Shown here: in pieces, positions 1 through 64,000 of the stretch
How the letters are laid out: each line of letters opens with the position of its first letter
How positions within the stretch are numbered: position 1 is the first letter of the stretch
From: Flectobacillus sp. BAB-3569
GTDB lineage: Bacteria > Bacteroidota > Bacteroidia > Cytophagales > Spirosomataceae
NCBI RefSeq assembly: GCF_002270355.1
Contig: NZ_NJFZ01000019.1
Span: 49-64,048 of the forward strand
Length of the DNA: 64,000 nucleotides
Direction of reading: 5' to 3'
The notes under the pieces: generated by a model
What the model saw: the letters and a program-made list of their open reading frames with translations, nothing else
Databases searched by the model: none
What the model was told of the DNA's origin: nothing
Made by a program: the position numbers and the translations under genes

Positions 1-1122
1 AGTACGTTTGGTATAGCCTTTGCTGTCTGTCTTTTCACCTTTGTAGGTTAGTATTGCTTGTTTGCCACCCTCTTGCGTACATTGGTAATAGTTTGCCTCT
101 TTATGGTAGGTAAAGCCTGTTCGTTGAGGTTTGTACTGCCCAAAGTTGGGTATCCATGCGTTGATGCCTTTAGCATCCAAATATGCTAAAGCTTCGCCAC
201 TGCTATAACCTCCATCAGCTAATATCTCTCCCAATTCAATATCATGTTCTGATAAATTCCCTTCTGTTAGTTCCAGAATTTGGGCTAAACATTGACTATC
301 TCGTTTGTCTGCAAAATCAGCGCATGCACCAGTGATTACATGATGAGCATCGTCGACTGCTATTTGTCCAAAATAGTTTAACTGACGAGCTTTTCCTGGT
401 TTTACGCTAATGCGTGCATCTGTATCGGTAGGTGAATAATGGGTATGGTTTGACACATATTTGGGACGAATCAAATTCCCATTCTCATCCAACTTCTCAC
501 TGTTATTATTAGCAGGCATGTCTTTGTATGCAGTTCGTTTCCAGTTGTGATGACGTTCAACTAGCTTTTTGCGTGTGCTTGTCACCTTAAACTCGCTTTG
601 TTGCTCTAGTTCATCAACAAAAGCGCTGGCATCTTCCAATATCTCTTTTTCAACCAGACTGTCCATACTGGCATTGGCTTTAATAAAAACGCTATCAATC
701 GCCTGACGTTTGCCTCGGACCATGCCTTTGTCGACACACAGCTTCAATACCATTTGAAACAACTCCAAAAATACTCCTTCGCCATACAACTGGCGTGTAC
801 GGCTAATAGTACTATGCCAAGGAAGAACTTCGTCCAAATCATATTGGAGAAACAGCCGAATGTCCAAACAATTTGAACAGTATTCCATCAGACGTCTATC
901 GGAAGGAATATTATTCAAATACCCCACTAACAATATCTTGAAAAACACGACAGGGTCAATGGACTCCTGACCTTCAGTTCCATAATAAGGTGCTGTTCGG
1001 GCATACAGAAAGTGTAAATCAAGTGCTTTTTCGAGTTTTCGATAGAAGTTATCGGCACTTACCAAGCTATCCAGACTGACTTGGTAATACATTTTTGGCT
1101 GGAGATTTTTGCGTCCTTGCAT
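1..1122 (-). CDS. IS1182-like transposase, 3' part cut by window edge
   Basis: The reading frame is open from the ATG at 1122 (MQGRKNLQPK) down to base 1, 374 codons with no stop, so the C-terminal part lies outside the window. Visible family features are an N-terminal block around residues 50-100 (GYLNNIPSDRRLMEYCSN, then WHSTISRTRQLYGEGVF), a central acidic segment (KGMVRGKRQAIDSVFIKANASM in pieces) and the DDE-type ADGGYSSGEALAYL motif near residue 300. This order is typical of IS1182/IS5-group transposases that cut and paste an insertion sequence. The gene faces a SusD remnant just upstream, which it has truncated. Family assignment is from motif memory and not from a search. The frame inside the window is intact, so the transposase may be functional. 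Confidence 0.85.
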   Translation of the reverse strand, partial: MQGRKNLQPKMYYQVSLDSLVSADNFYRKLEKALDLHFLYARTAPYYGTEGQESIDPVVFFKILLVGYLNNIPSDRRLMEYCSNCLDIRLFLQYDLDEVLPWHSTISRTRQLYGEGVFLELFQMVLKLCVDKGMVRGKRQAIDSVFIKANASMDSLVEKEILEDASAFVDELEQQSEFKVTSTRKKLVERHHNWKRTAYKDMPANNNSEKLDENGNLIRPKYVSNHTHYSPTDTDARISVKPGKARQLNYFGQIAVDDAHHVITGACADFADKRDSQCLAQILELTEGNLSEHDIELGEILADGGYSSGEALAYLDAKGINAWIPNFGQYKPQRTGFTYHKEANYYQCTQEGGKQAILTYKGEKTDSKGYTKRT

Positions 1123-1232
1123 ATCTTTAAAATACACATTTTGGGGCAATTTTCCAAGGTAAAATTAAAGGTTCTCAACAAGATGGAAGTCTATGACTAT
1201 TTCTATATATTTGAGTTGTGCAACAGGCACCT
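1..1232 (-). mobile_element. Insertion sequence (IS1182-like), one end only
   Basis: The transposase gene plus about 100 bp of leader form one end of an insertion sequence. SusD-like coding ends abruptly near 1232, and the new sequence begins there. A CCTAGG hexamer sits at 1230-1235, exactly where SusD similarity stops, so the element's terminus is between about 1205 and 1232. The other end lies before base 1, so terminal inverted repeats and target duplication cannot be checked. Confidence 0.7.
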
Positions 1233-1537
1233 AGGTTTTGTAAAAACTCACTTTTGTTTTGCAGTACATCTATTTCTACACGAGGAATAGGGCGTAAAGT
1301 ATGGTACGCTTTGATGTTTGGTGAGGCAAAAGGATTATATTTAGTCGCACGTTCAATGAGTTTGCCTGTACGTTTTAAATCAAACCAACGAAGTTGTTCG
1401 CCTACAAACTCTCTAGCTCTTTCGTCAAGAATAAAATCTAAAGTCATATCACTTGCTTTGACTTGCATAGCGGATGTTTGTCCAGGAAGTGCCGCTCTTG
1501 AGCGAACTACATTGACATAACTGGCATCCTTTGCCAG
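1218..1537 (-). pseudogene. SusD/RagB-family C-terminal remnant
   Basis: Minus-strand translation reads LAKDASYVNVVRSRAALPG, then TLDFILDERAREF, VGEQLRWFDLKRTGKLIERA, and finally RPIPRVEIDVLQ. The DERAREF...RWFDLKRT...RPIPR order is the hallmark of the C-terminus of SusD-family outer-membrane glycan-binding lipoproteins. Only the last ~105 residues remain. The N-terminus with its lipobox is gone, replaced by the start of a sigma factor gene, and the last codons are interrupted by the insertion sequence. It is a non-functional fossil showing that a SusC/SusD pair once stood here. Confidence 0.8.
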
Positions 1538-1539
1538 GT

Positions 1540-1622
1540 GCATCAAATAGCCTTTCAAAGGCTTTTCTATCTCCTTTGATGACCTTTTGCCAAAGCTGCA
1601 AGTATGTGGATTCATCGAGCAT
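1540..1622 (-). pseudogene. ECF sigma factor N-terminal remnant
   Basis: From the ATG at 1622 the minus strand reads MLDESTYLQLWQKV followed by IKGDRKAFERLFD, which is the start of region 2 of an extracytoplasmic-function sigma-70 factor as found before FecR-SusC-SusD operons. After codon 27 (base 1542) similarity is lost and the sequence continues as SusD in a different frame. The remnant is therefore the 5' edge of a deletion that removed the rest of the sigma gene and probably FecR, SusC and most of SusD. Confidence 0.65.
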
Positions 1623-1768
1623 GAATATAAAATTAGAATTAGAAAGGTACAATATTAACTTAGATTTATCTTAAAAGTAAGGCAATTTAAAAATATACTT
1701 AGAGAAAAACATACATTTTTGATAAAAATTAAACCGATTGCATTTTAAATACACTCGTCTGATCTTTT

Positions 1769-1792
1769 GGCAACGTTGCCGGTAACGATTGC
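1769..1792. promoter_or_regulatory. CG-centred palindrome, possible LacI-type operator
   Basis: The 413-bp gap 1653-2065 holds no gene. The only clear structure is GGCAACGTTGCC (1769-1780), a perfect 12-bp palindrome with a central CG, followed directly by the imperfect GGTAACGATTGC (1781-1792). CG-centred palindromes are typical LacI-family operators. It lies ~290 bp upstream of the pectinesterase and ~150 bp upstream of the sigma remnant, so its target is unclear. No regulator gene is nearby in the window. Confidence 0.3.
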
Positions 1793-2065
1793 GTAAAAAA
1801 ATCAAAAACAATATTTGTGTGCACCGAACTTATGTCTCAATTTCGAACCGTAAACCTATTTATAATTACAAAAAAACTTGTAATTCTTCCATAGCATTTT
1901 CTATTTCTCCGAAAAAAATAGAGGTACAAACTAGGTTAATCTGTATTCCTCAAAATTCTACTTAATCAGATGATTATGTGTGGGTTATTTATAGCCTGTT
2001 CAAAGAATAAAATATCATTTCTAGCTAGTTGAGATGGAATTATGCATTTAATATTTTCCTAAAAA

Positions 2066-3075
2066 ATGAAAAAAAGTCTCATTTCAATGTTTCTGTTTTT
2101 TTGAGTTTATCGGTGGTGATAGCTCAAAAAACAACAACTTATCCGACCAAATTTACGGTTGCTTTAGATGGTTCGGGCGACTTTAAAAGTATCCAAGAGG
2201 CAATTATGGCTTTTCGGGACCATTCCCAGCAAAGGGTAATACTATTTATCAAAAATGGTACTTATCACGAAAAGGTAACTATTCCAGCAAATAAGCCCAA
2301 TTTACATCTTGTAGGCGAAAGTCGTGAGGGCGTAGTGATTACAAACGGAGATTATTCGGGCAAAAACTACCCCAACGGGCAAAAGGATGCTGTGGGCAAA
2401 ACGCAGTTTAGCACCTATAATTCGTACACGCTTTTGGTGGATGCGCCTGATATTGTACTCGAAAATCTGACCATTGTTAATAGTGCAGGTCGTGTGGGAC
2501 AAGCAGTGGCTTTGCATGTGGAAGGAGATAGATTTGTTTGTAAAAATTGTACTCTTTTGGGAAATCAAGACACGCTTTATGCTGCCAGAGAAGGTACTCG
2601 TCAATTTTATGTCAATTGTCAAATTGAAGGAACTACGGATTATCTGTTTGGTAAAGCGATTGTTGTTTTTCAATCATGTACGCTAAAAAGTCTATCTGAT
2701 TCTTATATCACCGCGGCAGCAACGCCTGATTATCAGCCTTTTGGCTTTGTCTTTTTTGATTGTAAACTCACTGCTGACTCTACAGCGAAAAAAGTATTTC
2801 TGGGTCGTCCGTGGCGTCCAGCTTGTAAAACAGTTTTCATTCGTACCGAAATAGGTAGTCATATTTTGCCTATTGGTTGGAATAATTGGGGTAATCCAGC
2901 AAATGAAAAAACAGTACTTTATGCCGAATATCAATCTACAGGCGAAGGCGCAAACCCTAGTAAAAGAGTCGCTTGGAGTCGTCAGTTAAGTAAGAAAGAA
3001 CTACGAATTTATACATTAGAAAATATTTTTGGTACAAAAGAACCAATCAAAAATTGGTGGAACAGAGAGGAGTGA
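2066..3075 (+). CDS. Pectinesterase (CE8) with frameshifted signal peptide
   Basis: The product would remove methyl esters from homogalacturonan, opening it to lyases and polygalacturonases. The mature part has the family features in order: FTVALDGSGDFKSIQEAI, YHEKV, GNQDTLYA (catalytic region), IEGTTDYLFGKA (active-site Asp), YITAAATP and FLGRPWRP (Arg). The body frame has no convincing start: upstream it only reaches a TTG at 2029 through non-signal-like sequence. The ATG at 2066 instead encodes MKKSLISMFLFF and hits TGA at 2102-2104. Adding one T to the T7 run at 2096-2102 would continue it as LSLSVVIAQKTT, a perfect signal peptide. So the gene either lost a base, is switched by slippage, or carries a sequencing error. 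The GH43 gene follows 124 bp on. Family assignment is firm; functionality is uncertain. Confidence 0.85.
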
Positions 3076-3199
3076 CGAGTTTGGAGTGGTGAATGCGGAG
3101 TGTTTAATCGAATATATTCAAAATCGTATGTTGTTAAATAAAGGCAATCACTTATTCATGACACTTAAGACTTTACATTTTTCTCATAATAAGATATTT

Positions 3200-4843
3200 A
3201 TGAAATCATTTGGTAAATTTTTAGCCCTTTCTTTAATAGGGTTTTCATTAAGTACACAGGCACAAAATATATCGACAGTATCCAAAGTATGGGTTTCTGA
3301 CTTGGGAAATGGACAATACAAAAATCCTGTGATTGATGCTGATTATTCTGACCCTGATGCTTGTCGTGTGGGTAGTGATTTCTATATGATTGCTTCCAGT
3401 TTCGATGCTGTTCCGGGCTTGCCTATTTTGCATTCAAAGGACTTAGTCAACTGGTCTATCATTGGTCATGCGCTGAAGCGTCAGCCTCCCTTCGAACATT
3501 TTTCAAAAACTCAACATGGCAATGGCGTTTGGGCTCCTGCGATTCGATATCATGCTGGTGAATTTTGGATTTATTATCCTGATCCTGATTTTGGGATTTA
3601 TTTGACCAAAGCTAAAAACCCTACTGGTCCTTGGTCTGAGCCTATTTTGGTAGAAGAAGGCAAAGGTCTTATAGACCCTTGTCCGTTTTGGGATACTGAC
3701 GGACAGGCATATTTGGTTCATGGTTGGGCAGGTAGTCGTTCAGGAATTAAAAGTGTGCTGACTATCAAGAAAATGAATGCTGAAGGTACTAAAGTTACCG
3801 ATGAGGGTAAAATAGTATTTGACGGTCATGAAACCGACCCGACAGTGGAAGGCCCCAAGTTTTATAAGCGAAATGGTTACTACTATATTTTTGCTCCTGC
3901 TGGTGGAGTTTCTACGGGTTGGCAATTGGTGCTTCGTTCCAAAAATGTATATGGTCCATACGAAAGAAAGGTGGTCATGAATCAAGGGAATAGCCCTGTC
4001 AATGGACCACATCAAGGAGCTTGGGTAGACACGCCAACGGGAGAAGATTGGTTTTTGCATTTCCAAGACAAGGACGTATATGGTCGTGTGGTACACCTTC
4101 AGCCTATGAAATGGGTAAAAGATTGGCCAGTAATAGGTAATGACCCCGATGGTGATGGTATCGGCGAGCCTGTTATGACGTATCGAAAACCTAATGTGGG
4201 CAAAACGTATCCAATCGTCACCCCAGCCGAATCGGATGAATTTGAGGGTAATACACTTGGTTTACAATGGCAATGGCAGGCAAATCCTAAAGGCATTTGG
4301 CATAGTTTGACAAACAAAGGAAGTCTACGATTGTACTCGCAGAAAGTCCCTGATAATGCTAAAAATAACTGGGAAGTACCCAATATTTTATTACAAAAAT
4401 TCCCAACTGAGAAATTTACGGCTACAACTAAACTGGTATTTACTCCCAATCAAAAGCTTGAGAATGAGAAGGTAGGGTTAATTATTTTAGGAAAAAGCTA
4501 TGCTCATATTGGTCTCAAAAGTAAGGGTAAAGAAGGAGTCTTTTTGATTTATGGCGAATCTCAAAAGGCATCTGAAGGCAAGCCAGAAATTGAAACTGTC
4601 GTAGAAACCCCTATTCCAGCTAATACGCCAGTGTATTTGAGAGTTAAGGTTTTGGATAAAGCCCGTTGTCAATTTAGCTACAGTCTTGATGGACAAACTT
4701 TTAAAAATATGGGAGAGCCTTTCCAAGCGGTCGTAGGACATTGGATTGGCGCCAAAATTGGTTTGTTTTGTACCAGAACCACCCAAATCAACGACTCAGG
4801 ATATGCTGATGTAGATTGGTTTAGAATAGAGGCTTTACCTTAA
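3200..4843 (+). CDS. Glycoside hydrolase family 43 (arabinofuranosidase/xylosidase type)
   Basis: A 547-residue exported enzyme. I start it at the ATG at 3200 because MKSFGKFLALSLIGFSLSTQAQ is a complete signal peptide; the frame is open further upstream but that overlaps the pectinesterase. The five-bladed propeller has the three GH43 carboxylates: D51 in DYSDPDACR (base), D159 in LIDPCPFWD (pKa modulator) and E217 in TVEGPKFYK (acid). Residues ~350-547 form a concanavalin-like beta-sandwich of the GH43 C2 type. Such enzymes remove arabinose or xylose side chains from pectin or xylan. The exact substrate cannot be told from sequence, but the pectinesterase neighbour favours pectic arabinan or galactan side chains. 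Confidence 0.88.
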   Translation: MKSFGKFLALSLIGFSLSTQAQNISTVSKVWVSDLGNGQYKNPVIDADYSDPDACRVGSDFYMIASSFDAVPGLPILHSKDLVNWSIIGHALKRQPPFEHFSKTQHGNGVWAPAIRYHAGEFWIYYPDPDFGIYLTKAKNPTGPWSEPILVEEGKGLIDPCPFWDTDGQAYLVHGWAGSRSGIKSVLTIKKMNAEGTKVTDEGKIVFDGHETDPTVEGPKFYKRNGYYYIFAPAGGVSTGWQLVLRSKNVYGPYERKVVMNQGNSPVNGPHQGAWVDTPTGEDWFLHFQDKDVYGRVVHLQPMKWVKDWPVIGNDPDGDGIGEPVMTYRKPNVGKTYPIVTPAESDEFEGNTLGLQWQWQANPKGIWHSLTNKGSLRLYSQKVPDNAKNNWEVPNILLQKFPTEKFTATTKLVFTPNQKLENEKVGLIILGKSYAHIGLKSKGKEGVFLIYGESQKASEGKPEIETVVETPIPANTPVYLRVKVLDKARCQFSYSLDGQTFKNMGEPFQAVVGHWIGAKIGLFCTRTTQINDSGYADVDWFRIEALP

Positions 4844-4862
4844 TGACTATTCAAACTTTGAA

Positions 4863-4955
4863 ACAAGGCACAAAGGAGCAAAGGCACAAAGTGTAGAAGA
4901 TTCTATCTCCATAATTTTTCCCTTTGTGCCTATAAAACTTGTGCCTTTGTCCCTC
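4863..4955. repeat. Intergenic inverted repeat, AGGCACAAAG type
   Basis: Left-arm words AAGGCACAAAGG and AAAGGCACAAAG are answered by CCTTTGTGCC and TGTGCCTTTGTCC on the right, making a degenerate hairpin after the GH43 stop. Related words recur after other genes at 23888-23960, 26755-26825, 28207-28300 and 38066-38160. It is a dispersed intergenic repeat of this genome that may also act as a transcription terminator. Confidence 0.6.
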
Positions 4956-5020
4956 TCTAAAAACTACGCAACGAAGAAAACTTTATACCCCCTTTTTTTA
5001 TAGCAAAACCTTTTAGGATG

Positions 5021-5028
5021 TATTTTTG
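5021..5028 (+). promoter_or_regulatory. Candidate -7 promoter core TATTTTTG
   Basis: TATTTTTG matches the Bacteroidota -7 consensus TAnnTTTG and lies 48 bp upstream of the Crp-family ATG. No good TTG is seen at -33; the matching position is a T-rich run. It is a single motif match, so support is moderate. Confidence 0.4.
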
Positions 5029-5075
5029 TGCAGTATTTGACTTATCTCTTCAAGCCATATTGATCCAAAACTTTC

Positions 5076-5660
5076 ATGAAAGACATTTTTAAAGAATATT
5101 TACAAAAGTATATCTCCATTACTAATGAACAATTTGAGCAACTTTCTTCAGAGTTGACTGTTAAGCATATCAAGAAAAATACCGTTCTTATCGAGCAAGA
5201 CACTATTGATGACTCTACATTTTTTGTTTGTCATGGCTTGATTCGCGCTTATACTATCGACCATCAAGGAAAGGAACACGCGATATTTTTTGCCCCAGAA
5301 CATTGGTGGGTCAACGATAAAAATAGCTTTTACTTTTGTGAACCTTCCTTGTTTTATGTAGAAACTTTAGAGGATACAGATTTGGTACAGATTTCTCGTA
5401 AATTCTATGATAAAGCTGCCCTTTTGATTCCTGAATTTGCTCCTTGGCAAACTAAAATTTTGCATAACTCTATCAGATTTATGCAAAAACGTATCAATTT
5501 GCTATTGGCAGCTCAAGCCGAAACTCGCTATTTGGATTTTATCAAAATGTACCCTAACCTCGTTCATCGTATTCCACAAACAATGATTGCGTCTTATTTA
5601 GGCATCACCCCTGAATCTCTTAGTCGAGTTAGAAAAGTATTGGTAACGAAGGGGATTTGA
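5076..5660 (+). CDS. Crp/Fnr-family transcription regulator
   Basis: A 194-residue protein with an N-terminal cyclic-nucleotide-binding-like beta-roll (residues ~10-115, e.g. HIKKNTVLIEQDTIDD...FFVCHGLIRAY) and a C-terminal helix-turn-helix (TMIASYLGITPESLSRVRKV, ~170-190). This short form is common in Bacteroidota, where it often lacks the cAMP-contact residues and senses unknown signals. It has its own promoter candidate and is followed by a repeat-filled gap before the mhqO/mhqD-like pair. Its regulation of that pair is plausible but unproven. No frameshift or truncation is visible. Confidence 0.9.
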   Translation: MKDIFKEYLQKYISITNEQFEQLSSELTVKHIKKNTVLIEQDTIDDSTFFVCHGLIRAYTIDHQGKEHAIFFAPEHWWVNDKNSFYFCEPSLFYVETLEDTDLVQISRKFYDKAALLIPEFAPWQTKILHNSIRFMQKRINLLLAAQAETRYLDFIKMYPNLVHRIPQTMIASYLGITPESLSRVRKVLVTKGI

Positions 5661-5696
5661 AAATTTGGTGATTTGAAAATTTGAAAATGAGCTTTT

Positions 5697-5920
5697 ACTA
5701 GTTCAAGATTTAATCTTGGACTTATTTTTTACACAGTTTATAAACTGAAAAAAAACTAGTCCGAGACAAAGTCTCGAACTAGTAATCTTGGGCTTTTTTA
5801 TAAAAATAAAATTGGTGTAGGGGCAACCCTTGCGGTTGCCATATTGAGTGGGACAACCGCAAGGGTTGCCCCTACCTAATAGATAAAACTGTTACTAGTT
5901 TAAGACAAAGTCTCGAACCA
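5697..5920. repeat. Cluster of palindromic intergenic repeats
   Basis: The 469-bp gap 5661-6129 has no gene. It contains an ACTAGTTCAAGA / TCTCGAACTAGT inverted repeat (5697-5785) and a near-perfect hairpin GTAGGGGCAACCC / GGGTTGCCCCTAC (5817-5875), arms ~24 bp. A second partial copy of the first repeat follows (5893-5920, AAGACAAAGTCTCGAAC). The remainder holds words such as CAACTCCAAACTCATCACTTC that recur in other gaps here. These are dispersed palindromes, and the first can end Crp transcription. Confidence 0.7.
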
Positions 5921-6129
5921 GTAATGTATTTACATTGCCTCTATAACTCAAACATTGAGGGCAACCTATTTTAGGCAAGGACAAAGGACAACTCCAAACT
6001 CATCACTTCAAACTCAAAACTCATAAGATTCTCCTCTTCACTCATTACTTATCATACATCAATGCACAGCCCTGAATGAGCTAGTAATTTTGAATCATCA
6101 AACAACAATTACTAAACGACTTATTCATT

Positions 6130-7065
6130 ATGGAATCATACATCAAAGGCATGCACCATGTAACAGCTATCGCAGGTGATGCAAAACGCAATCTTCATTT
6201 TTATACAGAAGTATTAGGATTACGTCTTATCAAAAAGACTGTCAACTTTGATGACCCTCATACTTACCATTTTTACTTTGCCAATGCCAACGCAGATTTA
6301 GGCTCAGTATTAACATTTTTTCCTTGGGGAGATCGTGTAAAAAGAGGTCTTAAAGGAGCAGGTATGGCAACAGAAGTAAGCTATTCTGTACCAAAAGGTA
6401 GTTTAGATTTTTGGGTAAAAAGATTGGATGACAACAATGTATTTTACAGTAAACCTTCATTAAAATTTGGCGAAAGATATATTGCTTTCCTTGATCCAGA
6501 TGGTTTAAAAGTCGAATTGATTGAGACTGATATTCCTCAAGATACTTTGCCAGAAGTGTATGGCGTAAAACCTGAATATGCGCTCAACAGCATTTATGCA
6601 GTAACGCTTACGCTCAACAACATAGCACCAACAGCGTCTATATTGACAGATGTTTTTGGGTATGAGTTGGAGAAAAAAGAAGGTAATCGCACTCGCTATA
6701 CCATGACAAAAGATGGCTTGACGTCTAAAGTTGATTTGGTTGAATTGCCAAACGAATCGAGAGGTATTGTGGCAGGAGGTATCATTCACCATGTTGCTTT
6801 TAGAGTAAGTAACGATGGTGATTTAATGAAAATGCGTGAGAAAATCGTAGCCTTGGGCTTGAATATCACTGAGCAAATCGACCGTCAATATTTCCATTCT
6901 TTGTATTTCAGAGAACCAGGAGGTGTTTTATTCGAAATTGCAACGGATAACCCAGGTTTTGACATCGACGAAGATGAATCTGAATTAGGACAACATTTGA
7001 TGTTGCCTTCAAGATACGAAGGACAACGTGAGCGTATCGAAAAAGCTTTGCCAGTATTAGCGTAA
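6130..7065 (+). CDS. Ring-cleaving dioxygenase, VOC family (MhqO-like)
   Basis: A 311-residue cytoplasmic protein with two vicinal-oxygen-chelate modules. The first begins IKGMHHVTAIAGDAKRNLHFYTEVLGLRLIKKTVNFD. The second begins LNSIYAVTLTLNNIAPTASIL and includes GGIIHHVAFRV and YFHSLYFREPGGVLFEIATD. Metal ligands of the family are H9 or H10, the HH of GIIHHVAF and the E of LFEIATD. MhqO-type enzymes cleave hydroquinone-like rings and belong to quinone and aldehyde stress regulons. The next gene, 80 bp downstream, is an MhqD-like hydrolase, the usual partner. Substrate is inferred from family only. Confidence 0.85.
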   Translation: MESYIKGMHHVTAIAGDAKRNLHFYTEVLGLRLIKKTVNFDDPHTYHFYFANANADLGSVLTFFPWGDRVKRGLKGAGMATEVSYSVPKGSLDFWVKRLDDNNVFYSKPSLKFGERYIAFLDPDGLKVELIETDIPQDTLPEVYGVKPEYALNSIYAVTLTLNNIAPTASILTDVFGYELEKKEGNRTRYTMTKDGLTSKVDLVELPNESRGIVAGGIIHHVAFRVSNDGDLMKMREKIVALGLNITEQIDRQYFHSLYFREPGGVLFEIATDNPGFDIDEDESELGQHLMLPSRYEGQRERIEKALPVLA

Positions 7066-7145
7066 GGATTTGGACTATGGGCTTTTGAGTAAAGGGTTTT
7101 GCAGAAAAGCCCATAGTTTATTCTAACATTTAAACACGATTTATC

Positions 7146-7778
7146 ATGGACTTTCAACCATTGAAATATATACTTGAGTTGTCAAAAAATCCTAATGCTC
7201 CTGTGCTTGTCCTCTTGCACGGAACAGGTGGCGACGAACAAGATTTGATACCTTTGGCAAAAGATATAACCAAAGATTTTCATTTATTAAGTTTAAGAGG
7301 AAATGTAAACGAAGGCGGTATGCCACGTTTTTTCAGAAGAGTCAGAATGGGAGTTTTTGATGAAAAAGATTTGGCTTTTCGTACCGATGAAATGAAGGCT
7401 TTTATTGAAAAAGTTTTGCAAGAAAATCACTTAGAAAACGCCAAAATTGTCGCTTTAGGCTATTCAAACGGAGCCAATATTGCTGGAGCAACCCTTTTAA
7501 AATATCCAGATTTTTTTGATGGAGCGATATTGTTTAGACCTATGTTGCCTTTTCAAGAACCAGTATTAACCGAAAAAGCACAGCAAGTTCCGGTGTTCTT
7601 TTCGAATGGCAAACATGACCCAACCGTTCCGCCAAAAGATACTTCAACGTATTTGGAAATCTTAAAAGAACAAGGATTTGAGGTGGAACATCATGCTTTG
7701 CCAACTAGCCATAATTTGACTTACAATGATGTGGAATTGGCTAAGGTATGGTTGGAAAGATATTTTCCTATCAACTAA
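7146..7778 (+). CDS. Alpha/beta hydrolase, MhqD-like carboxylesterase
   Basis: A 210-residue cytoplasmic serine hydrolase of the phospholipase/carboxylesterase family. Motifs are VLLHGTGGDEQDLIPLA (oxyanion loop), nucleophile Ser in ALGYSNGANIA, Asp in GKHDPTVP and His in LPTSHNLT. In Bacillus the mhqO-mhqD pair takes part in detoxifying quinone-type electrophiles. Length fits the family. It ends 86 bp before the convergent GH106 gene, with a shared hairpin between them. Confidence 0.85.
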   Translation: MDFQPLKYILELSKNPNAPVLVLLHGTGGDEQDLIPLAKDITKDFHLLSLRGNVNEGGMPRFFRRVRMGVFDEKDLAFRTDEMKAFIEKVLQENHLENAKIVALGYSNGANIAGATLLKYPDFFDGAILFRPMLPFQEPVLTEKAQQVPVFFSNGKHDPTVPPKDTSTYLEILKEQGFEVEHHALPTSHNLTYNDVELAKVWLERYFPIN

Positions 7779-7788
7779 GAACCAAAAT

Positions 7789-7815
7789 TTTAGGCGTTGC
7801 ATTGCAACGCCTAAA
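7789..7815. terminator. Bidirectional hairpin terminator
   Basis: TTTAGGCGTTGC (7789-7800), a 3-base loop, then GCAACGCCTAAA (7804-7815). These perfect 12-bp arms lie between the convergent mhqD-like and GH106 genes, with A/T runs on the flanks, so the hairpin can stop transcription from both sides. Confidence 0.75.
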
Positions 7816-7863
7816 TCTAACTATCCCCAAATTAATTAATGAATCTTTGTCTCTTCCAATTTT

Positions 7864-10800
7864 TTACTTTTCTGATAAAATCTCAACAGGTCCCAAAAGC
7901 CCCGCTTTTTCTAAGGGGCGTCCTTCTAATCGAAACGGCGCTGTGGTAAAAGTTACACGCTGATTTTGTGGTAAATGATTATCACCAATCAAACGGTTAT
8001 GCCACGTATTACTTACCTCAATTTCGACTGTATTTTTCCCCTTCACCAACGCTTTCGATATATCAACTCTAAATGGTGCTGTCCAGGCAACTCCACAATC
8101 TTTTCCGTTGAGTCTTACCAACGCAATATTGGCGACCTCACCTAAATCTAACCAAATTGCTGAAGAATTGTTTCCATTCCAGTCAAAGCTTTTGGTATAA
8201 GTGGCTGTTCCTGAGTAGTATTTAATCAAAGTATCTGTATCTGCACTCCAATCCGTTAAAAAATTGAATATCTGTGCAGAACTTGGCCCTCCTTTTTCTT
8301 TTTCAAAATTCACCTGCCACGAACCCTCAAAACTTTGTATTTTTTGTAAATCCCCAACAGATTTATTACTTGTCAATGCTTTTTTGCTACCGATAATAAA
8401 AATTGAACCATTGGGAGGTAGACTAATACTTAAGGAACTTATTCCATTTTGCTTTTTCGCTTCCAAGGTATTCCAAGTATCTGTCACAGGATTATAGCTT
8501 TGAAGATATGGCATTTCCATGCGCAAGTGATAGGTTAATGTTCGAGCTGTATTCTGCTGATTGGCAAGGAAATAGATTTCTTTCTGAGCCTCTTTACGGT
8601 GCGTCCAAGCAATATCTGTCGCATATTTTCCTGAGGATTCTAACACCTCTACATCTCGCTTGATGCCTAATGCTTGTAAATTTTCAGGAATTATGGGTGA
8701 AAAAATAACTTTCCCTTTTCCTACATTTTTTACTTGAAAACCATTAACTCCTTGAAAATCACCACCCCAAATTTGTTCGATTAATGCAGGCAAATTGGGA
8801 GCATTACTTTTACTAAAACTAACTTCTGGTCTTTCGCTGATTACTACATTTGCGCCTGCTCGAATGAGTTGAAGTAATTTTTGTAAACTTGTTTCCGAAG
8901 TAGCATTAGTATTCGGACTCAATTTTAAAGCTCTTGGCAAAACCAATAAAGCATAGCTATTCCCGTCAGCAAAACTCACTTTTCCATTGATTACTTTGGC
9001 ACTTTTTAAAGCATCTGGACTAAACGAATCGTAGGCATAACCTCGAAGCGGATTGACCCATTGGTCGGCATCTGCCATGTTGGCTGAGTTACCAACTCCC
9101 GCTGGCATCTGACGCATAGGTTGACCTTCGTTTGCTAAACGCTTTTGTTCTTGAGCGACTTTTTCCGAACCGAATAAACCAGTCAACGTACCAACCAATC
9201 TATCAGGCAATACCGAGCGTCTTGGTAAATCGTCGCCAGAAAATACGGCTATATCTGCCACAGGCTTGCCTTGTTGTAATAATTCCTGACAACGAGTGGC
9301 ATAATCTACCCAAGCTTTTGCAGGTTTCCACCATGTTTGATTTCGTTGAAAATACAATCCCACACCGTCTAAAGTCATCCCCGGTTGTTTGTTAATCCAA
9401 GGATTATGAGTAAAAACATGATAGACTAACTTGTTGATTCCAAGTGCATAATTTCTATCTTGAAGTGTTTTTAACATGGCAGGATGTTCGTTCCACGCCA
9501 TGCGGACTGTCGTAAAACCTTCTGCTTGAATGATATTTTTCCCGTAAATATGAGCTGCCGAAATAGCATCCAACATGTCGTTGGGCTTATCGTGGGTGGG
9601 GCTATTCAACCAAAATTCGCCCATTGCAATATCCACTAATTTATAGTGAGCCAGACCGTCGCTCATCATGGTCGGCGCAATACTTTCAGCCGTGAAAATC
9701 AAGCCTTTTTCGGTAGTGATTTTGCGTAAGGTTCCATAAAATTTTTCCAAAACCAAATCCACAATCGTTTGACGAATGTCAAATAAAACTTGCTCGGATA
9801 CACGACGACTTTGCACGGGAGTTCCAGTATAAACCAACAAATAAGGCATTAAAGAATAGCCACGACGTTTTGAAAATTCTGGTGCAAAATTCTTTGACCA
9901 ATTTTGACTACCACATTCCCAACTATCTACGTGGAAATATCGTAAAACTTCCTTGCTCAACACTGGTCCAATTTGCTTTTGAGCTTCTCCAAACCAGTTA
10001 TCAAACTGAACTTTTACAGCTTCTTCACTAAACTTATCACATTCTAGTCCCTTTCCCGCCCCAGCAGTTGCATTGGTATGTCCCGTAGAAGTATGTCCAA
10101 TTCTTACAATCGTCCAAAGTCCTTTGGGAGCGTTCCAATTGATAACTCCATTTTTATCGACAAATTTGGTAATATCTACAATTTTGTTACTCGAAATACA
10201 CAGATTATCAGTTAATTGCTCAGGAGAACTTTGTTTGCTCATTCTCCAAATTTCACCTGTTTTACTTTCATATTGATGAATCTTTGGAGCAGCAAAAAGT
10301 TGGAGTTCCAACAGCTTTAATGATGGTTTCCATTTGGCCGCATCCAAATCTTCTGCGCCAGGTTCTGAGCCATTTTTATCATAAACAAAACGAAAATATT
10401 TCGCAGTAGTGGTCGGAATAGCATGCGTTACATCCGAGTCCGTATCTTGCCAACCATGACGAGGTGGCTCTAGTTGGGTAACTTTTCTAAAATTGATACC
10501 ATCATTACTCACCTCAACAACCAAACGATGCGCCTGATACGTATTGCCTCCTGTTCGAATATAGATTGAACGACAAGTAAAAGGCTTGTCAAACGCATAT
10601 TGAAACCATGCTTTTGTATCAGTTTTAAAACTCTCTTTATTGCCAAACTTGATTAATTGCTGTCCAGAATTACTAGGTAAACTACTTGTAATTGAAGGTT
10701 TTATAGACAAAGTAGAAAGCGTATCTTCCGCCAAACGTGGATACGCTAATACGGCAATTTCTTCATAATAGTTTTCCTTAGTAGGAGGTAATGGCAATTT

Positions 10801-11241
10801 TTGTTGAATCGCTTTTCCACCTAACACATGTACCGAAGCAGATACTACTTTTTGCATAGACTGCTCAGGACGAATCCACGGACCACCTGCCAAAGCGAAT
10901 CCATCGCTCACGTGCATGCCCATCTGCAAACCTAATCTTTTGGCTTCGGACATCGAAAAACGAACCATTTCCCACCACTCAGGTGTGAGCTGTTGTATCG
11001 CAGGTGTATATACAGCTGGATTCGCAGGACCTTTGATGGGCATGAGATAGGCTCCGCCAATACCAACTTCCTTCATCGCTTCGAGGTCGGCGGTTATACC
11101 AGCTTTCGAAACGCCACCTTGCATCCAATACCAAAATACCCATGGTTTGGCATTCTGTGAAGGAATAACTTGATAAGAGCTTTGTGCTGTAGTTTTGAAA
11201 AAAACAAAACCTAATACTATCAGAATAAGCCTTTTAAACAT
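7864..11241 (-). CDS. GH106 alpha-L-rhamnosidase
   Basis: A 1125-residue exported enzyme (signal peptide MFKRLILIVLGFVFFKTTAQ). The N-terminal catalytic barrel begins PWVFWYWMQGGVSKAGITADLEAMKEVGIGGAYLMPI, characteristic of GH106 and its DUF4965-like relatives. Later blocks such as YFHVDSWECGS, GLIFTAESIAPTM and IIQAEGFTTVRMAWNEHPAML supply the carboxylates. A C-terminal beta-sandwich (~1000-1110, WLDLGEVANIALVRLNGKD) is sugar-binding-like. GH106 enzymes release L-rhamnose from rhamnogalacturonans. The gene follows the GH2 gene by 81 bp on the same strand, so the two are read from the promoter near 13.8 kb. The family call is confident; which rhamnose linkage it cuts is not known. Confidence 0.88.
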   Translation of the reverse strand: MFKRLILIVLGFVFFKTTAQSSYQVIPSQNAKPWVFWYWMQGGVSKAGITADLEAMKEVGIGGAYLMPIKGPANPAVYTPAIQQLTPEWWEMVRFSMSEAKRLGLQMGMHVSDGFALAGGPWIRPEQSMQKVVSASVHVLGGKAIQQKLPLPPTKENYYEEIAVLAYPRLAEDTLSTLSIKPSITSSLPSNSGQQLIKFGNKESFKTDTKAWFQYAFDKPFTCRSIYIRTGGNTYQAHRLVVEVSNDGINFRKVTQLEPPRHGWQDTDSDVTHAIPTTTAKYFRFVYDKNGSEPGAEDLDAAKWKPSLKLLELQLFAAPKIHQYESKTGEIWRMSKQSSPEQLTDNLCISSNKIVDITKFVDKNGVINWNAPKGLWTIVRIGHTSTGHTNATAGAGKGLECDKFSEEAVKVQFDNWFGEAQKQIGPVLSKEVLRYFHVDSWECGSQNWSKNFAPEFSKRRGYSLMPYLLVYTGTPVQSRRVSEQVLFDIRQTIVDLVLEKFYGTLRKITTEKGLIFTAESIAPTMMSDGLAHYKLVDIAMGEFWLNSPTHDKPNDMLDAISAAHIYGKNIIQAEGFTTVRMAWNEHPAMLKTLQDRNYALGINKLVYHVFTHNPWINKQPGMTLDGVGLYFQRNQTWWKPAKAWVDYATRCQELLQQGKPVADIAVFSGDDLPRRSVLPDRLVGTLTGLFGSEKVAQEQKRLANEGQPMRQMPAGVGNSANMADADQWVNPLRGYAYDSFSPDALKSAKVINGKVSFADGNSYALLVLPRALKLSPNTNATSETSLQKLLQLIRAGANVVISERPEVSFSKSNAPNLPALIEQIWGGDFQGVNGFQVKNVGKGKVIFSPIIPENLQALGIKRDVEVLESSGKYATDIAWTHRKEAQKEIYFLANQQNTARTLTYHLRMEMPYLQSYNPVTDTWNTLEAKKQNGISSLSISLPPNGSIFIIGSKKALTSNKSVGDLQKIQSFEGSWQVNFEKEKGGPSSAQIFNFLTDWSADTDTLIKYYSGTATYTKSFDWNGNNSSAIWLDLGEVANIALVRLNGKDCGVAWTAPFRVDISKALVKGKNTVEIEVSNTWHNRLIGDNHLPQNQRVTFTTAPFRLEGRPLEKAGLLGPVEILSEK

Positions 11242-11322
11242 ATATTTTTTGATGATAATCTAAAAGTTAGTGGGCAAAATTGAATTCGTTTTACCCGCTT
11301 TAAGCCTAATGTCTAAAGCATT

Positions 11323-13734
11323 TTATTTGGTAACAATCTCAATTTCAGAAGATTCCAAACCTTCCGCACTTGCCTTAAGTGAAATTTTTCCAGCTTGCTT
11401 TGTGGATTGAAGAATAGCTAAACATTTGCCATGATACGCACTACGATAAGGAGCTTTAAATGACTCAAGACTTGCTTGGTAGCCATTGTCTACACCTACC
11501 AAATTTCCTTTTCCTTCTACCGAAAATTGTACTAAATAATTGGTATCTGGTACGATATTTCCTTTTTCATCAGTGATTTCCACAGTTACAAAAGATAAAT
11601 CTAGTCCGTCTGCTGAAATAGCTTTTCGGTCAGCTATTAAGCGAATTTTTTGTGCTTTTCCAGCGGTGAAAACTTCTTTTGACAAAACCTCTTTTCCAGC
11701 TTTTCTAGAAATAACTTTCAACGAACCTTCCTCGAATGGCACTTTCCAAGATACATGAAGTTCATCTTTACCTTTTTTGCGGATTCCTTGCGATTTATTG
11801 TTTACAAATAACTCAACCTCATCGGCTTGGTTGTAATACGCCCACACCTCTACCGATTGCCCTGCCTTCCAATTCCAATGAGGTAAAAGATGAAGCACAG
11901 GCTTTTGTGTCCATTCGCTTTGATACATATAATACACATCCTTCGGAAATCCCGCCAAATCGATAATACCGAAGTATGAACTACGAGCTGGATAGCTGTA
12001 AGGATGTGGTTCGCCAAGATAATCAAAGCCTGTCCACACATATAGCCCAGCCACATGTGGCGCATTTTTGACAGCCTTCCAAGATTCTTCGTGTGTGGTG
12101 CCCCAATAGGCTGCCACGTTATCGTAGGCAGGTGCTGTCCAGTCGGCATTACCTTCCACTAAGGGGCTTTTACTATCTTTTGGCCAAAGTTGAATACCTG
12201 CTTTTGGCATATCGTATTGTCCTCTGGTTTCTAATGCCGATGCCGTTTCGGTAGCGATGATACTGTGGTTCGGAAAGCGTTTCGGAAATTCCGAATAGGC
12301 TTCATGTTTATAATTAAAACCAAGAACATCCAAAGCTCCTGATTGGAAAATATGGTTCTTATCTGGTTCATTTTCAGTTAGTGCCGAAGTGATAGGTCTG
12401 GTGGTATCAAATTTTTTAACAATTCCTGCTAGTTCTTTGGCGTAGGTTCTGCCAGTGCTATCAAATTGTTCACGAATTTCGTTGCCAATACTCCATACAA
12501 AAATCGAAGGGTGATTGCGGTCACGTTTAACCATGGCTTCCAAGTCACGAGCATGCCATTCTTCAAAATATTGTCCGTAGTCTTTTTTAGATTTCTTCTT
12601 TTTCCACATATCAAAAGCCTCATCCATGACAATAAAACCCATTTTGTCACATAAATCTAATAGTTCAGGAGCAGGAGGATTATGAGACATACGGATACCA
12701 TTACAGCCCATAGCTTTTAGAATTTCAAGTTGTCGCTCCATCGCACGCACATTGACCGCCGCACCCAAAGCACCTAAATCATGATGCTGGCAAACGCCCA
12801 GTATTTTGGTAGGAACGCCATTTAAGTAAAATCCTGTAGCTGGATCAAACTTAAATGTTCGTATTCCTAAAGGACTAAGCTGGGTGTCAACCACTTGATT
12901 TTTTTGAAGAATCTCTGTTTTAACTTGGTATAAATAAGGCTTATCGAGCGTCCAAAGTTGTGGTTGTTGTAAGGTAAGATTTTGGGTAAAATTTTGTAAG
13001 GAATCCTTTGACAGAGAAACTCTTTCTTGTTTAGAAAGCAGTATTTTCCCCGAATTGTCTATGATACTCTGACGAATCTCCAATGCTGATTGCTGATTTG
13101 TCGAGTTACGGAGCGTCGTTTGTACCTTTATATCTGCAACATTTTCCCTCACATTGGGCGTACTAACAAAAACACCTTGATAATCAATCGCTATTGGCGA
13201 GGTAATGACCAATCTTACATTTCTGTAAATACCTGACCCCGAATACCAACGCGTATTAGATTGTTCGCTATTATCCACCTTTACGGCTATGATATTATTT
13301 TTAGGCAGTAAAAAAGGAGTTAGTTCGTAACGAAAAGAATTATAGCCAAAGGGTCTTTTTCCTAGAAAATGCCCATTAATCCACACTTGGCTATTTCTGT
13401 AAATGCCATCAAATTCTATATAAACTTTTCGGTCTTTGGCAGTTTGTGGAAGATTAAAAGTTTTGCGATACCAACCAATACCCGTCGGTAGTGCTCCCCC
13501 TTGGTTGGTAGTCAGATGGTTAGCACCAAACGGACCTTCGATACTCCAATCATGCGGTAGTGAGAGCACTCGCCATGCTTGGTCATTGAAACTAGGACTT
13601 TGTGCTTCTTTTATATCGGCATGAACAAATTTCCAATTATCATTAAAGTTAGAGATGGTTCGACCTGTATTTTGGGAAAAACACTGAGCATAGAGGCTAA
13701 ATACGCAAAAGCAAATGGATATTATTTTATACAT
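11323..13734 (-). CDS. GH2 beta-galactosidase-like enzyme
   Basis: About 803 residues, starting at MYKIISICFCVFSLYAQCFSQ, a signal peptide; an ATG three codons earlier (13743) is an alternative. Domain order is a jelly-roll sugar-binding domain (NDNWKFVHADI...LSLPHDWSIEGPF), an Ig-like domain, a TIM barrel (GIRMSHNPPAPELLDLCDKM) and C-terminal Ig-like modules. Counting from 13743, the acid/base is E422 in VWSIGNE and the nucleophile E499 in IIATETASA. GH2 enzymes in pectin loci act as beta-galactosidases, beta-glucuronidases or arabinosidases. First gene of the minus-strand unit with GH106. Confidence 0.88.
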   Translation of the reverse strand: MYKIISICFCVFSLYAQCFSQNTGRTISNFNDNWKFVHADIKEAQSPSFNDQAWRVLSLPHDWSIEGPFGANHLTTNQGGALPTGIGWYRKTFNLPQTAKDRKVYIEFDGIYRNSQVWINGHFLGKRPFGYNSFRYELTPFLLPKNNIIAVKVDNSEQSNTRWYSGSGIYRNVRLVITSPIAIDYQGVFVSTPNVRENVADIKVQTTLRNSTNQQSALEIRQSIIDNSGKILLSKQERVSLSKDSLQNFTQNLTLQQPQLWTLDKPYLYQVKTEILQKNQVVDTQLSPLGIRTFKFDPATGFYLNGVPTKILGVCQHHDLGALGAAVNVRAMERQLEILKAMGCNGIRMSHNPPAPELLDLCDKMGFIVMDEAFDMWKKKKSKKDYGQYFEEWHARDLEAMVKRDRNHPSIFVWSIGNEIREQFDSTGRTYAKELAGIVKKFDTTRPITSALTENEPDKNHIFQSGALDVLGFNYKHEAYSEFPKRFPNHSIIATETASALETRGQYDMPKAGIQLWPKDSKSPLVEGNADWTAPAYDNVAAYWGTTHEESWKAVKNAPHVAGLYVWTGFDYLGEPHPYSYPARSSYFGIIDLAGFPKDVYYMYQSEWTQKPVLHLLPHWNWKAGQSVEVWAYYNQADEVELFVNNKSQGIRKKGKDELHVSWKVPFEEGSLKVISRKAGKEVLSKEVFTAGKAQKIRLIADRKAISADGLDLSFVTVEITDEKGNIVPDTNYLVQFSVEGKGNLVGVDNGYQASLESFKAPYRSAYHGKCLAILQSTKQAGKISLKASAEGLESSEIEIVTK

Positions 13735-13791
13735 GTCAGTCAATTTGCTGAATTAAAATGGGGATTCCTTATAGGATATTACTATCCAATA

Positions 13792-13851
13792 CAAAGGTAT
13801 TGGCATATATCGCCATTTTTATGTACCATTTTTCCAAACTTTTGTACCATT
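13792..13851 (-). promoter_or_regulatory. Promoter with two upstream half-sites for the GH2-GH106 unit
   Basis: On the minus strand TACCTTTG (13799-13792) matches TAnnTTTG. Half-site AATGGTACAT lies at 13830-13821, starting exactly 31 bp upstream, and AATGGTACAA at 13851-13842, 21 bp further. The same layout occurs at 14230-14289 and 29376-29435. Direct half-sites two helical turns apart are typical of AraC-type DNA-binding domains such as those of hybrid two-component regulators. The core is ~50 bp from the GH2 start. Confidence 0.65.
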
Positions 13852-14229
13852 TTATCTGGGTATATATCTACAAATACCAAGGTTTCGTTTGCTATTTTTA
13901 AGATAGGAGCAATTGCATATTTTTATAGGTTTTTATCTTAGGATATAAATTTCACTCTTTACGATAAGTTCCTTATTGTATAGGTCGAACACAAAGAAAT
14001 CGAACTAAAAGCGTATTACATTGCCGATTTATTCACAGATTTTTCTTAAAATCCATAGAAATATATTTTCATTAGAAATCCTTTAAATGAATCTATGAGG
14101 GTCTGTAGGGTAGTAGTCACTGTCAAAATGATACAATAGAAAATTAACTATAGCGTAGGAAGGGTCTAAAATATTGTGTAAACATAGGTTTAAATCAACA
14201 TAAATATTCTCAAAATAGTACAAAGACAA

Positions 14230-14289
14230 AATCCTATAATTTATTGAGAAAATTGTATATCATGACCCAAGGGAATCCTTGTAATTTTG
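14230..14289 (+). promoter_or_regulatory. Promoter with two upstream half-sites for the pectate lyase unit
   Basis: AATCCTATAA (14230-14239), AATTGTATAT (14251-14260, 21 bp on) and TAATTTTG (14282-14289, 31 bp on) repeat the layout of the minus-strand promoter at 13.8 kb. It implies a ~125-nt 5' leader before the lyase ATG. The rest of the 675-bp gap 13744-14418 is A/T-rich, and I see nothing else in it. Confidence 0.65.
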
Positions 14290-14418
14290 ACTCATCAAGT
14301 AGTGTTTTATTTAGTTGGAGAAGGACTAAAGAAAGACTAGAGGTTTTGAAACGTAATTATTTGTATAGATATAACTGACAAAACCTTTCAACTATAAGCA
14401 ATAATTAAAAACTGATAC

Positions 14419-16056
14419 ATGAAAAAACTGCTGTTAAACGCACTAATTGCGCTAGGTCTTGTGGTATTACAACAAGAAGTATCGAAGGCTCAATACCCAT
14501 CGATTCCTGACGATATCAAGAAAGAAAGTGATGAGTTGATGAAAGAGACAACACGTTTGTCTGATATTGCTTGGCAAAAAGCATTGCCTATTATTCAGAA
14601 AGAAGCTAAAGCAGGAAAACCTTATATTCCTTGGGCAGCTCGTCCAATTGATTTGCCACAAGCTGATATTCCTGCTTTTCCAGGTGCTGAGGGTGGTGGT
14701 GCATATTCATTTGGCGGTCGTGGTGGTAAAGTATATGTGGTGACAAGTCTTGAAGATGACGGAGTTGGTTCATTGCGTTGGGCTTGCGAACAAGGTGGTG
14801 CCAGAATGGTTGTTTTCAACGTTTCGGGGATCATTCGTTTGAAAAGACCTTTGATTATTCGTGCACCATACATCACAATTGCAGGTCAAACAGCCCCTGG
14901 AGATGGCGTTTGTGTAGCAGGTGAGTCGGTTTGGATTAATACCCACGACGTGGTGATTCGTTATATGCGTTTCCGTCGTGGCGAAACCAACGTAGGTCGT
15001 CGTGATGACTCTATCGGAGGTAACCCGATTGGTAATATTATGATTGACCACGTATCAGCAAGTTGGGGCTTGGACGAAAATATGTCGATGTACCGTCACA
15101 TGTACAATGATAGCACAGGTAAAATTGAAGATAAATTGCCTACGGTAAATATCACAATCCAAAACTCGATTTTCTCAGAAGCTTTAGATACTTGGAACCA
15201 TGCTTTTGGTAGTACGCTTGGTGGCGAAAACTGTACCTTCATGCGTAACCTTTGGGCAGACAATGCAGGACGTAACCCTTCAATTGGTTGGTTTGGTATT
15301 TTCAATTTTGTTAACAACGTAGTATTCAACTGGGTACATCGTTCGATTGATGGGGGTGATTATCGTGCTATGTACAATATTATCAACAACTACTTTAAGC
15401 CAGGCCCTGAAACTCCTAAAAATACCTCTATCGGACATCGTATCTTAAAACCAGAGTCGGGTAGAAGTAAATTAAAATATCTTACGTTTGGTCGTGCTTA
15501 CGTAGATGGAAACATCATGGAAGGCAATGAGCGAGTAACCAAAAATAACTGGGATGGCGGGGTACAGGTTGAAGATTTGCCAAATGCAGGTAAATACACC
15601 GATTCTATTCGTTGGAATAAACCTTTACCAATGCCAAAATTGACAATTTTGCCAACCAAAACAGCTCATGATTATGTTTTGGCCAATGCAGGTGCGACGC
15701 TTCCAAAACGTGACGCTGTAGATGCACGAGTAATCGAGCAGGTAAGAACAGGTAAAATTACCATTACACCAAACGTAAAATTACCAGAAACGCAATTTAA
15801 ACACCGTCGTTTGCCAATTGATTCTTACAAAAACGGTATCATCACAGACATTAGTCAAGTTGGTGGTTATCCAGAATACAAGGGTACTCCTTACAAAGAT
15901 TCAGACAATGATGGTATGCCAGACGCTTGGGAAATCAAAAATGGTTTGAATCCTAAAGATGCCAACGACGCCAGCAAAGACCGCAATAAAGACGGTTACA
16001 CCAATATCGAAGAGTATTTGAACAGTGTTGTGAGCGTGAAAAATGTGAAACCGTAG
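14419..16056 (+). CDS. Exported pectate lyase-like protein (PL1 type)
   Basis: A 545-residue protein with signal peptide (MKKLLLNALIALGLVVLQQEVSKAQ). The right-handed beta-helix starts at FPGAEGGGAYSFGGRGGKVYVVTSLEDDGVGSLRWA (~88-123), the usual opening of Bacteroidota pectate lyases. It continues with ITIAGQTAPGDGV, RYMRFRRGE, RRDDSIGG (a likely calcium-site DD) and IDHVSASWGLDENMS. The C-terminus carries DSDNDGMPDAWE and DRNKDGYTNIEEYL, calcium-binding dockerin/TSP3-like loops. It would cleave homogalacturonan by beta-elimination outside the cytoplasm. First gene of a long plus-strand unit that ends at the hairpin at 29183. Confidence 0.85.
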   Translation: MKKLLLNALIALGLVVLQQEVSKAQYPSIPDDIKKESDELMKETTRLSDIAWQKALPIIQKEAKAGKPYIPWAARPIDLPQADIPAFPGAEGGGAYSFGGRGGKVYVVTSLEDDGVGSLRWACEQGGARMVVFNVSGIIRLKRPLIIRAPYITIAGQTAPGDGVCVAGESVWINTHDVVIRYMRFRRGETNVGRRDDSIGGNPIGNIMIDHVSASWGLDENMSMYRHMYNDSTGKIEDKLPTVNITIQNSIFSEALDTWNHAFGSTLGGENCTFMRNLWADNAGRNPSIGWFGIFNFVNNVVFNWVHRSIDGGDYRAMYNIINNYFKPGPETPKNTSIGHRILKPESGRSKLKYLTFGRAYVDGNIMEGNERVTKNNWDGGVQVEDLPNAGKYTDSIRWNKPLPMPKLTILPTKTAHDYVLANAGATLPKRDAVDARVIEQVRTGKITITPNVKLPETQFKHRRLPIDSYKNGIITDISQVGGYPEYKGTPYKDSDNDGMPDAWEIKNGLNPKDANDASKDRNKDGYTNIEEYLNSVVSVKNVKP

Positions 16057-16075
16057 TTTTTTAATGGTGAGTTGT

Positions 16076-16311
16076 GAATGATGAATTGTGAATTATTGCA
16101 ATTCATCATTCATCGGAAATACTTAAATCCTCATTTCACTTTGCAGAAACCACCAAATGACAATGAGTGCTGAACGAAGGATTCCAAACTATTTCAGATT
16201 TGGGATTGCGGATTTCGGAAATAAGGTTAAACACCTTTATTTTTTCAGAAATGTAAAAGATCACACTTCCGAAATCCAACATCCGAAATAAACAGTTTTA
16301 GAATCCTTCGT
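16076..16311. repeat. Two fold-back repeats between lyase and DUF6298 genes
   Basis: In the ~300-bp gap, GAATGATGAATTG (16076-16088) pairs with CAATTCATCATTC (16099-16111). Then ACGAAGGATTC (16174-16184) and GAATCCTTCGT (16301-16311) bracket a 138-bp element whose inside also folds (GGATTTCGGAA / TTCCGAAATCC). The second looks like a MITE-type element. No gene is present. Confidence 0.65.
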
Positions 16312-16355
16312 ACAACCCTAATTCACAATTCAAAATTCTTCATTCACAATTAAAT

Positions 16356-19300
16356 ATGATGTCTCGTTTCTCCATAATCCTATCTCTTACCTTAGGTTTG
16401 AGTGTTTTTTCAGTATTGGGACAAAAGCCCAAAGTTGTACCGCCCAAACCTCCTGTGTATCTGGATGAGGCAGGAAAATTGGCGTATACCCCTGAAAGCA
16501 AAGGAGATAGAATTCCTGATTTTTCTTTTAGTGGCTACAAAGCAAGTGAAGAAACCATTCCATTTATAGCAGGAAAAGTAAAAGTAGAAGCAGCAAATGG
16601 CGACGCAACAACTCGTATTCAGGCTGCCATCGACTATGTGGCGGGATTACCAGTTGATACTAAAGGCTTTAGAGGTGCAGTAGTATTAGGAAAAGGAGTT
16701 TTCGAAATAAAAGGAAATCTGATTATCAAAGCCTCAGGTATTGTGATTCGTGGTGCTGGTCGTGGACAAACCATTCTAAAAGGAATTGGCATTTCGAGAG
16801 AAACCTTGATTAGTATTAAAGGAAAAGATGATAAGAAAATTGAGAGTTCCGAGAAAGTATTGGACGCTTATATCCCTGTTGGACAAGCTTGTTTAAATGT
16901 AAATACTCCTGAAAAATATAAAGTTGGTGAGCGAATTTTGATTCAACGTCCTTCGACTAAAGAATGGATTCAAACTTTGAAAACTGACCATTTTGGTGGG
17001 GGAGTTACCGCTCTTGGTTGGAAACCCAATCAAAGAGATATTACTTGGGAAAGAACGATTACCCAAATTACATCAAAAGGAATTTGCTTGGATATTCCTC
17101 TGACTACTGCGCTTGATTCTACTTACGGAGTGGGAACAGTGGCTAAATTTCAATGGAATGGACGTATCAGTCAAATAGGTGTCGAAAATCTTTCCTTAGA
17201 ATCGAGTTATGATACCAAAAATCCTAAAGACGAAAACCATCGTTGGATGGCAATTGGATTAGAAAATGTAAGTGATGCATGGGTTCGTCAAGTTGATTTC
17301 AAACATTTTGCAGGTTCTGCCGTATATGTACAAGCTTCCGCTCGCTGTGTGACCGTCGAAGATTGTATTTCTACCCAGCCTATTTCTGAAATCGGCGGAC
17401 AACGACGCTACACATTTTTTACCAATGGTCAACAAACCCTTTTTCAAAGAATTTATGCCGAAGAGGGCTATCATGATTTTGCTGTAGGCTATTGCGCTGC
17501 CGGACCAAACGCTTTTGTTCAATGTGAATCCAAACTTCCGTATAGTTTTAGCGGAACAGTAGATTCTTGGGCTTCTGGGGTTTTGTTTGATATTGTGAAT
17601 GTGGATGGCAATGCACTACGTTTTTCAAATTTGGGTCAAGATGGACAAGGTGCTGGCTGGTCGGCTGCCAATAGTGTTTTTTGGCAATGCGCTGCCTCTC
17701 GTGTAGAATGTCAAAAGCCACCAACTGCACAAAACTGGGCGTTTGGAACTTGGGCACAATTCGATGGCGATGGTTATTGGGATATGTCCAACGAGCATAT
17801 CAAACCAAGAAGTTTGTTTTATGCACAACTACAAAATCGCTTAGGTGGAGAGGTACAAGCAAGAACCTTTTTGATGCCAACCGAAACAGAGGCATCAAGT
17901 AGCCCAAAAGTAGAAGTAGCTATGGCATTGACCAAAGCATCCGTTGAACCTGCCAAGACTTTAAAAGAATTTATTGAAAAAGCCTCACAAAGATTGTCTC
18001 TCAATACAACAGAAAAACTTCAAAGTATAGAGCAAATCGGCATTCCTAAAATTATTACCCCAAATAAAGCGCCTGATTTGCAAGTGCAAAATGGCTGGTT
18101 AGTACGTGGAAAATCTTTACAAACAGGTAAAAGACAGGAAGTTCCATGGTGGTCAGGTGTATCTCGTTCGCACGGCTTAGCAGCGAGCAAGCCACATATT
18201 ACACGCTTTGTCCCTGGACAAACAGGTAAAGGACTCACAGACGATTTAGTTGAGTTGAGTGATTGGATGCAACAGAATCACGTAAAAGTGATGGATCATA
18301 ATTACGGACTTTGGTACGAGCGTCGTCGCGACGACCATGAGCGTATTCGTCGTATGGATGGCGAAGTTTGGCCTCCATTTTATGAATTACCATTTGCCAG
18401 AAGTGGAAAGGAGACCGCTTGGGATGGTTTGAGCAAATATGATTTAACACAATATAATCAATGGTATTGGAGTCGCTTAAAACAATTTGCAGACTTGGCT
18501 GATCAGAAATCTTTGGTGCTTTTTCATCAAAATTATTTTCAACATAATATCATTGAAGCAGGAGCTCACTATGCCGATTTTCCGTGGCGACCAGCTAATA
18601 ACATCAACCAAACAGGATTCCCTGAACCAGTGCCTTATGCTGGCGATAAGCGCATTTTTATGGCAGAACAGTTTTATGATATTAACCATCCAGCTCGCAG
18701 AAAATTGCATCGTGCCTATATCCGTCAATGTCTAGATAATTTTACTGGAAATACAGGAGTCGTACAATTGATTAGTGCAGAATACACAGGTCCACTTCAT
18801 TTTGTTGAATTTTGGTTGGATGTCATTGATGAATGGCAAAAGGAAAAACACAAAGACGTCTTAGTGGCATTGAGTACAACCAAAGATGTGCAAGATGCGA
18901 TTTTAGCAGATAAAAAACGGTCAGCAATAGTCGACATTATAGACATTCGTTATTGGCACTATCAATTCAATGGACAAACGTATGAACCCAAAGGTGGACA
19001 AAACTTAGCTCCACGCCAACATGCTCGTTTGTTGAATCCGAAACGTTCTTCGGCCGAACAAGTCTATCGTGCTGTGAACGAATACCGCATGAAATATCCT
19101 TCAAAGGCAGTGGTTTATAATGGTGATAGTTTTGATGCAAATGGCTGGGCAGTTCTTATGGCAGGAGGCTCTATTCCAAGTTTGAGCTTTGATTTGCCTC
19201 AAGAAATTTCCGCTCAACTCATTGGTATGCAACCGATTCAGTGGTCTGGACAAGCCAATACACAATGGGTTTTGGGACAACACGGACAAGGGTATTTAGT

Positions 19301-19487
19301 GTATAGCGAAAACGCTCAAGAACTATTGGCAGATTTGAGCAAGGAAAAGGGAATCTTTGAAGTTAAATATCTTTCTCCAAAAGATGGTACTCTCCTATCG
19401 AATACAGAAACACTCGAAGGGGGCAAAAGCTATTCATTAAAAAATCCAGCTAATAGTGGTATTGTTGTTTGGATAAAAAGAAAATAA
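16356..19487 (+). CDS. Two-domain exported protein: beta-helix plus DUF6298-like domain
   Basis: A 1043-residue protein with signal peptide (MMSRFSIILSLTLGLSVFSVLGQ). Residues ~60-530 are a pectate-lyase-like right-handed beta-helix (DATTRIQAAIDYV, GVFEIKGNLIIKASGIVIRGAGRGQTIL). From ~570 on a second domain begins (VPWWSGVSRSHGLAASKPHITRF, VMDHNYGLWYERRRDDHERI, YNQWYWSRLKQFADL) that resembles the DUF6298/TIM-barrel region of Bacteroidota PUL proteins, with a final beta-sandwich. The dense aromatic, His and Arg content suggests a carbohydrate-active site. It sits between the pectate lyase and the apiosidase-like gene. Substrate and mechanism are unknown to me; a pectic oligosaccharide is the best guess. 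Confidence 0.6.
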   Translation: MMSRFSIILSLTLGLSVFSVLGQKPKVVPPKPPVYLDEAGKLAYTPESKGDRIPDFSFSGYKASEETIPFIAGKVKVEAANGDATTRIQAAIDYVAGLPVDTKGFRGAVVLGKGVFEIKGNLIIKASGIVIRGAGRGQTILKGIGISRETLISIKGKDDKKIESSEKVLDAYIPVGQACLNVNTPEKYKVGERILIQRPSTKEWIQTLKTDHFGGGVTALGWKPNQRDITWERTITQITSKGICLDIPLTTALDSTYGVGTVAKFQWNGRISQIGVENLSLESSYDTKNPKDENHRWMAIGLENVSDAWVRQVDFKHFAGSAVYVQASARCVTVEDCISTQPISEIGGQRRYTFFTNGQQTLFQRIYAEEGYHDFAVGYCAAGPNAFVQCESKLPYSFSGTVDSWASGVLFDIVNVDGNALRFSNLGQDGQGAGWSAANSVFWQCAASRVECQKPPTAQNWAFGTWAQFDGDGYWDMSNEHIKPRSLFYAQLQNRLGGEVQARTFLMPTETEASSSPKVEVAMALTKASVEPAKTLKEFIEKASQRLSLNTTEKLQSIEQIGIPKIITPNKAPDLQVQNGWLVRGKSLQTGKRQEVPWWSGVSRSHGLAASKPHITRFVPGQTGKGLTDDLVELSDWMQQNHVKVMDHNYGLWYERRRDDHERIRRMDGEVWPPFYELPFARSGKETAWDGLSKYDLTQYNQWYWSRLKQFADLADQKSLVLFHQNYFQHNIIEAGAHYADFPWRPANNINQTGFPEPVPYAGDKRIFMAEQFYDINHPARRKLHRAYIRQCLDNFTGNTGVVQLISAEYTGPLHFVEFWLDVIDEWQKEKHKDVLVALSTTKDVQDAILADKKRSAIVDIIDIRYWHYQFNGQTYEPKGGQNLAPRQHARLLNPKRSSAEQVYRAVNEYRMKYPSKAVVYNGDSFDANGWAVLMAGGSIPSLSFDLPQEISAQLIGMQPIQWSGQANTQWVLGQHGQGYLVYSENAQELLADLSKEKGIFEVKYLSPKDGTLLSNTETLEGGKSYSLKNPANSGIVVWIKRK

Positions 19488-19508
19488 GAAATTTTGATAA
19501 CCTCCCTT

Positions 19509-19692
19509 AAGTTAGTGGGCAAAATAAAATTTAATTTTTCTGTTTTAGGCACAAGGCAACAGGCATAAGGCACAGAGTGTTAAAATGTTTTTAATAACCA
19601 CAGCCATGCTTTTTTCCAAAGCCCACCGCCGAAAGCCGATACCTGAAAGCCCAAAGCACATCTTAAATTTTATTTTGCTCATTAACTAATTA
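19509..19692. repeat. MITE-like repeat, copy 1
   Basis: A ~180-bp element bounded by imperfect terminal inverted repeats, AGTGGGCAAAATAAAATTTA on the left and TAAATTTTATTTTGCTCATT on the right. Its interior (GGCACAGAGTGTTAA, ATGCTTTTTTCCAAA, CCCACCGCCGAAAGC) recurs at 35690-35845. It has no coding potential. It lies just upstream of the GH140-like gene, as copy 2 lies just upstream of a GH78 gene. Confidence 0.7.
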
Positions 19693-19726
19693 CCACATAA
19701 ACCTTCATAAAAACAATCTGACATCC

Positions 19727-21112
19727 ATGGAAAAAGGATTTTTGGCCTTTCTAGTAGGCTTACTTCTAATCACAGGAAATATCACTAAGGCACAAGTTCC
19801 TGCTTTAAAAGTTTCTGACAATAAAAGATATATCGCTACCAAAGATGGAAAACCTTTCTTTTGGCTTGGTGATACGGGCTGGTTATTGTTCTCAAAACTT
19901 ACACGCGAAGAAGTAGAAACCTACTTAGAAGATCGTCGCCAAAAGGGTTTCAATGTGATTCAGGCAATGGGATTACATACGCTCAATGTGGTAAACATAT
20001 ACGGTGATTCGGCATTAGTAGGAGGCAATATTGCAAAACCAAAAGTAACTAAAGGTTCGGATGTAGCCGACAAAGAAGCTTATGACTTTTGGGATCATGT
20101 AGATTTTGTCATTCATACCGCTGAGAAAAAGGGCATTTATATTGGCTTTGTGCCTTTGTGGGGAGGCAATGTGAAAGATAAAAAAGTAACTCCTGAGCGA
20201 GCAAAGGTTTATGCAACATTTTTAGCCAATCGTTACAAAAATTACTCCAATATCATTTGGTTAAACGGTGGTGATATTCAAGGAAGTACAGGTAAAAATG
20301 TATGGGATATTTTCGGAAAAACCATACGTGCAATCGACAAAAATCACTTGATTACCTATCACCCACGTGGGCGTACTTCGTCTTCAGAATGGTTTCATAA
20401 AGATACTTGGTTAGATTTTAATATGGTACAATCGGGTCACCGCACGTATGCGCAAGATACGTCTGCCAAAGAAAAATGGCATTATGGTGAGGACAATTGG
20501 CGCTATATCCAAGCGGATTATCAACTCAAACCTACTAAACCAGTTATCGACGGAGAGCCTTCTTATGAGGGTATTCCATTCGGTTTGCATGATGTAACCC
20601 AACCTCGTTGGACAGACGCTGATGTGCGTCGTTATGGCTATTGGTCAGTTTTTGCAGGGGCATTTGGCTATACTTATGGACAAAATTCGGTCATGCAAAT
20701 GCACCGTCCCAAATACGATGATACCTCATTTGGTCCGCAAGAATATTGGTATGAAGGAATGGCTAAGCCTGGTTCTTTCCAAATGAAACATTTGAAAACT
20801 CTGCTATTATCTAAACCGTTTTTTGAAAGAATACCAGACCAAAGTTTAGTGGCTGATAATGGGCAAAAGTATGAGTATGTTGTAGCTACTCGTGGTAAAA
20901 ATTATGCGTTTTTGTACACCTACACAGGACGTACTTTCAAGGTAAACATGGGTAAAATTGCAGGAAAAACGGTAAAAGCTCAATGGTTTGACCCACGTAC
21001 TGGCACATACCAAGCCATCGGTGAAATCGAAAATACTGGTATCCAAACTTTTGATGCGCCTCAAGAACCTAAAAATGGCAATGATTGGGTGTTAGTTTTA
21101 GAAAGTAAATAA
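19727..21112 (+). CDS. GH140 apiosidase-like protein (DUF4038)
   Basis: A 461-residue exported protein (signal MEKGFLAFLVGLLLITGNITKAQ). It opens with DNKRYIATKDGKPFFWLGDTGWLLFSKLTREEVETYL, the DUF4038/GH140 N-terminus, folds as a TIM barrel, and ends with a small beta-sandwich (KVNMGKIAGKTVKAQWFDPRTGTY). Likely catalytic residues are D183 in WLNGGDIQG and E277 in VIDGEPSYEG. The characterised GH140 enzyme hydrolyses the apiose-galacturonic acid bond of rhamnogalacturonan II, which fits this locus. The kinase gene starts 2 bp after its stop, indicating co-transcription. Confidence 0.82.
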   Translation: MEKGFLAFLVGLLLITGNITKAQVPALKVSDNKRYIATKDGKPFFWLGDTGWLLFSKLTREEVETYLEDRRQKGFNVIQAMGLHTLNVVNIYGDSALVGGNIAKPKVTKGSDVADKEAYDFWDHVDFVIHTAEKKGIYIGFVPLWGGNVKDKKVTPERAKVYATFLANRYKNYSNIIWLNGGDIQGSTGKNVWDIFGKTIRAIDKNHLITYHPRGRTSSSEWFHKDTWLDFNMVQSGHRTYAQDTSAKEKWHYGEDNWRYIQADYQLKPTKPVIDGEPSYEGIPFGLHDVTQPRWTDADVRRYGYWSVFAGAFGYTYGQNSVMQMHRPKYDDTSFGPQEYWYEGMAKPGSFQMKHLKTLLLSKPFFERIPDQSLVADNGQKYEYVVATRGKNYAFLYTYTGRTFKVNMGKIAGKTVKAQWFDPRTGTYQAIGEIENTGIQTFDAPQEPKNGNDWVLVLESK

Positions 21113-21114
21113 TC

Positions 21115-22446
21115 ATGCAAACACCTCAATTGTCCATCGCTTACTATGGCGACGATTTTACGGGTTCGACCGATGCCTTAGAGTTTTTATCTCGTGCAGG
21201 ATTGCAGACGATGTTGTTTTTCGAAGTTCCGACAAAAGAAACTTTAGAGCAATTCCCTCATTTACAAGCCATTGGTATAGCAGGAAGAACAAGAGCTTTA
21301 GGAAAAGAAGCCATGAAAGAGGAGCTTCAAACGGCCTTTGATGCTTTAGCTAAACTTCAAACGAAGCATGTGCATTACAAGGTTTGTTCTACTTTTGACT
21401 CTTCTCCTGAAATTGGAAATATCGGTTTGGTGCTTGAATTGGGCTTGGCGCAATTCAAAAATCAATGGACGCCTATTTTGGTTGCAGCGCCATCTTTGGG
21501 TCGATATTCTGTTTTTGGAAATCTCTTTGCTCGTATGGGAATCGGAAGTGATGGACATATCCATCGTCTCGATCGCCATCCTTCCATGAGCAAGCACCCC
21601 GTAACACCAGCCGACGAAGCCGATTTACGTTTGCACTTGGGCAGACAAACTTCTGTAGAAATTGGCTTACTCGATATTTTACAGGTTGAAGCAGGTGGTT
21701 TAGTAAAAGCACAAGCAGAACAAGTTTCAGCAGGTAAAAAAGCTTTGTTTATCGACGCTATCAATGAAAATCATTTATTAATAATTGGTAAGTTTTTAGA
21801 GGAGAAAGCACTGGAACAAAACCAAACCTTATTTTCAATTGGCTCATCAGGTATCGAAATGGCTTTGGGTTCCTATTGGAATCAGCAAGGTGTTTTTTCA
21901 CCTAAAAATACTTGGCAAGCACTCACAAAAGTCGACACTTTGTTGGTGATTTCAGGAAGTTGCTCGCCTGTAACAAGCGCTCAAATTGATTGGGCAAAGC
22001 AACATGATTTTATCGAAATCATCGTTGATGCTCCATTACTTGCACAGGAAGAACTATCTGAAAATATCTTACAATCCTATATTGATCAGGCTATTACTTA
22101 TATCGAAAACGGAAATTCTGTTATGATTCATACCCAAGGAGGTTTACAGGAAAGTATTCCTTTGTCTTCTGAAAAACTGGGTTCAGCACTGGGATTGATT
22201 GCTAAAAAAGTCATCGAATCGACACATCTTCCCCGTTTGTTGATTGCAGGAGGCGATACGTCGAGTTATGCCGCACGTGCACTTGAAATAGAAGCATTAG
22301 AAATGATTGCACCAGTGGTAAAAGGGGCGCCACTCTGTCGGGTATATTCTTCCAACGAGGCCATCAATGGCCTAGAAGTTAATGTCAAAGGTGGTCAAGT
22401 AGGCGCAGCAAATTATTTTGGATTAGTTAGAGGGGATTTAGCTTAA
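21115..22446 (+). CDS. Four-carbon acid sugar kinase family protein (DUF1537)
   Basis: A 443-residue protein without signal peptide, so cytoplasmic. N-terminal domain starts AYYGDDFTGSTDALEFLSRAGL, the DUF1537 signature. The C-terminal nucleotide-binding domain holds LLVISGSCSPVTSAQIDWA and LLIAGGDTSSYAARALEIEAL. The family phosphorylates acid sugars such as threonate, erythronate or 3-oxo-tetronate. Placed 2 bp after an apiosidase-like gene, it could act in catabolism of a branched or acidic sugar released from the glycan. The sugar is inferred, not shown. Confidence 0.8.
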   Translation: MQTPQLSIAYYGDDFTGSTDALEFLSRAGLQTMLFFEVPTKETLEQFPHLQAIGIAGRTRALGKEAMKEELQTAFDALAKLQTKHVHYKVCSTFDSSPEIGNIGLVLELGLAQFKNQWTPILVAAPSLGRYSVFGNLFARMGIGSDGHIHRLDRHPSMSKHPVTPADEADLRLHLGRQTSVEIGLLDILQVEAGGLVKAQAEQVSAGKKALFIDAINENHLLIIGKFLEEKALEQNQTLFSIGSSGIEMALGSYWNQQGVFSPKNTWQALTKVDTLLVISGSCSPVTSAQIDWAKQHDFIEIIVDAPLLAQEELSENILQSYIDQAITYIENGNSVMIHTQGGLQESIPLSSEKLGSALGLIAKKVIESTHLPRLLIAGGDTSSYAARALEIEALEMIAPVVKGAPLCRVYSSNEAINGLEVNVKGGQVGAANYFGLVRGDLA

Positions 22447-22462
22447 AACTATTGACGTTTTT

Positions 22463-23887
22463 ATGAAAAAAATCAAATCATATATTCTGTTAGCATTTAG
22501 TTTTTGCTCGATTTTTTCGGTAAAAGCACAAATTGTTTTACCTCGAATTTTGGGGCACAATATGGTTTTCCAACAAAAGAAACCTATCCATATTTGGGGA
22601 AAAGCCTCTGTTGGAGAGCAAATTAACGTCCAATTTTCAGGACAATCTGCTCAAACGACAACGGATGCTGAGGGAAATTGGCAAGTATGGCTCAAGGCAC
22701 TACCAGCTACAAGCATTCCACAAGACTTAAGAATAGAAGGAGAGGAAGTTATTACGCTCAAAAATATCTTAATAGGAGAAGTATGGCTATGCTCTGGGCA
22801 ATCGAACATGGAATATACCATGCGAAAAAACAGTAAAGTCAAACGCCCCAATCTCCCAGATCCCAATCCTGTTGACGAATTAGAAATAGCCAAAAATCCT
22901 CTCATCCGTATTTTTTTAGTCAACAGAAAAGAATTAGTAAAACCTGATCCACAACACAAAGGGTGGAGTATTGCACAAGACTCCGCCTTGCGTTCTTTTT
23001 CGGCTGTTGCTTACTTTTTTGCTAAAGAAGTTCACCAGCAGACAGGCGTGCCCATCGGTATGATTTCGTCGGCTATCCCAGGCAGCAGAATAGAACCTTG
23101 GATTTCGGAAGAAGCTTTTGCTAGTTCTCCCTATTTTAAAGGAAAAAAAGTAGAAGGTGAGCCCGCAAAGTTTTATAATCCTATGATTCGTCCTTTAGAG
23201 TCATTTGTCATGAAAGGGTTTTTGTGGTATCAAGGCGAAAGTAATTGTTTCTTGAAAGATTCGGTACAATATACCAACAAAATGGAAACCTTGATTAGGA
23301 GTTGGAGAAAAGCTTGGAAAGACGATAAAATGCCATTTTACTATGTACAATTAGTCCCTTATCTCTACTCAAAAAGTACCGGAAAAATCGTCTTGGACAA
23401 AGAAACCCTTCCTACTTTTTGGCAAGCTCAAGCTAATGTGGGTCAAAGACTTAAGCAAACTGACTTTATAACTACCACCGATTTGGCAGATACCTTAACC
23501 AATATTCATCCTTGGTACAAATGGGAAATCGGGAAACGTTTGGCACTTCTAGCTTTGAAGCATGATTATGGCAAAAAAGATTTAGTTGCCTCTGGACCCA
23601 TTTTCAAAAAAATGAAAATCAAAAATCATAAAGCCATTTTAAATTTTGAATCTGTAGGCAGTGGTTTGCAAAGCAAGGATGGAAAAGACTTAAGCTATTT
23701 TAGTGTAGCAGGGACAGATGGGAAATTTTACGAGGCGAAAGCCTCCATTATAGGAAATCAAGTGGAAGTTTTTTCCGAAAAAGTCCCCGAACCTAAAGCC
23801 GTTCGATTTGCATGGCAAGAGGATGCAGAACCTAATTTTTTCAACAAAGAAGGACTTCCTGCACGACCATTTACCAGTGTAAAGTAA
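22463..23887 (+). CDS. Exported sialate O-acetylesterase-family esterase
   Basis: A 474-residue protein with signal peptide (MKKIKSYILLAFSFCSIFSVKAQ), an N-terminal beta-domain (LPRILGHNMVFQQKKPIHIWG) and an SGNH-type hydrolase domain beginning at GEVWLCSGQSNMEYTM (nucleophile Ser). GFLWYQGESNC is the conserved block III. This family includes sialate 9-O-acetylesterases and PUL-encoded carbohydrate acetylesterases. In this setting it most likely removes acetyl groups from pectin. It starts 17 bp after the kinase stop. Confidence 0.82.
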   Translation: MKKIKSYILLAFSFCSIFSVKAQIVLPRILGHNMVFQQKKPIHIWGKASVGEQINVQFSGQSAQTTTDAEGNWQVWLKALPATSIPQDLRIEGEEVITLKNILIGEVWLCSGQSNMEYTMRKNSKVKRPNLPDPNPVDELEIAKNPLIRIFLVNRKELVKPDPQHKGWSIAQDSALRSFSAVAYFFAKEVHQQTGVPIGMISSAIPGSRIEPWISEEAFASSPYFKGKKVEGEPAKFYNPMIRPLESFVMKGFLWYQGESNCFLKDSVQYTNKMETLIRSWRKAWKDDKMPFYYVQLVPYLYSKSTGKIVLDKETLPTFWQAQANVGQRLKQTDFITTTDLADTLTNIHPWYKWEIGKRLALLALKHDYGKKDLVASGPIFKKMKIKNHKAILNFESVGSGLQSKDGKDLSYFSVAGTDGKFYEAKASIIGNQVEVFSEKVPEPKAVRFAWQEDAEPNFFNKEGLPARPFTSVK

Positions 23888-23978
23888 TAGTAGTGAACAG
23901 GGATAAGGCACAGAGGCAATAAAGGTTTGTATTACTCCTTTGATTCTTGGTGCATTTTTCCCCTCATCAAAAACAATC

Positions 23979-26753
23979 ATGACCAAAAGAATTTTACTTT
24001 TTCTATTCTTACTGTCGAGTTTTAAGGCATTGTACGCCCAAGAAACCCAAAGAGTTTATCTTTCTGGAAAAGGGAACGATCAAACTGTTTCATGGGATTT
24101 TTTCTGTACCGAAGGTCGTAATGCTGGCAAATGGACTAATATTCCTGTGCCATCCAACTGGGAGTTACAGGGTTTTGGAAAATATAATTATGGCTTCGCC
24201 AAAGATAGCTCAAGAGGTAAGGAAAAAGGACTTTACAAATACCGTTTCCAAGCACCTAAGTCATGGCAAGACAAAGCATTAAACCTTGTTTTTGAAGGTG
24301 TTATGACCGATGCTGAGGTAAAAATCAATGGAAAATCTGCTGGTGAAATTCATCAAGGTGCGTATTATGCTTTCAAATATCCCATTGCTCAATTACTCAA
24401 CTATGGCGCTGAGAATTTATTGGAAGTAACTGTAAGTAAGCACTCTGCAAATCAGTCGGTTAATGAGGCTGAACGCAAAGGAGATTTCTGGATTTTTGGT
24501 GGAATTTTCCGTCCAGTTTATATAGAGGTTTTACCTGTTCAGCATATTACTCGTGTTTCTATTGATGCCAAAGCGAATGGTAATCTAAAGGCAGTGATTC
24601 GTACTACTTCCAATAATACAAGCCTTACTTTATCAGCACAGTTACATACCTTAAATGGTCAAAAAGTTGGTACGCCAATTCAAGCAACTCTCAAAGCTGG
24701 TCAGTCGGAACTTACCCTTGAAAAGCTTTATCAAAACGTTCAGCTTTGGACTTCTGAAACACCTAATCGCTACAAATTAACCATTAGTTTACTACAAAAT
24801 GGAAAAGCGGTTCATGTGGTTGAAAAGAAAATCGGTTTCCGTACCGTCGAAGTAAAATTGCGTGATGGCGTATATGTCAATGGTACAAAAGTAAAATTCA
24901 AAGGGGTTAATCGTCACTCGTTTTGGCCAACTTCAGGACGTACCACCTCAAAGGCAGTAAGCTTACTCGACGTGCAATTGATGAAAGACATGAACATGAA
25001 CGCCGTTCGTATGTCGCATTACCCTCCCGATGACCATTTTCTGGATACTTGTGATTCCTTGGGTTTGTTTGTAATGGATGAATTGGCGGGCTGGCATGGC
25101 AATTATGATACACCAACAGGCACAAAACGTCTTGAAGAGTTGATGGAACACGATGAAAATCACCCTTCTGTGATTTTTTGGATTAATGGAAATGAAGGTG
25201 GTCATAATTACGAATTAGACCCAATTTTTCCTCAAAAAGATTTACAAAAACGTCCTGTGATTCACGCATGGGAAGATTTTGCAGGATTTGACACACAGCA
25301 TTATCGCGATTATAACTATGGTATTTGCAATTATGACCACGGACATAGCATTGTCATGCCTACCGAATTTTTGCATGGGATGTACGATGGCGGACACGGG
25401 GCTGGTCTGGAAGATTACTGGGAGCATATGTGGGCAACACCACTTTGTGCAGGTGGTTTCCTTTGGGATTTTGTTGACCAAGGTATTGTCAGAACTGATA
25501 AAAATGGCGTCCTAGATACCGACGGTAATCGTGCGGCAGACGGTATTGTAGGGCCATATCGTGAAAAAGAAGGAAGTTATTTTACCATCAAAGAAGTTTG
25601 GAGTCCAATCAAGTTTGAGGCAAAAGAAATTACCTCCGATTTTGATGGAAAATTTACTATCGAAAACCGCTATCATTTTACCAATACCAGTCAATGTCGT
25701 TTTACTTGGAAACTCAAATCTCTTGGATTATACCAGTTGCCAGAACTTTCAGGTAAAGTTCTTTCTCCTAACTTAAAACCCTTGGAAAAGGGAACTGTAG
25801 CTTGTCAGCAGCTACCTCGCAATTGGCAACAATATGACGTTTTATATGTAAGCGCTTTTGATGCTTATGGTAAAGAAATTTTCACATGGAGTTTTAAAAT
25901 TACCTTGCCTAAAACAATGGCGCAGGCAATTGTCCAGACTTCGGGAAGTAGCAAGCCTACGCTTCAAGAGCAAGATTCTTTGTTTGTCGTAAAAGCGAAT
26001 GGTTTGACGATTAGTTTTTCTAAAAAATCAGGTTTGTTAAAATCGGTACAAACAGAAAAAGGTGCTATTCCTTTCAACAATGGGCCAATTGTTCAAGAAG
26101 GGAGCACCAATTTTAAAAATATCACTACTCGTTTTGAAGGCGAAAATTTAATCATTGAATCAACTTACGATAAAAAAGAAGCTTTCAACACGCTACAATG
26201 GACTATTTATCCATCTGGTTGGGTAAAATTGAAAGTTAAATATTTTCCAGCAGCTTATTTGACAAATTATTTTGGGCTTAATTTTTCTTTTCCAGAATCT
26301 GAAATTAAAGGTGTAGAGTATTTAGGAAATGGTCCATACAGAGTATGGAAAAATCGTTTGAAAGGAAATCAATTTGGCATTTGGAAGAAAGATTATAATA
26401 CTACCGAAACAGGTGAAATTCCTTTTGTCTATCCAGAATTCAAAGGATACCATTCCAATATGTATTGGTGTAAGTTTATTACCAAAGGGCAACCGTTTAC
26501 CGTAGTCACAGAAACAGAAGATGTTTTTTTTAGACTGTTTAGTCCAGCCTTCAAAACTGATTCATATCAAAACTATGTAATTAATTTTCCAACTGGTGAT
26601 ATTTCCTTTATGCAAGGTATTTCGGCCATTGGTTCTAAAACCAACAGAGCCGACAATACGGGTCCCATGAGTATGAAGCACGTCTTTTACGACTACGAAA
26701 AAGAGCCTAAAAGAGCCGTTGAAATAGTTTTGTATTTTGATTTTTTAAAATAG
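23979..26753 (+). CDS. Long GH2-family glycosidase (LacZ-like architecture)
   Basis: A 924-residue enzyme, started at MTKRILLFLFLLSSFKALYAQ (ATG 23979) because that is a clean signal peptide. Domains are a sugar-binding jelly roll (IPVPSNWELQGFG), an Ig-like domain, a TIM barrel (MNAVRMSHYPPDDHFLDTCDSLGL), another Ig domain and a C-terminal beta-galactosidase small-chain-like supersandwich (YLGNGPYRVWKNRLKG). Acid/base is E406 in FWINGNEGG and the probable nucleophile E463 in VMPTEFLHG. The relatives include beta-galactosidases and uronic-acid-specific enzymes. Together with the GH2 at 11.3-13.7 kb it gives the locus two different GH2 activities. Confidence 0.85.
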   Translation: MTKRILLFLFLLSSFKALYAQETQRVYLSGKGNDQTVSWDFFCTEGRNAGKWTNIPVPSNWELQGFGKYNYGFAKDSSRGKEKGLYKYRFQAPKSWQDKALNLVFEGVMTDAEVKINGKSAGEIHQGAYYAFKYPIAQLLNYGAENLLEVTVSKHSANQSVNEAERKGDFWIFGGIFRPVYIEVLPVQHITRVSIDAKANGNLKAVIRTTSNNTSLTLSAQLHTLNGQKVGTPIQATLKAGQSELTLEKLYQNVQLWTSETPNRYKLTISLLQNGKAVHVVEKKIGFRTVEVKLRDGVYVNGTKVKFKGVNRHSFWPTSGRTTSKAVSLLDVQLMKDMNMNAVRMSHYPPDDHFLDTCDSLGLFVMDELAGWHGNYDTPTGTKRLEELMEHDENHPSVIFWINGNEGGHNYELDPIFPQKDLQKRPVIHAWEDFAGFDTQHYRDYNYGICNYDHGHSIVMPTEFLHGMYDGGHGAGLEDYWEHMWATPLCAGGFLWDFVDQGIVRTDKNGVLDTDGNRAADGIVGPYREKEGSYFTIKEVWSPIKFEAKEITSDFDGKFTIENRYHFTNTSQCRFTWKLKSLGLYQLPELSGKVLSPNLKPLEKGTVACQQLPRNWQQYDVLYVSAFDAYGKEIFTWSFKITLPKTMAQAIVQTSGSSKPTLQEQDSLFVVKANGLTISFSKKSGLLKSVQTEKGAIPFNNGPIVQEGSTNFKNITTRFEGENLIIESTYDKKEAFNTLQWTIYPSGWVKLKVKYFPAAYLTNYFGLNFSFPESEIKGVEYLGNGPYRVWKNRLKGNQFGIWKKDYNTTETGEIPFVYPEFKGYHSNMYWCKFITKGQPFTVVTETEDVFFRLFSPAFKTDSYQNYVINFPTGDISFMQGISAIGSKTNRADNTGPMSMKHVFYDYEKEPKRAVEIVLYFDFLK

Positions 26754-26826
26754 GCGATAGGCATTAGGGGTTAGGCAAAAAGTAAAAACACTTACCCCTT
26801 GTGCCTGTTCCCTGACCCCTAAAAAC

Positions 26827-28206
26827 ATGAAAAATATTCTCATCACTATCGCTTTACTAACTTCTTGCTTTTTTGCACAAGCACAGACTGCTGATCAGGC
26901 GTTTAAAAAACCTTTGAAGGAGGTTATTTCGACGATTGAGTCTCGTTTTAAGGTAAAAATCCGCTATCCTGAAGCCTTGGTAGCTGACAAGCAGGTTACT
27001 TATGCCGAATGGCGTTTTAGACCTGATTTGGAAACAACGCTCCATCATATCATGGATTCGCAGGATATTACTTTTACCAAAGAAGGAGAGGGAAAATATA
27101 AATTACAAGCTTTTCAATATCACCTCAAAACTCCCGAGGAAGGCAAACAGCAATTAAACTATTTGTCTACGCTTTCACCAGATATTACTTCTTGGGAATT
27201 ACGTAAAACCAATTTGAAAAACTGCATTTGGCAAGCACTCGAAATAGCAAAAGCGCCAGCCAAACCGCAGTCGCAACCCATCATCACACAAAAACGAATT
27301 ATGGATGGCTACTCGGTTGAAAATGTAGCTATCGAAACTTTGCCAGGTGTTTATGTAAGTGGGTCTTTATATCGTCCTTTAAAATCGAAAGGTAAAATTC
27401 CCGTTATTCTGAATCCAGACGGGCATTTTGGTGATGGTCGTTATCGTGCTGATTGTCAGTATAGATGTGCGGCTTTAGCCAAAATGGGGGCTATGGCTTT
27501 TAGTTATGATCTTTTTGCTTGGGGAGAATCAGCATTACAATTCAAATCTGAAGACCACCGTCGTAGCCATGCTCAAACCATCCAGATGCTCAATGGAATG
27601 CGTATTTTGGATTGGTTGCTAACCCTCAAAGACGCTGACCCAGCGCGTGTAGGCATTACGGGCGCATCAGGTGGGGGTAGTCAAACGATGTTGTTAACTG
27701 CTATCGACGACCGAATCAAAGTAAGTGTTCCCGTAGCCATGATGTCGTCCTATCACAGTGGGGGTTGTCCTTGCGAAAGCGGTATGGGCGTGCACCTTTG
27801 TGGAGAAGGAACAAACAACGTAGAAATTGCCTCGATGGCAGCTCCAAGGGCACAAATGATTATTTCGGATGGAAAAGATTGGACACAGTTTGTCCCACAA
27901 ACCGAATTTCCTTTTGTACAAAGAATCTATGATTTGTATCATGTTGCTAATAAGGTAGAAAATGCCCATTTCTCAAGCGAAGGACATGATTATGGAGCTA
28001 ACAAACGTAAAGCAATGTATGGCTTTATGGCAAAAGAATTGGGTCTAGATCTTCAAAAAATTCAAGATACAACGGGTAATATCATCGAAACGGGTATAAT
28101 GATTGAGCCTTTCCCAGCACTATATGTTTTTGGCGAAAAAGGCGAAAAACTCCCCGCCAACGCTTTGAAGGATTTTGAAGTAATTGAGAAGATGTTTACA
28201 AAATAG
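26827..28206 (+). CDS. STN-like domain fused to alpha/beta-hydrolase esterase (CE19-like)
   Basis: A 459-residue exported protein (MKNILITIALLTSCFFAQAQ). Residues ~25-95 (KPLKEVISTIESRFKVKIRYP, then LETTLHHIMDSQDITF and KYKLQ) have the beta-alpha-beta pattern of an STN domain, as in TonB receptors and FecR-associated proteins. Residues ~150-440 are an alpha/beta hydrolase with nucleophile S281 in TGASGGGSQ, a cysteine-rich loop GGCPCESGMGVHLC and H387 in SEGHDYGA. The hydrolase resembles CE19 pectin methylesterases of rhamnogalacturonan-II loci. An acetylesterase role is the main alternative. It lies directly after the long GH2 gene. Confidence 0.65.
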   Translation: MKNILITIALLTSCFFAQAQTADQAFKKPLKEVISTIESRFKVKIRYPEALVADKQVTYAEWRFRPDLETTLHHIMDSQDITFTKEGEGKYKLQAFQYHLKTPEEGKQQLNYLSTLSPDITSWELRKTNLKNCIWQALEIAKAPAKPQSQPIITQKRIMDGYSVENVAIETLPGVYVSGSLYRPLKSKGKIPVILNPDGHFGDGRYRADCQYRCAALAKMGAMAFSYDLFAWGESALQFKSEDHRRSHAQTIQMLNGMRILDWLLTLKDADPARVGITGASGGGSQTMLLTAIDDRIKVSVPVAMMSSYHSGGCPCESGMGVHLCGEGTNNVEIASMAAPRAQMIISDGKDWTQFVPQTEFPFVQRIYDLYHVANKVENAHFSSEGHDYGANKRKAMYGFMAKELGLDLQKIQDTTGNIIETGIMIEPFPALYVFGEKGEKLPANALKDFEVIEKMFTK

Positions 28207-28333
28207 TGGCAGAGGGGCAAAGGCAAAGAGGCACAAAGTGAGCTAATTTTCCTAGTGTTGAAAAATATCAAAATATTTTAGGCAAGGACAAAGGACAATT
28301 CACAACTCATCACTCACAATTCACAACTACTTT

Positions 28334-29179
28334 ATGCGTTTTTTATTGATTTTATTAATGCTTGCTAGTCAAGGACTAGCACAAACGGCTCGCTATAAAG
28401 TGGGGCTGATTGACCTCATGTTGTTGAAGCGACAAAAGTTAGGAGCCATTACGCTTACGCAACAGATTGGCGCTGACGGACTTGAATTGGATATGGGTGG
28501 TTTGGGGAAAAGACCTACTTTTGAAAACCAACTCGCCAACGATTCTATTCGTCAGGTTTTTATGGATAAGGCCAAAGAATTAAAACTTGAAATATGCTCA
28601 TTAGCCATGACAGGCTATTATGCTCAATCCTTTTGCGGTCGAGAAGAGTACCAACAATCTATTCGAGATTGTATCAAAACCATGAAAGCCATGAGTGTAA
28701 AAGTGGCATTTTTGCCTCTTGGCGTGCAATGTGACTTAAAAAAAGATCCATCTATTCGTGATTCGGTGGTTAGCAGATTAAAAATTGCTGGAAAAATGGC
28801 AGAAGAAGCAGGCGTAGTAATTGGTATTGAAACGGCCTTGAGTGCCAAAGAAGAAGTGGCCTTACTCAAGGAAATCGGTTCGCCGGCCATTCAGATTTAT
28901 TTTAACTTTTCAAATCCTTTGAAAGAAGGTCGTGATTTATATAAAGAGTTAAAAATTTTAGGGAAAAACCGTATTTGCATGATTCATGCCACCAATAAGG
29001 ATGGAGTTTGGCTAGAAAAAGACCCTGAAATAGATATGATTAAGGTCAAAAAGACTTTGGACAAAATGAAATGGTCGGGCTGGCTAATTATCGAACGCTC
29101 AAGAGATGCGAGCAAACCCAAAGATGTCAAAGGAAATTATAGCGCTAATACAGCTTATTTGAAAAAGATATTTCAATAG
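28334..29179 (+). CDS. Exported sugar isomerase/epimerase-like TIM barrel
   Basis: A 281-residue protein of the xylose-isomerase-like (AP endonuclease 2) superfamily with a signal peptide, MRFLLILLMLASQGLAQ. Blocks include LTQQIGADGLELDMGG, VVIGIETALSAKEE (Glu ligand), IQIYFNFSNPLKEGRDL (normally D-x-x-N), ICMIHATNKDG (His) and WLIIERSRDASKPKD (Glu). A periplasmic location is odd for a catabolic isomerase but common in Bacteroidota PULs; no substrate is known to me. It is the last gene before a strong hairpin, ending the unit begun at 14.4 kb. Confidence 0.72.
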   Translation: MRFLLILLMLASQGLAQTARYKVGLIDLMLLKRQKLGAITLTQQIGADGLELDMGGLGKRPTFENQLANDSIRQVFMDKAKELKLEICSLAMTGYYAQSFCGREEYQQSIRDCIKTMKAMSVKVAFLPLGVQCDLKKDPSIRDSVVSRLKIAGKMAEEAGVVIGIETALSAKEEVALLKEIGSPAIQIYFNFSNPLKEGRDLYKELKILGKNRICMIHATNKDGVWLEKDPEIDMIKVKKTLDKMKWSGWLIIERSRDASKPKDVKGNYSANTAYLKKIFQ

Positions 29180-29182
29180 AAG

Positions 29183-29219
29183 TTTCGAATAGGGTGCTTA
29201 AGTCGCACCCTATTCGAAA
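29183..29219. terminator. Strong hairpin terminator
   Basis: TTTCGAATAGGGTGC (29183-29197) and GCACCCTATTCGAAA (29205-29219) form a perfect 15-bp stem with a 7-base loop, 3 bp after the stop of the isomerase-like gene. It separates the 14.4-29.2 kb unit from the next one. The 374-bp gap 29180-29553 otherwise holds only the promoter at 29376-29435. Confidence 0.8.
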
Positions 29220-29375
29220 TTAAAGTTTGGGGAAATTACCATTCTGCCAAAAGATGACTTATTTTTAAATATAAAATATTGCGTCTTTACAGCAAATGTA
29301 TCTATTGAAATAATCACTAAATAAAGGATAGCTCGTATTCTTTTAGCAATTTAGCAAGAACTCCCCCTATGCAAA

Positions 29376-29435
29376 TATCCTATAATTTTCAGAGAAAATG
29401 GTAGATAGTCTGACCCTTCTAAGCATATACCTTTG
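29376..29435 (+). promoter_or_regulatory. Promoter with two upstream half-sites for the GH138-like unit
   Basis: TATCCTATAA (29376-29385), AATGGTAGAT (29397-29406, 21 bp on) and TACCTTTG (29428-29435, 31 bp on). The segment around the half-sites is strongly similar to that at 14.23 kb (TCCTATAATTT ... GAGAAAAT ... GTA ... TGACCC), showing common control. It implies a ~115-nt leader. Confidence 0.68.
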
Positions 29436-29553
29436 TATGTGTTAAATCTGATTTATTCCGAAAAAAATGCAAGATTTATTGAGCATCACGCCAATATCAT
29501 ATCAAAATACCTTTCGGATTAATCATAAGCTCTCAGATTCAGGACTATAAGTT

Positions 29554-32289
29554 ATGTACAAAATTTCACTGGTATTCTGTTGCCTCTTCCTATATGTATC
29601 CAATGTTTTGGCAAGTACTTTCTCTAAGGAAGGCGTGGCCAAAACGATTTATTTGCAAGTTCCTCAGCAAACTAATCCACGTATTGCCTATGGTGTCAAC
29701 AAACTACAAGCGGTGCTCGAAAGCATTGGCTATAAAGTTTATACCAACTCCAATACTTCCAAACCCCAAATTTGGATTGGTACTCAGCAAGCCCTAAACA
29801 ATAGCAATACTTTATCCAAAAAGGAAAGTTTTCGTTTATATAAATCTGCTCAAACTCCTTTACAAGTTATCGGTTTCGATGAATCGGGTGTGTTGTATGG
29901 TTGTTTGGAATTAGCTGAAAGAATTAAGCAGCAAAAAGCAGTTCCGCAAACCTTGGTGTATCAAGACCAACCCGAAATGGTACTTCGTGGCACTTGTGTA
30001 GGTATGCAAAAACCCACACTTTTACCTGACAGAGAAGTATATGAATATCCTTATACAGAAAAAGACTTCCCTTGGTTTTATGATAAAAAACTCTGGATTA
30101 GATACTTAGATATGATGGTCGAAAACCGTTATAACTCACTCTATATCTGGAACGGACATCCTTTTGCGTCCTTGGTTCGAGTAAAAGAATATCCTTATGC
30201 TGTAGAAGTTGACGATGCCACTTTTAAGAAAAATGAAGAAATGTATCGTTTCTTAACTGAAGAAGCAGACAAGAGAGGGATTTGGGTCATTCAGATGTTT
30301 TATAATATCATCGTGTCAAAGCCTTTTGCCGAGCATCACAAAATCAAAACCCAAGACCGTAATCGCCCGATTGTTCCATTGATAGCAGATTATACGCGTA
30401 AGTCTATTGCTGCTTTTGTAGAAAAATATCCTAATGTTGGTCTATTAATCACCTTGGGCGAAGCTATGGAAGGAGCAGGACAAGATGATGTTGATTGGTT
30501 TACTAAAACCATTATTCCTGGCGTGCAAGATGGACTAAAAGCTTTGGGTAAAACAACCGAACCGCCTATTGTGCTTCGTGCGCATGATACGGATGCGCCA
30601 AGGGTCATGAAGGAAGCCTTACCAATGTACAAAAATTTGTACACGATGGCAAAATACAATGGAGAAGCCCTAACTACCTATACACCAAGAGGTTCATGGG
30701 CTGAATTGCACCGTAAACTAAGCCAAATTGGTACAGTTCATATCGAAAATGTGCATCTTCTGTCAAATCTCGAACCATTTAGATATAGTTCGCCAGACTT
30801 TATCCAGAAGTGTGTGCAAGCCATGCACAACGTTTATGGCGCTAATGGACTGCATTTATACCCTCAAGCCTCTTACTGGGACTGGCCATACACCGCAGAC
30901 AAAACGTCTGAAAGACTTTTGCAAATCGACCGCGATGCGATGTGGTACAAAACATGGGCAAGATATGCTTGGCGTGCCAATCGTCCTGCGATAGAAGAAC
31001 AGCAGTTTTGGAAATCCTATCTCGGAAAAGAATATGGTTTAGCTACAAACCAAGCACAAGAAATTTTGGATGCCTACAACGAAACTGGAGAAATTGCACC
31101 CAAGCTTTTACGCAGATACGGTATCACCGATGGTAATCGTCAGACGCTAACCTTAGGAATGTTGATGACCCAATTGATTAATCCTTATCGTTATGGCTTA
31201 TTTACGATGTTATACGAATCAGAAGCACCTGAAGGTGAGATGATTATTGAATATGCAGAGAAAGAATGGAAAGGTCAAAAACACATCGGAGAAACGCCTG
31301 TGCAGATAGCCGATGAAGTAGTAGTTCATGGCAGAAAAGCGCAGGAAGCCATTGATAAAATAGCACAAAATGTCACTAAAAATACGGCTGAATTCAAGCG
31401 TTTGCAAAATGATGTTCATTGCTACAATGCTATGGCGCAGTTTTTTTCAGAAAAGGTTTATGCCGCGCTAGACTTAGTTCGTTATAAATATTCAAATCAA
31501 ATTAGTGATTTGGAAAAGGCTTTGCCACATCTAGAACGAAGCGTTGAGCATTATAGCAAACTGGTTGAATTGACAAAAGATACCTATTTGTACGCCAACA
31601 GTATGCAAACCAAACAGCGTAAAATTCCTATGCGTGGTGTCGATGCGACTTTCATTCACTGGAAAGAAATGTTACCCGTTTTCCAAAAAGAAGTAACTCG
31701 TTTATATACCGTTATCGATTCATTGAAGCAAAGTTCTGGTAAGGGCATCAAAGAAATCCAATATCTCAAACCAGCTCAGGTTCAACTCATAGATAATAGC
31801 TTAACAACCTATCCTTTAGCGAGTAACCAAAAAGTTTTTAGTGATACAAGCATTGTGATTCAAGGAATAGCACCAGAGTTAAAAAATCTTTCTGGTATTA
31901 TCTTATCAAAAAAAGCACAGATTACTAAAGGCACAGAGATTACGTTCAAGACAGACAAACCTGTGAAAGTTTTGGTAGGCTATTTCAATGAAAAGATAGG
32001 GATTTATGATGCGAAGAAAAGTGATTTTCTGCCAAAACCTCAACTTGAAATTGATGCCAGCGCCAATAACTTCGGACAAGCTGAAAGTAAGATTACCAAT
32101 GCAATGTTGCTAGGCGATTGGCCTCCTGTCAATATCCATACCTTCTCTTTCGAGGCGGGAACGCACACACTAAGCCTTGCCAAAGGAGTATGTTTAGTTC
32201 TTGGATTCGTAGATGGCTCACAAGAAATCAAAATCTTCGACGCAGGTTTTGCAGGTAATCAAAAAAATATAGACTGGACGGTAGAATAG
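29554..32289 (+). CDS. Putative exo-galacturonidase, GH138-like
   Basis: A 911-residue exported protein (MYKISLVFCCLFLYVSNVLA). Residues ~30-135 form a GH67/GH20-type non-catalytic alpha/beta domain (IAYGVNKLQAVLESIGYKVY ... QVIGFDESGVLYGCLELAERI). A TIM barrel follows (WIRYLDMMVENRYNSLYIWNGHPF; VGLLITLGEAMEGAGQDD; MAKYNGEAL) and then helical and beta-sandwich parts. E303 and E371 are the likely catalytic pair. The layout fits GH138, the rhamnogalacturonan-II alpha-galacturonidases; GH115/GH67-like glucuronidases are the alternative. The locus context (GH140, GH106, GH78) favours RG-II. First gene of the third coordinated unit. Confidence 0.55.
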   Translation: MYKISLVFCCLFLYVSNVLASTFSKEGVAKTIYLQVPQQTNPRIAYGVNKLQAVLESIGYKVYTNSNTSKPQIWIGTQQALNNSNTLSKKESFRLYKSAQTPLQVIGFDESGVLYGCLELAERIKQQKAVPQTLVYQDQPEMVLRGTCVGMQKPTLLPDREVYEYPYTEKDFPWFYDKKLWIRYLDMMVENRYNSLYIWNGHPFASLVRVKEYPYAVEVDDATFKKNEEMYRFLTEEADKRGIWVIQMFYNIIVSKPFAEHHKIKTQDRNRPIVPLIADYTRKSIAAFVEKYPNVGLLITLGEAMEGAGQDDVDWFTKTIIPGVQDGLKALGKTTEPPIVLRAHDTDAPRVMKEALPMYKNLYTMAKYNGEALTTYTPRGSWAELHRKLSQIGTVHIENVHLLSNLEPFRYSSPDFIQKCVQAMHNVYGANGLHLYPQASYWDWPYTADKTSERLLQIDRDAMWYKTWARYAWRANRPAIEEQQFWKSYLGKEYGLATNQAQEILDAYNETGEIAPKLLRRYGITDGNRQTLTLGMLMTQLINPYRYGLFTMLYESEAPEGEMIIEYAEKEWKGQKHIGETPVQIADEVVVHGRKAQEAIDKIAQNVTKNTAEFKRLQNDVHCYNAMAQFFSEKVYAALDLVRYKYSNQISDLEKALPHLERSVEHYSKLVELTKDTYLYANSMQTKQRKIPMRGVDATFIHWKEMLPVFQKEVTRLYTVIDSLKQSSGKGIKEIQYLKPAQVQLIDNSLTTYPLASNQKVFSDTSIVIQGIAPELKNLSGIILSKKAQITKGTEITFKTDKPVKVLVGYFNEKIGIYDAKKSDFLPKPQLEIDASANNFGQAESKITNAMLLGDWPPVNIHTFSFEAGTHTLSLAKGVCLVLGFVDGSQEIKIFDAGFAGNQKNIDWTVE

Positions 32290-32293
32290 TGAT

Positions 32294-32352
32294 GAATGAT
32301 GAGTTGTGAGTGATGAATGATTATTTTATTCATCACTCACAACTCATCATTC
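32294..32352. repeat. Perfect 25-bp palindrome after GH138-like gene
   Basis: The 25-bp arms at 32294-32318 and 32328-32352 (left arm starting GAATGATGAGTTGTGAGTG) are exactly complementary around a 9-base loop, 5 bp after a stop codon. The same words (GATGAGTTGTGA, ACAACTCATCA) occur in other gaps here, so this is a dispersed repeat that may also terminate transcription. Confidence 0.7.
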
Positions 32353-32372
32353 ACAATTAAGAAATCATGTAC

Positions 32373-33917
32373 ATGAAAAAAATATTAAGCCTTTGGGGCT
32401 GTATTCTTCTGGGTTATGGGAGTGTGGCTCAGAAGAACGATTTTGTGGGAACCAAAACCTTAGCTTCGGCAGTTGAGCGATACAATGCGCTAGATAAAGA
32501 AGAAGCTGTAATTAATTATATCCCCAATGCACAATCTTACGAATGGTTGTCGCAGAATATTCCTTTGTTGGACTGCCCAGATTCATTGCTTCAAGAGATT
32601 TACTATTATCGTTGGTGGGCATTGCGAAAGCACCTCAAGCAAACACCCGACGGCTTTATTTTTACCGAGTTTATTACCAAAGTAAATCATGCTGGTAAAC
32701 ACAATGCCATCAGTAGTGCCTTGGGGCATCATATTTACGAAACTCGTTGGCTTCGTAATCAGCAATATACCGACGATTATATTCGCTTTTGGCTGTATGT
32801 CGACCCCAAGCATAATGTACAACGTTTCCATGCCTTTAGTAGCTGGATTGATGACGCTGTGTATCAACGTTATTTAGTCAATCTGGATAAATCTTTTTTA
32901 GAAAAAAACCTTCAGACGCTTGTTGCTGACTACAAAAAATGGGAGGAAGAACGCCAATTACCCAACGGAATGTTCTATCAATTTGATGTAAAAGATGCGA
33001 TGGAAGAGTCTATTAGTGGGGGGAGAAAAGATAAAAATATTCGTCCGACCATCAATAGCTATATGTATGCCAATGCAAAATCTTTGGCCAAAATGGCAGA
33101 ATTATTGGGCGATGCAAACACACAAAAGATTTTTACAGAAAAAGCCAATTTCCTCAGAAAAGCCGTTGAAGATACTTTATGGGACGATAAGGCCTTCTTT
33201 TTTAAGGTAAAATTAGAGAAAACAAAATCTTTCTCAGACGCTCGCGAGGCTATTGGTTTTATTCCTTGGTATTTTAATTTACCAGAAGATAAGCCCAATT
33301 ATGCCAAACAATGGAGCCAGCTTGTCGATACTTTGGGTTTTAAAGCAAAATGGGGTATTACCACAGCTGAGCGTCGCCACCCTTTGTTTCGTACACATGG
33401 TTCAGGACATGGATGCGAATGGGACGGACCACTCTGGCCCTATGCTACTACACAGACGTTGAAGGCGCTGTCCAATTTGCTCAATAATTACAAACATAAA
33501 GGCAATATGACCCCTCAGATTTTTTATGACGAACTAAAGAAATATGCCTTTTCGCATCAAATGAACGGTAAACTTTATTTAGGTGAATATCAAGATGAGA
33601 AAAATGGGGAATGGCTCAAAGGCGACAATCCAAGAAGTAAGTTCTATAACCACTCCGCTTATGCAGATTTGATTATCAGCGATTTAATAGGATTAAAACC
33701 TCGTGAAGACCAAGTACTAGAAATCAGTCCTTTGATTTCTGGTAAACAATGGGCTTGGTTTTGTCTAGAAAATATTTCCTATCATGGAAAACTCATCACA
33801 ATCCTTTGGGACGAAACTGGTAAAAAGTACAACAAAGGCAAAGGACTACAAGTTTTCGCCGATGGCAAAATCATTGGCAAGTCCAAGAAACTCAAAAAAG
33901 TAAGATTTAATATCTAG
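32373..33917 (+). CDS. (alpha/alpha)6-barrel glycoside hydrolase, MGH1/GH63-like
   Basis: About 514 residues from MKKILSLWGCILLGYGSVAQ (ATG 32373; another ATG two codons upstream). Predominantly helical: YYYRWWALRKHLKQTPDGF, FHAFSSWIDDAVYQRYLVNL, NSYMYANAKSLAKMAELLGD and GCEWDGPLWPYATTQTLKAL are repeats of an (alpha/alpha)6 barrel, as in trehalase/GH63/MGH1-type enzymes. Candidate acids are the DD of SWIDDAVY and the E/D of CEWDGPLW. A C-terminal beta module follows (~440-514). The glycan substrate is unknown; position argues for a pectic oligosaccharide. Confidence 0.68.
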   Translation: MKKILSLWGCILLGYGSVAQKNDFVGTKTLASAVERYNALDKEEAVINYIPNAQSYEWLSQNIPLLDCPDSLLQEIYYYRWWALRKHLKQTPDGFIFTEFITKVNHAGKHNAISSALGHHIYETRWLRNQQYTDDYIRFWLYVDPKHNVQRFHAFSSWIDDAVYQRYLVNLDKSFLEKNLQTLVADYKKWEEERQLPNGMFYQFDVKDAMEESISGGRKDKNIRPTINSYMYANAKSLAKMAELLGDANTQKIFTEKANFLRKAVEDTLWDDKAFFFKVKLEKTKSFSDAREAIGFIPWYFNLPEDKPNYAKQWSQLVDTLGFKAKWGITTAERRHPLFRTHGSGHGCEWDGPLWPYATTQTLKALSNLLNNYKHKGNMTPQIFYDELKKYAFSHQMNGKLYLGEYQDEKNGEWLKGDNPRSKFYNHSAYADLIISDLIGLKPREDQVLEISPLISGKQWAWFCLENISYHGKLITILWDETGKKYNKGKGLQVFADGKIIGKSKKLKKVRFNI

Positions 33918-34067
33918 AAGCTGTAGGCTTTAAGCAATAGGCATTAGGCAAAATGTATCCTCGGTCAGTGTTCCTTTCGACACGAATTGAACTTTAAGCC
34001 TACGACATAAAGCTTAAAGCCTAAGGCAGAATTAATTTGTTTAATTACAAAACCCTAAACCCTAACT

Positions 34068-35648
34068 ATGCTTTCACCTCTAGCAGAAAAACTCACTTGG
34101 CTTGATTATGCCATTGTGGGCATATATCTAATTGTATTGTTGGTTATTGGCTATCGTGCAAGTCGTCAAAAAAATACCGACGAAACGCTTTTTCTAGCCA
34201 ATAAATCACTGGATTGGTACAGTATCGGTTTTAATATGTGGGGAACAAATGTGGGACCTTCCATGCTTTTGGCATTTGCGAGTATTGGTTATAGCACAGG
34301 TATTGTGGCAGTAAACTTTGAGTGGTATGCCTTTGTATTCTTGTTTTTGCTAGCCATTGTTTTTGCCCCAAAATACATTGCCTCGAAAGTATCCACTATG
34401 CCAGAGTTTATGGGTAAGCGTTATGGAGATTCTACCCAAAACATCTTAGCATGGTATGCCCTCATCAAAATTTTGATTTCTTGGTTATCGCTCGGTTTGT
34501 TTTCTGGAGGTTTTTTGGTTCGACAAATTTTAGGCGTTCCAATGGCTCCTGCGGTGATTGTGTTGGTGCTATTTGCGGGGCTCTTTGCCTATATGGGTGG
34601 GCTCAAGGCTATTGCAAAAGTAAATGTTTTCCAAATGATTCTTTTGATTGGAGTTTCTACTACGCTCACGATCTTAGGATTACAGAAAGTTGGAGGTATC
34701 TCAAATATGTATCAACAAGTGCCAGCAGATTTCTGGACTTTGATTCATCCTGCCAATGATACCAAATATCCTTGGCCAGCTATTTTGTTGGGTTATCCTG
34801 TTTCAGCAATTGCATTTTTCTGTACTGACCAAGCCATGGTACAATCAGTTTTAGGAGCAAGAACCCTCGAACAAGGTCAATTAGGAGTAAACTTCATCGC
34901 TTGGTTAAAAATCTTATCTCTACCGTTATTTATCTTGACAGGGGTTATTTGCCATATTCTATTTCCTAACCTAACAGACCCCTCAATGGCATATATGACC
35001 ATGGTAACCAATTTGTTTCCTGCAGGATTAAATGGTTTAGTCATTGTTGTGTTGATTGCGGTATTGGTCGGAACGATTGGTTCGTCACTCAACTCACTGA
35101 GTACTGTTTTTACGATGGATGTTTATGTCAAAAAAATTAATCCAACGGCCAGTAACGAACAAATCATCAAAGTAGGTCGCTTGACGGTACTAGCAGGTTG
35201 CGTATTTGCCGTATTGATGGCATTGGCCATTGATTCTATTAAAGGACTCAATTTGTTCGATGTATTTCAGTCGGTTTTGGGCTTTATTGCACCACCACTT
35301 TCTGTAGTGTTCTTACTAACCGTTTTCTGGAAAGCCATGACACAAAAAGCCGTAAACGCCATTTTATCTTATGGCTCTGCCTTTAGTCTTGGCGTTGGGG
35401 TATTGTATTTATGGGTTTTTACGCCTGACAAATACAGTTTTTGGCCGCATTATCTCTTGTTATCCTTTTTCATTTTTGCCTTTTTGGCATTTGTCGCAGT
35501 GATTATTTCTATTACTGACAAAAAACCAGTTATCTATCTTTCTGAAAAAGAAGAATCTAGTCAAGAATTTAAACCAAGCACCAGAGTAATTACCCTTTGG
35601 ACAGCCTTAGTGGTTGTGATGGTTTCGTTATATCTGTTTTTTAGTTAA
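34068..35648 (+). CDS. Sodium:solute symporter (SSS family)
   Basis: A 526-residue inner-membrane protein with about 13-14 hydrophobic helices. It begins LDYAIVGIYLIVLLVIGYRASRQKNTDETLFLANKSLDWYSIG, a standard SSS/SGLT start. Other typical blocks are GFNMWGTNVGPSMLLAFASIGY, MPEFMGKRYGD and LVGTIGSSLNSLSTVFTMDVY (sodium site). It probably imports monosaccharides set free by the surrounding enzymes, such as rhamnose or galacturonate. It is the only recognisable transporter of the locus in this window. Confidence 0.88.
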   Translation: MLSPLAEKLTWLDYAIVGIYLIVLLVIGYRASRQKNTDETLFLANKSLDWYSIGFNMWGTNVGPSMLLAFASIGYSTGIVAVNFEWYAFVFLFLLAIVFAPKYIASKVSTMPEFMGKRYGDSTQNILAWYALIKILISWLSLGLFSGGFLVRQILGVPMAPAVIVLVLFAGLFAYMGGLKAIAKVNVFQMILLIGVSTTLTILGLQKVGGISNMYQQVPADFWTLIHPANDTKYPWPAILLGYPVSAIAFFCTDQAMVQSVLGARTLEQGQLGVNFIAWLKILSLPLFILTGVICHILFPNLTDPSMAYMTMVTNLFPAGLNGLVIVVLIAVLVGTIGSSLNSLSTVFTMDVYVKKINPTASNEQIIKVGRLTVLAGCVFAVLMALAIDSIKGLNLFDVFQSVLGFIAPPLSVVFLLTVFWKAMTQKAVNAILSYGSAFSLGVGVLYLWVFTPDKYSFWPHYLLLSFFIFAFLAFVAVIISITDKKPVIYLSEKEESSQEFKPSTRVITLWTALVVVMVSLYLFFS

Positions 35649-35679
35649 AACAATCATTTTAAGTAATCGTGCAGAATAA

Positions 35680-35845
35680 GATTTAAGTTATGTGTTTAGG
35701 CACTAGGCAACAGGCACAAGGCACAGAGTGTTAATATATTTTTTATTACCCACAGTCATGCTTTTTTCCAAAACCCACCGCCGAAAGCTGTTACCTGAAA
35801 GCCCCAAGCATAATCTTAAATTTTATTTTGCCTACTAATTTAAAG
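35680..35845. repeat. MITE-like repeat, copy 2
   Basis: Shares with 19509-19692 the words AGGCAACAGGCA, AAGGCACAGAGTGTTAA, CATGCTTTTTTCCAAA, CCCACCGCCGAAAGC and TCTTAAATTTTATTTTGC. The left terminal repeat is decayed (GCAGAATAAGATTTAA). Non-coding, lying between the symporter and a GH78 gene. Confidence 0.7.
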
Positions 35846-35878
35846 CGAGCTTTTTCGCCCCCAAACCTCAATTCATAC

Positions 35879-38065
35879 ATGAAACGTTTTTTCTACAAAA
35901 GCCTTTTGCAGTCCCAACTCATCTTGGGACTTTGGTTGTTTAGTGCAGGAGTCGGTCTTGCACAACAAGCGACTTGGATTTGGTATCCAGGAGATTTTGA
36001 AATTTGGTTAGGCAATAAAATGCAAAACCGCCGTACTGAGCGTGGTGTTTTTTTTCCACCTTTCTGGAAATTGGACAGTCATTATAACTTGATTGATTTT
36101 CATAAATCATTCACACTCAATGCACCAGAAGAAGTTTCGATTTTTGTAGAAGGACAATATAATGTTAAAATTGATGGAAAAGCCATTATGGGCTATCCTA
36201 AAAAAATCACAATGCCCGCAGGGAAACATAAGTTGAGTTTGAAGGTGTTCTGCCAAGACCGTGTTCCTGCTATTTTTATTCAAGGAAAAAATGTGGTTTC
36301 TGACAACTCTTGGTTGGTGACTTTTGAGGATAAAGAATGGATTGACGAAACAGGAAAAGCTTCTGACCAATCGGGTACGACATGGCTCAATGCTGGCTCT
36401 TGGAATTTTAACACGCCAGCACAAGCGCCTTCCAAATTTAGCTTGGCCACCAAAGCACAAAAACCTGTAAAAGTGGAAACGCTAAAAGAGGGAACGATTA
36501 TAGATTTTGGCAAGGAAACATTTGGTTTTGTTCAACTCAAAGGATTGAAAGGAATAGGGAAAGTTGAGATTTTTTATGGTGAATCCAAAGAAGAAGCATT
36601 GGATACAGAACATTGTGAAACGCTCGACCAACTCACTATCAATCAGGCTATTGCCAAAGATTCGACGATGGAATTGACGAAGGCTTTTCGATATATTTTT
36701 ATCAAAAAATCGCCAGCCGTATCCTTCAAAGAGGTATCCATGTTGTATGAGTATATGCCTGAGAAAGAGCGCGGTAGCTTTCGCTGTTCAGACGAGCAAA
36801 TTAATCAGATTTATGACGTAGCCAAATATACGTTTCAGCTCAATACGCGTGAGTTTTTCATAGATGGTATCAAACGTGACCGCTGGATTTGGTCGGGCGA
36901 TGCCTACCAGAGTTATTTGATGAACTACTATTCATTCTTTGACTCGCCTGCCGTTACTCGGACGCTTTTGGCTTTGCGTGGAAAAGACCCTGTGACTAGC
37001 CATATTAACACTATTATGGATTACACATTCTATTGGTTTTTAGGTATTTACGACTACTATCTTTATACAGGAGATAAAACTTTTATCCAACAGTTTTATC
37101 CTCGAATGCAAACCTTGATGGAGTATTGTCTAAGTCGTCGTAACAAAGATGGTATGATGGAAGGGCTTTCGGGTGATTGGGTATTTATCGACTGGGCAGA
37201 AGGTTTGAGCAAAAAAGGAGCTGTAAGTTTTGAGCAGCTATTACTTACTCGTAGTCTAGAAACCATGACTCTCTGCGCCAATATTGCTGATGATACAAAA
37301 GGGGCTACTCGCTACAAACAAATAGGCGAAGAGCTCAAAGCGAAGTTTTTTAACACCTATTGGAATGAAAACAAACACGCTTTTGTGCATAGTCAAGTAG
37401 ATGGAAAACAGACCGATAACGTAACCCGATATAGCAATATGTTTGCGATTTTCTTCAATTATTTGGATGATGCCAAAAAACAAGGAATCAAAAATCATGT
37501 TTTGTTAAATGATAAAATTCAAAAAATCACTACGCCATATATGCGTTTTTACGAATTGGAAGCGTTGTGTGCTTTAGGTGAACAAAAATTCGTTTTAGAC
37601 GAAATGAAATCCTATTGGGGCGGTATGCTCAAACTTGGAGCGACCTCTTTCTGGGAAGAATATAATCCAGCAAAATCAGGAGCTGAGCATTACGCCATGT
37701 ATGGTCGTCCGTTCGGAAAAAGTCTTTGTCACGCTTGGGGCGCAAGTCCTATTTATTTATTAGGAAAATACTATTTGGGCGTAAAACCCACAAGTCCTGC
37801 GTATGAGCAATACGACATTACGCCTGAGCTTGGTGGCTTAGCTTGGATGGAAGGAAGCGTTCCAACCCCAAAAGGTGATGTCAAATTGTATTGTAGCAAA
37901 GAATCTATCAAAATAACTGGTACCAATGATGGCGTTGGAAAACTTAAATTTAAAAGTCAAACTACCCCAACTTGCGCTCAAGGAACAATTCAATCCGTTG
38001 GAAATCAATGGTATGAGTTAAGCATTCCCAAAGGACAAATCATCGAAGTGAAGTATCAGCAGTAG
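35879..38065 (+). CDS. GH78-type alpha-L-rhamnosidase, short form
   Basis: A 728-residue exported enzyme; start chosen at MKRFFYKSLLQSQLILGLWLFSAGVGLAQ (ATG 35879) for its signal peptide. Beta-sandwich domains (~30-300) precede an (alpha/alpha)6 catalytic barrel starting at MPEKERGSFRCSDEQINQIYDVAKYT. The acid region is REFFIDGIKRDRWIWSGDAYQS, matching the DCPxRDExxGWxGD box of GH78 with the first residues altered. A second conserved Glu lies in GATSFWEEYNPAKSG. It would release terminal rhamnose. It is shorter than the next GH78 and lacks an N-terminal module. Confidence 0.82.
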   Translation: MKRFFYKSLLQSQLILGLWLFSAGVGLAQQATWIWYPGDFEIWLGNKMQNRRTERGVFFPPFWKLDSHYNLIDFHKSFTLNAPEEVSIFVEGQYNVKIDGKAIMGYPKKITMPAGKHKLSLKVFCQDRVPAIFIQGKNVVSDNSWLVTFEDKEWIDETGKASDQSGTTWLNAGSWNFNTPAQAPSKFSLATKAQKPVKVETLKEGTIIDFGKETFGFVQLKGLKGIGKVEIFYGESKEEALDTEHCETLDQLTINQAIAKDSTMELTKAFRYIFIKKSPAVSFKEVSMLYEYMPEKERGSFRCSDEQINQIYDVAKYTFQLNTREFFIDGIKRDRWIWSGDAYQSYLMNYYSFFDSPAVTRTLLALRGKDPVTSHINTIMDYTFYWFLGIYDYYLYTGDKTFIQQFYPRMQTLMEYCLSRRNKDGMMEGLSGDWVFIDWAEGLSKKGAVSFEQLLLTRSLETMTLCANIADDTKGATRYKQIGEELKAKFFNTYWNENKHAFVHSQVDGKQTDNVTRYSNMFAIFFNYLDDAKKQGIKNHVLLNDKIQKITTPYMRFYELEALCALGEQKFVLDEMKSYWGGMLKLGATSFWEEYNPAKSGAEHYAMYGRPFGKSLCHAWGASPIYLLGKYYLGVKPTSPAYEQYDITPELGGLAWMEGSVPTPKGDVKLYCSKESIKITGTNDGVGKLKFKSQTTPTCAQGTIQSVGNQWYELSIPKGQIIEVKYQQ

Positions 38066-38155
38066 AAAAGTGACAAAGGGAACAGGCACAAAGGCACACA
38101 GTATTTTCAGATTCAATTTACACTTTGCGCCTTTGTGCCTGTTCCCTCTATAACT
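38066..38155. repeat. Intergenic inverted repeat, GGAACAGGCACAAAGG type
   Basis: AAAGGGAACAGGCACAAAGG on the left is answered by CCTTTGTGCCTGTTCCCT on the right, with diverged middle. It relates to the repeat at 4863-4955. Located in the ~100-bp gap between the two GH78 genes. Confidence 0.65.
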
Positions 38156-38170
38156 TCAGATTCAATTTTT

Positions 38171-40939
38171 ATGAAAAACCCTCCATTAAACTACAAAAAC
38201 CTAAAATTCTTCTTTTTATGCTTACTTCAAATTTTGTGCTTGAGCTTTCAGAGCAATGCACAAAATTTGTCACTTTATGACTTGCGTTGCGAATATCTCA
38301 AAAACCCTATCGGCATTGATATTCGCAAACCACGCTTGAGTTGGAAAATTCAGTCGGGTGGGTATAACGTCAAGCAAACGTCTTATCAAATTCTAGTTGC
38401 TGATTCTCCAGAGCTATTACAACCCAACAAAGCCAATATTTGGGATTCTGGCAAAATCTCCTCAGATCAGTCTATCCAAGTTGAGTATGATGGTAAAACG
38501 CTGGAAGCCACACAAGTATATTACTGGAAAGTAAAGGTTTGGGATAATCAGGGTCGCTCCTCAGCTTGGAGTGAAGTGGCTACTTGGCAAATGGGACTTT
38601 TCACCGCAGGCGATTGGCGAAATGCCCAATGGATTGCCTACGAGCGTTTGGCAGATAGTTTGGTAAATATTTTACCAACCGACGGACAAAAAGATAAGAT
38701 TCTCAAAAGCAATATCTTACCAATGTTTCGTAAAGATTTTACGGTAAAGAAAAAGGTTAAACGAGCAACCATGTTCATCTCAGGATTAGGACATTTTGAG
38801 TTGAGTTTAAATGGTAAAAAAGTAGGTGACAACTTTCTGGATGCAGGATGGACCAAGTACGACAAGCAAGTGCTATATGTAGGATTTGACTTAACAAAAT
38901 CATTACAAGAAGGAAAAAACACCGTTGGGGTAATGCTTGGAAATGGCTTTTATTATATTCCGCCAGTTAAAGGACGCTATCGCAAACTCAAAGGAATGTT
39001 TGGTTTACCTAAAATGATTTGTCGCTTGAAAGTAGAATTTCAGGATGGTTCTGAACAAAATTTGTACACGGATAATTCGTGGAAAACCGCTCCAAGTCCG
39101 ATCACCTTTTCGAGTATTTACGGAGGCGAAGACTATAATGCCAATCTGGAACAAAAAGGCTGGGATATGCCCAACTTTGATGAGAGTTTATGGCGAAATG
39201 CCATTGTGGTAGAAGGTTTGCCAAGGCTAAGTCCGCAATTGACCGAACCAGTCAAAATCATGGAATCTTTTAAGCCCATTCAACAAAAACAAGTTGGCTC
39301 AGGCGATTGGGTATTTGATTTAGGGCAAAATGCTTCTGGTATTATCGAACTAAAAGTCAAAGGGAACAAGGGTGATACAGTTTGGGTACGACCTTCGGAA
39401 TTACTCAATGCCGATGGCACTGTCAACCAAAAAGCTTCAGGGAGTCCCTATATCTTTAGTTATGTGCTCAAAGGCGAAGGCATCGAAACATGGCAACCAC
39501 GCTTTAGTTATTATGGTTTTCGATATTTGCAAGTAAAAGGTGCAAAGCCAGAACCTAACGCTAAAACACAGATAATCAGCATAAAAGGATTGCATATTCG
39601 TAATTCTGCCTCGACTATCGGACAGTTTGCTAGCTCAGATACACTTTTCAACCAAACGCATCAGCTTATTGATTGGGCGATTAAAAGCAATATGACGTCG
39701 GTATTTACCGATTGTCCACATCGTGAAAAACTGGGTTGGCTAGAGCAAGTACATTTGATGGGTTCTTCGGTTCGCTATCGCTATGATGTAGCTCCAATGT
39801 TCAAAAAGGCGGTTAAAGATATGCAGTTATCGCAACTTTCTAACGGCTTAATTCCTGAGATTGCACCCGAATATGTCAAGTTTGAATGGGGTGGCGATAT
39901 GTTCCGTGACTCGCCAGAATGGGGCAGTAGCAGCATTATTGTTCCCTACTATATGTACCTCTGGTATGGCGATACCCGTGTGCTGGACGAAGCGTATCCT
40001 ATGATACAACGCTATTTGAAATACCTCGCCAGCAAAGCTCAAAACCATATTCTTTCACAAGGCTTAGGCGATTGGTATGATTTAGGGCCAAAACCTCCGG
40101 GGGTATCCCAACTTACCCCTATGGGTGTAACAGGTACAGCGATTTACTATTACGATTTACAAATTGCTGAAAAAATTGCTAAAATCTTAGGTCATGGCGA
40201 CGATGCGCAGGAATATGCAGATATGGCCGAAGAAGTCAAAAAAGCCTTTAATCAAACTTTTTACCAATCAGAAACACAGCAATATGCCTCAGGAAGCCAG
40301 ACGGCAAATGCCATGGCTTTGTTTATGAATTTGGTTGAGCCGGAAAATCGTAAAGCCGTTTTGCAACATTTGATTGATGACATTCAAACACGTAACTATG
40401 CCCTGACAGCTGGTGATATTGGCTACCGATATGTTTTGCGAGTATTAGAATCAGAAGGACGCTCCGACATTATTTATGCCATGAATAATCGCTCTGATGT
40501 GCCAGGCTATGGCTATCAGCTCAAAAAAGGGGCTACCGCCCTTACAGAATCTTGGCAAGCTGGTGGTAATTCTCATAACCATTTTATGCTTGGGCATTTG
40601 ATGGAATGGTTGTATAGTGGTTTGGCTGGTATTCGTCAAAGCGAAAGAGATGTTGCTTTTAAGGAAATCATCGTAGCCCCAGAAGTCGTAGGCAACCTCA
40701 CACAAGCTGAGGGAAGTTATGAATCTCCTCATGGAAAAATAAGTACACTTTGGAAAAAAACCAGCAAACGCTTTACCCTAAACGTAAGCGTTCCTGTCAA
40801 CACAAATGCTAAAATTTTAGTAGATCAACATTTAGGAAAAACTATTAAACAAAATGGTAAAATCATTCCCGCCGAAAAGCAAGGCAATAAATATTTGATT
40901 TCGGTGGGTTCAGGAAATTACCTTTTTGAACTGTATTAA
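38171..40939 (+). CDS. GH78 alpha-L-rhamnosidase, long form
   Basis: A 922-residue enzyme starting at ATG 38171 (MKNPPLNYKNLKFFFLCLLQILCLSFQSNAQ, signal peptide). Domain order is classical for GH78: N-terminal fibronectin-like module (LRCEYLKNPIGIDIRKPRLSW), two beta-sandwiches (FISGLGHFELSLNGKKVGD; FDLGQNASGIIELKVKG), the (alpha/alpha)6 barrel with FTDCPHREKLGWLEQVHLM as catalytic box, TALTESWQAGGNSHNHFMLG, and a C-terminal beta domain. It removes L-rhamnose from rhamnogalacturonan side chains or backbones. Together with the short GH78 and GH106 there are three rhamnosidases here. Confidence 0.9.
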   Translation: MKNPPLNYKNLKFFFLCLLQILCLSFQSNAQNLSLYDLRCEYLKNPIGIDIRKPRLSWKIQSGGYNVKQTSYQILVADSPELLQPNKANIWDSGKISSDQSIQVEYDGKTLEATQVYYWKVKVWDNQGRSSAWSEVATWQMGLFTAGDWRNAQWIAYERLADSLVNILPTDGQKDKILKSNILPMFRKDFTVKKKVKRATMFISGLGHFELSLNGKKVGDNFLDAGWTKYDKQVLYVGFDLTKSLQEGKNTVGVMLGNGFYYIPPVKGRYRKLKGMFGLPKMICRLKVEFQDGSEQNLYTDNSWKTAPSPITFSSIYGGEDYNANLEQKGWDMPNFDESLWRNAIVVEGLPRLSPQLTEPVKIMESFKPIQQKQVGSGDWVFDLGQNASGIIELKVKGNKGDTVWVRPSELLNADGTVNQKASGSPYIFSYVLKGEGIETWQPRFSYYGFRYLQVKGAKPEPNAKTQIISIKGLHIRNSASTIGQFASSDTLFNQTHQLIDWAIKSNMTSVFTDCPHREKLGWLEQVHLMGSSVRYRYDVAPMFKKAVKDMQLSQLSNGLIPEIAPEYVKFEWGGDMFRDSPEWGSSSIIVPYYMYLWYGDTRVLDEAYPMIQRYLKYLASKAQNHILSQGLGDWYDLGPKPPGVSQLTPMGVTGTAIYYYDLQIAEKIAKILGHGDDAQEYADMAEEVKKAFNQTFYQSETQQYASGSQTANAMALFMNLVEPENRKAVLQHLIDDIQTRNYALTAGDIGYRYVLRVLESEGRSDIIYAMNNRSDVPGYGYQLKKGATALTESWQAGGNSHNHFMLGHLMEWLYSGLAGIRQSERDVAFKEIIVAPEVVGNLTQAEGSYESPHGKISTLWKKTSKRFTLNVSVPVNTNAKILVDQHLGKTIKQNGKIIPAEKQGNKYLISVGSGNYLFELY

Positions 40940-41114
40940 TTCTTCTATCCCGTAAAAACGTAAGGCATTGGGGTTTTAGCAAATTTTATATCTACGAATA
41001 ATAGAAAAGGTTCTATTAACAATATATCTGTAGCTTTTTCAATGGTATCCATCTGATTATGAGTGCAATCTTTTAACAGATATACTATTAACGAATAACT
41101 TATTTTTGAAAAAC

Positions 41115-42665
41115 ATGAAAAAAAATATCAGTCTTACACTTCTCTTATTGGCGCTAGGTATCAGCGTGCAAGCGCAGGTATATTTGAATGTATTGAAATT
41201 TGGCGTCAAAAATGATAGCTCCAAACTCGCAACAGAAGGAATCAAAAAAGCGATTGCCACTGCGGTCAAACAAGGGGGAGGAACCATCTATTTCCCCGCA
41301 GGAAAATATAAAACTGGTCCTATCGAACTCAAAAGCAATATTACTATCTTCATCGATGCTGGTGCTGAGTTACATTTTACCGATGATTTTGACGCCTATC
41401 TCCCAATGGTTCCTTCTCGCTGGGAAGGCACAGATGTCGTTAATTTTTCGCCCCTCTTCTATGCCTATAAGGCCGAAAATATTGCCATTAAGGGAAGAGG
41501 CTTGGTTGACGGGCAAGGCAAAAAATGGTGGGCTTACTCAGAAGTTCATGTCAAAAACATTCCCACTTCTAAATGGCAAGAGGAGTTCAAAAGACTTAAC
41601 AAAGATGTATTAGCGCCTGACCTTCCAGGCTGGATAGAGAAAGGTTTTTTGCGTCCTCCTTTTATTCAACCCATGTTTTGTAAAAATGTACAAATTGAAG
41701 GAATCACGATACGAAATTCCCCTTTCTGGACCGTCAACCCTGAGTTTTGCGACAATGTAACCATTCATGGTGTGACCATCGAAAACCCTCATTCTCCCAA
41801 TACAGACGGCATCAACCCCGAATCTTGTAGCAATGTGCATATTTCCAATTGCCATATTAGCGTTGGAGATGACTGCATTACCATCAAATCAGGAAAAGAC
41901 CGTTCGGGACGCAAAAGAAATATCCCTGCTGAAAATTATACCATTACTAACTGCACAATGCTGTCGGGACATGGAGGTGTTGTAATTGGTAGTGAAATGT
42001 CGGGTGGTGTGAAAAAAATTGTGATTTCCAACTGCATTTTCGATGGTACAGACAGAGGAATTCGTATCAAAACTGCACGCGGTCGTGGTGGTGTAGTTGA
42101 GGATATTCGTGTAGACAATATCGTGATGAAAAACATCAAAGAACAGGCTATTGTACTCGATATGCAATATGCCAAAACGACGGTTGAGCCCATTTCTGAA
42201 CGCACTCCTATTTTCCGTAATATTCATTTTAGCAATATCACCGCACAAGGAAATCAAGCAGGCTATCTAAATGGACTTGAAGAATTGCCCATAGAAGACA
42301 TCAGTTTTCAAGACCTCAATTTTGATACTCAATCAGGTTTTGTCATTAAAAACTCCAAAAATATCCAGTTTGACAACGTGCGTGTCAATACCGAAAGAGG
42401 GGCTGTCATCAAAGCCGAAAACAGTCAGCTAATCAGCATCAAACAAGTATTGACGAATAAGCCTCATGTGGGAGTTCCCATCTTGGATTTCAGCAACTTA
42501 CAACAAGTTTCTATCCAAGGAAATATCCCTTTAGTGCCGTACGATATATACTTAAAAGTTTCAGGAGAAAAGTCAGCTAATTATTTGATGGGAGATAACA
42601 ATTTCAAAAATGTCAAAACCCCTATCCAAACAAGCCCAGAAGTTCCTGCAGGGATTAATCCGTAA
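41115..42665 (+). CDS. GH28 polygalacturonase/exo-galacturonidase
   Basis: A 516-residue exported enzyme; ATG 41115 gives the signal peptide MKKNISLTLLLLALGISVQAQ. A right-handed beta-helix carries all GH28 motifs: NTDGINP (D231), VGDDCITIKSG (D252, D253), SGHGGVVIGSE (H286) and RGIRIKT. It starts YLNVLKFGVKNDSSK...AIKKAI-like, with FPAGKYKTGPIELKSN. Several RG-II and RG-I loci use GH28 enzymes for terminal galacturonic acid. Last gene of the locus. A TATTTTTG lies only 7 bp before its ATG, so a leaderless start is conceivable but unproven. Confidence 0.9.
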   Translation: MKKNISLTLLLLALGISVQAQVYLNVLKFGVKNDSSKLATEGIKKAIATAVKQGGGTIYFPAGKYKTGPIELKSNITIFIDAGAELHFTDDFDAYLPMVPSRWEGTDVVNFSPLFYAYKAENIAIKGRGLVDGQGKKWWAYSEVHVKNIPTSKWQEEFKRLNKDVLAPDLPGWIEKGFLRPPFIQPMFCKNVQIEGITIRNSPFWTVNPEFCDNVTIHGVTIENPHSPNTDGINPESCSNVHISNCHISVGDDCITIKSGKDRSGRKRNIPAENYTITNCTMLSGHGGVVIGSEMSGGVKKIVISNCIFDGTDRGIRIKTARGRGGVVEDIRVDNIVMKNIKEQAIVLDMQYAKTTVEPISERTPIFRNIHFSNITAQGNQAGYLNGLEELPIEDISFQDLNFDTQSGFVIKNSKNIQFDNVRVNTERGAVIKAENSQLISIKQVLTNKPHVGVPILDFSNLQQVSIQGNIPLVPYDIYLKVSGEKSANYLMGDNNFKNVKTPIQTSPEVPAGINP

Positions 42666-42676
42666 ATTGTTGCATT

Positions 42677-42903
42677 GTAGAGACGTAACATGTTACGTCT
42701 ACAAATGATTGTCAAAATTGAAACCTGATTGATAGACGTAGCGGTGCTACGTCTCTACGATATTTTCTGGTGCTGGATTCACACCCAGTACCTATTTTTT
42801 CCAAAGATTCCAATCCCTACCGTAGAGACGTTACATGTAACGTCTCCACATGATTATCTAATTGAAACCTGATTGCTAGACATAGCACTGCTACGTCTCT
42901 ACG
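42677..42903. repeat. GTAGAGACG palindromic repeats, pair 1
   Basis: Two copies of a ~110-bp composite unit. Each has GTAGAGACGTTACATGTAACGTCTAC-like first palindromes (42677-42702 and 42832-42857), a middle AATGATTGTCAAAATTGAAA-like linker, and a second palindrome AGACGTAGCGGTGCTACGTCT (42734-42754; diverged near 42878-42898). The units also carry GCTGGTGCTGG. The last unit overlaps the 3' end of the M48 peptidase gene and supplies its stop codon. Confidence 0.8.
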
Positions 42904-43795
42904 ATGCTGGTGCTGGCAGGACTTGAAACTGAATATTAGCCAATCGTTTTTCGATACTAGGGTGCGTCATACTTCCTTCGTCTACAATATGTTCTGTCAG
43001 TTCAGAGAGTTTTAGAAGAGCATTTCCCATCGCCTGATTTGAAGTATGCTGTGCTCCATATTGATCAGCCTGATATTCTGCAGAATGACTTATTTTGGAG
43101 AATATAATTACATAAAACAAACCTATCAAACATCCGTACCAAAAGATCAGATTACCTTCATTAAATGAAGGATAAAATTGATGCACTAAATCGAAGAAAG
43201 GTTGTCTGAAACATCCCAAAAGAATACATTGTAAAACCACGACAAAATAAAACTTTATCAAATCGTAGTGCTTATGATGCCCTACCTCATGATACAAGAT
43301 TGCCTCTCGTTCTTCTTGTGTTAGCTTTTCCATCAAACCTCGTCCCATCACTATCACTCTATTTTGTGGCAAAAAGCCTGTAGCAAAGGCATTGATAGTA
43401 TCATTATTGGTGATATATACCGAGACTTTTTTCTGGAGATTCTCAGATAACGTTGCTGAATATTCGGGACTAAATGTTAGCCTACACTTATCGTATTTAA
43501 GAACGAATGGATGTACAAGAAAAAAGTATCCATTCATGATAAGTACAGCAATGATGAATAGAGGAGCTTTTGCAATAGTCCAATCTCCCTCAAACCATTC
43601 AGATAGTTTTGCTAAATAGGTGAATACAAATAGATAAATTGTTGCAAATAAATAATCTCGAAAAGTAAAAAATAGCAATTTACGAATAATGCTTAATTGC
43701 TTCTTGCGCAGAAAAAGATAGGGAAACAGGGTGACAAACAACTGAATGAGAGCCAAACCAAGTGTGAGCTCTAGGGCAGAAAGTAGTGTTTTCAT
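42899..43795 (-). CDS. M48-family membrane metallopeptidase
   Basis: A 298-residue inner-membrane protein with two or three N-terminal hydrophobic segments (LLSALELTLGLALIQLFVTLFPYLFL; FATIYLFVFTYLA; PLFIIAVLIMNGYFFLV). Then comes the zinc site HEVGHHKHYD (HExxH), further helices, and the downstream ligand in AEYQADQYGAQH. This fits HtpX/STE24-type peptidases. THPSIEKRLANIQ is the usual family ending. The last residues PAPAS and the TAG stop are read out of the palindromic repeat, suggesting the original C-terminus was replaced. No partner gene is recognisable. Confidence 0.82.
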   Translation of the reverse strand: MKTLLSALELTLGLALIQLFVTLFPYLFLRKKQLSIIRKLLFFTFRDYLFATIYLFVFTYLAKLSEWFEGDWTIAKAPLFIIAVLIMNGYFFLVHPFVLKYDKCRLTFSPEYSATLSENLQKKVSVYITNNDTINAFATGFLPQNRVIVMGRGLMEKLTQEEREAILYHEVGHHKHYDLIKFYFVVVLQCILLGCFRQPFFDLVHQFYPSFNEGNLIFWYGCLIGLFYVIIFSKISHSAEYQADQYGAQHTSNQAMGNALLKLSELTEHIVDEGSMTHPSIEKRLANIQFQVLPAPAS

Positions 43796-43885
43796 TTGTA
43801 ATAAGTGTTTAAATAATTTTGTCTGGAAATGTATAAATTATTTCTGAATACCTTTCTATTTAATCTCCAATAAATTTTATTTCTC

Positions 43886-44109
43886 GCTGGTGCTGGATTC
43901 CAATCCCTACCGTAGAGACGTTACATGTAACGTCTACAAATGATTGCCAAGGTCTAAACCTAATTGATAGACGTAGCGGTGCTACGTCTCTACGTAATTT
44001 GCTGGTGCTGGATTCCTATCCTTACCGTAGAGACGTTACATGTAACGTCTACAACTGATTGTCAAAATAGAAACCTGATTGCTAGACGTAGCCGTGCTAC
44101 GTCTCTACG
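43886..44109. repeat. GTAGAGACG palindromic repeats, pair 2
   Basis: The 407-bp gap between the M48 and antitoxin genes holds two further copies of the unit seen at 42677-42903 (palindromes at 43912-43936, 43968-43995, 44026-44050, 44080-44107). Both copies begin with GCTGGTGCTGGATTCC. The peptidase gene is thus bracketed by two repeat pairs. Confidence 0.8.
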
Positions 44110-44164
44110 ATGGATACACAGATAATTATCTTATTTTTAGGAACAAAGAAACTTTTTACTATAG

Positions 44165-44194
44165 CATATTTGTTGTACATTAGTAACAAATATG
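44165..44194. promoter_or_regulatory. Operator-like inverted repeat before the toxin-antitoxin genes
   Basis: CATATTTGTT (44165-44174) and AACAAATATG (44185-44194) are perfect 10-bp inverted repeats with a 10-bp spacer, ending 8 bp before the antitoxin ATG. Such sites are where antitoxin-toxin complexes of this type repress their own operon. Confidence 0.6.
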
Positions 44195-44202
44195 TTATAA
44201 CT

Positions 44203-44703
44203 ATGGAAAAGTCAAGCATAAAAACAGGACGTTTTGACCCAAAACTCAGCATTAAACGTGCTCGTGAACAGAAAAAAGTCACCCTTGGGTCAACATTGGT
44301 AACCCCCACGCATACCTACACATGGAGTTCAAGCATGGAACGCTTAAACATTCTCCGTGAAGGGATTCCTTATGAGTCAATCGAAGTATTGAGTCAGCGC
44401 ATCAATACCTCTGTCAAAGATATTTTGCAGTTGATTGATATGCCTCAAACTACCTACAATAAGAAAAAACGAGAGCAAGCGCTCCTAACAGGTCGTGATA
44501 GCGAAATTGTTTTGTTGTCTATTGAACTGCTCGATTATGGTATTGAGGTATTTAATCAGGAAGAAGACAAGTTTCAGCGTTGGCTTAAGAAAAGTAATAT
44601 TGCGCTTGGCGGTGTTACCCCCGAAAGTTTACTAGACTCTACCACAGGTATTCAAGAAGTGATGAATTGCCTCAACCGACTTGAATACGGAAATTTAGCT
44701 TAA
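44203..44703 (+). CDS. Xre/MbcA/ParS-type antitoxin
   Basis: A 166-residue cytoplasmic protein started at MEKSSIKTG (ATG 44203), because the open frame before it runs through the repeat and the operator. N-terminal helix-turn-helix-like part (MERLNILREGIPYESIEVLSQRINTSVKDILQLIDMPQTTYNKKKR) and a C-terminal DUF2384 toxin-binding domain (IELLDYGIEVFNQEEDKFQRWLKKSNIALGGVTPESLLDSTTGIQEVMNCLNRLEYG). It neutralises the RES toxin and likely binds the inverted repeat just upstream. Its stop overlaps the toxin start by one base. Confidence 0.9.
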   Translation: MEKSSIKTGRFDPKLSIKRAREQKKVTLGSTLVTPTHTYTWSSSMERLNILREGIPYESIEVLSQRINTSVKDILQLIDMPQTTYNKKKREQALLTGRDSEIVLLSIELLDYGIEVFNQEEDKFQRWLKKSNIALGGVTPESLLDSTTGIQEVMNCLNRLEYGNLA

Positions 44704-45170
44704 TGAAAGTTTATAGAATCGAACGAGAAAAGTATCTGTCCACCACGCTACAGGGGATTGGAGCAGCGCTTAGTAAAGGTTTTCGTTGGAATAGTCAAAA
44801 TACCTATTTGGTTTATACCGCCGCTACTCGCGCATTGGCAATGCTCGAAGTAGCCGTTCACCTCGATTTGAGTGAGGATTTACCCAATGATCGGTATTAT
44901 GTAGAAATAGACATTCCCGACGATATAACTATTTTAGAATTAGCCAATGAAGATTTGCCTGAACAATGGGATGCAAAACCTCCATTGTTGGAAACCCAGT
45001 ACATAGGCGACGATTTTGTTAGAAGCAATAGTGCTGCTGTACTCAAAGTACCAAGTAGCATTGTGCCACCAGAATATAATTACCTTATCAATCCCAATCA
45101 TCCTGAAGCTGCCAAAATCAAAGTAATTTCAACGCAGAAACTCGCTTTTGATAAACGACTTAGGGGGTAA
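44703..45170 (+). CDS. RES-family toxin
   Basis: A 155-residue toxin with the family's Arg, Glu and Ser regions: VYRIEREKY and GFRWNSQNTYLVYTAATRALAMLEVAVHL at the front, and SNSAAVLKVPSSIVPPEYNYLINPNHPEAAKI at the end. RES toxins degrade or modify NAD+ and arrest growth until neutralised. TAATG overlap with the antitoxin means coupled translation. All key segments are present, so it looks functional. Confidence 0.9.
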   Translation: MKVYRIEREKYLSTTLQGIGAALSKGFRWNSQNTYLVYTAATRALAMLEVAVHLDLSEDLPNDRYYVEIDIPDDITILELANEDLPEQWDAKPPLLETQYIGDDFVRSNSAAVLKVPSSIVPPEYNYLINPNHPEAAKIKVISTQKLAFDKRLRG

Positions 45171-45176
45171 AGCTAA

Positions 45177-45225
45177 ATATGTTTATTTATAAAAAGGCTA
45201 AAGAACTTTTTATAAATAAACATAT
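45177..45225. terminator. Long A/T-rich hairpin after the RES gene
   Basis: The arms 45177-45196 (starting ATATGTTTATTTATAAAAAG) and 45206-45225 are perfectly complementary over 20 bp with a 9-base loop, 6 bp after the toxin stop. It probably ends the toxin-antitoxin transcript. Confidence 0.65.
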
Positions 45226-45419
45226 CTCTATAAAGTTTTATCCTATACCCAATCATACTTACTTCTAAGTGTCACCTATCACTAACGTTTACATAACACT
45301 AAGAAATCACCATTCTTGTATTATGAAATGATTCATCAAAAAGATGATAAACTTCCATCTAACTCCCTTGATTACTCCGTTCGAAATGTTCTCTATGCGA
45401 AGACTTCTTATTTCATCAT

Positions 45420-45529
45420 TTACCGAAAAATAAAAAAAATCCCCGTACAAAGCCTTCACCCATAAATCAAACAACTGAATATCAATTATTTATATTAAAT
45501 CAAAAGCGATTACCGAAAAATAAAAAAAA
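45420..45529 (+). repeat. Exact 20-bp direct repeat upstream of the PP2C gene
   Basis: TTACCGAAAAATAAAAAAAA occurs at 45420-45439 and again at 45510-45529, 90 bp apart. It is the only clear structure in the ~440 bp between the RES hairpin and the PP2C gene besides A/T-rich filler; it could be a regulator site or a duplication scar. I see no gene in 45226-45667 and no confident TAnnTTTG core. Confidence 0.5.
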
Positions 45530-45667
45530 AGGAAGTTAAATATATTTCTGTCTATCGACTAATACATTTATCTCGTCAAAACTATTTGAACGATTGTAGA
45601 ACCCGTACTCATTTTCAACTAATGTTATATAAAAACAAGAAATGTTTAACAACCCAATACTCACAAA

Positions 45668-46591
45668 ATGATAAAAATATCTCGGGTATATAGTCTCTTG
45701 AAGCAAGGAAAAAGAAGCAATTTGGAAGATTATATATATCCCTCTTCGCCCCAATTAGGAAAAATATTCAGCAGAATATATATCGTTTGTGATGGCGTAG
45801 GCGGTGAGACTAAAGGAGAAATCGCAAGTAAATTGGTAGCTGAGACATTTGGAGAGATGTTATCCTCAATGAGTAACATTACAAGAGAGGATATTATAAA
45901 TGTACTTGAAAAAGCAACTTTAAGGATTAAGGAGTATATCGATGTTAATCCCGAGGCTATTAATATGAGTACGACGCTTACGATGGCTGTTATCAACTCC
46001 AATGAGATATTACTTGCATGGTGTGGAGATAGTAAAATTATACATTTTAACGCAAAAGAGATAAAATGGAAGAGTTTAGACCATAGTCTCGTACAACATT
46101 TAATAAATATAAATGAAATATCAATTGAAGAAGCAAAGAAACATCCTCAACGAAATGTCATAACAAGATGTGTTAATAAAGATACTCAAAAAGAGGATTT
46201 AGATTTTCAAGTCATTTCAAAAATTGAAAATGGCGATTATTTGATGTTAGCAACAGATGGTATCTTCGAGTACATGGAGATAAGTAATTTACCACATATT
46301 GCTCAAGACAAACAAGTAGATAAAAGTGAACTAATTGATGCATACTGCTCACACGAAACGAGAGATAACTACTCCATGTATCTGCTATCAATTAATAAGC
46401 CTAAAAATCCAAAACTTCTCAAGACTTTACTCTTACTAATTTCTATTATGTTGCTAGCAGGGGTACTAAGCTGGCACGTAGATCGTGCTCCTAAAAGGAA
46501 GAAGCAACTGCCTACGCTAGGTATTGCGAAGCAAGCCACTGCACAAATACCTATAATCATAGAAAATGACACTAATAAAACCCTAAAATAA
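45668..46591 (+). CDS. Membrane-anchored PP2C-type Ser/Thr phosphatase
   Basis: A 307-residue protein. The catalytic domain (1-242) has the PP2C metal-site motifs: R16..NLED (D21), VCDGVGG (D42, G43), STTLTMAVI, AWCGDSK (D121), ATDGIFEYM (D197) and RDNYSMYLL (D233). A single transmembrane helix at ~249-269 (KTLLLLISIMLLAGVLSW) is followed by a ~38-residue basic tail. The catalytic part is cytoplasmic. It would reverse phosphorylation made by the kinase encoded 30 bp downstream, a classic antagonistic pair. First gene of an 11-gene same-strand cluster. Confidence 0.88.
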   Translation: MIKISRVYSLLKQGKRSNLEDYIYPSSPQLGKIFSRIYIVCDGVGGETKGEIASKLVAETFGEMLSSMSNITREDIINVLEKATLRIKEYIDVNPEAINMSTTLTMAVINSNEILLAWCGDSKIIHFNAKEIKWKSLDHSLVQHLININEISIEEAKKHPQRNVITRCVNKDTQKEDLDFQVISKIENGDYLMLATDGIFEYMEISNLPHIAQDKQVDKSELIDAYCSHETRDNYSMYLLSINKPKNPKLLKTLLLLISIMLLAGVLSWHVDRAPKRKKQLPTLGIAKQATAQIPIIIENDTNKTLK

Positions 46592-46621
46592 ATCACTTGG
46601 TGCGTATACAACTACAAAAAT

Positions 46622-48265
46622 ATGGATTTTAAAAGTAGATATATCTATAATCTAAAAGAAGACTTAATTGGTAAGGGAGGTTTTGCCAGAGTATACAAAG
46701 CGCAAGATACACTCCTCGACCGATCTGTAGCCATCAAGGTTTTTAACAAATCAAATAATGGCTACTACACTGTACTTGAGGAGATTAAAAAGGTAATAAA
46801 ATATGAACATCCTAATCTAATAAGATATTATGATGTAGCATTGTTAGATAATACCAATGCTTTTGGAGAACGTGAAGAACTTCAGATCGGTATTATGGAG
46901 TTAGCTAATGCAGGTGATTTAAAGACTTTTGTTCTTGAAAATCCTCAATCGCCTCTAATCCTTGATCTACTCAAACAAGTATTACTAGGTCTAGGGTTTC
47001 TTCACAAAAAAGGTATTATTCATCGTGATCTAAAACCTCAAAATATATTATTAGTAAAGGAAGGAGACTGCCTAACTGCTAAGATATCAGACTTTGGAAT
47101 TAGTCGTAACGTAGAGGCTAATACTAATAGTGCATCATTGACTATTGGAACAATAGAGTACATGGCTCCTGAACAGTTTAACCCTGCACGATATGGGATA
47201 AATGGTAAGATATCTACTAATGTGGACATTTGGAGCTTCGGGATAATGTTATATGAATTACTTGTAGCAGAACCGCCTTTCGGTCAAAGGGGTGGTAGTA
47301 CCACTGCAGAACAAATCATGAACTCTATCCTTACAGCCCAGCTTCCCCCAAAAATTGACTCAATCAAAGAACCATTTAAGAGTATAATAAAAAAATGTTT
47401 GATAGCAGATGCAAATCTAAGAATTCGATATGCAGAAGATCTCCTTCCTTTCTTCAATGGCAATAGTTTTAGTGCTTCAAGGTTAGATGAAACCGATACT
47501 TTGATGCTGCATAAAGGTAACAATAAAATTGCACCAGTAGTCAATGATGAAACTGAAACACAAATTTTATCACCCCTTATCAATAGCCAAGATACCATTA
47601 CATTACCAATTTCAATAAAGTCAGATGCAACACAAATCCTTGGAGAAAAAACTTTTCAGACTAATAAGCAACCCAAAAATATTATCAAAGATAAAGTAGC
47701 AGGTGCTCATACAAAAGAAAAATTAGCCTCCCAAAGCATTAGTAAAGCATCCCCAAAAAAACCATCAATCTTAAATCTAAGTAAGGTTCAAAAACTAATA
47801 GGTGTAATAGTAGGTCTAAGCATCGCAAGTATTCTCTTTTATTATATTTTCCAACCTGAAAATATTCACGAAAAAGCACAGCTATTGGCACATGAAAAAC
47901 GTTACGATGAGGCTATACTGCTATTAAAGCAACATCAAAACGATAAAGCACAATCCGCTAATAACCGTATTCTTGAACAACTATATCTTGCAAAAGGAGA
48001 TACAATGAATGCCTTTCTACTCATGCAAAAATCATTTGCCAAAAGTGACTTTCAAAATGCGTATTTGCTAGGTCAATTATACTACTCGGGAAAGTTCACT
48101 AAACAGGATTTCAGCATGGCTAAAAAAGTATTTGAGAAAATAGAAAAAGATGATAGAGCACAAACGATGCTAGGGAATCTCTATTTTATGGGTCTTGGAG
48201 TTAAAAAAACTATTCCAAAGCCATCCCATATTATCAGAGAGCATCTAAACAAGGTAATTCTGTAG
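46622..48265 (+). CDS. Transmembrane Ser/Thr protein kinase with Sel1-like repeats, 3' frameshift
   Basis: The kinase domain (residues ~8-280) is complete: GKGGFARVYKA P-loop (17-27), AIK lysine K39, HRDLKPQN (134-141), DFG (157-159), APE (182-184) and DIWSFGIMLYELL. After a Ser/Thr-rich linker comes one transmembrane helix (~392-411, LIGVIVGLSIASILFYYIF) and a Sel1/TPR-like region (AYLLGQLYYSGKF, TMLGNLYFMGLGVKK) that would be periplasmic. At the A7 run 48203-48209 the frame is lost and ends at 48265. With one more A it would continue as NYSKAIPYYQRASKQGN to a stop at 48420. The catalytic part is unaffected. Partner genes are the PP2C phosphatase upstream and the FHA protein downstream. Confidence 0.88.
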   Translation: MDFKSRYIYNLKEDLIGKGGFARVYKAQDTLLDRSVAIKVFNKSNNGYYTVLEEIKKVIKYEHPNLIRYYDVALLDNTNAFGEREELQIGIMELANAGDLKTFVLENPQSPLILDLLKQVLLGLGFLHKKGIIHRDLKPQNILLVKEGDCLTAKISDFGISRNVEANTNSASLTIGTIEYMAPEQFNPARYGINGKISTNVDIWSFGIMLYELLVAEPPFGQRGGSTTAEQIMNSILTAQLPPKIDSIKEPFKSIIKKCLIADANLRIRYAEDLLPFFNGNSFSASRLDETDTLMLHKGNNKIAPVVNDETETQILSPLINSQDTITLPISIKSDATQILGEKTFQTNKQPKNIIKDKVAGAHTKEKLASQSISKASPKKPSILNLSKVQKLIGVIVGLSIASILFYYIFQPENIHEKAQLLAHEKRYDEAILLLKQHQNDKAQSANNRILEQLYLAKGDTMNAFLLMQKSFAKSDFQNAYLLGQLYYSGKFTKQDFSMAKKVFEKIEKDDRAQTMLGNLYFMGLGVKKTIPKPSHIIREHLNKVIL

Positions 48266-48420
48266 CGATGTACTCTCTAGGGTTAGCTTATATGAATGGC
48301 GCTGGGATTAATCAAGATCAACAGAAGGCACTTGATTTGTTTTATAAAGTAATTCAGAAAAACGACAATGCAGACGCTTCAAATGCAGCGAAAGCTGCAA
48401 TACTTAGTTTAAATAAGTAA
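48266..48420 (+). pseudogene. Displaced C-terminal Sel1 repeat of the kinase
   Basis: In the frame shifted by one base the sequence reads GNSVAMYSLGLAYMNGAGIN, then QKALDLFYKVIQKNDNADAS, ending at TAA 48418-48420. This is a typical Sel1 repeat continuing the kinase's periplasmic region. It is only reached if a base is added at the A7 run. Confidence 0.75.
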
Positions 48421-48482
48421 GTATTAGTGCTGAATTATCATGATTATTGGCACCAATAGCTCAAACTGCAAATTATCCTACC

Positions 48483-50462
48483 ATGGCAATGACAGAAAAT
48501 CAGATATTTGAAGAGCTCACTCTCATTCTTAACCAATCAATTAGTGTACGTGATAGGATTAATGCAATTCTCGCACAGCAAAGTCATGTTCTAGAAACTA
48601 TCACCATGCAAGAAAATAGCCTCAACACTTATTTAATTGAGGCTAAGAGTAGTTCAGACATTGCCCGGCAGTCAGCATTAGATGCTAAAAGTGATGGGCA
48701 AATCATAGAACAAATTAAGCAAGAAGCCTCTGCTGACTCACAACAAATTGAACAGTTCAAAAACGATGTTAGAGCAGATGCTTTAGAAGTAGAACAAGCA
48801 AAAAATCAAGCAAAAGCTGATGCTCTAGAGGTAGAACAAGTCAAGAATCAAGCGAAAGCTGATGCGCAAGAAGCTGAGCAAGCAAAAAATCAAGCGAAGG
48901 CGGATGCGCAAGAAGCCGAACAAGCAAAAAATCAGGTAAAAGCCGATGCGCAAGAAGCTGAACAAGCAAAAAATCAGGCAAAAACCGACGCACAAGAAGC
49001 TGAACAAGCGAAAAATCAGATAAAGGCAGATGCTCAGGAAGCTGAACAAGCCAAGAATCAAGCGAAGGCCGATGCACAAGAAGCTGAACAAGCAAAAAGT
49101 CAGGCAAAAGCTGATGCGCAAGAAGCTGAACAAGCAAAAAATCAAGCGAAAGCTGATGCGCAAGAAACTGAGCAAGCAAAAAATCAAACAAAAGCTGACG
49201 CACAGGAGGCTGAACAAGCAAAAAATCAAGCAAAGGCGGATGCACAAGAAACTGAACAAGTAAAAAATCAAGCAAAGGCGGATGCGCAAGAAACTGAACA
49301 AGCGAAAAATGATGCAAAAAGTGACGCGCAAGAAACTGAACAAATAAAAAATCAAGCAAAATCGGATGCGCAGGAGATAGACTCAATTAAAGAACAAGCA
49401 AAGGCGGATGCTCAGGAAGCTGAACAAGCGAAAAATGATGCCAAAAGTGACGCGCAGGAAGCAGAGCAAGCAAAAAACCAAGCAAAGGCTGATGCTCAGG
49501 AAGCTGAACAAGCAAAAAACCAGGCAAAAAATGATGCCCAGGAAGCAGAGCAGGCAAAAAATGATGCGAAAAATGACGCGCAAGAAGCTGAACAGGCAAA
49601 GAATGATGCGAAAAATGATGCGCAAGAAGCCGAACAGGCAAAAAATGATGCGAAAAATGATGCTATAGAAGCTGAGCAAGCAAAAAATCAAGCTAAAGCT
49701 GATGAGCAAGAGACAGAACAAGCCAAGAATGAGGCAAAGGCTGATGCGCAAGAAGTTGAACAGGCAAAAAATGAAGCACGTGCCGATGCACAAGAGGCTG
49801 AAAATTTAAAGAATGAAGCAAAAAATGATGCAAATGCAATTGAACAACTAAAACTTGAAACTAAAGCTGATGCACAAGAAGCTGAACAGGCAAAAAATGA
49901 CGCTAAGTCAGATGCAACAGAAATAGAACAAATAAAAAGTGACGTTAAGGCAGATGCACAGGAGACAGAACAAGCAAAAAATGATGCTAAAGCCGATGCT
50001 CAAGAGGCAGAACAAGCAAAAAATCAAGCTAAAGAGGATGCAAATTTAACAGATAGTGCTCGCCAAGCTGCTGAAGATGATGCAAAATCAGCAGAAAAGG
50101 CTCGTCAAGATGCTCAAACAGATGCTACTTCCACTGAAAATGCAAAAAAACAAGCTGAAGCTGATGCCACAGAAACTGAAAATATGAAAGTACAATCACA
50201 ACAAGATGCAGCGGAAGCTGAAACAGCTAAAGAGCAAGCAAGATCGTATGCTCAGCAGGCGCTAAGCTATTCCGAAGCTACCTTGATGCACAAAAACTCA
50301 GCAACAAGTTTATTAGCTACCATTGAGGCAGATGGAAACTTAGTAAAAAACCATCTTAATACCATAGACAGTCTTGAGGATGCGGTTAGAAGGATGTCTC
50401 TCATGGCAGCACAGTATCGCGATAGCGCCCATCATTGTGCAAATATGGCATGTCATTATTAA
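48483..50462 (+). CDS. Alanine-rich coiled-coil protein, ~37 near-identical 14-residue repeats
   Basis: A 659-residue cytoplasmic protein; ATG 48483 (MAMTENQIFEEL) chosen as the first good start. Residues ~70-590 consist of about 37 copies of a 14-residue unit, consensus QAKADAQEAEQAKN, which is exactly two heptads with alanine at the core positions. This predicts one long, highly charged Ala-coil rod of roughly 75-80 nm if fully helical. Ends are different: an N-terminal helical head (ILNQSISVRDRINAILAQQSHVLETI) and a C-terminal part with His and Cys (YRDSAHHCANMACHY). No signal or membrane segment. I recognise no named family; scaffold or filament is the likely role. Confidence 0.8.
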   Translation: MAMTENQIFEELTLILNQSISVRDRINAILAQQSHVLETITMQENSLNTYLIEAKSSSDIARQSALDAKSDGQIIEQIKQEASADSQQIEQFKNDVRADALEVEQAKNQAKADALEVEQVKNQAKADAQEAEQAKNQAKADAQEAEQAKNQVKADAQEAEQAKNQAKTDAQEAEQAKNQIKADAQEAEQAKNQAKADAQEAEQAKSQAKADAQEAEQAKNQAKADAQETEQAKNQTKADAQEAEQAKNQAKADAQETEQVKNQAKADAQETEQAKNDAKSDAQETEQIKNQAKSDAQEIDSIKEQAKADAQEAEQAKNDAKSDAQEAEQAKNQAKADAQEAEQAKNQAKNDAQEAEQAKNDAKNDAQEAEQAKNDAKNDAQEAEQAKNDAKNDAIEAEQAKNQAKADEQETEQAKNEAKADAQEVEQAKNEARADAQEAENLKNEAKNDANAIEQLKLETKADAQEAEQAKNDAKSDATEIEQIKSDVKADAQETEQAKNDAKADAQEAEQAKNQAKEDANLTDSARQAAEDDAKSAEKARQDAQTDATSTENAKKQAEADATETENMKVQSQQDAAEAETAKEQARSYAQQALSYSEATLMHKNSATSLLATIEADGNLVKNHLNTIDSLEDAVRRMSLMAAQYRDSAHHCANMACHY

Positions 50463-50481
50463 CCGTCATTTCTCCAAAAGA

Positions 50482-52584
50482 ATGGATATAGCAAGCTTAC
50501 TAACAAAAGCACAAGAAACATATCAACAGTTAGTGGATATTGAGGATTTCTTGTCAAAGCAAAAGTCTGATTTCAAGCCGAAAGACATGAACCTACTGTT
50601 AGGGCAACTTAAGCAGTATAGTATTGTCGCTAAAGATTTTGCTCAAAATACAGAAATGTTAAAGCAGGAGTCGTTGGCAGATGCACAACAAATTGAAATT
50701 GCTAAGCAAATATGTACTGCAGCTAGACAAGAAACTGAATCTGCCAAAAGTCAAGCAATGGCAGATGTAATAGAGACGGAGGAATTAAAAAATCTCGCAA
50801 AGTCTAATGGAGTCGATATTGATGCTCAGAAAAATAATACTTTGAGTGATGCTACAGAAGCTGAAATACTAAAAACAACCTCAATTGCCTACGTTCAAGA
50901 ATCCGAACAAGCTAAAAATCTGGCGGTTGAAAGTGCTCATGAAACAGAATTTTCCAAGAATTCTACTTTGTCTGACGTACAAGAATCTGAGCAATTGAAG
51001 AACGTAATATCTGCTCATGTCCAAGAAGTTGAACAAATCAAAACTCAAATATTAAGCGAAGTACAAGAGGTTGAACAAATCAAAAATATTACAAAAAACG
51101 AAGCTACAGAATCTGAAAATGCGAAAAATGACGCCAATGCGAGTAAAATAGAAAGTGAAGAATTTAAAAACCTAGCACTTTCAACAACTCAAGAAACTGA
51201 GCTCCTAATAAATGCAGCAAAATCAGATACGCAAGAAATTGAAATATTGAAAAACTCTGCAAAATCAGATCAACAGGAAAGTGAAAAAGCAAAAAATGAT
51301 ACCAGAAATGAGGCGCAGGAAACAGAACAAATTAAGAATACTTCAAAATCTGATGCAAATGCTGTACAACAAGCAAAAACTATAGCTAAAGAAAGTGCTC
51401 AAGAAGTCGATTTAGTAAAGAATCAAGCAAAATCTCATGCTCAAGAAACTGAGCAAGCGAAAAATGAGGCAATCAGTGACGCGAATGAATGTGAACAAAA
51501 TAAGATAGTTGCCAAAAATAAGGCTACCGAATCTGAACAAGCTAAAAATGAGGCTAAAAGCAACATGTTAGCAGCAGAACAAGCTAAAAATGAAGCTCAT
51601 GGAAATGCTTCTCAAACTGAACAGGCAAAAAACGAAGCAAAAAACGAAGCAAAAGAAGCTGATTTAGCAAAAACCAATGCAAAAGAACGTGCACAGGAAG
51701 CTGAACAACTCAAATCATTAGCTAAAAGTCATGCTAATGAGAGCAACTCGGCCAAGAATCAAGCTAAAGATGATGCCAAAGAAACAGAACTTATCAAAAA
51801 TAATGCTAAAGCACATTTTGCTGAAATAAAACAAGTTAAAGGTGAGGTATTCAGTGATGTTACACAAATAGAACAAGAAAAAAATATTGTAAAATCACTA
51901 GCTCAAGAAATAGATACAATCAAGTCGGAAGCATTAAGTGATAGTAAAGAAACAGAACAACTGAAAAATCAAGCAAAATCATTGGCATCTGAAACAGAAC
52001 AGCTGAAAAATGATGCTAATGCAGACAAGCAAGATGTTGAAACGAACAAAACAATAACTCTGGCACTTGCAAAAGAAATAGAAAATATAAAACAAGAGAC
52101 CCTAAACGATGCTCAAGAAACCAATCAGATAAGAAGCGCCGCCCAAACTTTTGCTTCAATGGCAGAACAATCAAAGTTCTCAGCAGCGAATGATAGCACA
52201 CAAGCTTCCAAAGCTAAAGAAAGTGCTGAATCTGATGCAAGCGAGACTGAAAGTTTTAAGAATAAAGCTCAAACTGCAGCAAAGGAAACAGAGCTCTCTA
52301 AAAGAAATACTCAACTAGACGCCCAAGAAACAGATGGGTTTGCAAATGATGCATCAAGTCAAATGTTAAATGCAGAACATCTTAAAAATGAAATAGAACA
52401 GCTTCAAAAGCACTCATCAGAGCTAGATGCTCGAGCATATCAGCATGTACAACAAGCAACCTCAATACAAATGAGTGCTCAAATTCAACTAGACGATTCT
52501 GAAAACTCAATGCACATTGCCCAAGAAGAAGCTCAGCGTGCTCGCGAGTGTAGAATCAGAAGAGCTTCCCTATGGAATTTTTAA
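50482..52584 (+). CDS. Second coiled-coil protein, diverged 14-residue repeats
   Basis: A 700-residue cytoplasmic protein starting at MDIASLLTKAQETYQQL (ATG 50482), 19 bp after the previous stop. It is a paralogue of its neighbour: the same 14-residue register (e.g. AKSHAQETEQAKNE, AKNKATESEQAKNE, AKSDANAVQQAKTI) runs from ~80 to ~640, but units have diverged and more Ile, Leu and Val fill core positions. Distinct head (DFLSKQKSDFKPKDMNLLLGQ) and basic tail (RARECRIRRASLWNF). The pair may co-assemble. Function unknown. Confidence 0.8.
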   Translation: MDIASLLTKAQETYQQLVDIEDFLSKQKSDFKPKDMNLLLGQLKQYSIVAKDFAQNTEMLKQESLADAQQIEIAKQICTAARQETESAKSQAMADVIETEELKNLAKSNGVDIDAQKNNTLSDATEAEILKTTSIAYVQESEQAKNLAVESAHETEFSKNSTLSDVQESEQLKNVISAHVQEVEQIKTQILSEVQEVEQIKNITKNEATESENAKNDANASKIESEEFKNLALSTTQETELLINAAKSDTQEIEILKNSAKSDQQESEKAKNDTRNEAQETEQIKNTSKSDANAVQQAKTIAKESAQEVDLVKNQAKSHAQETEQAKNEAISDANECEQNKIVAKNKATESEQAKNEAKSNMLAAEQAKNEAHGNASQTEQAKNEAKNEAKEADLAKTNAKERAQEAEQLKSLAKSHANESNSAKNQAKDDAKETELIKNNAKAHFAEIKQVKGEVFSDVTQIEQEKNIVKSLAQEIDTIKSEALSDSKETEQLKNQAKSLASETEQLKNDANADKQDVETNKTITLALAKEIENIKQETLNDAQETNQIRSAAQTFASMAEQSKFSAANDSTQASKAKESAESDASETESFKNKAQTAAKETELSKRNTQLDAQETDGFANDASSQMLNAEHLKNEIEQLQKHSSELDARAYQHVQQATSIQMSAQIQLDDSENSMHIAQEEAQRARECRIRRASLWNF

Positions 52585-52673
52585 CCATGAATATTAAAAT
52601 CAAGACTATTTCTAAACTCGCTCATCGGAACCTAGAAAATTTATTCTTATGTATAACTAAACACTAAAATAGG

Positions 52674-53378
52674 ATGACTCGAAGTGAAATTATTGACTTC
52701 TTAAGCCTAGCTCAAGACATAACCAATGAAGAGCTATTGAAGGCTATTCAAGAAAAGGAAGGGTATTTTAAAAGCCTTATCAACAATGCTCCAACTAACC
52801 TATTGAAGAAAGTTTATGAAAGAAATATTGAGAAACTTAGCGAATGTAGGGATTTTCTGAAAAATACTTCTTCAAATAATAGTATAAATAATTTAAAGCC
52901 AGATATCAGTATAAAAAATGATATTCCTAAAAGCTATTTAGACTCTACAACAGCTCCCACATTTAATCGTGACCCAGCATGGCTTATTAGGCATACTGAA
53001 AATAGTGCTACGATATCTTTTATCCTAAAAGAAGGCATCAACACCATAGGTAGGCTAACCAAAGACTCCAACCTTAATATAGCTATAGAGGATGACATGT
53101 TTGTTAGTAGAAAACACGCTATTATCGAAATAAAAGAGAGTGACTATATTTTATACGATGTTGGCGACTCTGGACTTCCTGCCTCAAAAAATGGGGTTTT
53201 TGTGAACGGTTCAGATAAGAAACTGATGGGAAAATACTCCTTGAGAGAAGGGGATACTATTCAATTTGGAAAGACAAAATTTGTCTTCAAAATCAATACT
53301 CATCGCAACCTTGAAGAGGTAGTCAATGAAGTTAGTAATACAAATTACATGCGAACTGTAGTAATCAACATATTATGA
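52674..53378 (+). CDS. FHA-domain phosphopeptide-binding protein
   Basis: A 234-residue cytoplasmic protein. N-terminal ~1-65 is helical with no family I recognise (IDFLSLAQDITNEELLKAIQEKE). The FHA domain (~105-215) has all binding residues: G126-R127 in TIGRL, S145 and H148 in SRKHA, and N173 in KNGVFVNG. It should bind phosphothreonine, probably on the kinase or on the coiled-coil proteins. Its TGA overlaps the ATG of the next gene (ATGA), so the two are translated together. Confidence 0.9.
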   Translation: MTRSEIIDFLSLAQDITNEELLKAIQEKEGYFKSLINNAPTNLLKKVYERNIEKLSECRDFLKNTSSNNSINNLKPDISIKNDIPKSYLDSTTAPTFNRDPAWLIRHTENSATISFILKEGINTIGRLTKDSNLNIAIEDDMFVSRKHAIIEIKESDYILYDVGDSGLPASKNGVFVNGSDKKLMGKYSLREGDTIQFGKTKFVFKINTHRNLEEVVNEVSNTNYMRTVVINIL

Positions 53379-55087
53379 CACATAATTTAGATCCCATTTT
53401 TGAGAAAATAAATTCTATCCAAAAAGATATTGGATACACAAATCAATATGGCTTTTTTGAGCTTATCAAAAAAGATTCCGAAAGTATTGAAAAACAACAA
53501 ACTCTCCCGATTGACCTAATAGCATCGGAGAACGATGATAAATTACAAAACTACTTGATTAATCAATTAGAAAATCATGGAATAGAGGTAACTCTTAAGA
53601 AAATCGATCCAAAACCAATTGCTTATCCTTCACTTATTGCGAACATCCTTATGATTTTTTTTGAGGATTCTTCTGCAGAAGCAATTATGGATATACTGGC
53701 GTCTCAACGCAATCATTACAAAAAAGTATATCTCGTCAACAACGTCAACTCACAGATTCTTATTGATCAAATTCTTGATTTCTGTAAAATAAATCTAATC
53801 ACCAGCCAATCCATATCTTTTCAGTCTGAAGATGATATTGATATTTTCATCAAAACAATTGATAAACATAAGCTACTATTACTTTCTAAACTGAGTACTC
53901 TCAAGCCCGTTGTAGAATATATTAACCAAATTGTTAAAACTGAGAATAGAATTTTACATAGTCAAAAAAGCTTACTAATTCAGGATACGATGTATCTGAA
54001 AAAAGCAGATTCAAATAGTTTTTCAGAAATCAATAATACAGTTAGATATTCTATTCTCAAAAACCTCCAAGAAGTAGAGAAAGGTGTAAAAATTAAATAT
54101 GAAGAGTTTAGTAAACCTAATTATGGCTATTTCAGCGAGCGAATAGCTCATTTCATTAACCTATTAAAATACAATGATTTAAATCAAATCGATGTTGCAG
54201 ACAAATACGAAAAAATTGAGCTTGGACTAAATGATAATATCACACAAGAGTTTTTCAAATTTAATGAAACAGAGTTATTGAAAGAATTTCGAAAAGATTC
54301 AGCGCTATTAAAGACAATTACACAGTCCACATTTGATGAACTAAACCAACTCTTAAGTCGATTTAAACTCCCTAAAATGACCATAGAGAAATTTGTACTC
54401 CCTGACCTTAATCCAACTTTAATGGTACAAGGCAATAACTATATGCAAAAAAACTTTAGAGGGGAGATTACTAAAGAAGGTCGAAATGAATACCTAATCG
54501 CTTTGAGAGACTACACTGGTATCATTATGGTAATTGTTGGTCTATTAATGCCTCTCAACCTACTCATTCAAGGTGTTGACTTTTTTTCAGATGGCGAACA
54601 AGTGCCCAAAACCCTAGCTGAGGTTAACAACGTGTATGAATATCTGGCTTTTTTCGCTAAAAAAACTAAACTAGCCATTCTATTAATTACCTCAATACTA
54701 TCGGGTATTCTGATCTGGTATGGTGTGATTGACCTTAAAGTGAGGATTCCTCGTAAGCGTAAAGAGGAACGAGAACGAGAAACTCAAAAGGCAAAAGACC
54801 ACCTTCAATCAGAAGCAAAAAGAATCTACAACGATAGCTATAAAGATTGGGTAAATAACCTTTCAAACTACATTAGAGAACTTACTCAGAATATCACATT
54901 TGAGGTAGATACTATCTTAAAAAACGCTACTAAGAAAGCCCAAGATGTGAGCAACAACAAAAAACAACAATTATCTAATAGTCAGTCTATTATAGACAAT
55001 AAATTAAGAAACTTACAACTTGCTGAGAAAACTTGTGAAAGTCTACAAAAAAGTATTTCAGAACAAAAAGACAGAATTATAATATGA
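53375..55087 (+). CDS. Unknown protein with central membrane hairpin
   Basis: A 570-residue protein I cannot assign. Residues 1-370 are mixed alpha/beta then helical (e.g. ANILMIFFEDSSAEAIMDIL; LKKVDSN-like helices). There are two transmembrane helices (~380-400, IIMVIVGLLMPLNLLIQGV; ~431-452, AILLITSILSGILIWYGVI), then a long charged coiled coil (KRKEERERETQKAKDHLQSEAKR). The layout resembles bacterial dynamin-like proteins after their GTPase, but there is no P-loop. Coupled to FHA upstream and Hsp70 downstream by 4-bp ATGA overlaps, hinting at a complex of the three. Confidence 0.75.
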   Translation: MTHNLDPIFEKINSIQKDIGYTNQYGFFELIKKDSESIEKQQTLPIDLIASENDDKLQNYLINQLENHGIEVTLKKIDPKPIAYPSLIANILMIFFEDSSAEAIMDILASQRNHYKKVYLVNNVNSQILIDQILDFCKINLITSQSISFQSEDDIDIFIKTIDKHKLLLLSKLSTLKPVVEYINQIVKTENRILHSQKSLLIQDTMYLKKADSNSFSEINNTVRYSILKNLQEVEKGVKIKYEEFSKPNYGYFSERIAHFINLLKYNDLNQIDVADKYEKIELGLNDNITQEFFKFNETELLKEFRKDSALLKTITQSTFDELNQLLSRFKLPKMTIEKFVLPDLNPTLMVQGNNYMQKNFRGEITKEGRNEYLIALRDYTGIIMVIVGLLMPLNLLIQGVDFFSDGEQVPKTLAEVNNVYEYLAFFAKKTKLAILLITSILSGILIWYGVIDLKVRIPRKRKEERERETQKAKDHLQSEAKRIYNDSYKDWVNNLSNYIRELTQNITFEVDTILKNATKKAQDVSNNKKQQLSNSQSIIDNKLRNLQLAEKTCESLQKSISEQKDRIII

Positions 55088-56594
55088 ATTTAGGAATAGA
55101 TTTAGGATCAAGTAATACTTTGGTTGCCACTCTTACAAAAGATAGAACACCAATAATCATACCTGATAACCTCGATAAAAATGCGGAAACCACGCCAAGC
55201 GCCATTATTATAGATAACAACAAGGTTATAGTGGGGAGTTTAGCAAAAATATTTATCAGGCATATCCAGATAAAAACCTTTATACCTTTTTCAAAAGACA
55301 TTTTGGATCTTATATTCCATTAGGACTTACGCAACAACAGCTTCCTATTTTTAGTGAAACATTAGCCTCAATCATGCTTAAAAAGGTGGTATATGATGCG
55401 AAACTCTTCATTAATGAGGACATTAACAAGATTGTTGTAACAGTACCTTCGCATTACAATGACCTACAACGTAGATCTGTTATAGAAGCAGCCAGACTTG
55501 CGAATGTTCAACTCACTTCCTTATTAGATGAACCTATTGCCGCCGCTTTGTATTATATCGGCGAAAATAACGCTTTAAACCAAGAGCTAATCCTGATTTA
55601 CGATTTAGGGGGCGGGACTTTCGATTTATCAGTCCTTACTAAAAATGGAGAACAAATTCACGTAGTAGCAAAAGGAGGAATCAATAATATTGGAGGAGAA
55701 GAATTTGATCAAATCATCATCAACAAGATAAAGCAAGTCTATTACAGAACCTTTGGTATTACTATCAAAGACTCTATTTATAACAATAATCTTCTCAAAA
55801 TATTAGCCGAAGAATGTAAAATAACCATCAATCAGACCAATCAAGGATTAGAAAAATGGTTCTACTTTGACAATCGATTCTTTAGAGTATATTTCGACAT
55901 AAAAGAATATAATACATTTGCCCTAGAAATCATTAGAAAAACGGAGGAATGTGTAAAAGATACACTGAAAAAATTGGGACTAAGTCTCCCAGACATCAAT
56001 CAAATTATTCTGATTGGTGGCGCTAGCAATAGTAAACTTCTCTATGAATATTGGCAAAAACAGATAAATACCGCATTCCAAAAAATTATCTATCACCAAC
56101 CGCTTACTAGTGTATCCAAAGGAGCTGCAATTTACGCAAATAGTTTCTCTAACGATCAGGAAGCATCTAAATCAAATCTTGATCTCAAAAATGTAAGTTC
56201 TTACAACATTGCCATCAAAACAAAAGAGTCTAGAGAACCTGAATTAATCATTCATAAAAATACACCATTGCCAGTATCAGGTAAAAAAATCTATGCTTTG
56301 GATACAAGAGCTAGAAGAACCGAACTTGAGCTATGCCAATACCTTGACTCTAAAGAATTTACTCAGCCTTTAGGCATAATTTCAATAGAAAACTCTTCCA
56401 TAAGTAGAGAATCTAGTATTGAATTAGTCATTGAGAATAAAGTTGATGGAACTGTAGGAATAAAAATCTTTAACCCCCATTCAGGAGCACCACTAAAGTT
56501 TGATTTCATTAATAATGATTCAGAGGCAAAATATGACTTCGTTCAGCAAAAATCACTTATTGACTCACTATTTATCAATAACCTTGTTGACTAA
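55084..56594 (+). pseudogene. Hsp70/DnaK-like ATPase, frameshifted at an A5 run
   Basis: The first part reads MNLGIDLGSSNTLVATLTKD, the phosphate-1 loop of Hsp70, but goes out of frame at the A5 run 55245-55249 and stops at 55323. Adding one A restores NIYQAYPDKNLYTFFKRHFG and joins the rest: DEPIAAALYYIG, YDLGGGTFDLSVL (phosphate 2), LIGGASNSKLL (adenosine). The repaired protein is ~503 residues: full nucleotide-binding domain, a beta substrate-binding-like domain, and no helical lid. Without a grpE or dnaJ nearby, it is more likely a dedicated chaperone or switch for this cluster than the housekeeping DnaK. Confidence 0.82.
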
Positions 56595-56606
56595 AATTTA
56601 AAAATA

Positions 56607-57239
56607 ATGGTAAAATCTTTACTTATTCTCCAAGTTATCTGGCTAATGTACTTTCCCTCATTAGGTCAGTCGCTACCTACTATAGAAAGTAACAGTAAAG
56701 TGACAAAAACTAAGACTGAAAAAAAGGCAAAGCCCTTAAAAGATCTAACACCTCCCAAAATTCACTCAATTGGGAAGCAGATAGATGGGTATTATGAGTA
56801 TTATACCTTAGATGAAGGACACCTTTATTCGGGTCTCTTGAAAAATGGTAAACCAAACGGATACGCGTTTATCTATTCGAAACTAGATACCTCTATAATC
56901 TTCGAGGGGCAAATAAATGATCAGGATGATATTTCTCGAAAAATAGAAGAAAATACAAAAGGGTATGAATATTACTTGGAAAAGGGTGAATCCGCCTTGA
57001 AGCAAGACCATAAACCTGTAGCGATAAATTCATTTAAAAAAGTTAAAACATTACTAGGAAACAAGGTATCTCAAAATACAAAGTGTAAAGAAATCATCAC
57101 ATCAGCCATTTCAAATGGAGATAAGTTTGCAGGAGTAGACGAATATAAAACTGCCCTTAGCTGGTATTTAATAGCACAATCCCTAGATAATAGTAAGGCA
57201 CTTCAAAATAAAATAAATCAATGTAAATCAAAGCTTTGA
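56607..57239 (+). CDS. Exported MORN/TPR-like small protein
   Basis: A 210-residue protein with signal peptide (MVKSLLILQVIWLMYFPSLGQ). Residues ~60-95 contain a MORN-type unit (GHLYSGLLKNGKPNGYAFIYS) and ~110-205 form two or three TPR-like helix pairs (YYLEKGESALKQDHKPVAINSFKKV; YKTALSWYLIAQSLDNSKAL). No catalytic motif. It is probably an adaptor in the periplasm. It follows the Hsp70 gene by 12 bp. Confidence 0.7.
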   Translation: MVKSLLILQVIWLMYFPSLGQSLPTIESNSKVTKTKTEKKAKPLKDLTPPKIHSIGKQIDGYYEYYTLDEGHLYSGLLKNGKPNGYAFIYSKLDTSIIFEGQINDQDDISRKIEENTKGYEYYLEKGESALKQDHKPVAINSFKKVKTLLGNKVSQNTKCKEIITSAISNGDKFAGVDEYKTALSWYLIAQSLDNSKALQNKINQCKSKL

Positions 57240-57284
57240 TTGTTCATAATGGCATTTCAGCCACTAATAATTGAAAATATTGGT

Positions 57285-58379
57285 ATGAAAAATAAAAAAA
57301 CTCTTTCACTCTTTCTATTCATTATACTACTAACTACTAAGGTAAAAATGGTAGTTGCACAAGATTATATTTATACAAAAGATAATGAAGTCTATAGTGT
57401 CAAAATCACTCATTTCAACCCTACAAATATTGAGTATATTCTTGATAATTCAACATCAAAAACGACCAGAGCTCTTAGTGAAATAGCTTTAGTCATCAAT
57501 GATAGAGGATATATTATTTTACCCGAGGAATTAGAGTCTGAAAATCGAGAAATATTTATTAATGAATATCAGAACATAAAAAGAATTAGTGAGAAATACG
57601 ATATAATCCTTTACAAACAACCTCTCGAATCCGTTAGGTGTAATATTAGTTATGAATCTAACGAAATCGTTAATTTCAAAACCATAAAATCGGGAGATAG
57701 TCAAACAGAAAATAAAAAAGATTTATTGTTCATTCTCTACACCAATGGAAAGCATAGTTTTTTTGCTTCACCCACCTCTATTTCATTGTCTACACTAAAA
57801 AAGAAGCTACTTGAGAAGGCCGATATTAGCACAGCAACCACTCATACTACCACCACCCAAATCATTAAGCTGTCTAATGCTGAAATGGAGTCATACAGCA
57901 AAAAAGCTGAGTTAAAAGTAGATGGCTTTAGTAGTTTCTTAAACCTCATTGCAAACAAAGAATTGTCATCAGAGGAAAAAGATAAGGTGATCGAACAAGC
58001 TACAAAACTATTTACCCCTGGTGCAACCATACAGGTGTCATTCCGCAAGCCCGACGGTACAGTATCAGTGGCAACACGAAAAATTGAAGAGTATTTGAAG
58101 AAGTTAAAGCTATCTAAATTTAGTAGTGTTAAAATAGAATGGTCTGATATTCAATATATAGGAGATTTAAAACAAGAGGCAGATGGCAATTATTATGGTA
58201 CTATCACAGGAGAGCAACGATTTTCTGGATATAATAAAAATGGTAAGATTTCTTACAGTGATATTGTAAAAAAGGATGTTAAAGTAATGATTACGACCTA
58301 TAATAAAACAATTGACGCAGTAGAAAAACGTCAATGGGAGGTCTTTCTAGGTAATATTGGAATTGTAGAAAACAAATAA
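57285..58379 (+). CDS. Exported protein of unknown function
   Basis: A 364-residue protein; ATG 57285 gives the signal peptide MKNKKTLSLFLFIILLTTKVKMVVAQ, which decides the start. It opens DYIYTKDNEVYSVKITHFNPTNIEYILDNS, a beta-rich segment common in secreted Bacteroidota proteins, and ends in a beta domain (VSFRKPDGTVSVATRKIEEYLKKL). I do not recognise a family and see no enzyme motif. Conserved position inside the cluster is the main clue. Confidence 0.7.
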   Translation: MKNKKTLSLFLFIILLTTKVKMVVAQDYIYTKDNEVYSVKITHFNPTNIEYILDNSTSKTTRALSEIALVINDRGYIILPEELESENREIFINEYQNIKRISEKYDIILYKQPLESVRCNISYESNEIVNFKTIKSGDSQTENKKDLLFILYTNGKHSFFASPTSISLSTLKKKLLEKADISTATTHTTTTQIIKLSNAEMESYSKKAELKVDGFSSFLNLIANKELSSEEKDKVIEQATKLFTPGATIQVSFRKPDGTVSVATRKIEEYLKKLKLSKFSSVKIEWSDIQYIGDLKQEADGNYYGTITGEQRFSGYNKNGKISYSDIVKKDVKVMITTYNKTIDAVEKRQWEVFLGNIGIVENK

Positions 58380-58447
58380 TCTAGCAGTTAATTATCAGAT
58401 CATTTACTCATTTTTAGCAAAAATTTAGGGTTAGAATCGAACGCAAT

Positions 58448-61306
58448 ATGAAAAAATTATACCACGCATTACTACTAATAATCATTTACCTTAGCTCAAC
58501 AGCAACTATTGTTTCTCAAACTATTACCCAAAAAGAAAGCGAGGAAATCAAACTTTCTGCCAAGAGAAAAATTCAAAATGGATTTAAAGACTTACTAAAC
58601 TTTATCACAGATGAATCAATTGGTGATGCCGAAAAGCTAGCGACTATAAAGGATAGTTATTCAAATAGCAATATTCAAGTCTTTTACAATAGTCAGACTA
58701 TTTTAGAAGATGATATTAATCCCAACTATTACAATGGAAACAACATTCACGATCTTAATGTAGAAAAATACCTAAACGCTTTAGATATTCTCTACACCAA
58801 AAGTATCGAGAGCTCAATAGAAATAAACATCTTGAGTGTTTCAAACGTAAAACAGGTAGGAGGTACAATGTTTATTAAAGTATATTTTGAATGTCTGTTT
58901 AAAAATTCACATAGAACAATAAAAGTTGCCTATAAAAAGAATGATAGAGTTGCCGAACTAAAGGTTGAACATATAGGTAAAAAGTGGATAACCAACATCA
59001 CTCGTGTAGCATTCGGAAAAGTTAATGATGAAACAGGTAAAAATGATCTTGCCATAACACAGGTAGTCGAATCTGCCACCAATCAACCTAAAGAATCAGA
59101 AGTCATTCAAACCAACGAATCTCAAAAAGACGTCAATGAATTTAATCGTTTATTGGCAGATGCTGACGATGCCTTCAAGGCCAAAGAATATGATATTGCA
59201 CTACAGGCATACTCTGAAGTTCTAAAAAAGGACAGAGACGAATACGGTAAATCATTCTATATCAAAAAACAAATCTCTCTCTCGAAAAGAGAAATACAAA
59301 AAGAACAAGACCTAAAAAAACAAGAAGAGGAACGTCTAGCTCAAAAGCAAAAAGAGGACAATTACTTTAAAGTAATATTTGAAGCTAAAACTTTTGAGCG
59401 CAAACGATATTACGGAAAAGCTATTCAACAATACCAAGCAGCGTTTAGAATAATACCTGATTCAGCTATTCTATACCAGGAAACCATTAGAAATCTGAAT
59501 AAAGAACTAAGCCTAAAAACAGAAGCAGATGAAATGTTTTTAGCGGGAAACTTCAAAGAGCTGAAACGAAAATATGATGCCTATATCAAAAAAGATCAAT
59601 CCAACTCGGATTATTTCCTTGGCCGAGCAAAGTGCTCAATTCAACTAGGTGATTCTCCCAAAGCCATCCTTGAGGACTTGGACCAAGCGATTAGTCTTGA
59701 CTTTAGTAATACCTATGCTTTTAAAGTAAGAGCTGAGTTTTATACTTCTCAAAATAATATTCCAAAAGCCATTGCTGATTATACAAACTTTCTAAATATT
59801 GAGCATGATAGTGCATCTATCTATGCCATAAGAGCTACTTTAAAAACAAGAACTAACAATACCCAAGGAGCACTTGAAGATTATGAGAAAGCCATACAAT
59901 TGGATAAAAGAAACCCCAAATACTATTATGAACGAGGAATAATACATACGCAAAATAGCTCTTGGCAAAAAGCTATTACTGATCATACCGAGGCAATATC
60001 TATAGATCCAAAAATGGCTCAAGCCTATTACTACAGAGGAGAAGCTTATTACAATCTAAAAAAGTATAAGGAAGCTGGTCAAGATTTTTCCAGGGCGATT
60101 AGCCTACAAATTGATGATAATCTGGCTAATAATATTCGACAACATTCGGAGGAGTTTTTTCTAATCGGAGACAGAGCTCTTGAAAATAATGATATAGCAT
60201 TTGCCATATCAAGTTTTACCAACAGTGTTCTTATACTACCCTACAATTATAGATCGTGGTATAAGATTGGGGAATCATATCAAAAAGAAGGTAAACTACT
60301 TGAAGCAATAACAAACTACACAACTGCAATAAAATATAACGATTCTTATGATGATGCTTATTATGGACGCGGTTATGCAAAGTTTTATTTGAACAGATAT
60401 AAAGAGGCTCTTGAGGATTTCCACAAAGCCAACGAATTGGTAGGGAATTATTACAACGCTATATTTTACGAAGCTAGAACCCTCATGTTATTGAAAAATT
60501 TCAAATCAGCGATTTTACTATTTCAAAAAATTAAAATAGCAAAATCGACTATAGAAAAAAGTTACTCGAAAGATTTTTTTGCTAATACACATTTGTACTT
60601 GGGCATAGCAATGATTGAAGAAAAGTATATTGCAGAAGCTAGTACAGAACTAAGCTCGGCTATCAAGATAAACCCTTACTTGTCAGAAGCTTACTTTCAG
60701 AGAGGTCTAGTATATCTACAATTAAATAACTTGGAGTCTGCATTGAGTGACCTCAATCAAACAATCACGCTTGGACCAAACAATAGCCAGAAAGAAATGG
60801 CAATAGGTAACGCTTTGTATAATATGGAGAACTACAGCCAAGCTACCAATGCTTTCCAAGAATCTATTAATCTTGATACCCTGAAATCCAATTACTATGA
60901 AGCCCATAAAATGAAAGCTTACTGTTTCTTCAAACAAAATCAACATGCAGAGGCTGCCCAGACATTTGTTAAAGCAATAGAGTATAAATCTAAACAGGAC
61001 GATTCAAGCATTTATCGAGATTTGACAGTGAGCTATCTATTTGATGGTCAAAGCTCAAAAGCATTATCAGTCATTGAAAATGTACTTAAAACAGATCCAG
61101 AAAATGTAGAAATCAATTATCTATTAGTATGTTATTATGTACAAACTCAAAGTATGGAAATAGCCTTAAAAATTTTAGAGAAACTCTTCACTCTCAATGC
61201 AGTGGACAATAACTTCATAAAAAAGGATAGGTTAATTAATACCATAGATAGTAGCTTTAAAACTTCTAAGGACTATAAAGCTCTTTTAAAAAGAATCGCA
61301 AAATAG
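58448..61306 (+). CDS. Large exported TPR protein
   Basis: A 952-residue protein with signal peptide (MKKLYHALLLIIIYLSSTATIVSQ). Residues ~30-195 form an alpha+beta domain of unknown type (DLLNFITDESIGDAEKLATIKD ... TIKVAYKKNDRVAELKVEHIGKKW). From ~230 to ~940 there are at least 15 tetratricopeptide repeats, e.g. GALEDYEKAIQLDKRNPKYYYERG and AYYYRGEAYYNLKKYKEAGQDFSRAI. It is a protein-binding platform, presumably periplasmic. The spacing and order place it with the OmpA-like gene 25 bp downstream. Confidence 0.85.
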   Translation: MKKLYHALLLIIIYLSSTATIVSQTITQKESEEIKLSAKRKIQNGFKDLLNFITDESIGDAEKLATIKDSYSNSNIQVFYNSQTILEDDINPNYYNGNNIHDLNVEKYLNALDILYTKSIESSIEINILSVSNVKQVGGTMFIKVYFECLFKNSHRTIKVAYKKNDRVAELKVEHIGKKWITNITRVAFGKVNDETGKNDLAITQVVESATNQPKESEVIQTNESQKDVNEFNRLLADADDAFKAKEYDIALQAYSEVLKKDRDEYGKSFYIKKQISLSKREIQKEQDLKKQEEERLAQKQKEDNYFKVIFEAKTFERKRYYGKAIQQYQAAFRIIPDSAILYQETIRNLNKELSLKTEADEMFLAGNFKELKRKYDAYIKKDQSNSDYFLGRAKCSIQLGDSPKAILEDLDQAISLDFSNTYAFKVRAEFYTSQNNIPKAIADYTNFLNIEHDSASIYAIRATLKTRTNNTQGALEDYEKAIQLDKRNPKYYYERGIIHTQNSSWQKAITDHTEAISIDPKMAQAYYYRGEAYYNLKKYKEAGQDFSRAISLQIDDNLANNIRQHSEEFFLIGDRALENNDIAFAISSFTNSVLILPYNYRSWYKIGESYQKEGKLLEAITNYTTAIKYNDSYDDAYYGRGYAKFYLNRYKEALEDFHKANELVGNYYNAIFYEARTLMLLKNFKSAILLFQKIKIAKSTIEKSYSKDFFANTHLYLGIAMIEEKYIAEASTELSSAIKINPYLSEAYFQRGLVYLQLNNLESALSDLNQTITLGPNNSQKEMAIGNALYNMENYSQATNAFQESINLDTLKSNYYEAHKMKAYCFFKQNQHAEAAQTFVKAIEYKSKQDDSSIYRDLTVSYLFDGQSSKALSVIENVLKTDPENVEINYLLVCYYVQTQSMEIALKILEKLFTLNAVDNNFIKKDRLINTIDSSFKTSKDYKALLKRIAK

Positions 61307-61331
61307 ACATCTTCATAAACAACATATCATA

Positions 61332-62645
61332 GTGATTTTACGCTTGCTATCCATTTTACTTTTTCTGATATTCAATCATACAAATTTGGTCTTAGGTAGT
61401 CCTCTAGATATCAAAATAAGAGGACTACTTATTGATGCCATTACTACAAAATCAGTATCAGCAAATATCTATTGGGCTTATTCAAGTAATTCAACACTTA
61501 TTTGGAGTAATCCTACTTTTTCTGATGGGCATTTTGACATTAAATTAAAAGATAAAGCCATCAAGCTGAGAATTGAAGCAACGGGATATGAAAGTGTTAT
61601 AATAGATTTATCACTCGATAAATCAAAGACTGCTAATTTGTTTTTAAAGATTCCCTTACTTAAACAAACCACGCACCAACTCAATAAAATATTTTCTCAG
61701 TCAACGACCAAGTCAGATAAAACAAAAAAAACTACCGATAATAAACATCATAAAGTTACAAATATTGAATTTATAGCAGTTAATGGTCTTACACATGAGC
61801 CACTTGCAGCTACTTATAAGTTTGTACCTACAAATTTTTCAAAATCAGAACATTACACAACCAGCGTCGAAAATCCTCATTTAGCATTAACATTTAATGG
61901 AAATGATATATATGCGGTAGAAATCGCTGCTGATAATTTTCAAACTTTTTTAGGTAATCTTATCATTGATAATTTAGATAGTCGCACACATCATGATACT
62001 ATTTATTTAGCTAAAGAACTAGTTTTTCTGAATATAATAACTCAAAAAGTAGGAACTTTAGATGATATTTATATCTCAAAATATGGCTCGAAAGCACCAC
62101 ATTTATTTCAAAAATTAAGCTTTAGTCATGAAATAGCCTACGAAACCCTAGAAAAGAACGAAAGGTATCAATTATATATCATAAACGATAAAAAAGATAC
62201 TATTTCACATACTTTTCAAGCTACCCACAATATTTATCAAATCCTTAGCGACACACTTTCAAAATCTATAAATCATCCTAATCAAAATTACCATAAATCT
62301 ATTTTATACTTTGAAGCAAGTGATTTTCATCTCAAACCAGAGTCATATGATCATTTGAGAGAGGCCATCAAGAGAGCAAAATACCAAAAAGAATTATTAA
62401 TTGATATTTATGCTTACACTGATAATTTAGGCGAGTTTTATGCAAATCTGTACCTTTCTGAAATCAGGGCGATGTACATAAAAAATACGTTATCCGCCGA
62501 GGGAATATCAGATAAACGAATTAGATGTATACCTATGGGAAGCAAAAACCCTATCTCCAAGAATAAGGATGAAGCGTCTAGAAGTCAAAATAGGAGAGTA
62601 GAAATAATATTATACAATCCTACAATATCAAAAAATAGCAAATAG
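61332..62645 (+). CDS. OmpA-like peptidoglycan-binding protein
   Basis: A 437-residue exported protein; the start is GTG 61332, giving MILRLLSILLFLIFNHTNLVLG. Residues ~25-110 and ~145-220 are carboxypeptidase-regulatory-like beta domains (IRGLLIDAITTKSVSANIYW; VNGLTHEPLAATYKFVP). Residues ~320-435 are an OmpA C-terminal domain with LLIDIYAYTDNLGEFYANLYLSEIRAMYIKNTL and SRSQNRRVEI, which bind peptidoglycan. No beta-barrel is visible. It anchors the system to the cell wall. Last gene of the cluster. Confidence 0.85.
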   Translation: MILRLLSILLFLIFNHTNLVLGSPLDIKIRGLLIDAITTKSVSANIYWAYSSNSTLIWSNPTFSDGHFDIKLKDKAIKLRIEATGYESVIIDLSLDKSKTANLFLKIPLLKQTTHQLNKIFSQSTTKSDKTKKTTDNKHHKVTNIEFIAVNGLTHEPLAATYKFVPTNFSKSEHYTTSVENPHLALTFNGNDIYAVEIAADNFQTFLGNLIIDNLDSRTHHDTIYLAKELVFLNIITQKVGTLDDIYISKYGSKAPHLFQKLSFSHEIAYETLEKNERYQLYIINDKKDTISHTFQATHNIYQILSDTLSKSINHPNQNYHKSILYFEASDFHLKPESYDHLREAIKRAKYQKELLIDIYAYTDNLGEFYANLYLSEIRAMYIKNTLSAEGISDKRIRCIPMGSKNPISKNKDEASRSQNRRVEIILYNPTISKNSK

Positions 62646-62815
62646 AATATTCTATCATCATAACAACAGAATCCCTTAAAGATTTCGTCCAACCTCCCAA
62701 AACTCCGTAACCCATCATCATCCACCCATCTCGCCAGTCATCATTTTCTTTGTTATTGCTGGACAAAAATCAAACAATTTTCCTGCCTCAATCATTTATT
62801 AATCCCTCTTTAAAA

Positions 62816-64000
62816 ATGAAAAAATTCCTTTTTTACCTCCTTATTCTTATAAGTAATGCCTCCATCGCACAAGTCAGCAGAGATACTGAACTTTACCAAA
62901 GCATTATGAAAAAAGACAGTCTATTGTTTAATGTAGGCTTTAATACTTGCGATATTTCACAATTTGAGCGTTTGTTGAGTGACAAATTTGAGTTTTTCCA
63001 TGATGTCGACAGTATTTCGTATAAGCCTCAATTTTTACAAAATATCAAAAAAGGATTATGTAAAACTCCCGATACCTATCAATCTCGTCGAGCATTGGTA
63101 GAAGAAAGCACTGAGGTTTACCCATTGTACAAAAACAAAGTTTTGTATGGTGCTATCCAGCATGGCGTGCATAAATTTTATGAAAAAATAGCAGGAAAAG
63201 CAGAGCGCTTTGCCAGTACTGCCAAGTTTACGCATGTTTGGCTACTCGAAAATGGAGAATGGAAACTAGCTCGTGGACTCAGTTTTGACCATCAGCAAAA
63301 GGATATTCCTTTTCAAGCAGCCTCTACTTTTGACAATATTCCTGATATAGAAAAATGGTTACAAGAAAACAACGTTCCCACGCTGGGAATCGGCGTGATA
63401 AATGCTGGCAAAATTCAAGATATTAAGGTTTATGGAACACTGAAAAAAGGAGTTACAGCTCCCTACAATACTATTTTCAATGTTGCCTCTTTGACTAAAC
63501 CTGTCACAGCCATGGTCACGCTCAAACTCGTAAGCCAAGGAAAATGGAATTTGGACGAACCCATTTATAAATACTGGACAGACCCCGATGTTGCCAAAGA
63601 CCCAAATAGCAAAATTTTGACCACAAGACATTTACTGAGTCATCAAAGCGGATTTAAAAATTGGCGTTTTATTAATCCTGACAACAAACTTCATTTTGAT
63701 TTTAAGCCTGGAACCAAATATCATTATTCGGGTGAAGGATTTGAGTACTTGAAAAAAGCCCTAGAACATAAATTCCACAAAAGTCTGGAGCAATTGGCAC
63801 AAGAGCTTATTTTTACGCCTTTGCAAATGAACCAAACACAATTGGTTTGGAATAACAAAATTGATATTTCAAGATATGCAATCGGCTACAACAAAGAAGG
63901 CGAAGCTTATCCCATTGAAAAAAATACTAAAGCCAGTGCTGCCGATAACTTGCTTACGACGATTGAAGACTACAGCAAATTTATGCTAAGTATTATGAAA
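62816..64000 (+). CDS. Exported serine hydrolase (beta-lactamase fold), cut by window end
   Basis: Open from ATG 62816 to the window edge (395 codons). Signal peptide MKKFLFYLLILISNASIAQ. Residues ~25-165 form an NTF2-like/DUF4440 domain (FNTCDISQFERLLSDKFEFFHD; LENGEWKLARGLSFDH). From ~175 a class C beta-lactamase-like serine hydrolase begins, with the SxxK motif in NVASLTKPVTAM and the YxN-like YHYSGEG. It is probably an esterase or peptidase. The 3' end is missing. It is not clearly part of the upstream cluster (170-bp gap). Confidence 0.82.
   Translation, partial: MKKFLFYLLILISNASIAQVSRDTELYQSIMKKDSLLFNVGFNTCDISQFERLLSDKFEFFHDVDSISYKPQFLQNIKKGLCKTPDTYQSRRALVEESTEVYPLYKNKVLYGAIQHGVHKFYEKIAGKAERFASTAKFTHVWLLENGEWKLARGLSFDHQQKDIPFQAASTFDNIPDIEKWLQENNVPTLGIGVINAGKIQDIKVYGTLKKGVTAPYNTIFNVASLTKPVTAMVTLKLVSQGKWNLDEPIYKYWTDPDVAKDPNSKILTTRHLLSHQSGFKNWRFINPDNKLHFDFKPGTKYHYSGEGFEYLKKALEHKFHKSLEQLAQELIFTPLQMNQTQLVWNNKIDISRYAIGYNKEGEAYPIEKNTKASAADNLLTTIEDYSKFMLSIMK

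Follow-up and report, generated by a model that had tools for sequence, protein, structure and literature searches.

A Flectobacillus gene cluster that joins a threonine-phosphorylation and envelope module to a coiled-coil, putatively dynamin-like and Hsp70 core

Do the 11 genes on the plus strand at positions 45668-62645 of the window (the whole 64,000-nucleotide stretch of Flectobacillus sp. BAB-3569 DNA analysed here) form a single system, and to which known systems are they related? Here we show that the cluster consists of two joined modules. The first, a Thr-phosphorylation and cell-envelope module, comprises a PP2C phosphatase, a membrane kinase, an FHA protein and the exported p379, TPR and OmpA proteins, all of which have relatives that lie within T6SS-iii (type VI secretion) loci in sister genera. 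The second, hereafter the core, comprises coiled coils with a 14-residue repeat, a membrane protein with a predicted dynamin-like fold but no P-loop (the hairpin protein), a lidless Hsp70 and J-like domains that lack the HPD motif. Nothing on this gene set was found in the open-access papers searched.

Extent and conservation of the cluster

The PP2C, Pkinase, FHA, HSP70, TPR and OmpA domains each score above their Pfam cut-off (Table 1). Flectobacillus longus (locus L006) and genome G001 (locus L007) each carry the full set of 11 genes in identical order, between flanks that differ. Between the three Flectobacillus species the cluster proteins are 40-84% identical, with synonymous sites near saturation, and the rough dN/dS of 0.01-0.27 for genes with an estimable dS indicates purifying selection. 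This complete synteny within different flanks, together with the low rough dN/dS, confirms that the cluster is genuine and not a chance arrangement. The first-pass annotation had proposed 11 co-inherited, same-strand genes with two ATGA overlaps, whose products run from cytoplasm to wall and which as a whole equal no named system. The neighbourhood comparison extends this arrangement to two further species, the overlaps are located at 53375 and 55084, and the expected transmembrane (TM) segments, signal-peptide-like N-termini on the exported proteins and OmpA domain are all present; no named system was found to correspond to the whole, and no named NCBIfam family matched the core proteins above its cut-off.

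Table 1. Features of the cluster in window coordinates; the starts given for CC1 (48483), CC2 (50482) and p379 (57285) are the likely start codons by homology.
Feature	Position	Strand	Evidence and remarks
PP2C-type phosphatase, C-terminal membrane segment	45668..46591	+	Pfam PP2C 1.1e-9; TM 250-268; relatives adjoin T6SS-iii genes
Ser/Thr kinase, TM, periplasmic Sel1	46622..48265	+	Pkinase 9.6e-51; TM 389-407; frameshifted; intact in L006/L007
CC1, coiled coil, 14-residue repeat	48483..50462	+	period 14, 60% self-match; 42-bp tandem repeat x29.9
CC2, diverged coiled coil	50482..52584	+	period 14/42
J-like domain without HPD (FHA protein residues 1-64)	52674..52865	+	G509-domain profile, domain E 2e-9
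J-like/FHA adaptor, 234 aa	52674..53378	+	FHA 2e-14, residues 124-199
Dynamin-like-fold membrane protein without P-loop (hairpin), predicted	53375..55087	+	Foldseek, VIA; TM 374-392 and 434-452
Lidless Hsp70, frameshifted; open ORF part 55374-56594	55084..56594	+	HSP70 1.8e-44; 503 aa, intact in L006/L007
p210, exported	56607..57239	+	C-terminal half resembles periplasmic end of G178 kinase
p379, exported	57285..58379	+	family mostly near T6SS-iii genes
Exported TPR protein, 952 aa, conserved N-terminal domain	58448..61306	+	TPR; N-terminal domain found in T6SS-iii loci
Exported protein, OmpA peptidoglycan-binding domain	61332..62645	+	OmpA 3.4e-15; adjoins p379 in T6SS-iii loci

Two genes are broken in this genome, each by a single-base frameshift in a run of A. 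The kinase ORF (46622-48265) stops early at an A7 run (48203-48209), and its absent Sel1 tail resumes in another frame, to about 48420. The Hsp70 gene begins with an ATG at 55084 and is broken at an A5 run (55245-55249) where L006 has A6, the ORF from 55374 representing the C-terminal part only. Their relatives in L006 and L007 encode intact kinases (617 and 621 aa) and intact Hsp70s (503 aa). Since both sides of each frameshift are still constrained (dN/dS), the breaks are either recent or sequencing errors.

The phosphorylation and envelope half and its relatives in T6SS-iii loci

The closest relative of the phosphorylation and envelope half is found in the T6SS-iii loci of sister genera, which the first-pass annotation missed: in dismissing type VI secretion it rightly noted that no Tss genes are present here, but relatives of the PP2C, kinase, FHA, p379, TPR and OmpA proteins lie inside such loci. 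At a cut-off of E<=1, a query with the sheath protein TssC that was positive in 70 of 200 genomes of the family matched none of the five Flectobacillus genomes. The p379 family occurs in 88 of these 200; TssC is found in 55 of the 88 genomes with p379 and in 15 of the 112 without (raw counts, in which kinship is ignored), and p379 lies <=30 kb from TssC in 35 of the 44 genomes examined. In G181, G003, G051, G162 and, split over more frames, G196, the PP2C, kinase and FHA genes have p379 and OmpA as neighbours, in most cases accompanied by the TPR N-terminal domain; all five sets are ~20 kb or less from ClpV/TssB/TssC. In the cluster, kinase, PP2C and FHA are encoded together and have relatives in T6SS loci, the combination that marks PpkA/PppA/Fha signalling. 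The exported genes common to the cluster and T6SS-iii loci are candidates for the parts that anchor the T6SS-iii of sister genera to the wall. T6SS-iii lacking some membrane-complex components have been reported as concentrated in Spirosoma, Hymenobacter and Flavobacterium (2024 study, PMC10781749). p379 with TPR is also seen in other contexts (a second copy in G001, and G005). A relation between the p379 C-terminal domain and the TPR N-terminal domain was considered and was not convincing (probability 10%).

Such extensive sharing of families could mean that the cluster is the remnant of a lost T6SS, its kinase, phosphatase, FHA and envelope genes being left over from a T6SS-iii locus into which chaperone genes were later inserted by chance, as would also fit the lack of TssC in Flectobacillus and the two frameshifted genes of this genome. 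We consider this unlikely, as the two other species retain every one of the 11 genes intact and under constraint. Furthermore, in the T6SS-iii loci where it was read (G181, G003, G051, G162 and G102) the FHA protein starts with a zinc ribbon, in place of which the Flectobacillus protein has the J-like domain that belongs to the core, indicating that the two modules have been joined within one protein. The trees of p379, PP2C and OmpA likewise place the Flectobacillus rows on a branch of their own and not inside the T6SS rows; they neither demonstrate descent from a T6SS locus nor indicate a direction of exchange with such loci. Hsp70, the hairpin protein, the J-like domain and the 14-residue repeat were not found in those sister-genus loci.

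The core and its putative J-like adaptor

The J-like domain at the N-terminus of the FHA protein, which is the sole FHA match in this genome, was picked up by a profile built from G509 domains; the order is J then FHA in Flectobacillus, and FHA then J in G178. The J-like family profile matches PDB DnaJ2 (1.3e-6) and DnaJ-sized frames (~380 aa) across the order. An 839-aa frame in G365 from the same search proved to be a lone J-like/TonB-type protein and was set aside, the other matches being mostly of DnaJ type. The domain is modelled as three helices (pLDDT 90.5), for which Foldseek gave no match at E<=0.001 and returned MIT and J domains mixed. None of 18 aligned J-like domains has an HPD motif, and they may therefore not engage Hsp70 in the usual manner. 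Because of its J-like domain, the FHA protein probably couples phospho-signalling to Hsp70, and the link between the two that had been suggested earlier appears stronger than first thought. If Thr phosphorylation is coupled to Hsp70 in this way, the FHA/J-like protein would provide a direct path from envelope signalling to a chaperone, a route of which no description was found in the open-access literature searched. In addition, J-like domains without HPD offer a sequence handle for detecting further such systems.

The top Foldseek matches of the hairpin protein are dynamins (5oxf, E 4.2e-6), and alignment to 5owv with VIA gives Z 12.3 and rmsd 9.1 over 409 residues; the underlying model is of moderate confidence (pLDDT 68), and response-regulator folds likewise match its N-terminal part. 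A P-loop (GxxxxGK[ST]) was not found in this protein across seven homologues/genomes. The membrane hairpin of the first-pass annotation thus stands as regards its two TM segments, but the protein as modelled is better named a putative dynamin-like fold without a P-loop. A phylum-wide search with it returned, besides its own genome, one weak match (G646) in an unrelated neighbourhood.

The Hsp70s stop after the beta domain (491-507 aa), lacking the C-terminal lid domain of DnaK, and the linker Asp of DnaK is changed to Asn or Gly in Flectobacillus and second-family Hsp70s. The G178 Hsp70 has no DLGGGT motif and so may not hydrolyse ATP. The p210 profile matches residues 479-572 of the G178 kinase, at its periplasmic end. 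The 14-residue periodicity of the coiled coils is present in all 10 proteins examined.

Outside Flectobacillus, a diverged form of the core (CC1, CC2, FHA protein, hairpin and Hsp70) occurs in one further genus of this family and in three that belong to another, with conservation at low identity in G178, G509, G906 and G987. In three genomes of the second family, no kinase, phosphatase or FHA was detected in the core locus while coiled coil, hairpin and Hsp70 are retained, which makes phosphorylation dispensable for the core there. This bears on an earlier model, improbable in our view, in which the coiled coils, phosphorylated by the kinase, make up a rod-like scaffold or an element of cell shape. 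The very long coiled coils do adjoin the kinase and FHA protein, and the 14-residue repeat is found in every relative; however, the CC1 repeat unit EAEQAKNQAKADAQ contains neither Thr nor Ser (4.2% Thr and 4.5% Ser overall), and in those three genomes no kinase accompanies the core at its locus. Also encoded in the second family are J-like/TM proteins in tandem, whose C-terminal domains vary. Tentatively, and with the balance somewhat against it, the core and its HPD-less J-like adaptors may represent an undescribed envelope machine, the J-like domain allowing different inputs to plug in: here a phospho-switch otherwise found with T6SS, and elsewhere in bacteria membrane proteins that bear FGE, Sel1 or lectin-like domains.

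Proposed mechanism and comparison with known systems

The best explanation of the whole, to which we give an even chance, combines the two joined modules with a phospho-controlled Hsp70 mechanism. The periplasmic Sel1 part of the kinase, perhaps with p210, would sense the state of the envelope, and the kinase would place phosphothreonine on itself or on another membrane protein. The FHA domain would bind this site and bring along the J-like domain, which would draw Hsp70 to the putative dynamin-like protein of the inner membrane. There the Hsp70 ATP cycle may assemble or release the coiled coils; PP2C would reset the switch. p379, TPR and OmpA would tie the site to the wall and outer membrane, a job that they may also perform for T6SS-iii. 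Candidate outputs include a scaffold, membrane repair or defence.

Kaur et al. 2020 (PMC7159879) describe GTPase-centred conflict systems that combine an Hsp70, a J domain, a kinase and a PP2C, and the comparable parts of the cluster, its putative dynamin-like fold, its patchy distribution and the tandem J-like/TM proteins of the second family could all point to a defence system of this kind. We consider that identity unlikely, since J-FHA, hairpin, Hsp70, p210, p379 and TPR have no PADLOC match, neither a toxin domain nor a GTPase P-loop was seen, and systems of this kind would not usually have an exported half that extends to the wall. For the kinase, PP2C and OmpA, PADLOC did give matches, which resemble those of general domains. 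Relative to the systems of Kaur et al., the cluster shows no tubulin, vWA or GrpE match (Pfam/NCBIfam, nine cluster proteins scanned), its dynamin-like protein has no GTPase motif, and it possesses an exported half. The same scan of nine proteins gave no vWA or TerD match, in agreement with the earlier view that this is not a TerY-type triad.

With the bacterial dynamin-like pair (5OXF/5OWV), IniA and BDLP, the hairpin protein has in common paired membrane segments and, going by the Foldseek and VIA-align matches of its model, possibly the fold, but it differs in lacking a P-loop in seven homologues and has about 10% identity, in a model of pLDDT 68. DnaK/DnaJ chaperones and Pam16-type J-like proteins have the Hsp70 family and J-domain sequence similarity in common with the cluster, whereas the cluster Hsp70 is without a lid and has its linker Asp replaced, and the J-like domain is without HPD. 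The T6SS threonine phosphorylation pathway (PpkA/PppA/Fha), as found in the family's T6SS-iii loci, corresponds in its membrane kinase with a periplasmic part, PP2C, FHA protein and OmpA-type wall anchor, and homologues of p379 and TPR are encoded in the same loci. In contrast to these, Flectobacillus has no TssC match, has a J-like domain where the FHA protein would carry a zinc ribbon, and adds Hsp70, the dynamin-like protein and the coiled coils.

Architecture and conservation of the cluster in Flectobacillus

The draft genome totals 6.6 Mb, and the window lies on one of its contigs, 168 kb long; Flectobacillus longus is the closest named relative. Pfam confirmed PP2C, kinase, FHA, Hsp70, TPR and OmpA domains among the cluster proteins; the 570-aa hairpin protein and the exported protein p210 had no Pfam matches, and a second exported protein, p379, had none over cut-off. 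Other features of the window, and those of related loci, are listed in the table.

The co-inheritance supposed by the first-pass annotation was borne out by a neighbourhood check, in which two relatives carried 11/11 genes in identical order with different flanking genes, well beyond chance expectation. The hairpin gene itself occurs in 3/5 Flectobacillus genomes. Across the Flectobacillus relatives, cluster genes have synonymous sites near saturation, whereas protein identity is 43-96% over the stretches compared. Two genes are disrupted in this genome: an A7 run cuts the kinase reading frame short, and an A5 run interrupts the Hsp70 gene; both genes are full length in the two relatives. As both sides of each break are constrained (protein identity, dN/dS), the breaks are either recent or sequencing errors.

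Features of the window and of related loci
Feature	Location	Strand	Remarks
Cluster	window 45668-62645	all one strand	11 genes
Xre/MbcA-type antitoxin and RES-domain toxin pair	window 44110-45170		directly upstream of cluster; outside conserved block
Tandem repeat	window 43886-44109		115 bp x 1.9 copies
Hsp70 of G178 (another genus of the family)	L011:16293-17768		DLGGGT missing
Three tandem J-like/TM proteins	L056:18012-20000, continuing into L057		C-terminal parts differ; one confirmed FGE-sulfatase-like
Solitary J-like/TonB-type protein	L049:12143-14620		remaining core genes absent
Caspase-like (Peptidase_C14) gene	L078:6265-7083		PP2C and kinase on either side; G181 locus near T6SS-iii genes

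A rare core with dynamin-like and J-like components

Searches with the hairpin protein and a hairpin profile recovered the core (coiled coils, hairpin, Hsp70 and J-like domains) beyond the genus in G178 and in G509, G906 and G987, which belong to another family of the order. In evenly drawn, overlapping samples the core was rare, occurring in 4/200 genomes of the family, 4/390 of the order and 3/196 of the second family; among 395 phylum-wide genomes, matches were limited to the genome studied here and one false match. A single 22.6-kb contig of G178 encodes a coiled coil, hairpin, FHA/J-like protein, kinases, PP2C and Hsp70. In the second-family loci, genes for a small protein, coiled coil, hairpin and Hsp70 are followed by those for a J-like/FGE protein and several J-like membrane proteins; kinase, PP2C and FHA went undetected there. 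In all coiled-coil proteins (10/10) the repeat period is 14 residues or a whole multiple of that length.

In the AlphaFold model of the hairpin protein (seven sequences, pLDDT 68), an alpha/beta domain is combined with long helices and with a membrane hairpin. Its top Foldseek matches were a bacterial dynamin pair (E 4.2e-6), with which a VIA-align superposition was concordant (Z 12.3, rmsd 9.1, 409 residues); response-regulator folds also fitted the N-terminal part. No hairpin homologue has a P-loop, and the term dynamin-like refers here to the predicted fold of the protein.

A profile built solely from G509 domains matched residues 1-64 of the FHA proteins in Flectobacillus (domain E 2e-9 to 1e-7, small set), and the J-like family profile matched PDB entries of DnaJ (E 1.3e-6). 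HPD is absent from 18/18 aligned domains, which share one invariant proline. The domain is modelled as three helices (AlphaFold, pLDDT 90.5), for which Foldseek failed to distinguish J from other small helical folds. The fusion of FHA and J-like domains runs in opposite orders in Flectobacillus and G178; the reversal suggests that the two domains are linked in function.

Relatives of the cluster genes at T6SS-iii loci

Homologues of p379 occur in 88/200 family genomes and the sheath protein TssC in 70/200; both occur together in 55 (odds ratio 10.8, kinship uncorrected), lying <=30 kb apart in 35/44 genomes with coordinates listed for both. Several loci, including those of G181, G003, G051 and G162, group PP2C, kinase, zinc-ribbon-FHA, p379 and OmpA genes beside ClpV, TssB and TssC. 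As domains, PP2C, kinase and FHA are widespread; what ties them to the T6SS loci is that they are encoded alongside p379, TPR and OmpA proteins, which are rarer. At one locus checked for T6SS identity, TssK, VgrG and ClpV/TssH matches were significant yet under NCBIfam cut-offs. Hsp70, hairpin, J-like and 14-residue repeat proteins were found in 0/21 loci examined, and TssC in 0/5 Flectobacillus genomes at E<=1; trees place Flectobacillus separately from the T6SS rows. The p379 C-terminal domain also occurs in frames of ~200 aa (loci L103, L104, L105, L106), including genomes with the core only.

Proposed role and comparison with DnaK

The cluster most likely represents a membrane kinase/phosphatase switch that would be coupled through the J-like/FHA adaptor to a chaperone and membrane-protein core, and whose exported proteins would tether the site to the wall; while its architecture and conservation are demonstrated, we infer each mechanistic step. 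The first-pass annotation was right to propose a coherent envelope-spanning phospho-system, and had overlooked the J-like domain, both frameshifts and the T6SS-iii relatives.

The Hsp70 ends after its substrate-binding beta domain. Nucleotide motifs are retained in the Flectobacillus relatives, G509, G906 and G987; the G178 protein may have lost ATP hydrolysis, given its missing motif. The linker Asp of DnaK is important for J-domain action; the Flectobacillus and second-family Hsp70s instead carry Asn or Gly.

Follow-up and report, generated by a model that had tools for sequence, protein, structure and literature searches.

The window, i.e., the whole stretch of 64,000 nucleotides of Flectobacillus sp. 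BAB-3569 that was analysed, contains two adjacent genes, rod1 and rod2, which occupy positions 48483-52584, exactly as given in the original prediction, and encode proteins consisting largely of 14-residue repeats. Both are located on the plus strand. The rod1 gene (48483..50462, with an ATG at 48483 and a stop at 50462) encodes a protein of 659 amino acids, which is composed of a head (residues 1-72), 37 units of 14 residues (residues 73-590, encoded by an array of 42-bp units at 48699..50252), and a C-terminal tail with conserved cysteines at positions 652 and 657. The rod2 gene (50482..52584, with an ATG at 50482 and a stop at 52584) encodes 700 amino acids, divided into a head (residues 1-54), 42 units of 14 residues (residues 55-642, encoded by diverged 42-bp units at 50644..52407), and a tail with a conserved Cys690. 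A longer rod2 frame from a TTG start at 50374 was discarded, as it overlaps rod1 and is unnecessary. The heads and tails, i.e., the N- and C-terminal non-repeat segments, are conserved in three species, and those of rod1 show no detectable homology to those of rod2. Neither protein has a match in Pfam or NCBIfam, and hydropathy analysis revealed no signal-like or transmembrane (TM) hydrophobic segment in either of them. Comparison of rod2 with the PDB yielded chance matches only, none of them convincing, and a literature search found no paper on the rod proteins.

The rod1 array of 518 residues is kept in a single register, without any shift over its 37 units, a number that bears out the approximately 37 near-identical copies predicted earlier. 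The unit QEAEQAKNQAKADA is matched at at least 9 of 14 positions by 28 of these units. At lag 14, its self-identity reaches 0.608, and no value above 0.179 occurred in 1000 shuffles (lags 5-39). TRF reported a 42-bp array of 29.9 copies with 77% matches. Columns E4, K7, D13, and A14 are retained in 35-36 of the 37 units, Asp being present at position 13 in 36 of them. The rod2 array of 588 residues is likewise unbroken, with no shift over 42 units and a lag-14 self-identity of 0.300 as compared to a shuffle maximum of 0.143 (lags 5-39, 1000 shuffles); as had been proposed, it follows the same 14-residue register, though its units are diverged. The rod1 consensus is still discernible in the rod2 units, and the unit common to both can be written as x-E-[A/T/S/I/V]-E-x-[A/L/I]-K-N-x-A-K-x-D-A. 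The two neighboring genes are probably paralogues, also in agreement with the original prediction.

The hydrophobicity spectrum of every rod contains a strong peak at 3.5 residues, and positions 3, 6, 10, and 14 form the favored hydrophobic face. In the window genome, both arrays are free of proline; rod1 also has no glycine, and rod2 has four. If helical throughout, the arrays would measure ~77 nm (rod1) and ~87 nm (rod2). An Alacoil or Ala-zipper coiled coil would have Ala at one core position of each heptad. In the core columns of rod1, Ala is found at column 3 in 20 and at column 10 in 30 of the 37 units, whilst in rod2 column 3 is a mix of Thr, Ile, Ala, and Ser and column 10 is Ala in 26 of the 42 units. 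Position 13, which is a core position in a strict heptad and one of the two d-type positions, is Asp, which is unusual for a stable coiled coil. Judged from their sequences, the rods could form a two-heptad coiled coil, yet not a textbook one, because Ala predominates in the core and one of the four core positions of each unit is polar. The idea of uninterrupted heptad rods of similar length is supported by the register, the absence of proline from the repeats, the periodicity, and the similar lengths, but the near-invariant Asp in the core of rod1 does not fully fit it. AlphaFold2 modelled rod2 as an almost completely helical protein, with several breaks in the helix and at low confidence (pLDDT 58), which leaves the continuity of the helix unproven. 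The dense i,i+4 salt bridges between Glu and Lys that are typical of a single α-helix (SAH) are absent from the consensus: of the 14 residues of QEAEQAKNQAKADA, five are charged, and none of these is paired with an opposite charge at i,i+4.

The original prediction ascribed the uniformity of rod1 to homogenization by unequal crossing-over and assumed a fixed length for rod2. Silent variation between the rod1 units is real, as predicted, and argues against the first of these ideas. At residues that agree between neighboring units, codons were compared with those in a column-preserving synonymous shuffle (500 shuffles). In the window genome, 39% of the codons differ (0.390 vs. 0.417 shuffled), and 42 of the 500 shuffles gave a value as low. 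The corresponding values are 0.319 vs. 0.351, a small deficit (17 of 500 shuffles), in Flectobacillus longus LYT7W (genome G037, contig NZ_JASHIC010000009.1), and 0.364 vs. 0.355, i.e., no deficit, in G001, a genome of the same genus. Adjacent rod1 units are barely more similar at silent sites than distant ones. Silent sites near saturation indicate that the units are old and that their uniformity is mostly kept by selection at the protein level. Between the window genome and F. longus, rod2 can be aligned over 700 residues without a single indel, and matched units are 58% identical, as compared to ~40% when shifted by whole units, showing that the units retain their own identity by position. 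The identities to the two relatives are 81 and 76% for rod1 and 61 and 47% for rod2 (76 and 70% for a 570-amino-acid protein and 70 and 65% for an FHA-domain protein encoded downstream), which argues for a stronger constraint on rod1 rather than for different stages of homogenization.

Nor is the length of rod2 fixed. The lengths of rod1 and rod2 are 659 and 700 amino acids in the window genome, 700 and 701 in F. longus, and 758 and 758 in G001. Both rods gain and lose whole units: the gaps between species inside the repeats are 42, 14, and 42 residues in rod1 and 14, 14, and 28 residues in rod2, all multiples of 14. Relative to F. longus, G001 has four additional units in both rods, whereas rod1 of the window genome has three units fewer and the two rods are unequal there by three units. 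The lengths therefore agree in two of the three species, and three species are too few to prove coupling.

The rods are embedded in a cluster of eleven genes, which had not been seen in the original prediction. All are located on one strand (+), and the gaps between them are short or the genes overlap. Upstream of rod1 lie the genes for a PP2C phosphatase (45668..46591; Pfam PP2C, 1e-9) with a C-terminal TM segment, as derived from the hydropathy of the F. longus orthologue, and for a Ser/Thr protein kinase with one TM segment and Sel1 repeats (46622..48420). Downstream of rod2 follow genes for an FHA-domain protein (52674..53378; Pfam FHA, 2e-14) with, according to the alignment, a short helical-looking N-terminal segment, the 570-amino-acid protein with two TM segments and a long C-terminal helix (53375..55087), a short Hsp70-like protein (55084..56594), a 211-amino-acid-type protein (56607..57239) and a 365-amino-acid-type protein (57285..58379), both with a hydrophobic N-terminus, a TPR protein of about 950 amino acids (58448..61306), and an OmpA-domain protein (61332..62645; Pfam OmpA, 3e-15), which is also present in both relatives. 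A degenerate J domain in the N-terminal segment of the FHA protein was considered and found to be unsupported in Pfam or the PDB. The two-TM protein belongs to no Pfam or NCBIfam family and has no match in a plasmid collection. Foldseek searches with its model (pLDDT 43) gave Rossmann-like matches for the N-terminal part besides others of low quality, and were set aside.

The kinase and Hsp70 genes are frameshifted in the window genome by one-base deletions in an A7 run (48203-48209) and an A5 run (55245-55249), respectively, whilst both frames are open in the two relatives, where they encode kinases of 617 and 621 and Hsp70-like proteins of 503 amino acids. These frameshifts could be assembly errors in this draft of 183 contigs or reflect real pseudogenes. 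If they are real, one may speculate that the module is decaying in the window genome, perhaps explaining why the rods are unequal there alone.

Of five genomes of the genus, three, i.e., the window genome, F. longus, and G001, share the cluster in the same gene order, and the other two lack the rods and the two-TM protein. Directly after the OmpA gene, the window genome and F. longus have the same gene, and G001 has a different one. Among 222 genomes of the family, convincing rods were found in these three only, and no further one turned up among 390 sampled genomes of the order; weak matches in three genomes (G108, G095, and G820) were rejected, as the open frames concerned have low-complexity 7-residue repeats or are unrelated. 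The 365-amino-acid protein is more widespread, being present in 20 of the 36 genera of the family, and in several genera it is encoded together with kinase, PP2C, FHA, OmpA, and TPR genes without rods. In one genome (G119), this set of genes adjoins those for a ClpV-type AAA protein, a VipA match, and TssC (E 2e-101). With one query, TssC had no match in the genus (five genomes), while G119 and the genome of Spirosoma panaciterrae (G210) were positive.

S. panaciterrae also contains, on contig NZ_KB893216.1, a protein distantly related to the two-TM protein (E 5.6e-5 against the Flectobacillus profile, 19% identity). Its divergent neighbor is a protein consisting of 14-residue units, e.g., EHDAADALKNTQAH, ESQATTQAEHIHTL, and EAAALESSQKADEY, which are quite unlike those of the Flectobacillus rods in sequence and can be followed for 307 amino acids, where the contig ends. 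A kinase-FHA gene and an FHA gene are located nearby. This neighbor supports a functional link of the two-TM family with such rods.

We tentatively propose, with a probability of roughly 45%, that rod1 and rod2 form a paired coiled-coil scaffold that is controlled by phosphorylation and linked to the envelope. Both proteins would be cytoplasmic and almost entirely α-helical and would lie side by side as a length-matched heteromeric coiled coil, resulting in a rod of ~75-95 nm or a filament of such rods, which may serve as a structural element of an envelope-spanning complex. The membrane kinase and the PP2C phosphatase would set a phosphorylation state that is read by the FHA protein, and the short Hsp70 might assemble or remodel parts of the complex. 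The long C-terminal helix of the two-TM protein could provide an inner-membrane anchor for the rods, and the TPR and OmpA proteins may link the complex to outer layers. Such a scaffold is supported by the unbroken register, the absence of proline, the 3.5-residue peak, and the mostly helical rod2 model, by the synteny of the eleven genes, the indels in multiples of 14, and the equal or nearly equal lengths in two species (700/701 and 758/758), and by the protein-level selection on the rod1 repeats, the lack of signal or TM segments in the rods, and the repeat neighbor in Spirosoma. It is weakened by the unequal rods of the window genome (659 vs. 700 amino acids) and the number of species (n = 3), and by the Asp in the core, the low confidence and breaks of the rod2 model, and the lack of detectable relatedness between the heads and tails of the two rods. 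A more far-reaching version, in which the rods are obligate partners in a filament and their lengths co-evolve in 14-residue steps under the kinase, phosphatase, FHA protein, and Hsp70, on a module shared with T6SS and used without T6SS, appears improbable to us. Paired rods that step in length identically would constitute a natural test of how coiled-coil partners keep register during growth and shrinkage, and the cluster would be a test of a bacterial Ser/Thr kinase module that controls a structural polymer.

Alternatively, each rod might form its own homopolymeric, intermediate filament (IF)-like cytoskeleton responsible for a curved or ring shape of the cell, the phosphorylation genes merely regulating it. 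We consider this unlikely. Curved cell shapes are common in the family, and the rarity of the cluster, which is absent from almost all other genomes of the family and, within the genus, from two out of five, weakens a role in shape. Also the register of the rods, constant across 37 and 42 units, lacks the stutter present in crescentin and IF proteins. Nevertheless, the rods are long, probably helical, and cytoplasmic and have non-repeat heads and tails; the Ccrp proteins of Helicobacter pylori form filaments, influence the helical shape of the cell, and differ in size from strain to strain (PMC2776988), and Spirosoma linguale, the type species of the genus that contains the two-TM relative, has horseshoe and ring-like cells (PMC3035282).

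The rods could also be extended spacers or rulers, i.e., single rods of set length that separate parts of an envelope complex without forming a filament. Within the arrays, the rods lengthen or shorten by whole units only, and rod1 and rod2 are equally long in two species, which would fit such a role, but the differences between species, which reach seven units in rod1 and four in rod2, and the lack of a known architecture that needs a set length make it rather improbable. Least probable is that the rods are hydrophilic stress proteins, LEA-like or disordered in part, whose folding requires drying or binding; this would agree with the Ala/Lys/Glu/Gln-rich, hydrophilic composition (net charges of -61 and -43), the Asp in the putative core, and the low AlphaFold2 confidence, but not with a unit of 14 residues, as the repeat of group 3 LEA proteins has 11, nor with the two-heptad periodicity, the conserved heads, tails, and gene order, and the strict co-occurrence with a signaling cluster.

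As possible components of a paired scaffold, the rods can be compared with several known systems. Like crescentin, Ccrp59 and Ccrp1143 of H. pylori, and FilP, they are long, cytoplasmic, and probably helical proteins with a non-repeat head and tail, and their size variation between species is reminiscent of that of the Ccrp proteins between strains (PMC2776988). They differ in their strict 14-residue tandem unit, the presence of two adjacent paralogues, the absence of a stutter, the kinase/phosphatase/FHA/Hsp70 cluster, and the lack of a Pfam or NCBIfam match. The F1-F4 proteins of honeybee silk form a heterotetrameric coiled coil that is also Ala-rich, with small core residues and co-assembling coils of matched lengths, but these proteins are eukaryotic and extracellular, comprise four chains of 24 heptads (24 nm), and have an Ala core without a regular Asp, so that this is an analogy only (PMC12284834). 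Membership of the rods in either class is not claimed. GTPase/Hsp70-centered conflict systems have an Hsp70 without peptide-binding domain, FHA and TPR proteins, and coiled coils in common with the cluster (PMC7159879), but no GTPase, vWA, or effector domain was identified in the latter.

By the joint presence of kinase, PP2C, and FHA genes, the cluster resembles the phosphorylation module of T6SS. The threonine-phosphorylation pathway of T6SS consists of the kinase PpkA, the PP2C phosphatase PppA, and Fha1. In Pseudomonas aeruginosa, PpkA and PppA act on Fha1 (PMC6213207). The cluster also shares the trio of 365-amino-acid, OmpA, and TPR proteins with T6SS loci of relatives in the family, such as that of G119. 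In Flectobacillus, the rods, the two-TM protein, and the short Hsp70 have been added, and a match to TssC is lacking in the five genomes of this genus. The cluster looks like a relative of the T6SS phosphorylation module that is used without T6SS, and it presents the kinase/PP2C/FHA/OmpA/TPR module, elsewhere located beside T6SS genes, in genomes without a TssC match.

Both rods, the adjacent 14-residue-repeat proteins of 659 residues (rod1, window positions 48483-50462) and 700 residues (rod2, 50482-52584), are nearly devoid of cysteine apart from residues close to their C-termini, i.e., Cys652 and Cys657 in rod1 and Cys690 in rod2. These residues are conserved in all three species.

Two genes of the cluster are disrupted in the window by single-A deletions. 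In the kinase gene, the deletion lies in the A run at 48203-48209, and the Sel1 part runs on in a different frame up to 48420; in the Hsp70-like gene, it lies in the A run at 55245-55249. In contrast, both reading frames are uninterrupted in two relatives, Flectobacillus longus (G037) and G001.

Immediately 5' of the cluster, a gene pair (44110-45170) resembles, by eye, an Xre/RES-type toxin-antitoxin module. The Xre-like gene is separated from the upstream region by two tandem copies, 89% alike, of a 115-bp sequence (43886-44109). At 2029-42665, an extended series of genes, judged by eye to be of pectate lyase-like and glycoside hydrolase-like types, putatively encodes enzymes degrading pectin or rhamnogalacturonan.

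In Spirosoma panaciterrae, another 14-residue-repeat protein, unlike the rods in sequence, is encoded at L022:1-923, although incompletely, as the contig ends within the gene; it is oriented divergently to a gene whose product is distantly related to the window's two-TM protein (53375-55087). In genome G108, MICLVAS-like 7-residue repeats make up open frames at multiple sites (L026, L034), which are probably the antisense or an alternative frame of heptad-coding DNA.

By visual comparison, the TPR protein (58448-61306) appears to have, in its N-terminal part, a domain in common with the 365-aa protein (57285-58379). At loci outside the window (L066, L057 and L068), genes for ClpV-type, TssB and TssC proteins adjoin kinase, PP2C, FHA, 365-aa, OmpA and TPR genes; this arrangement apparently represents a phospho-regulated Bacteroidota T6SS whose periplasmic partners are uncharacterised.
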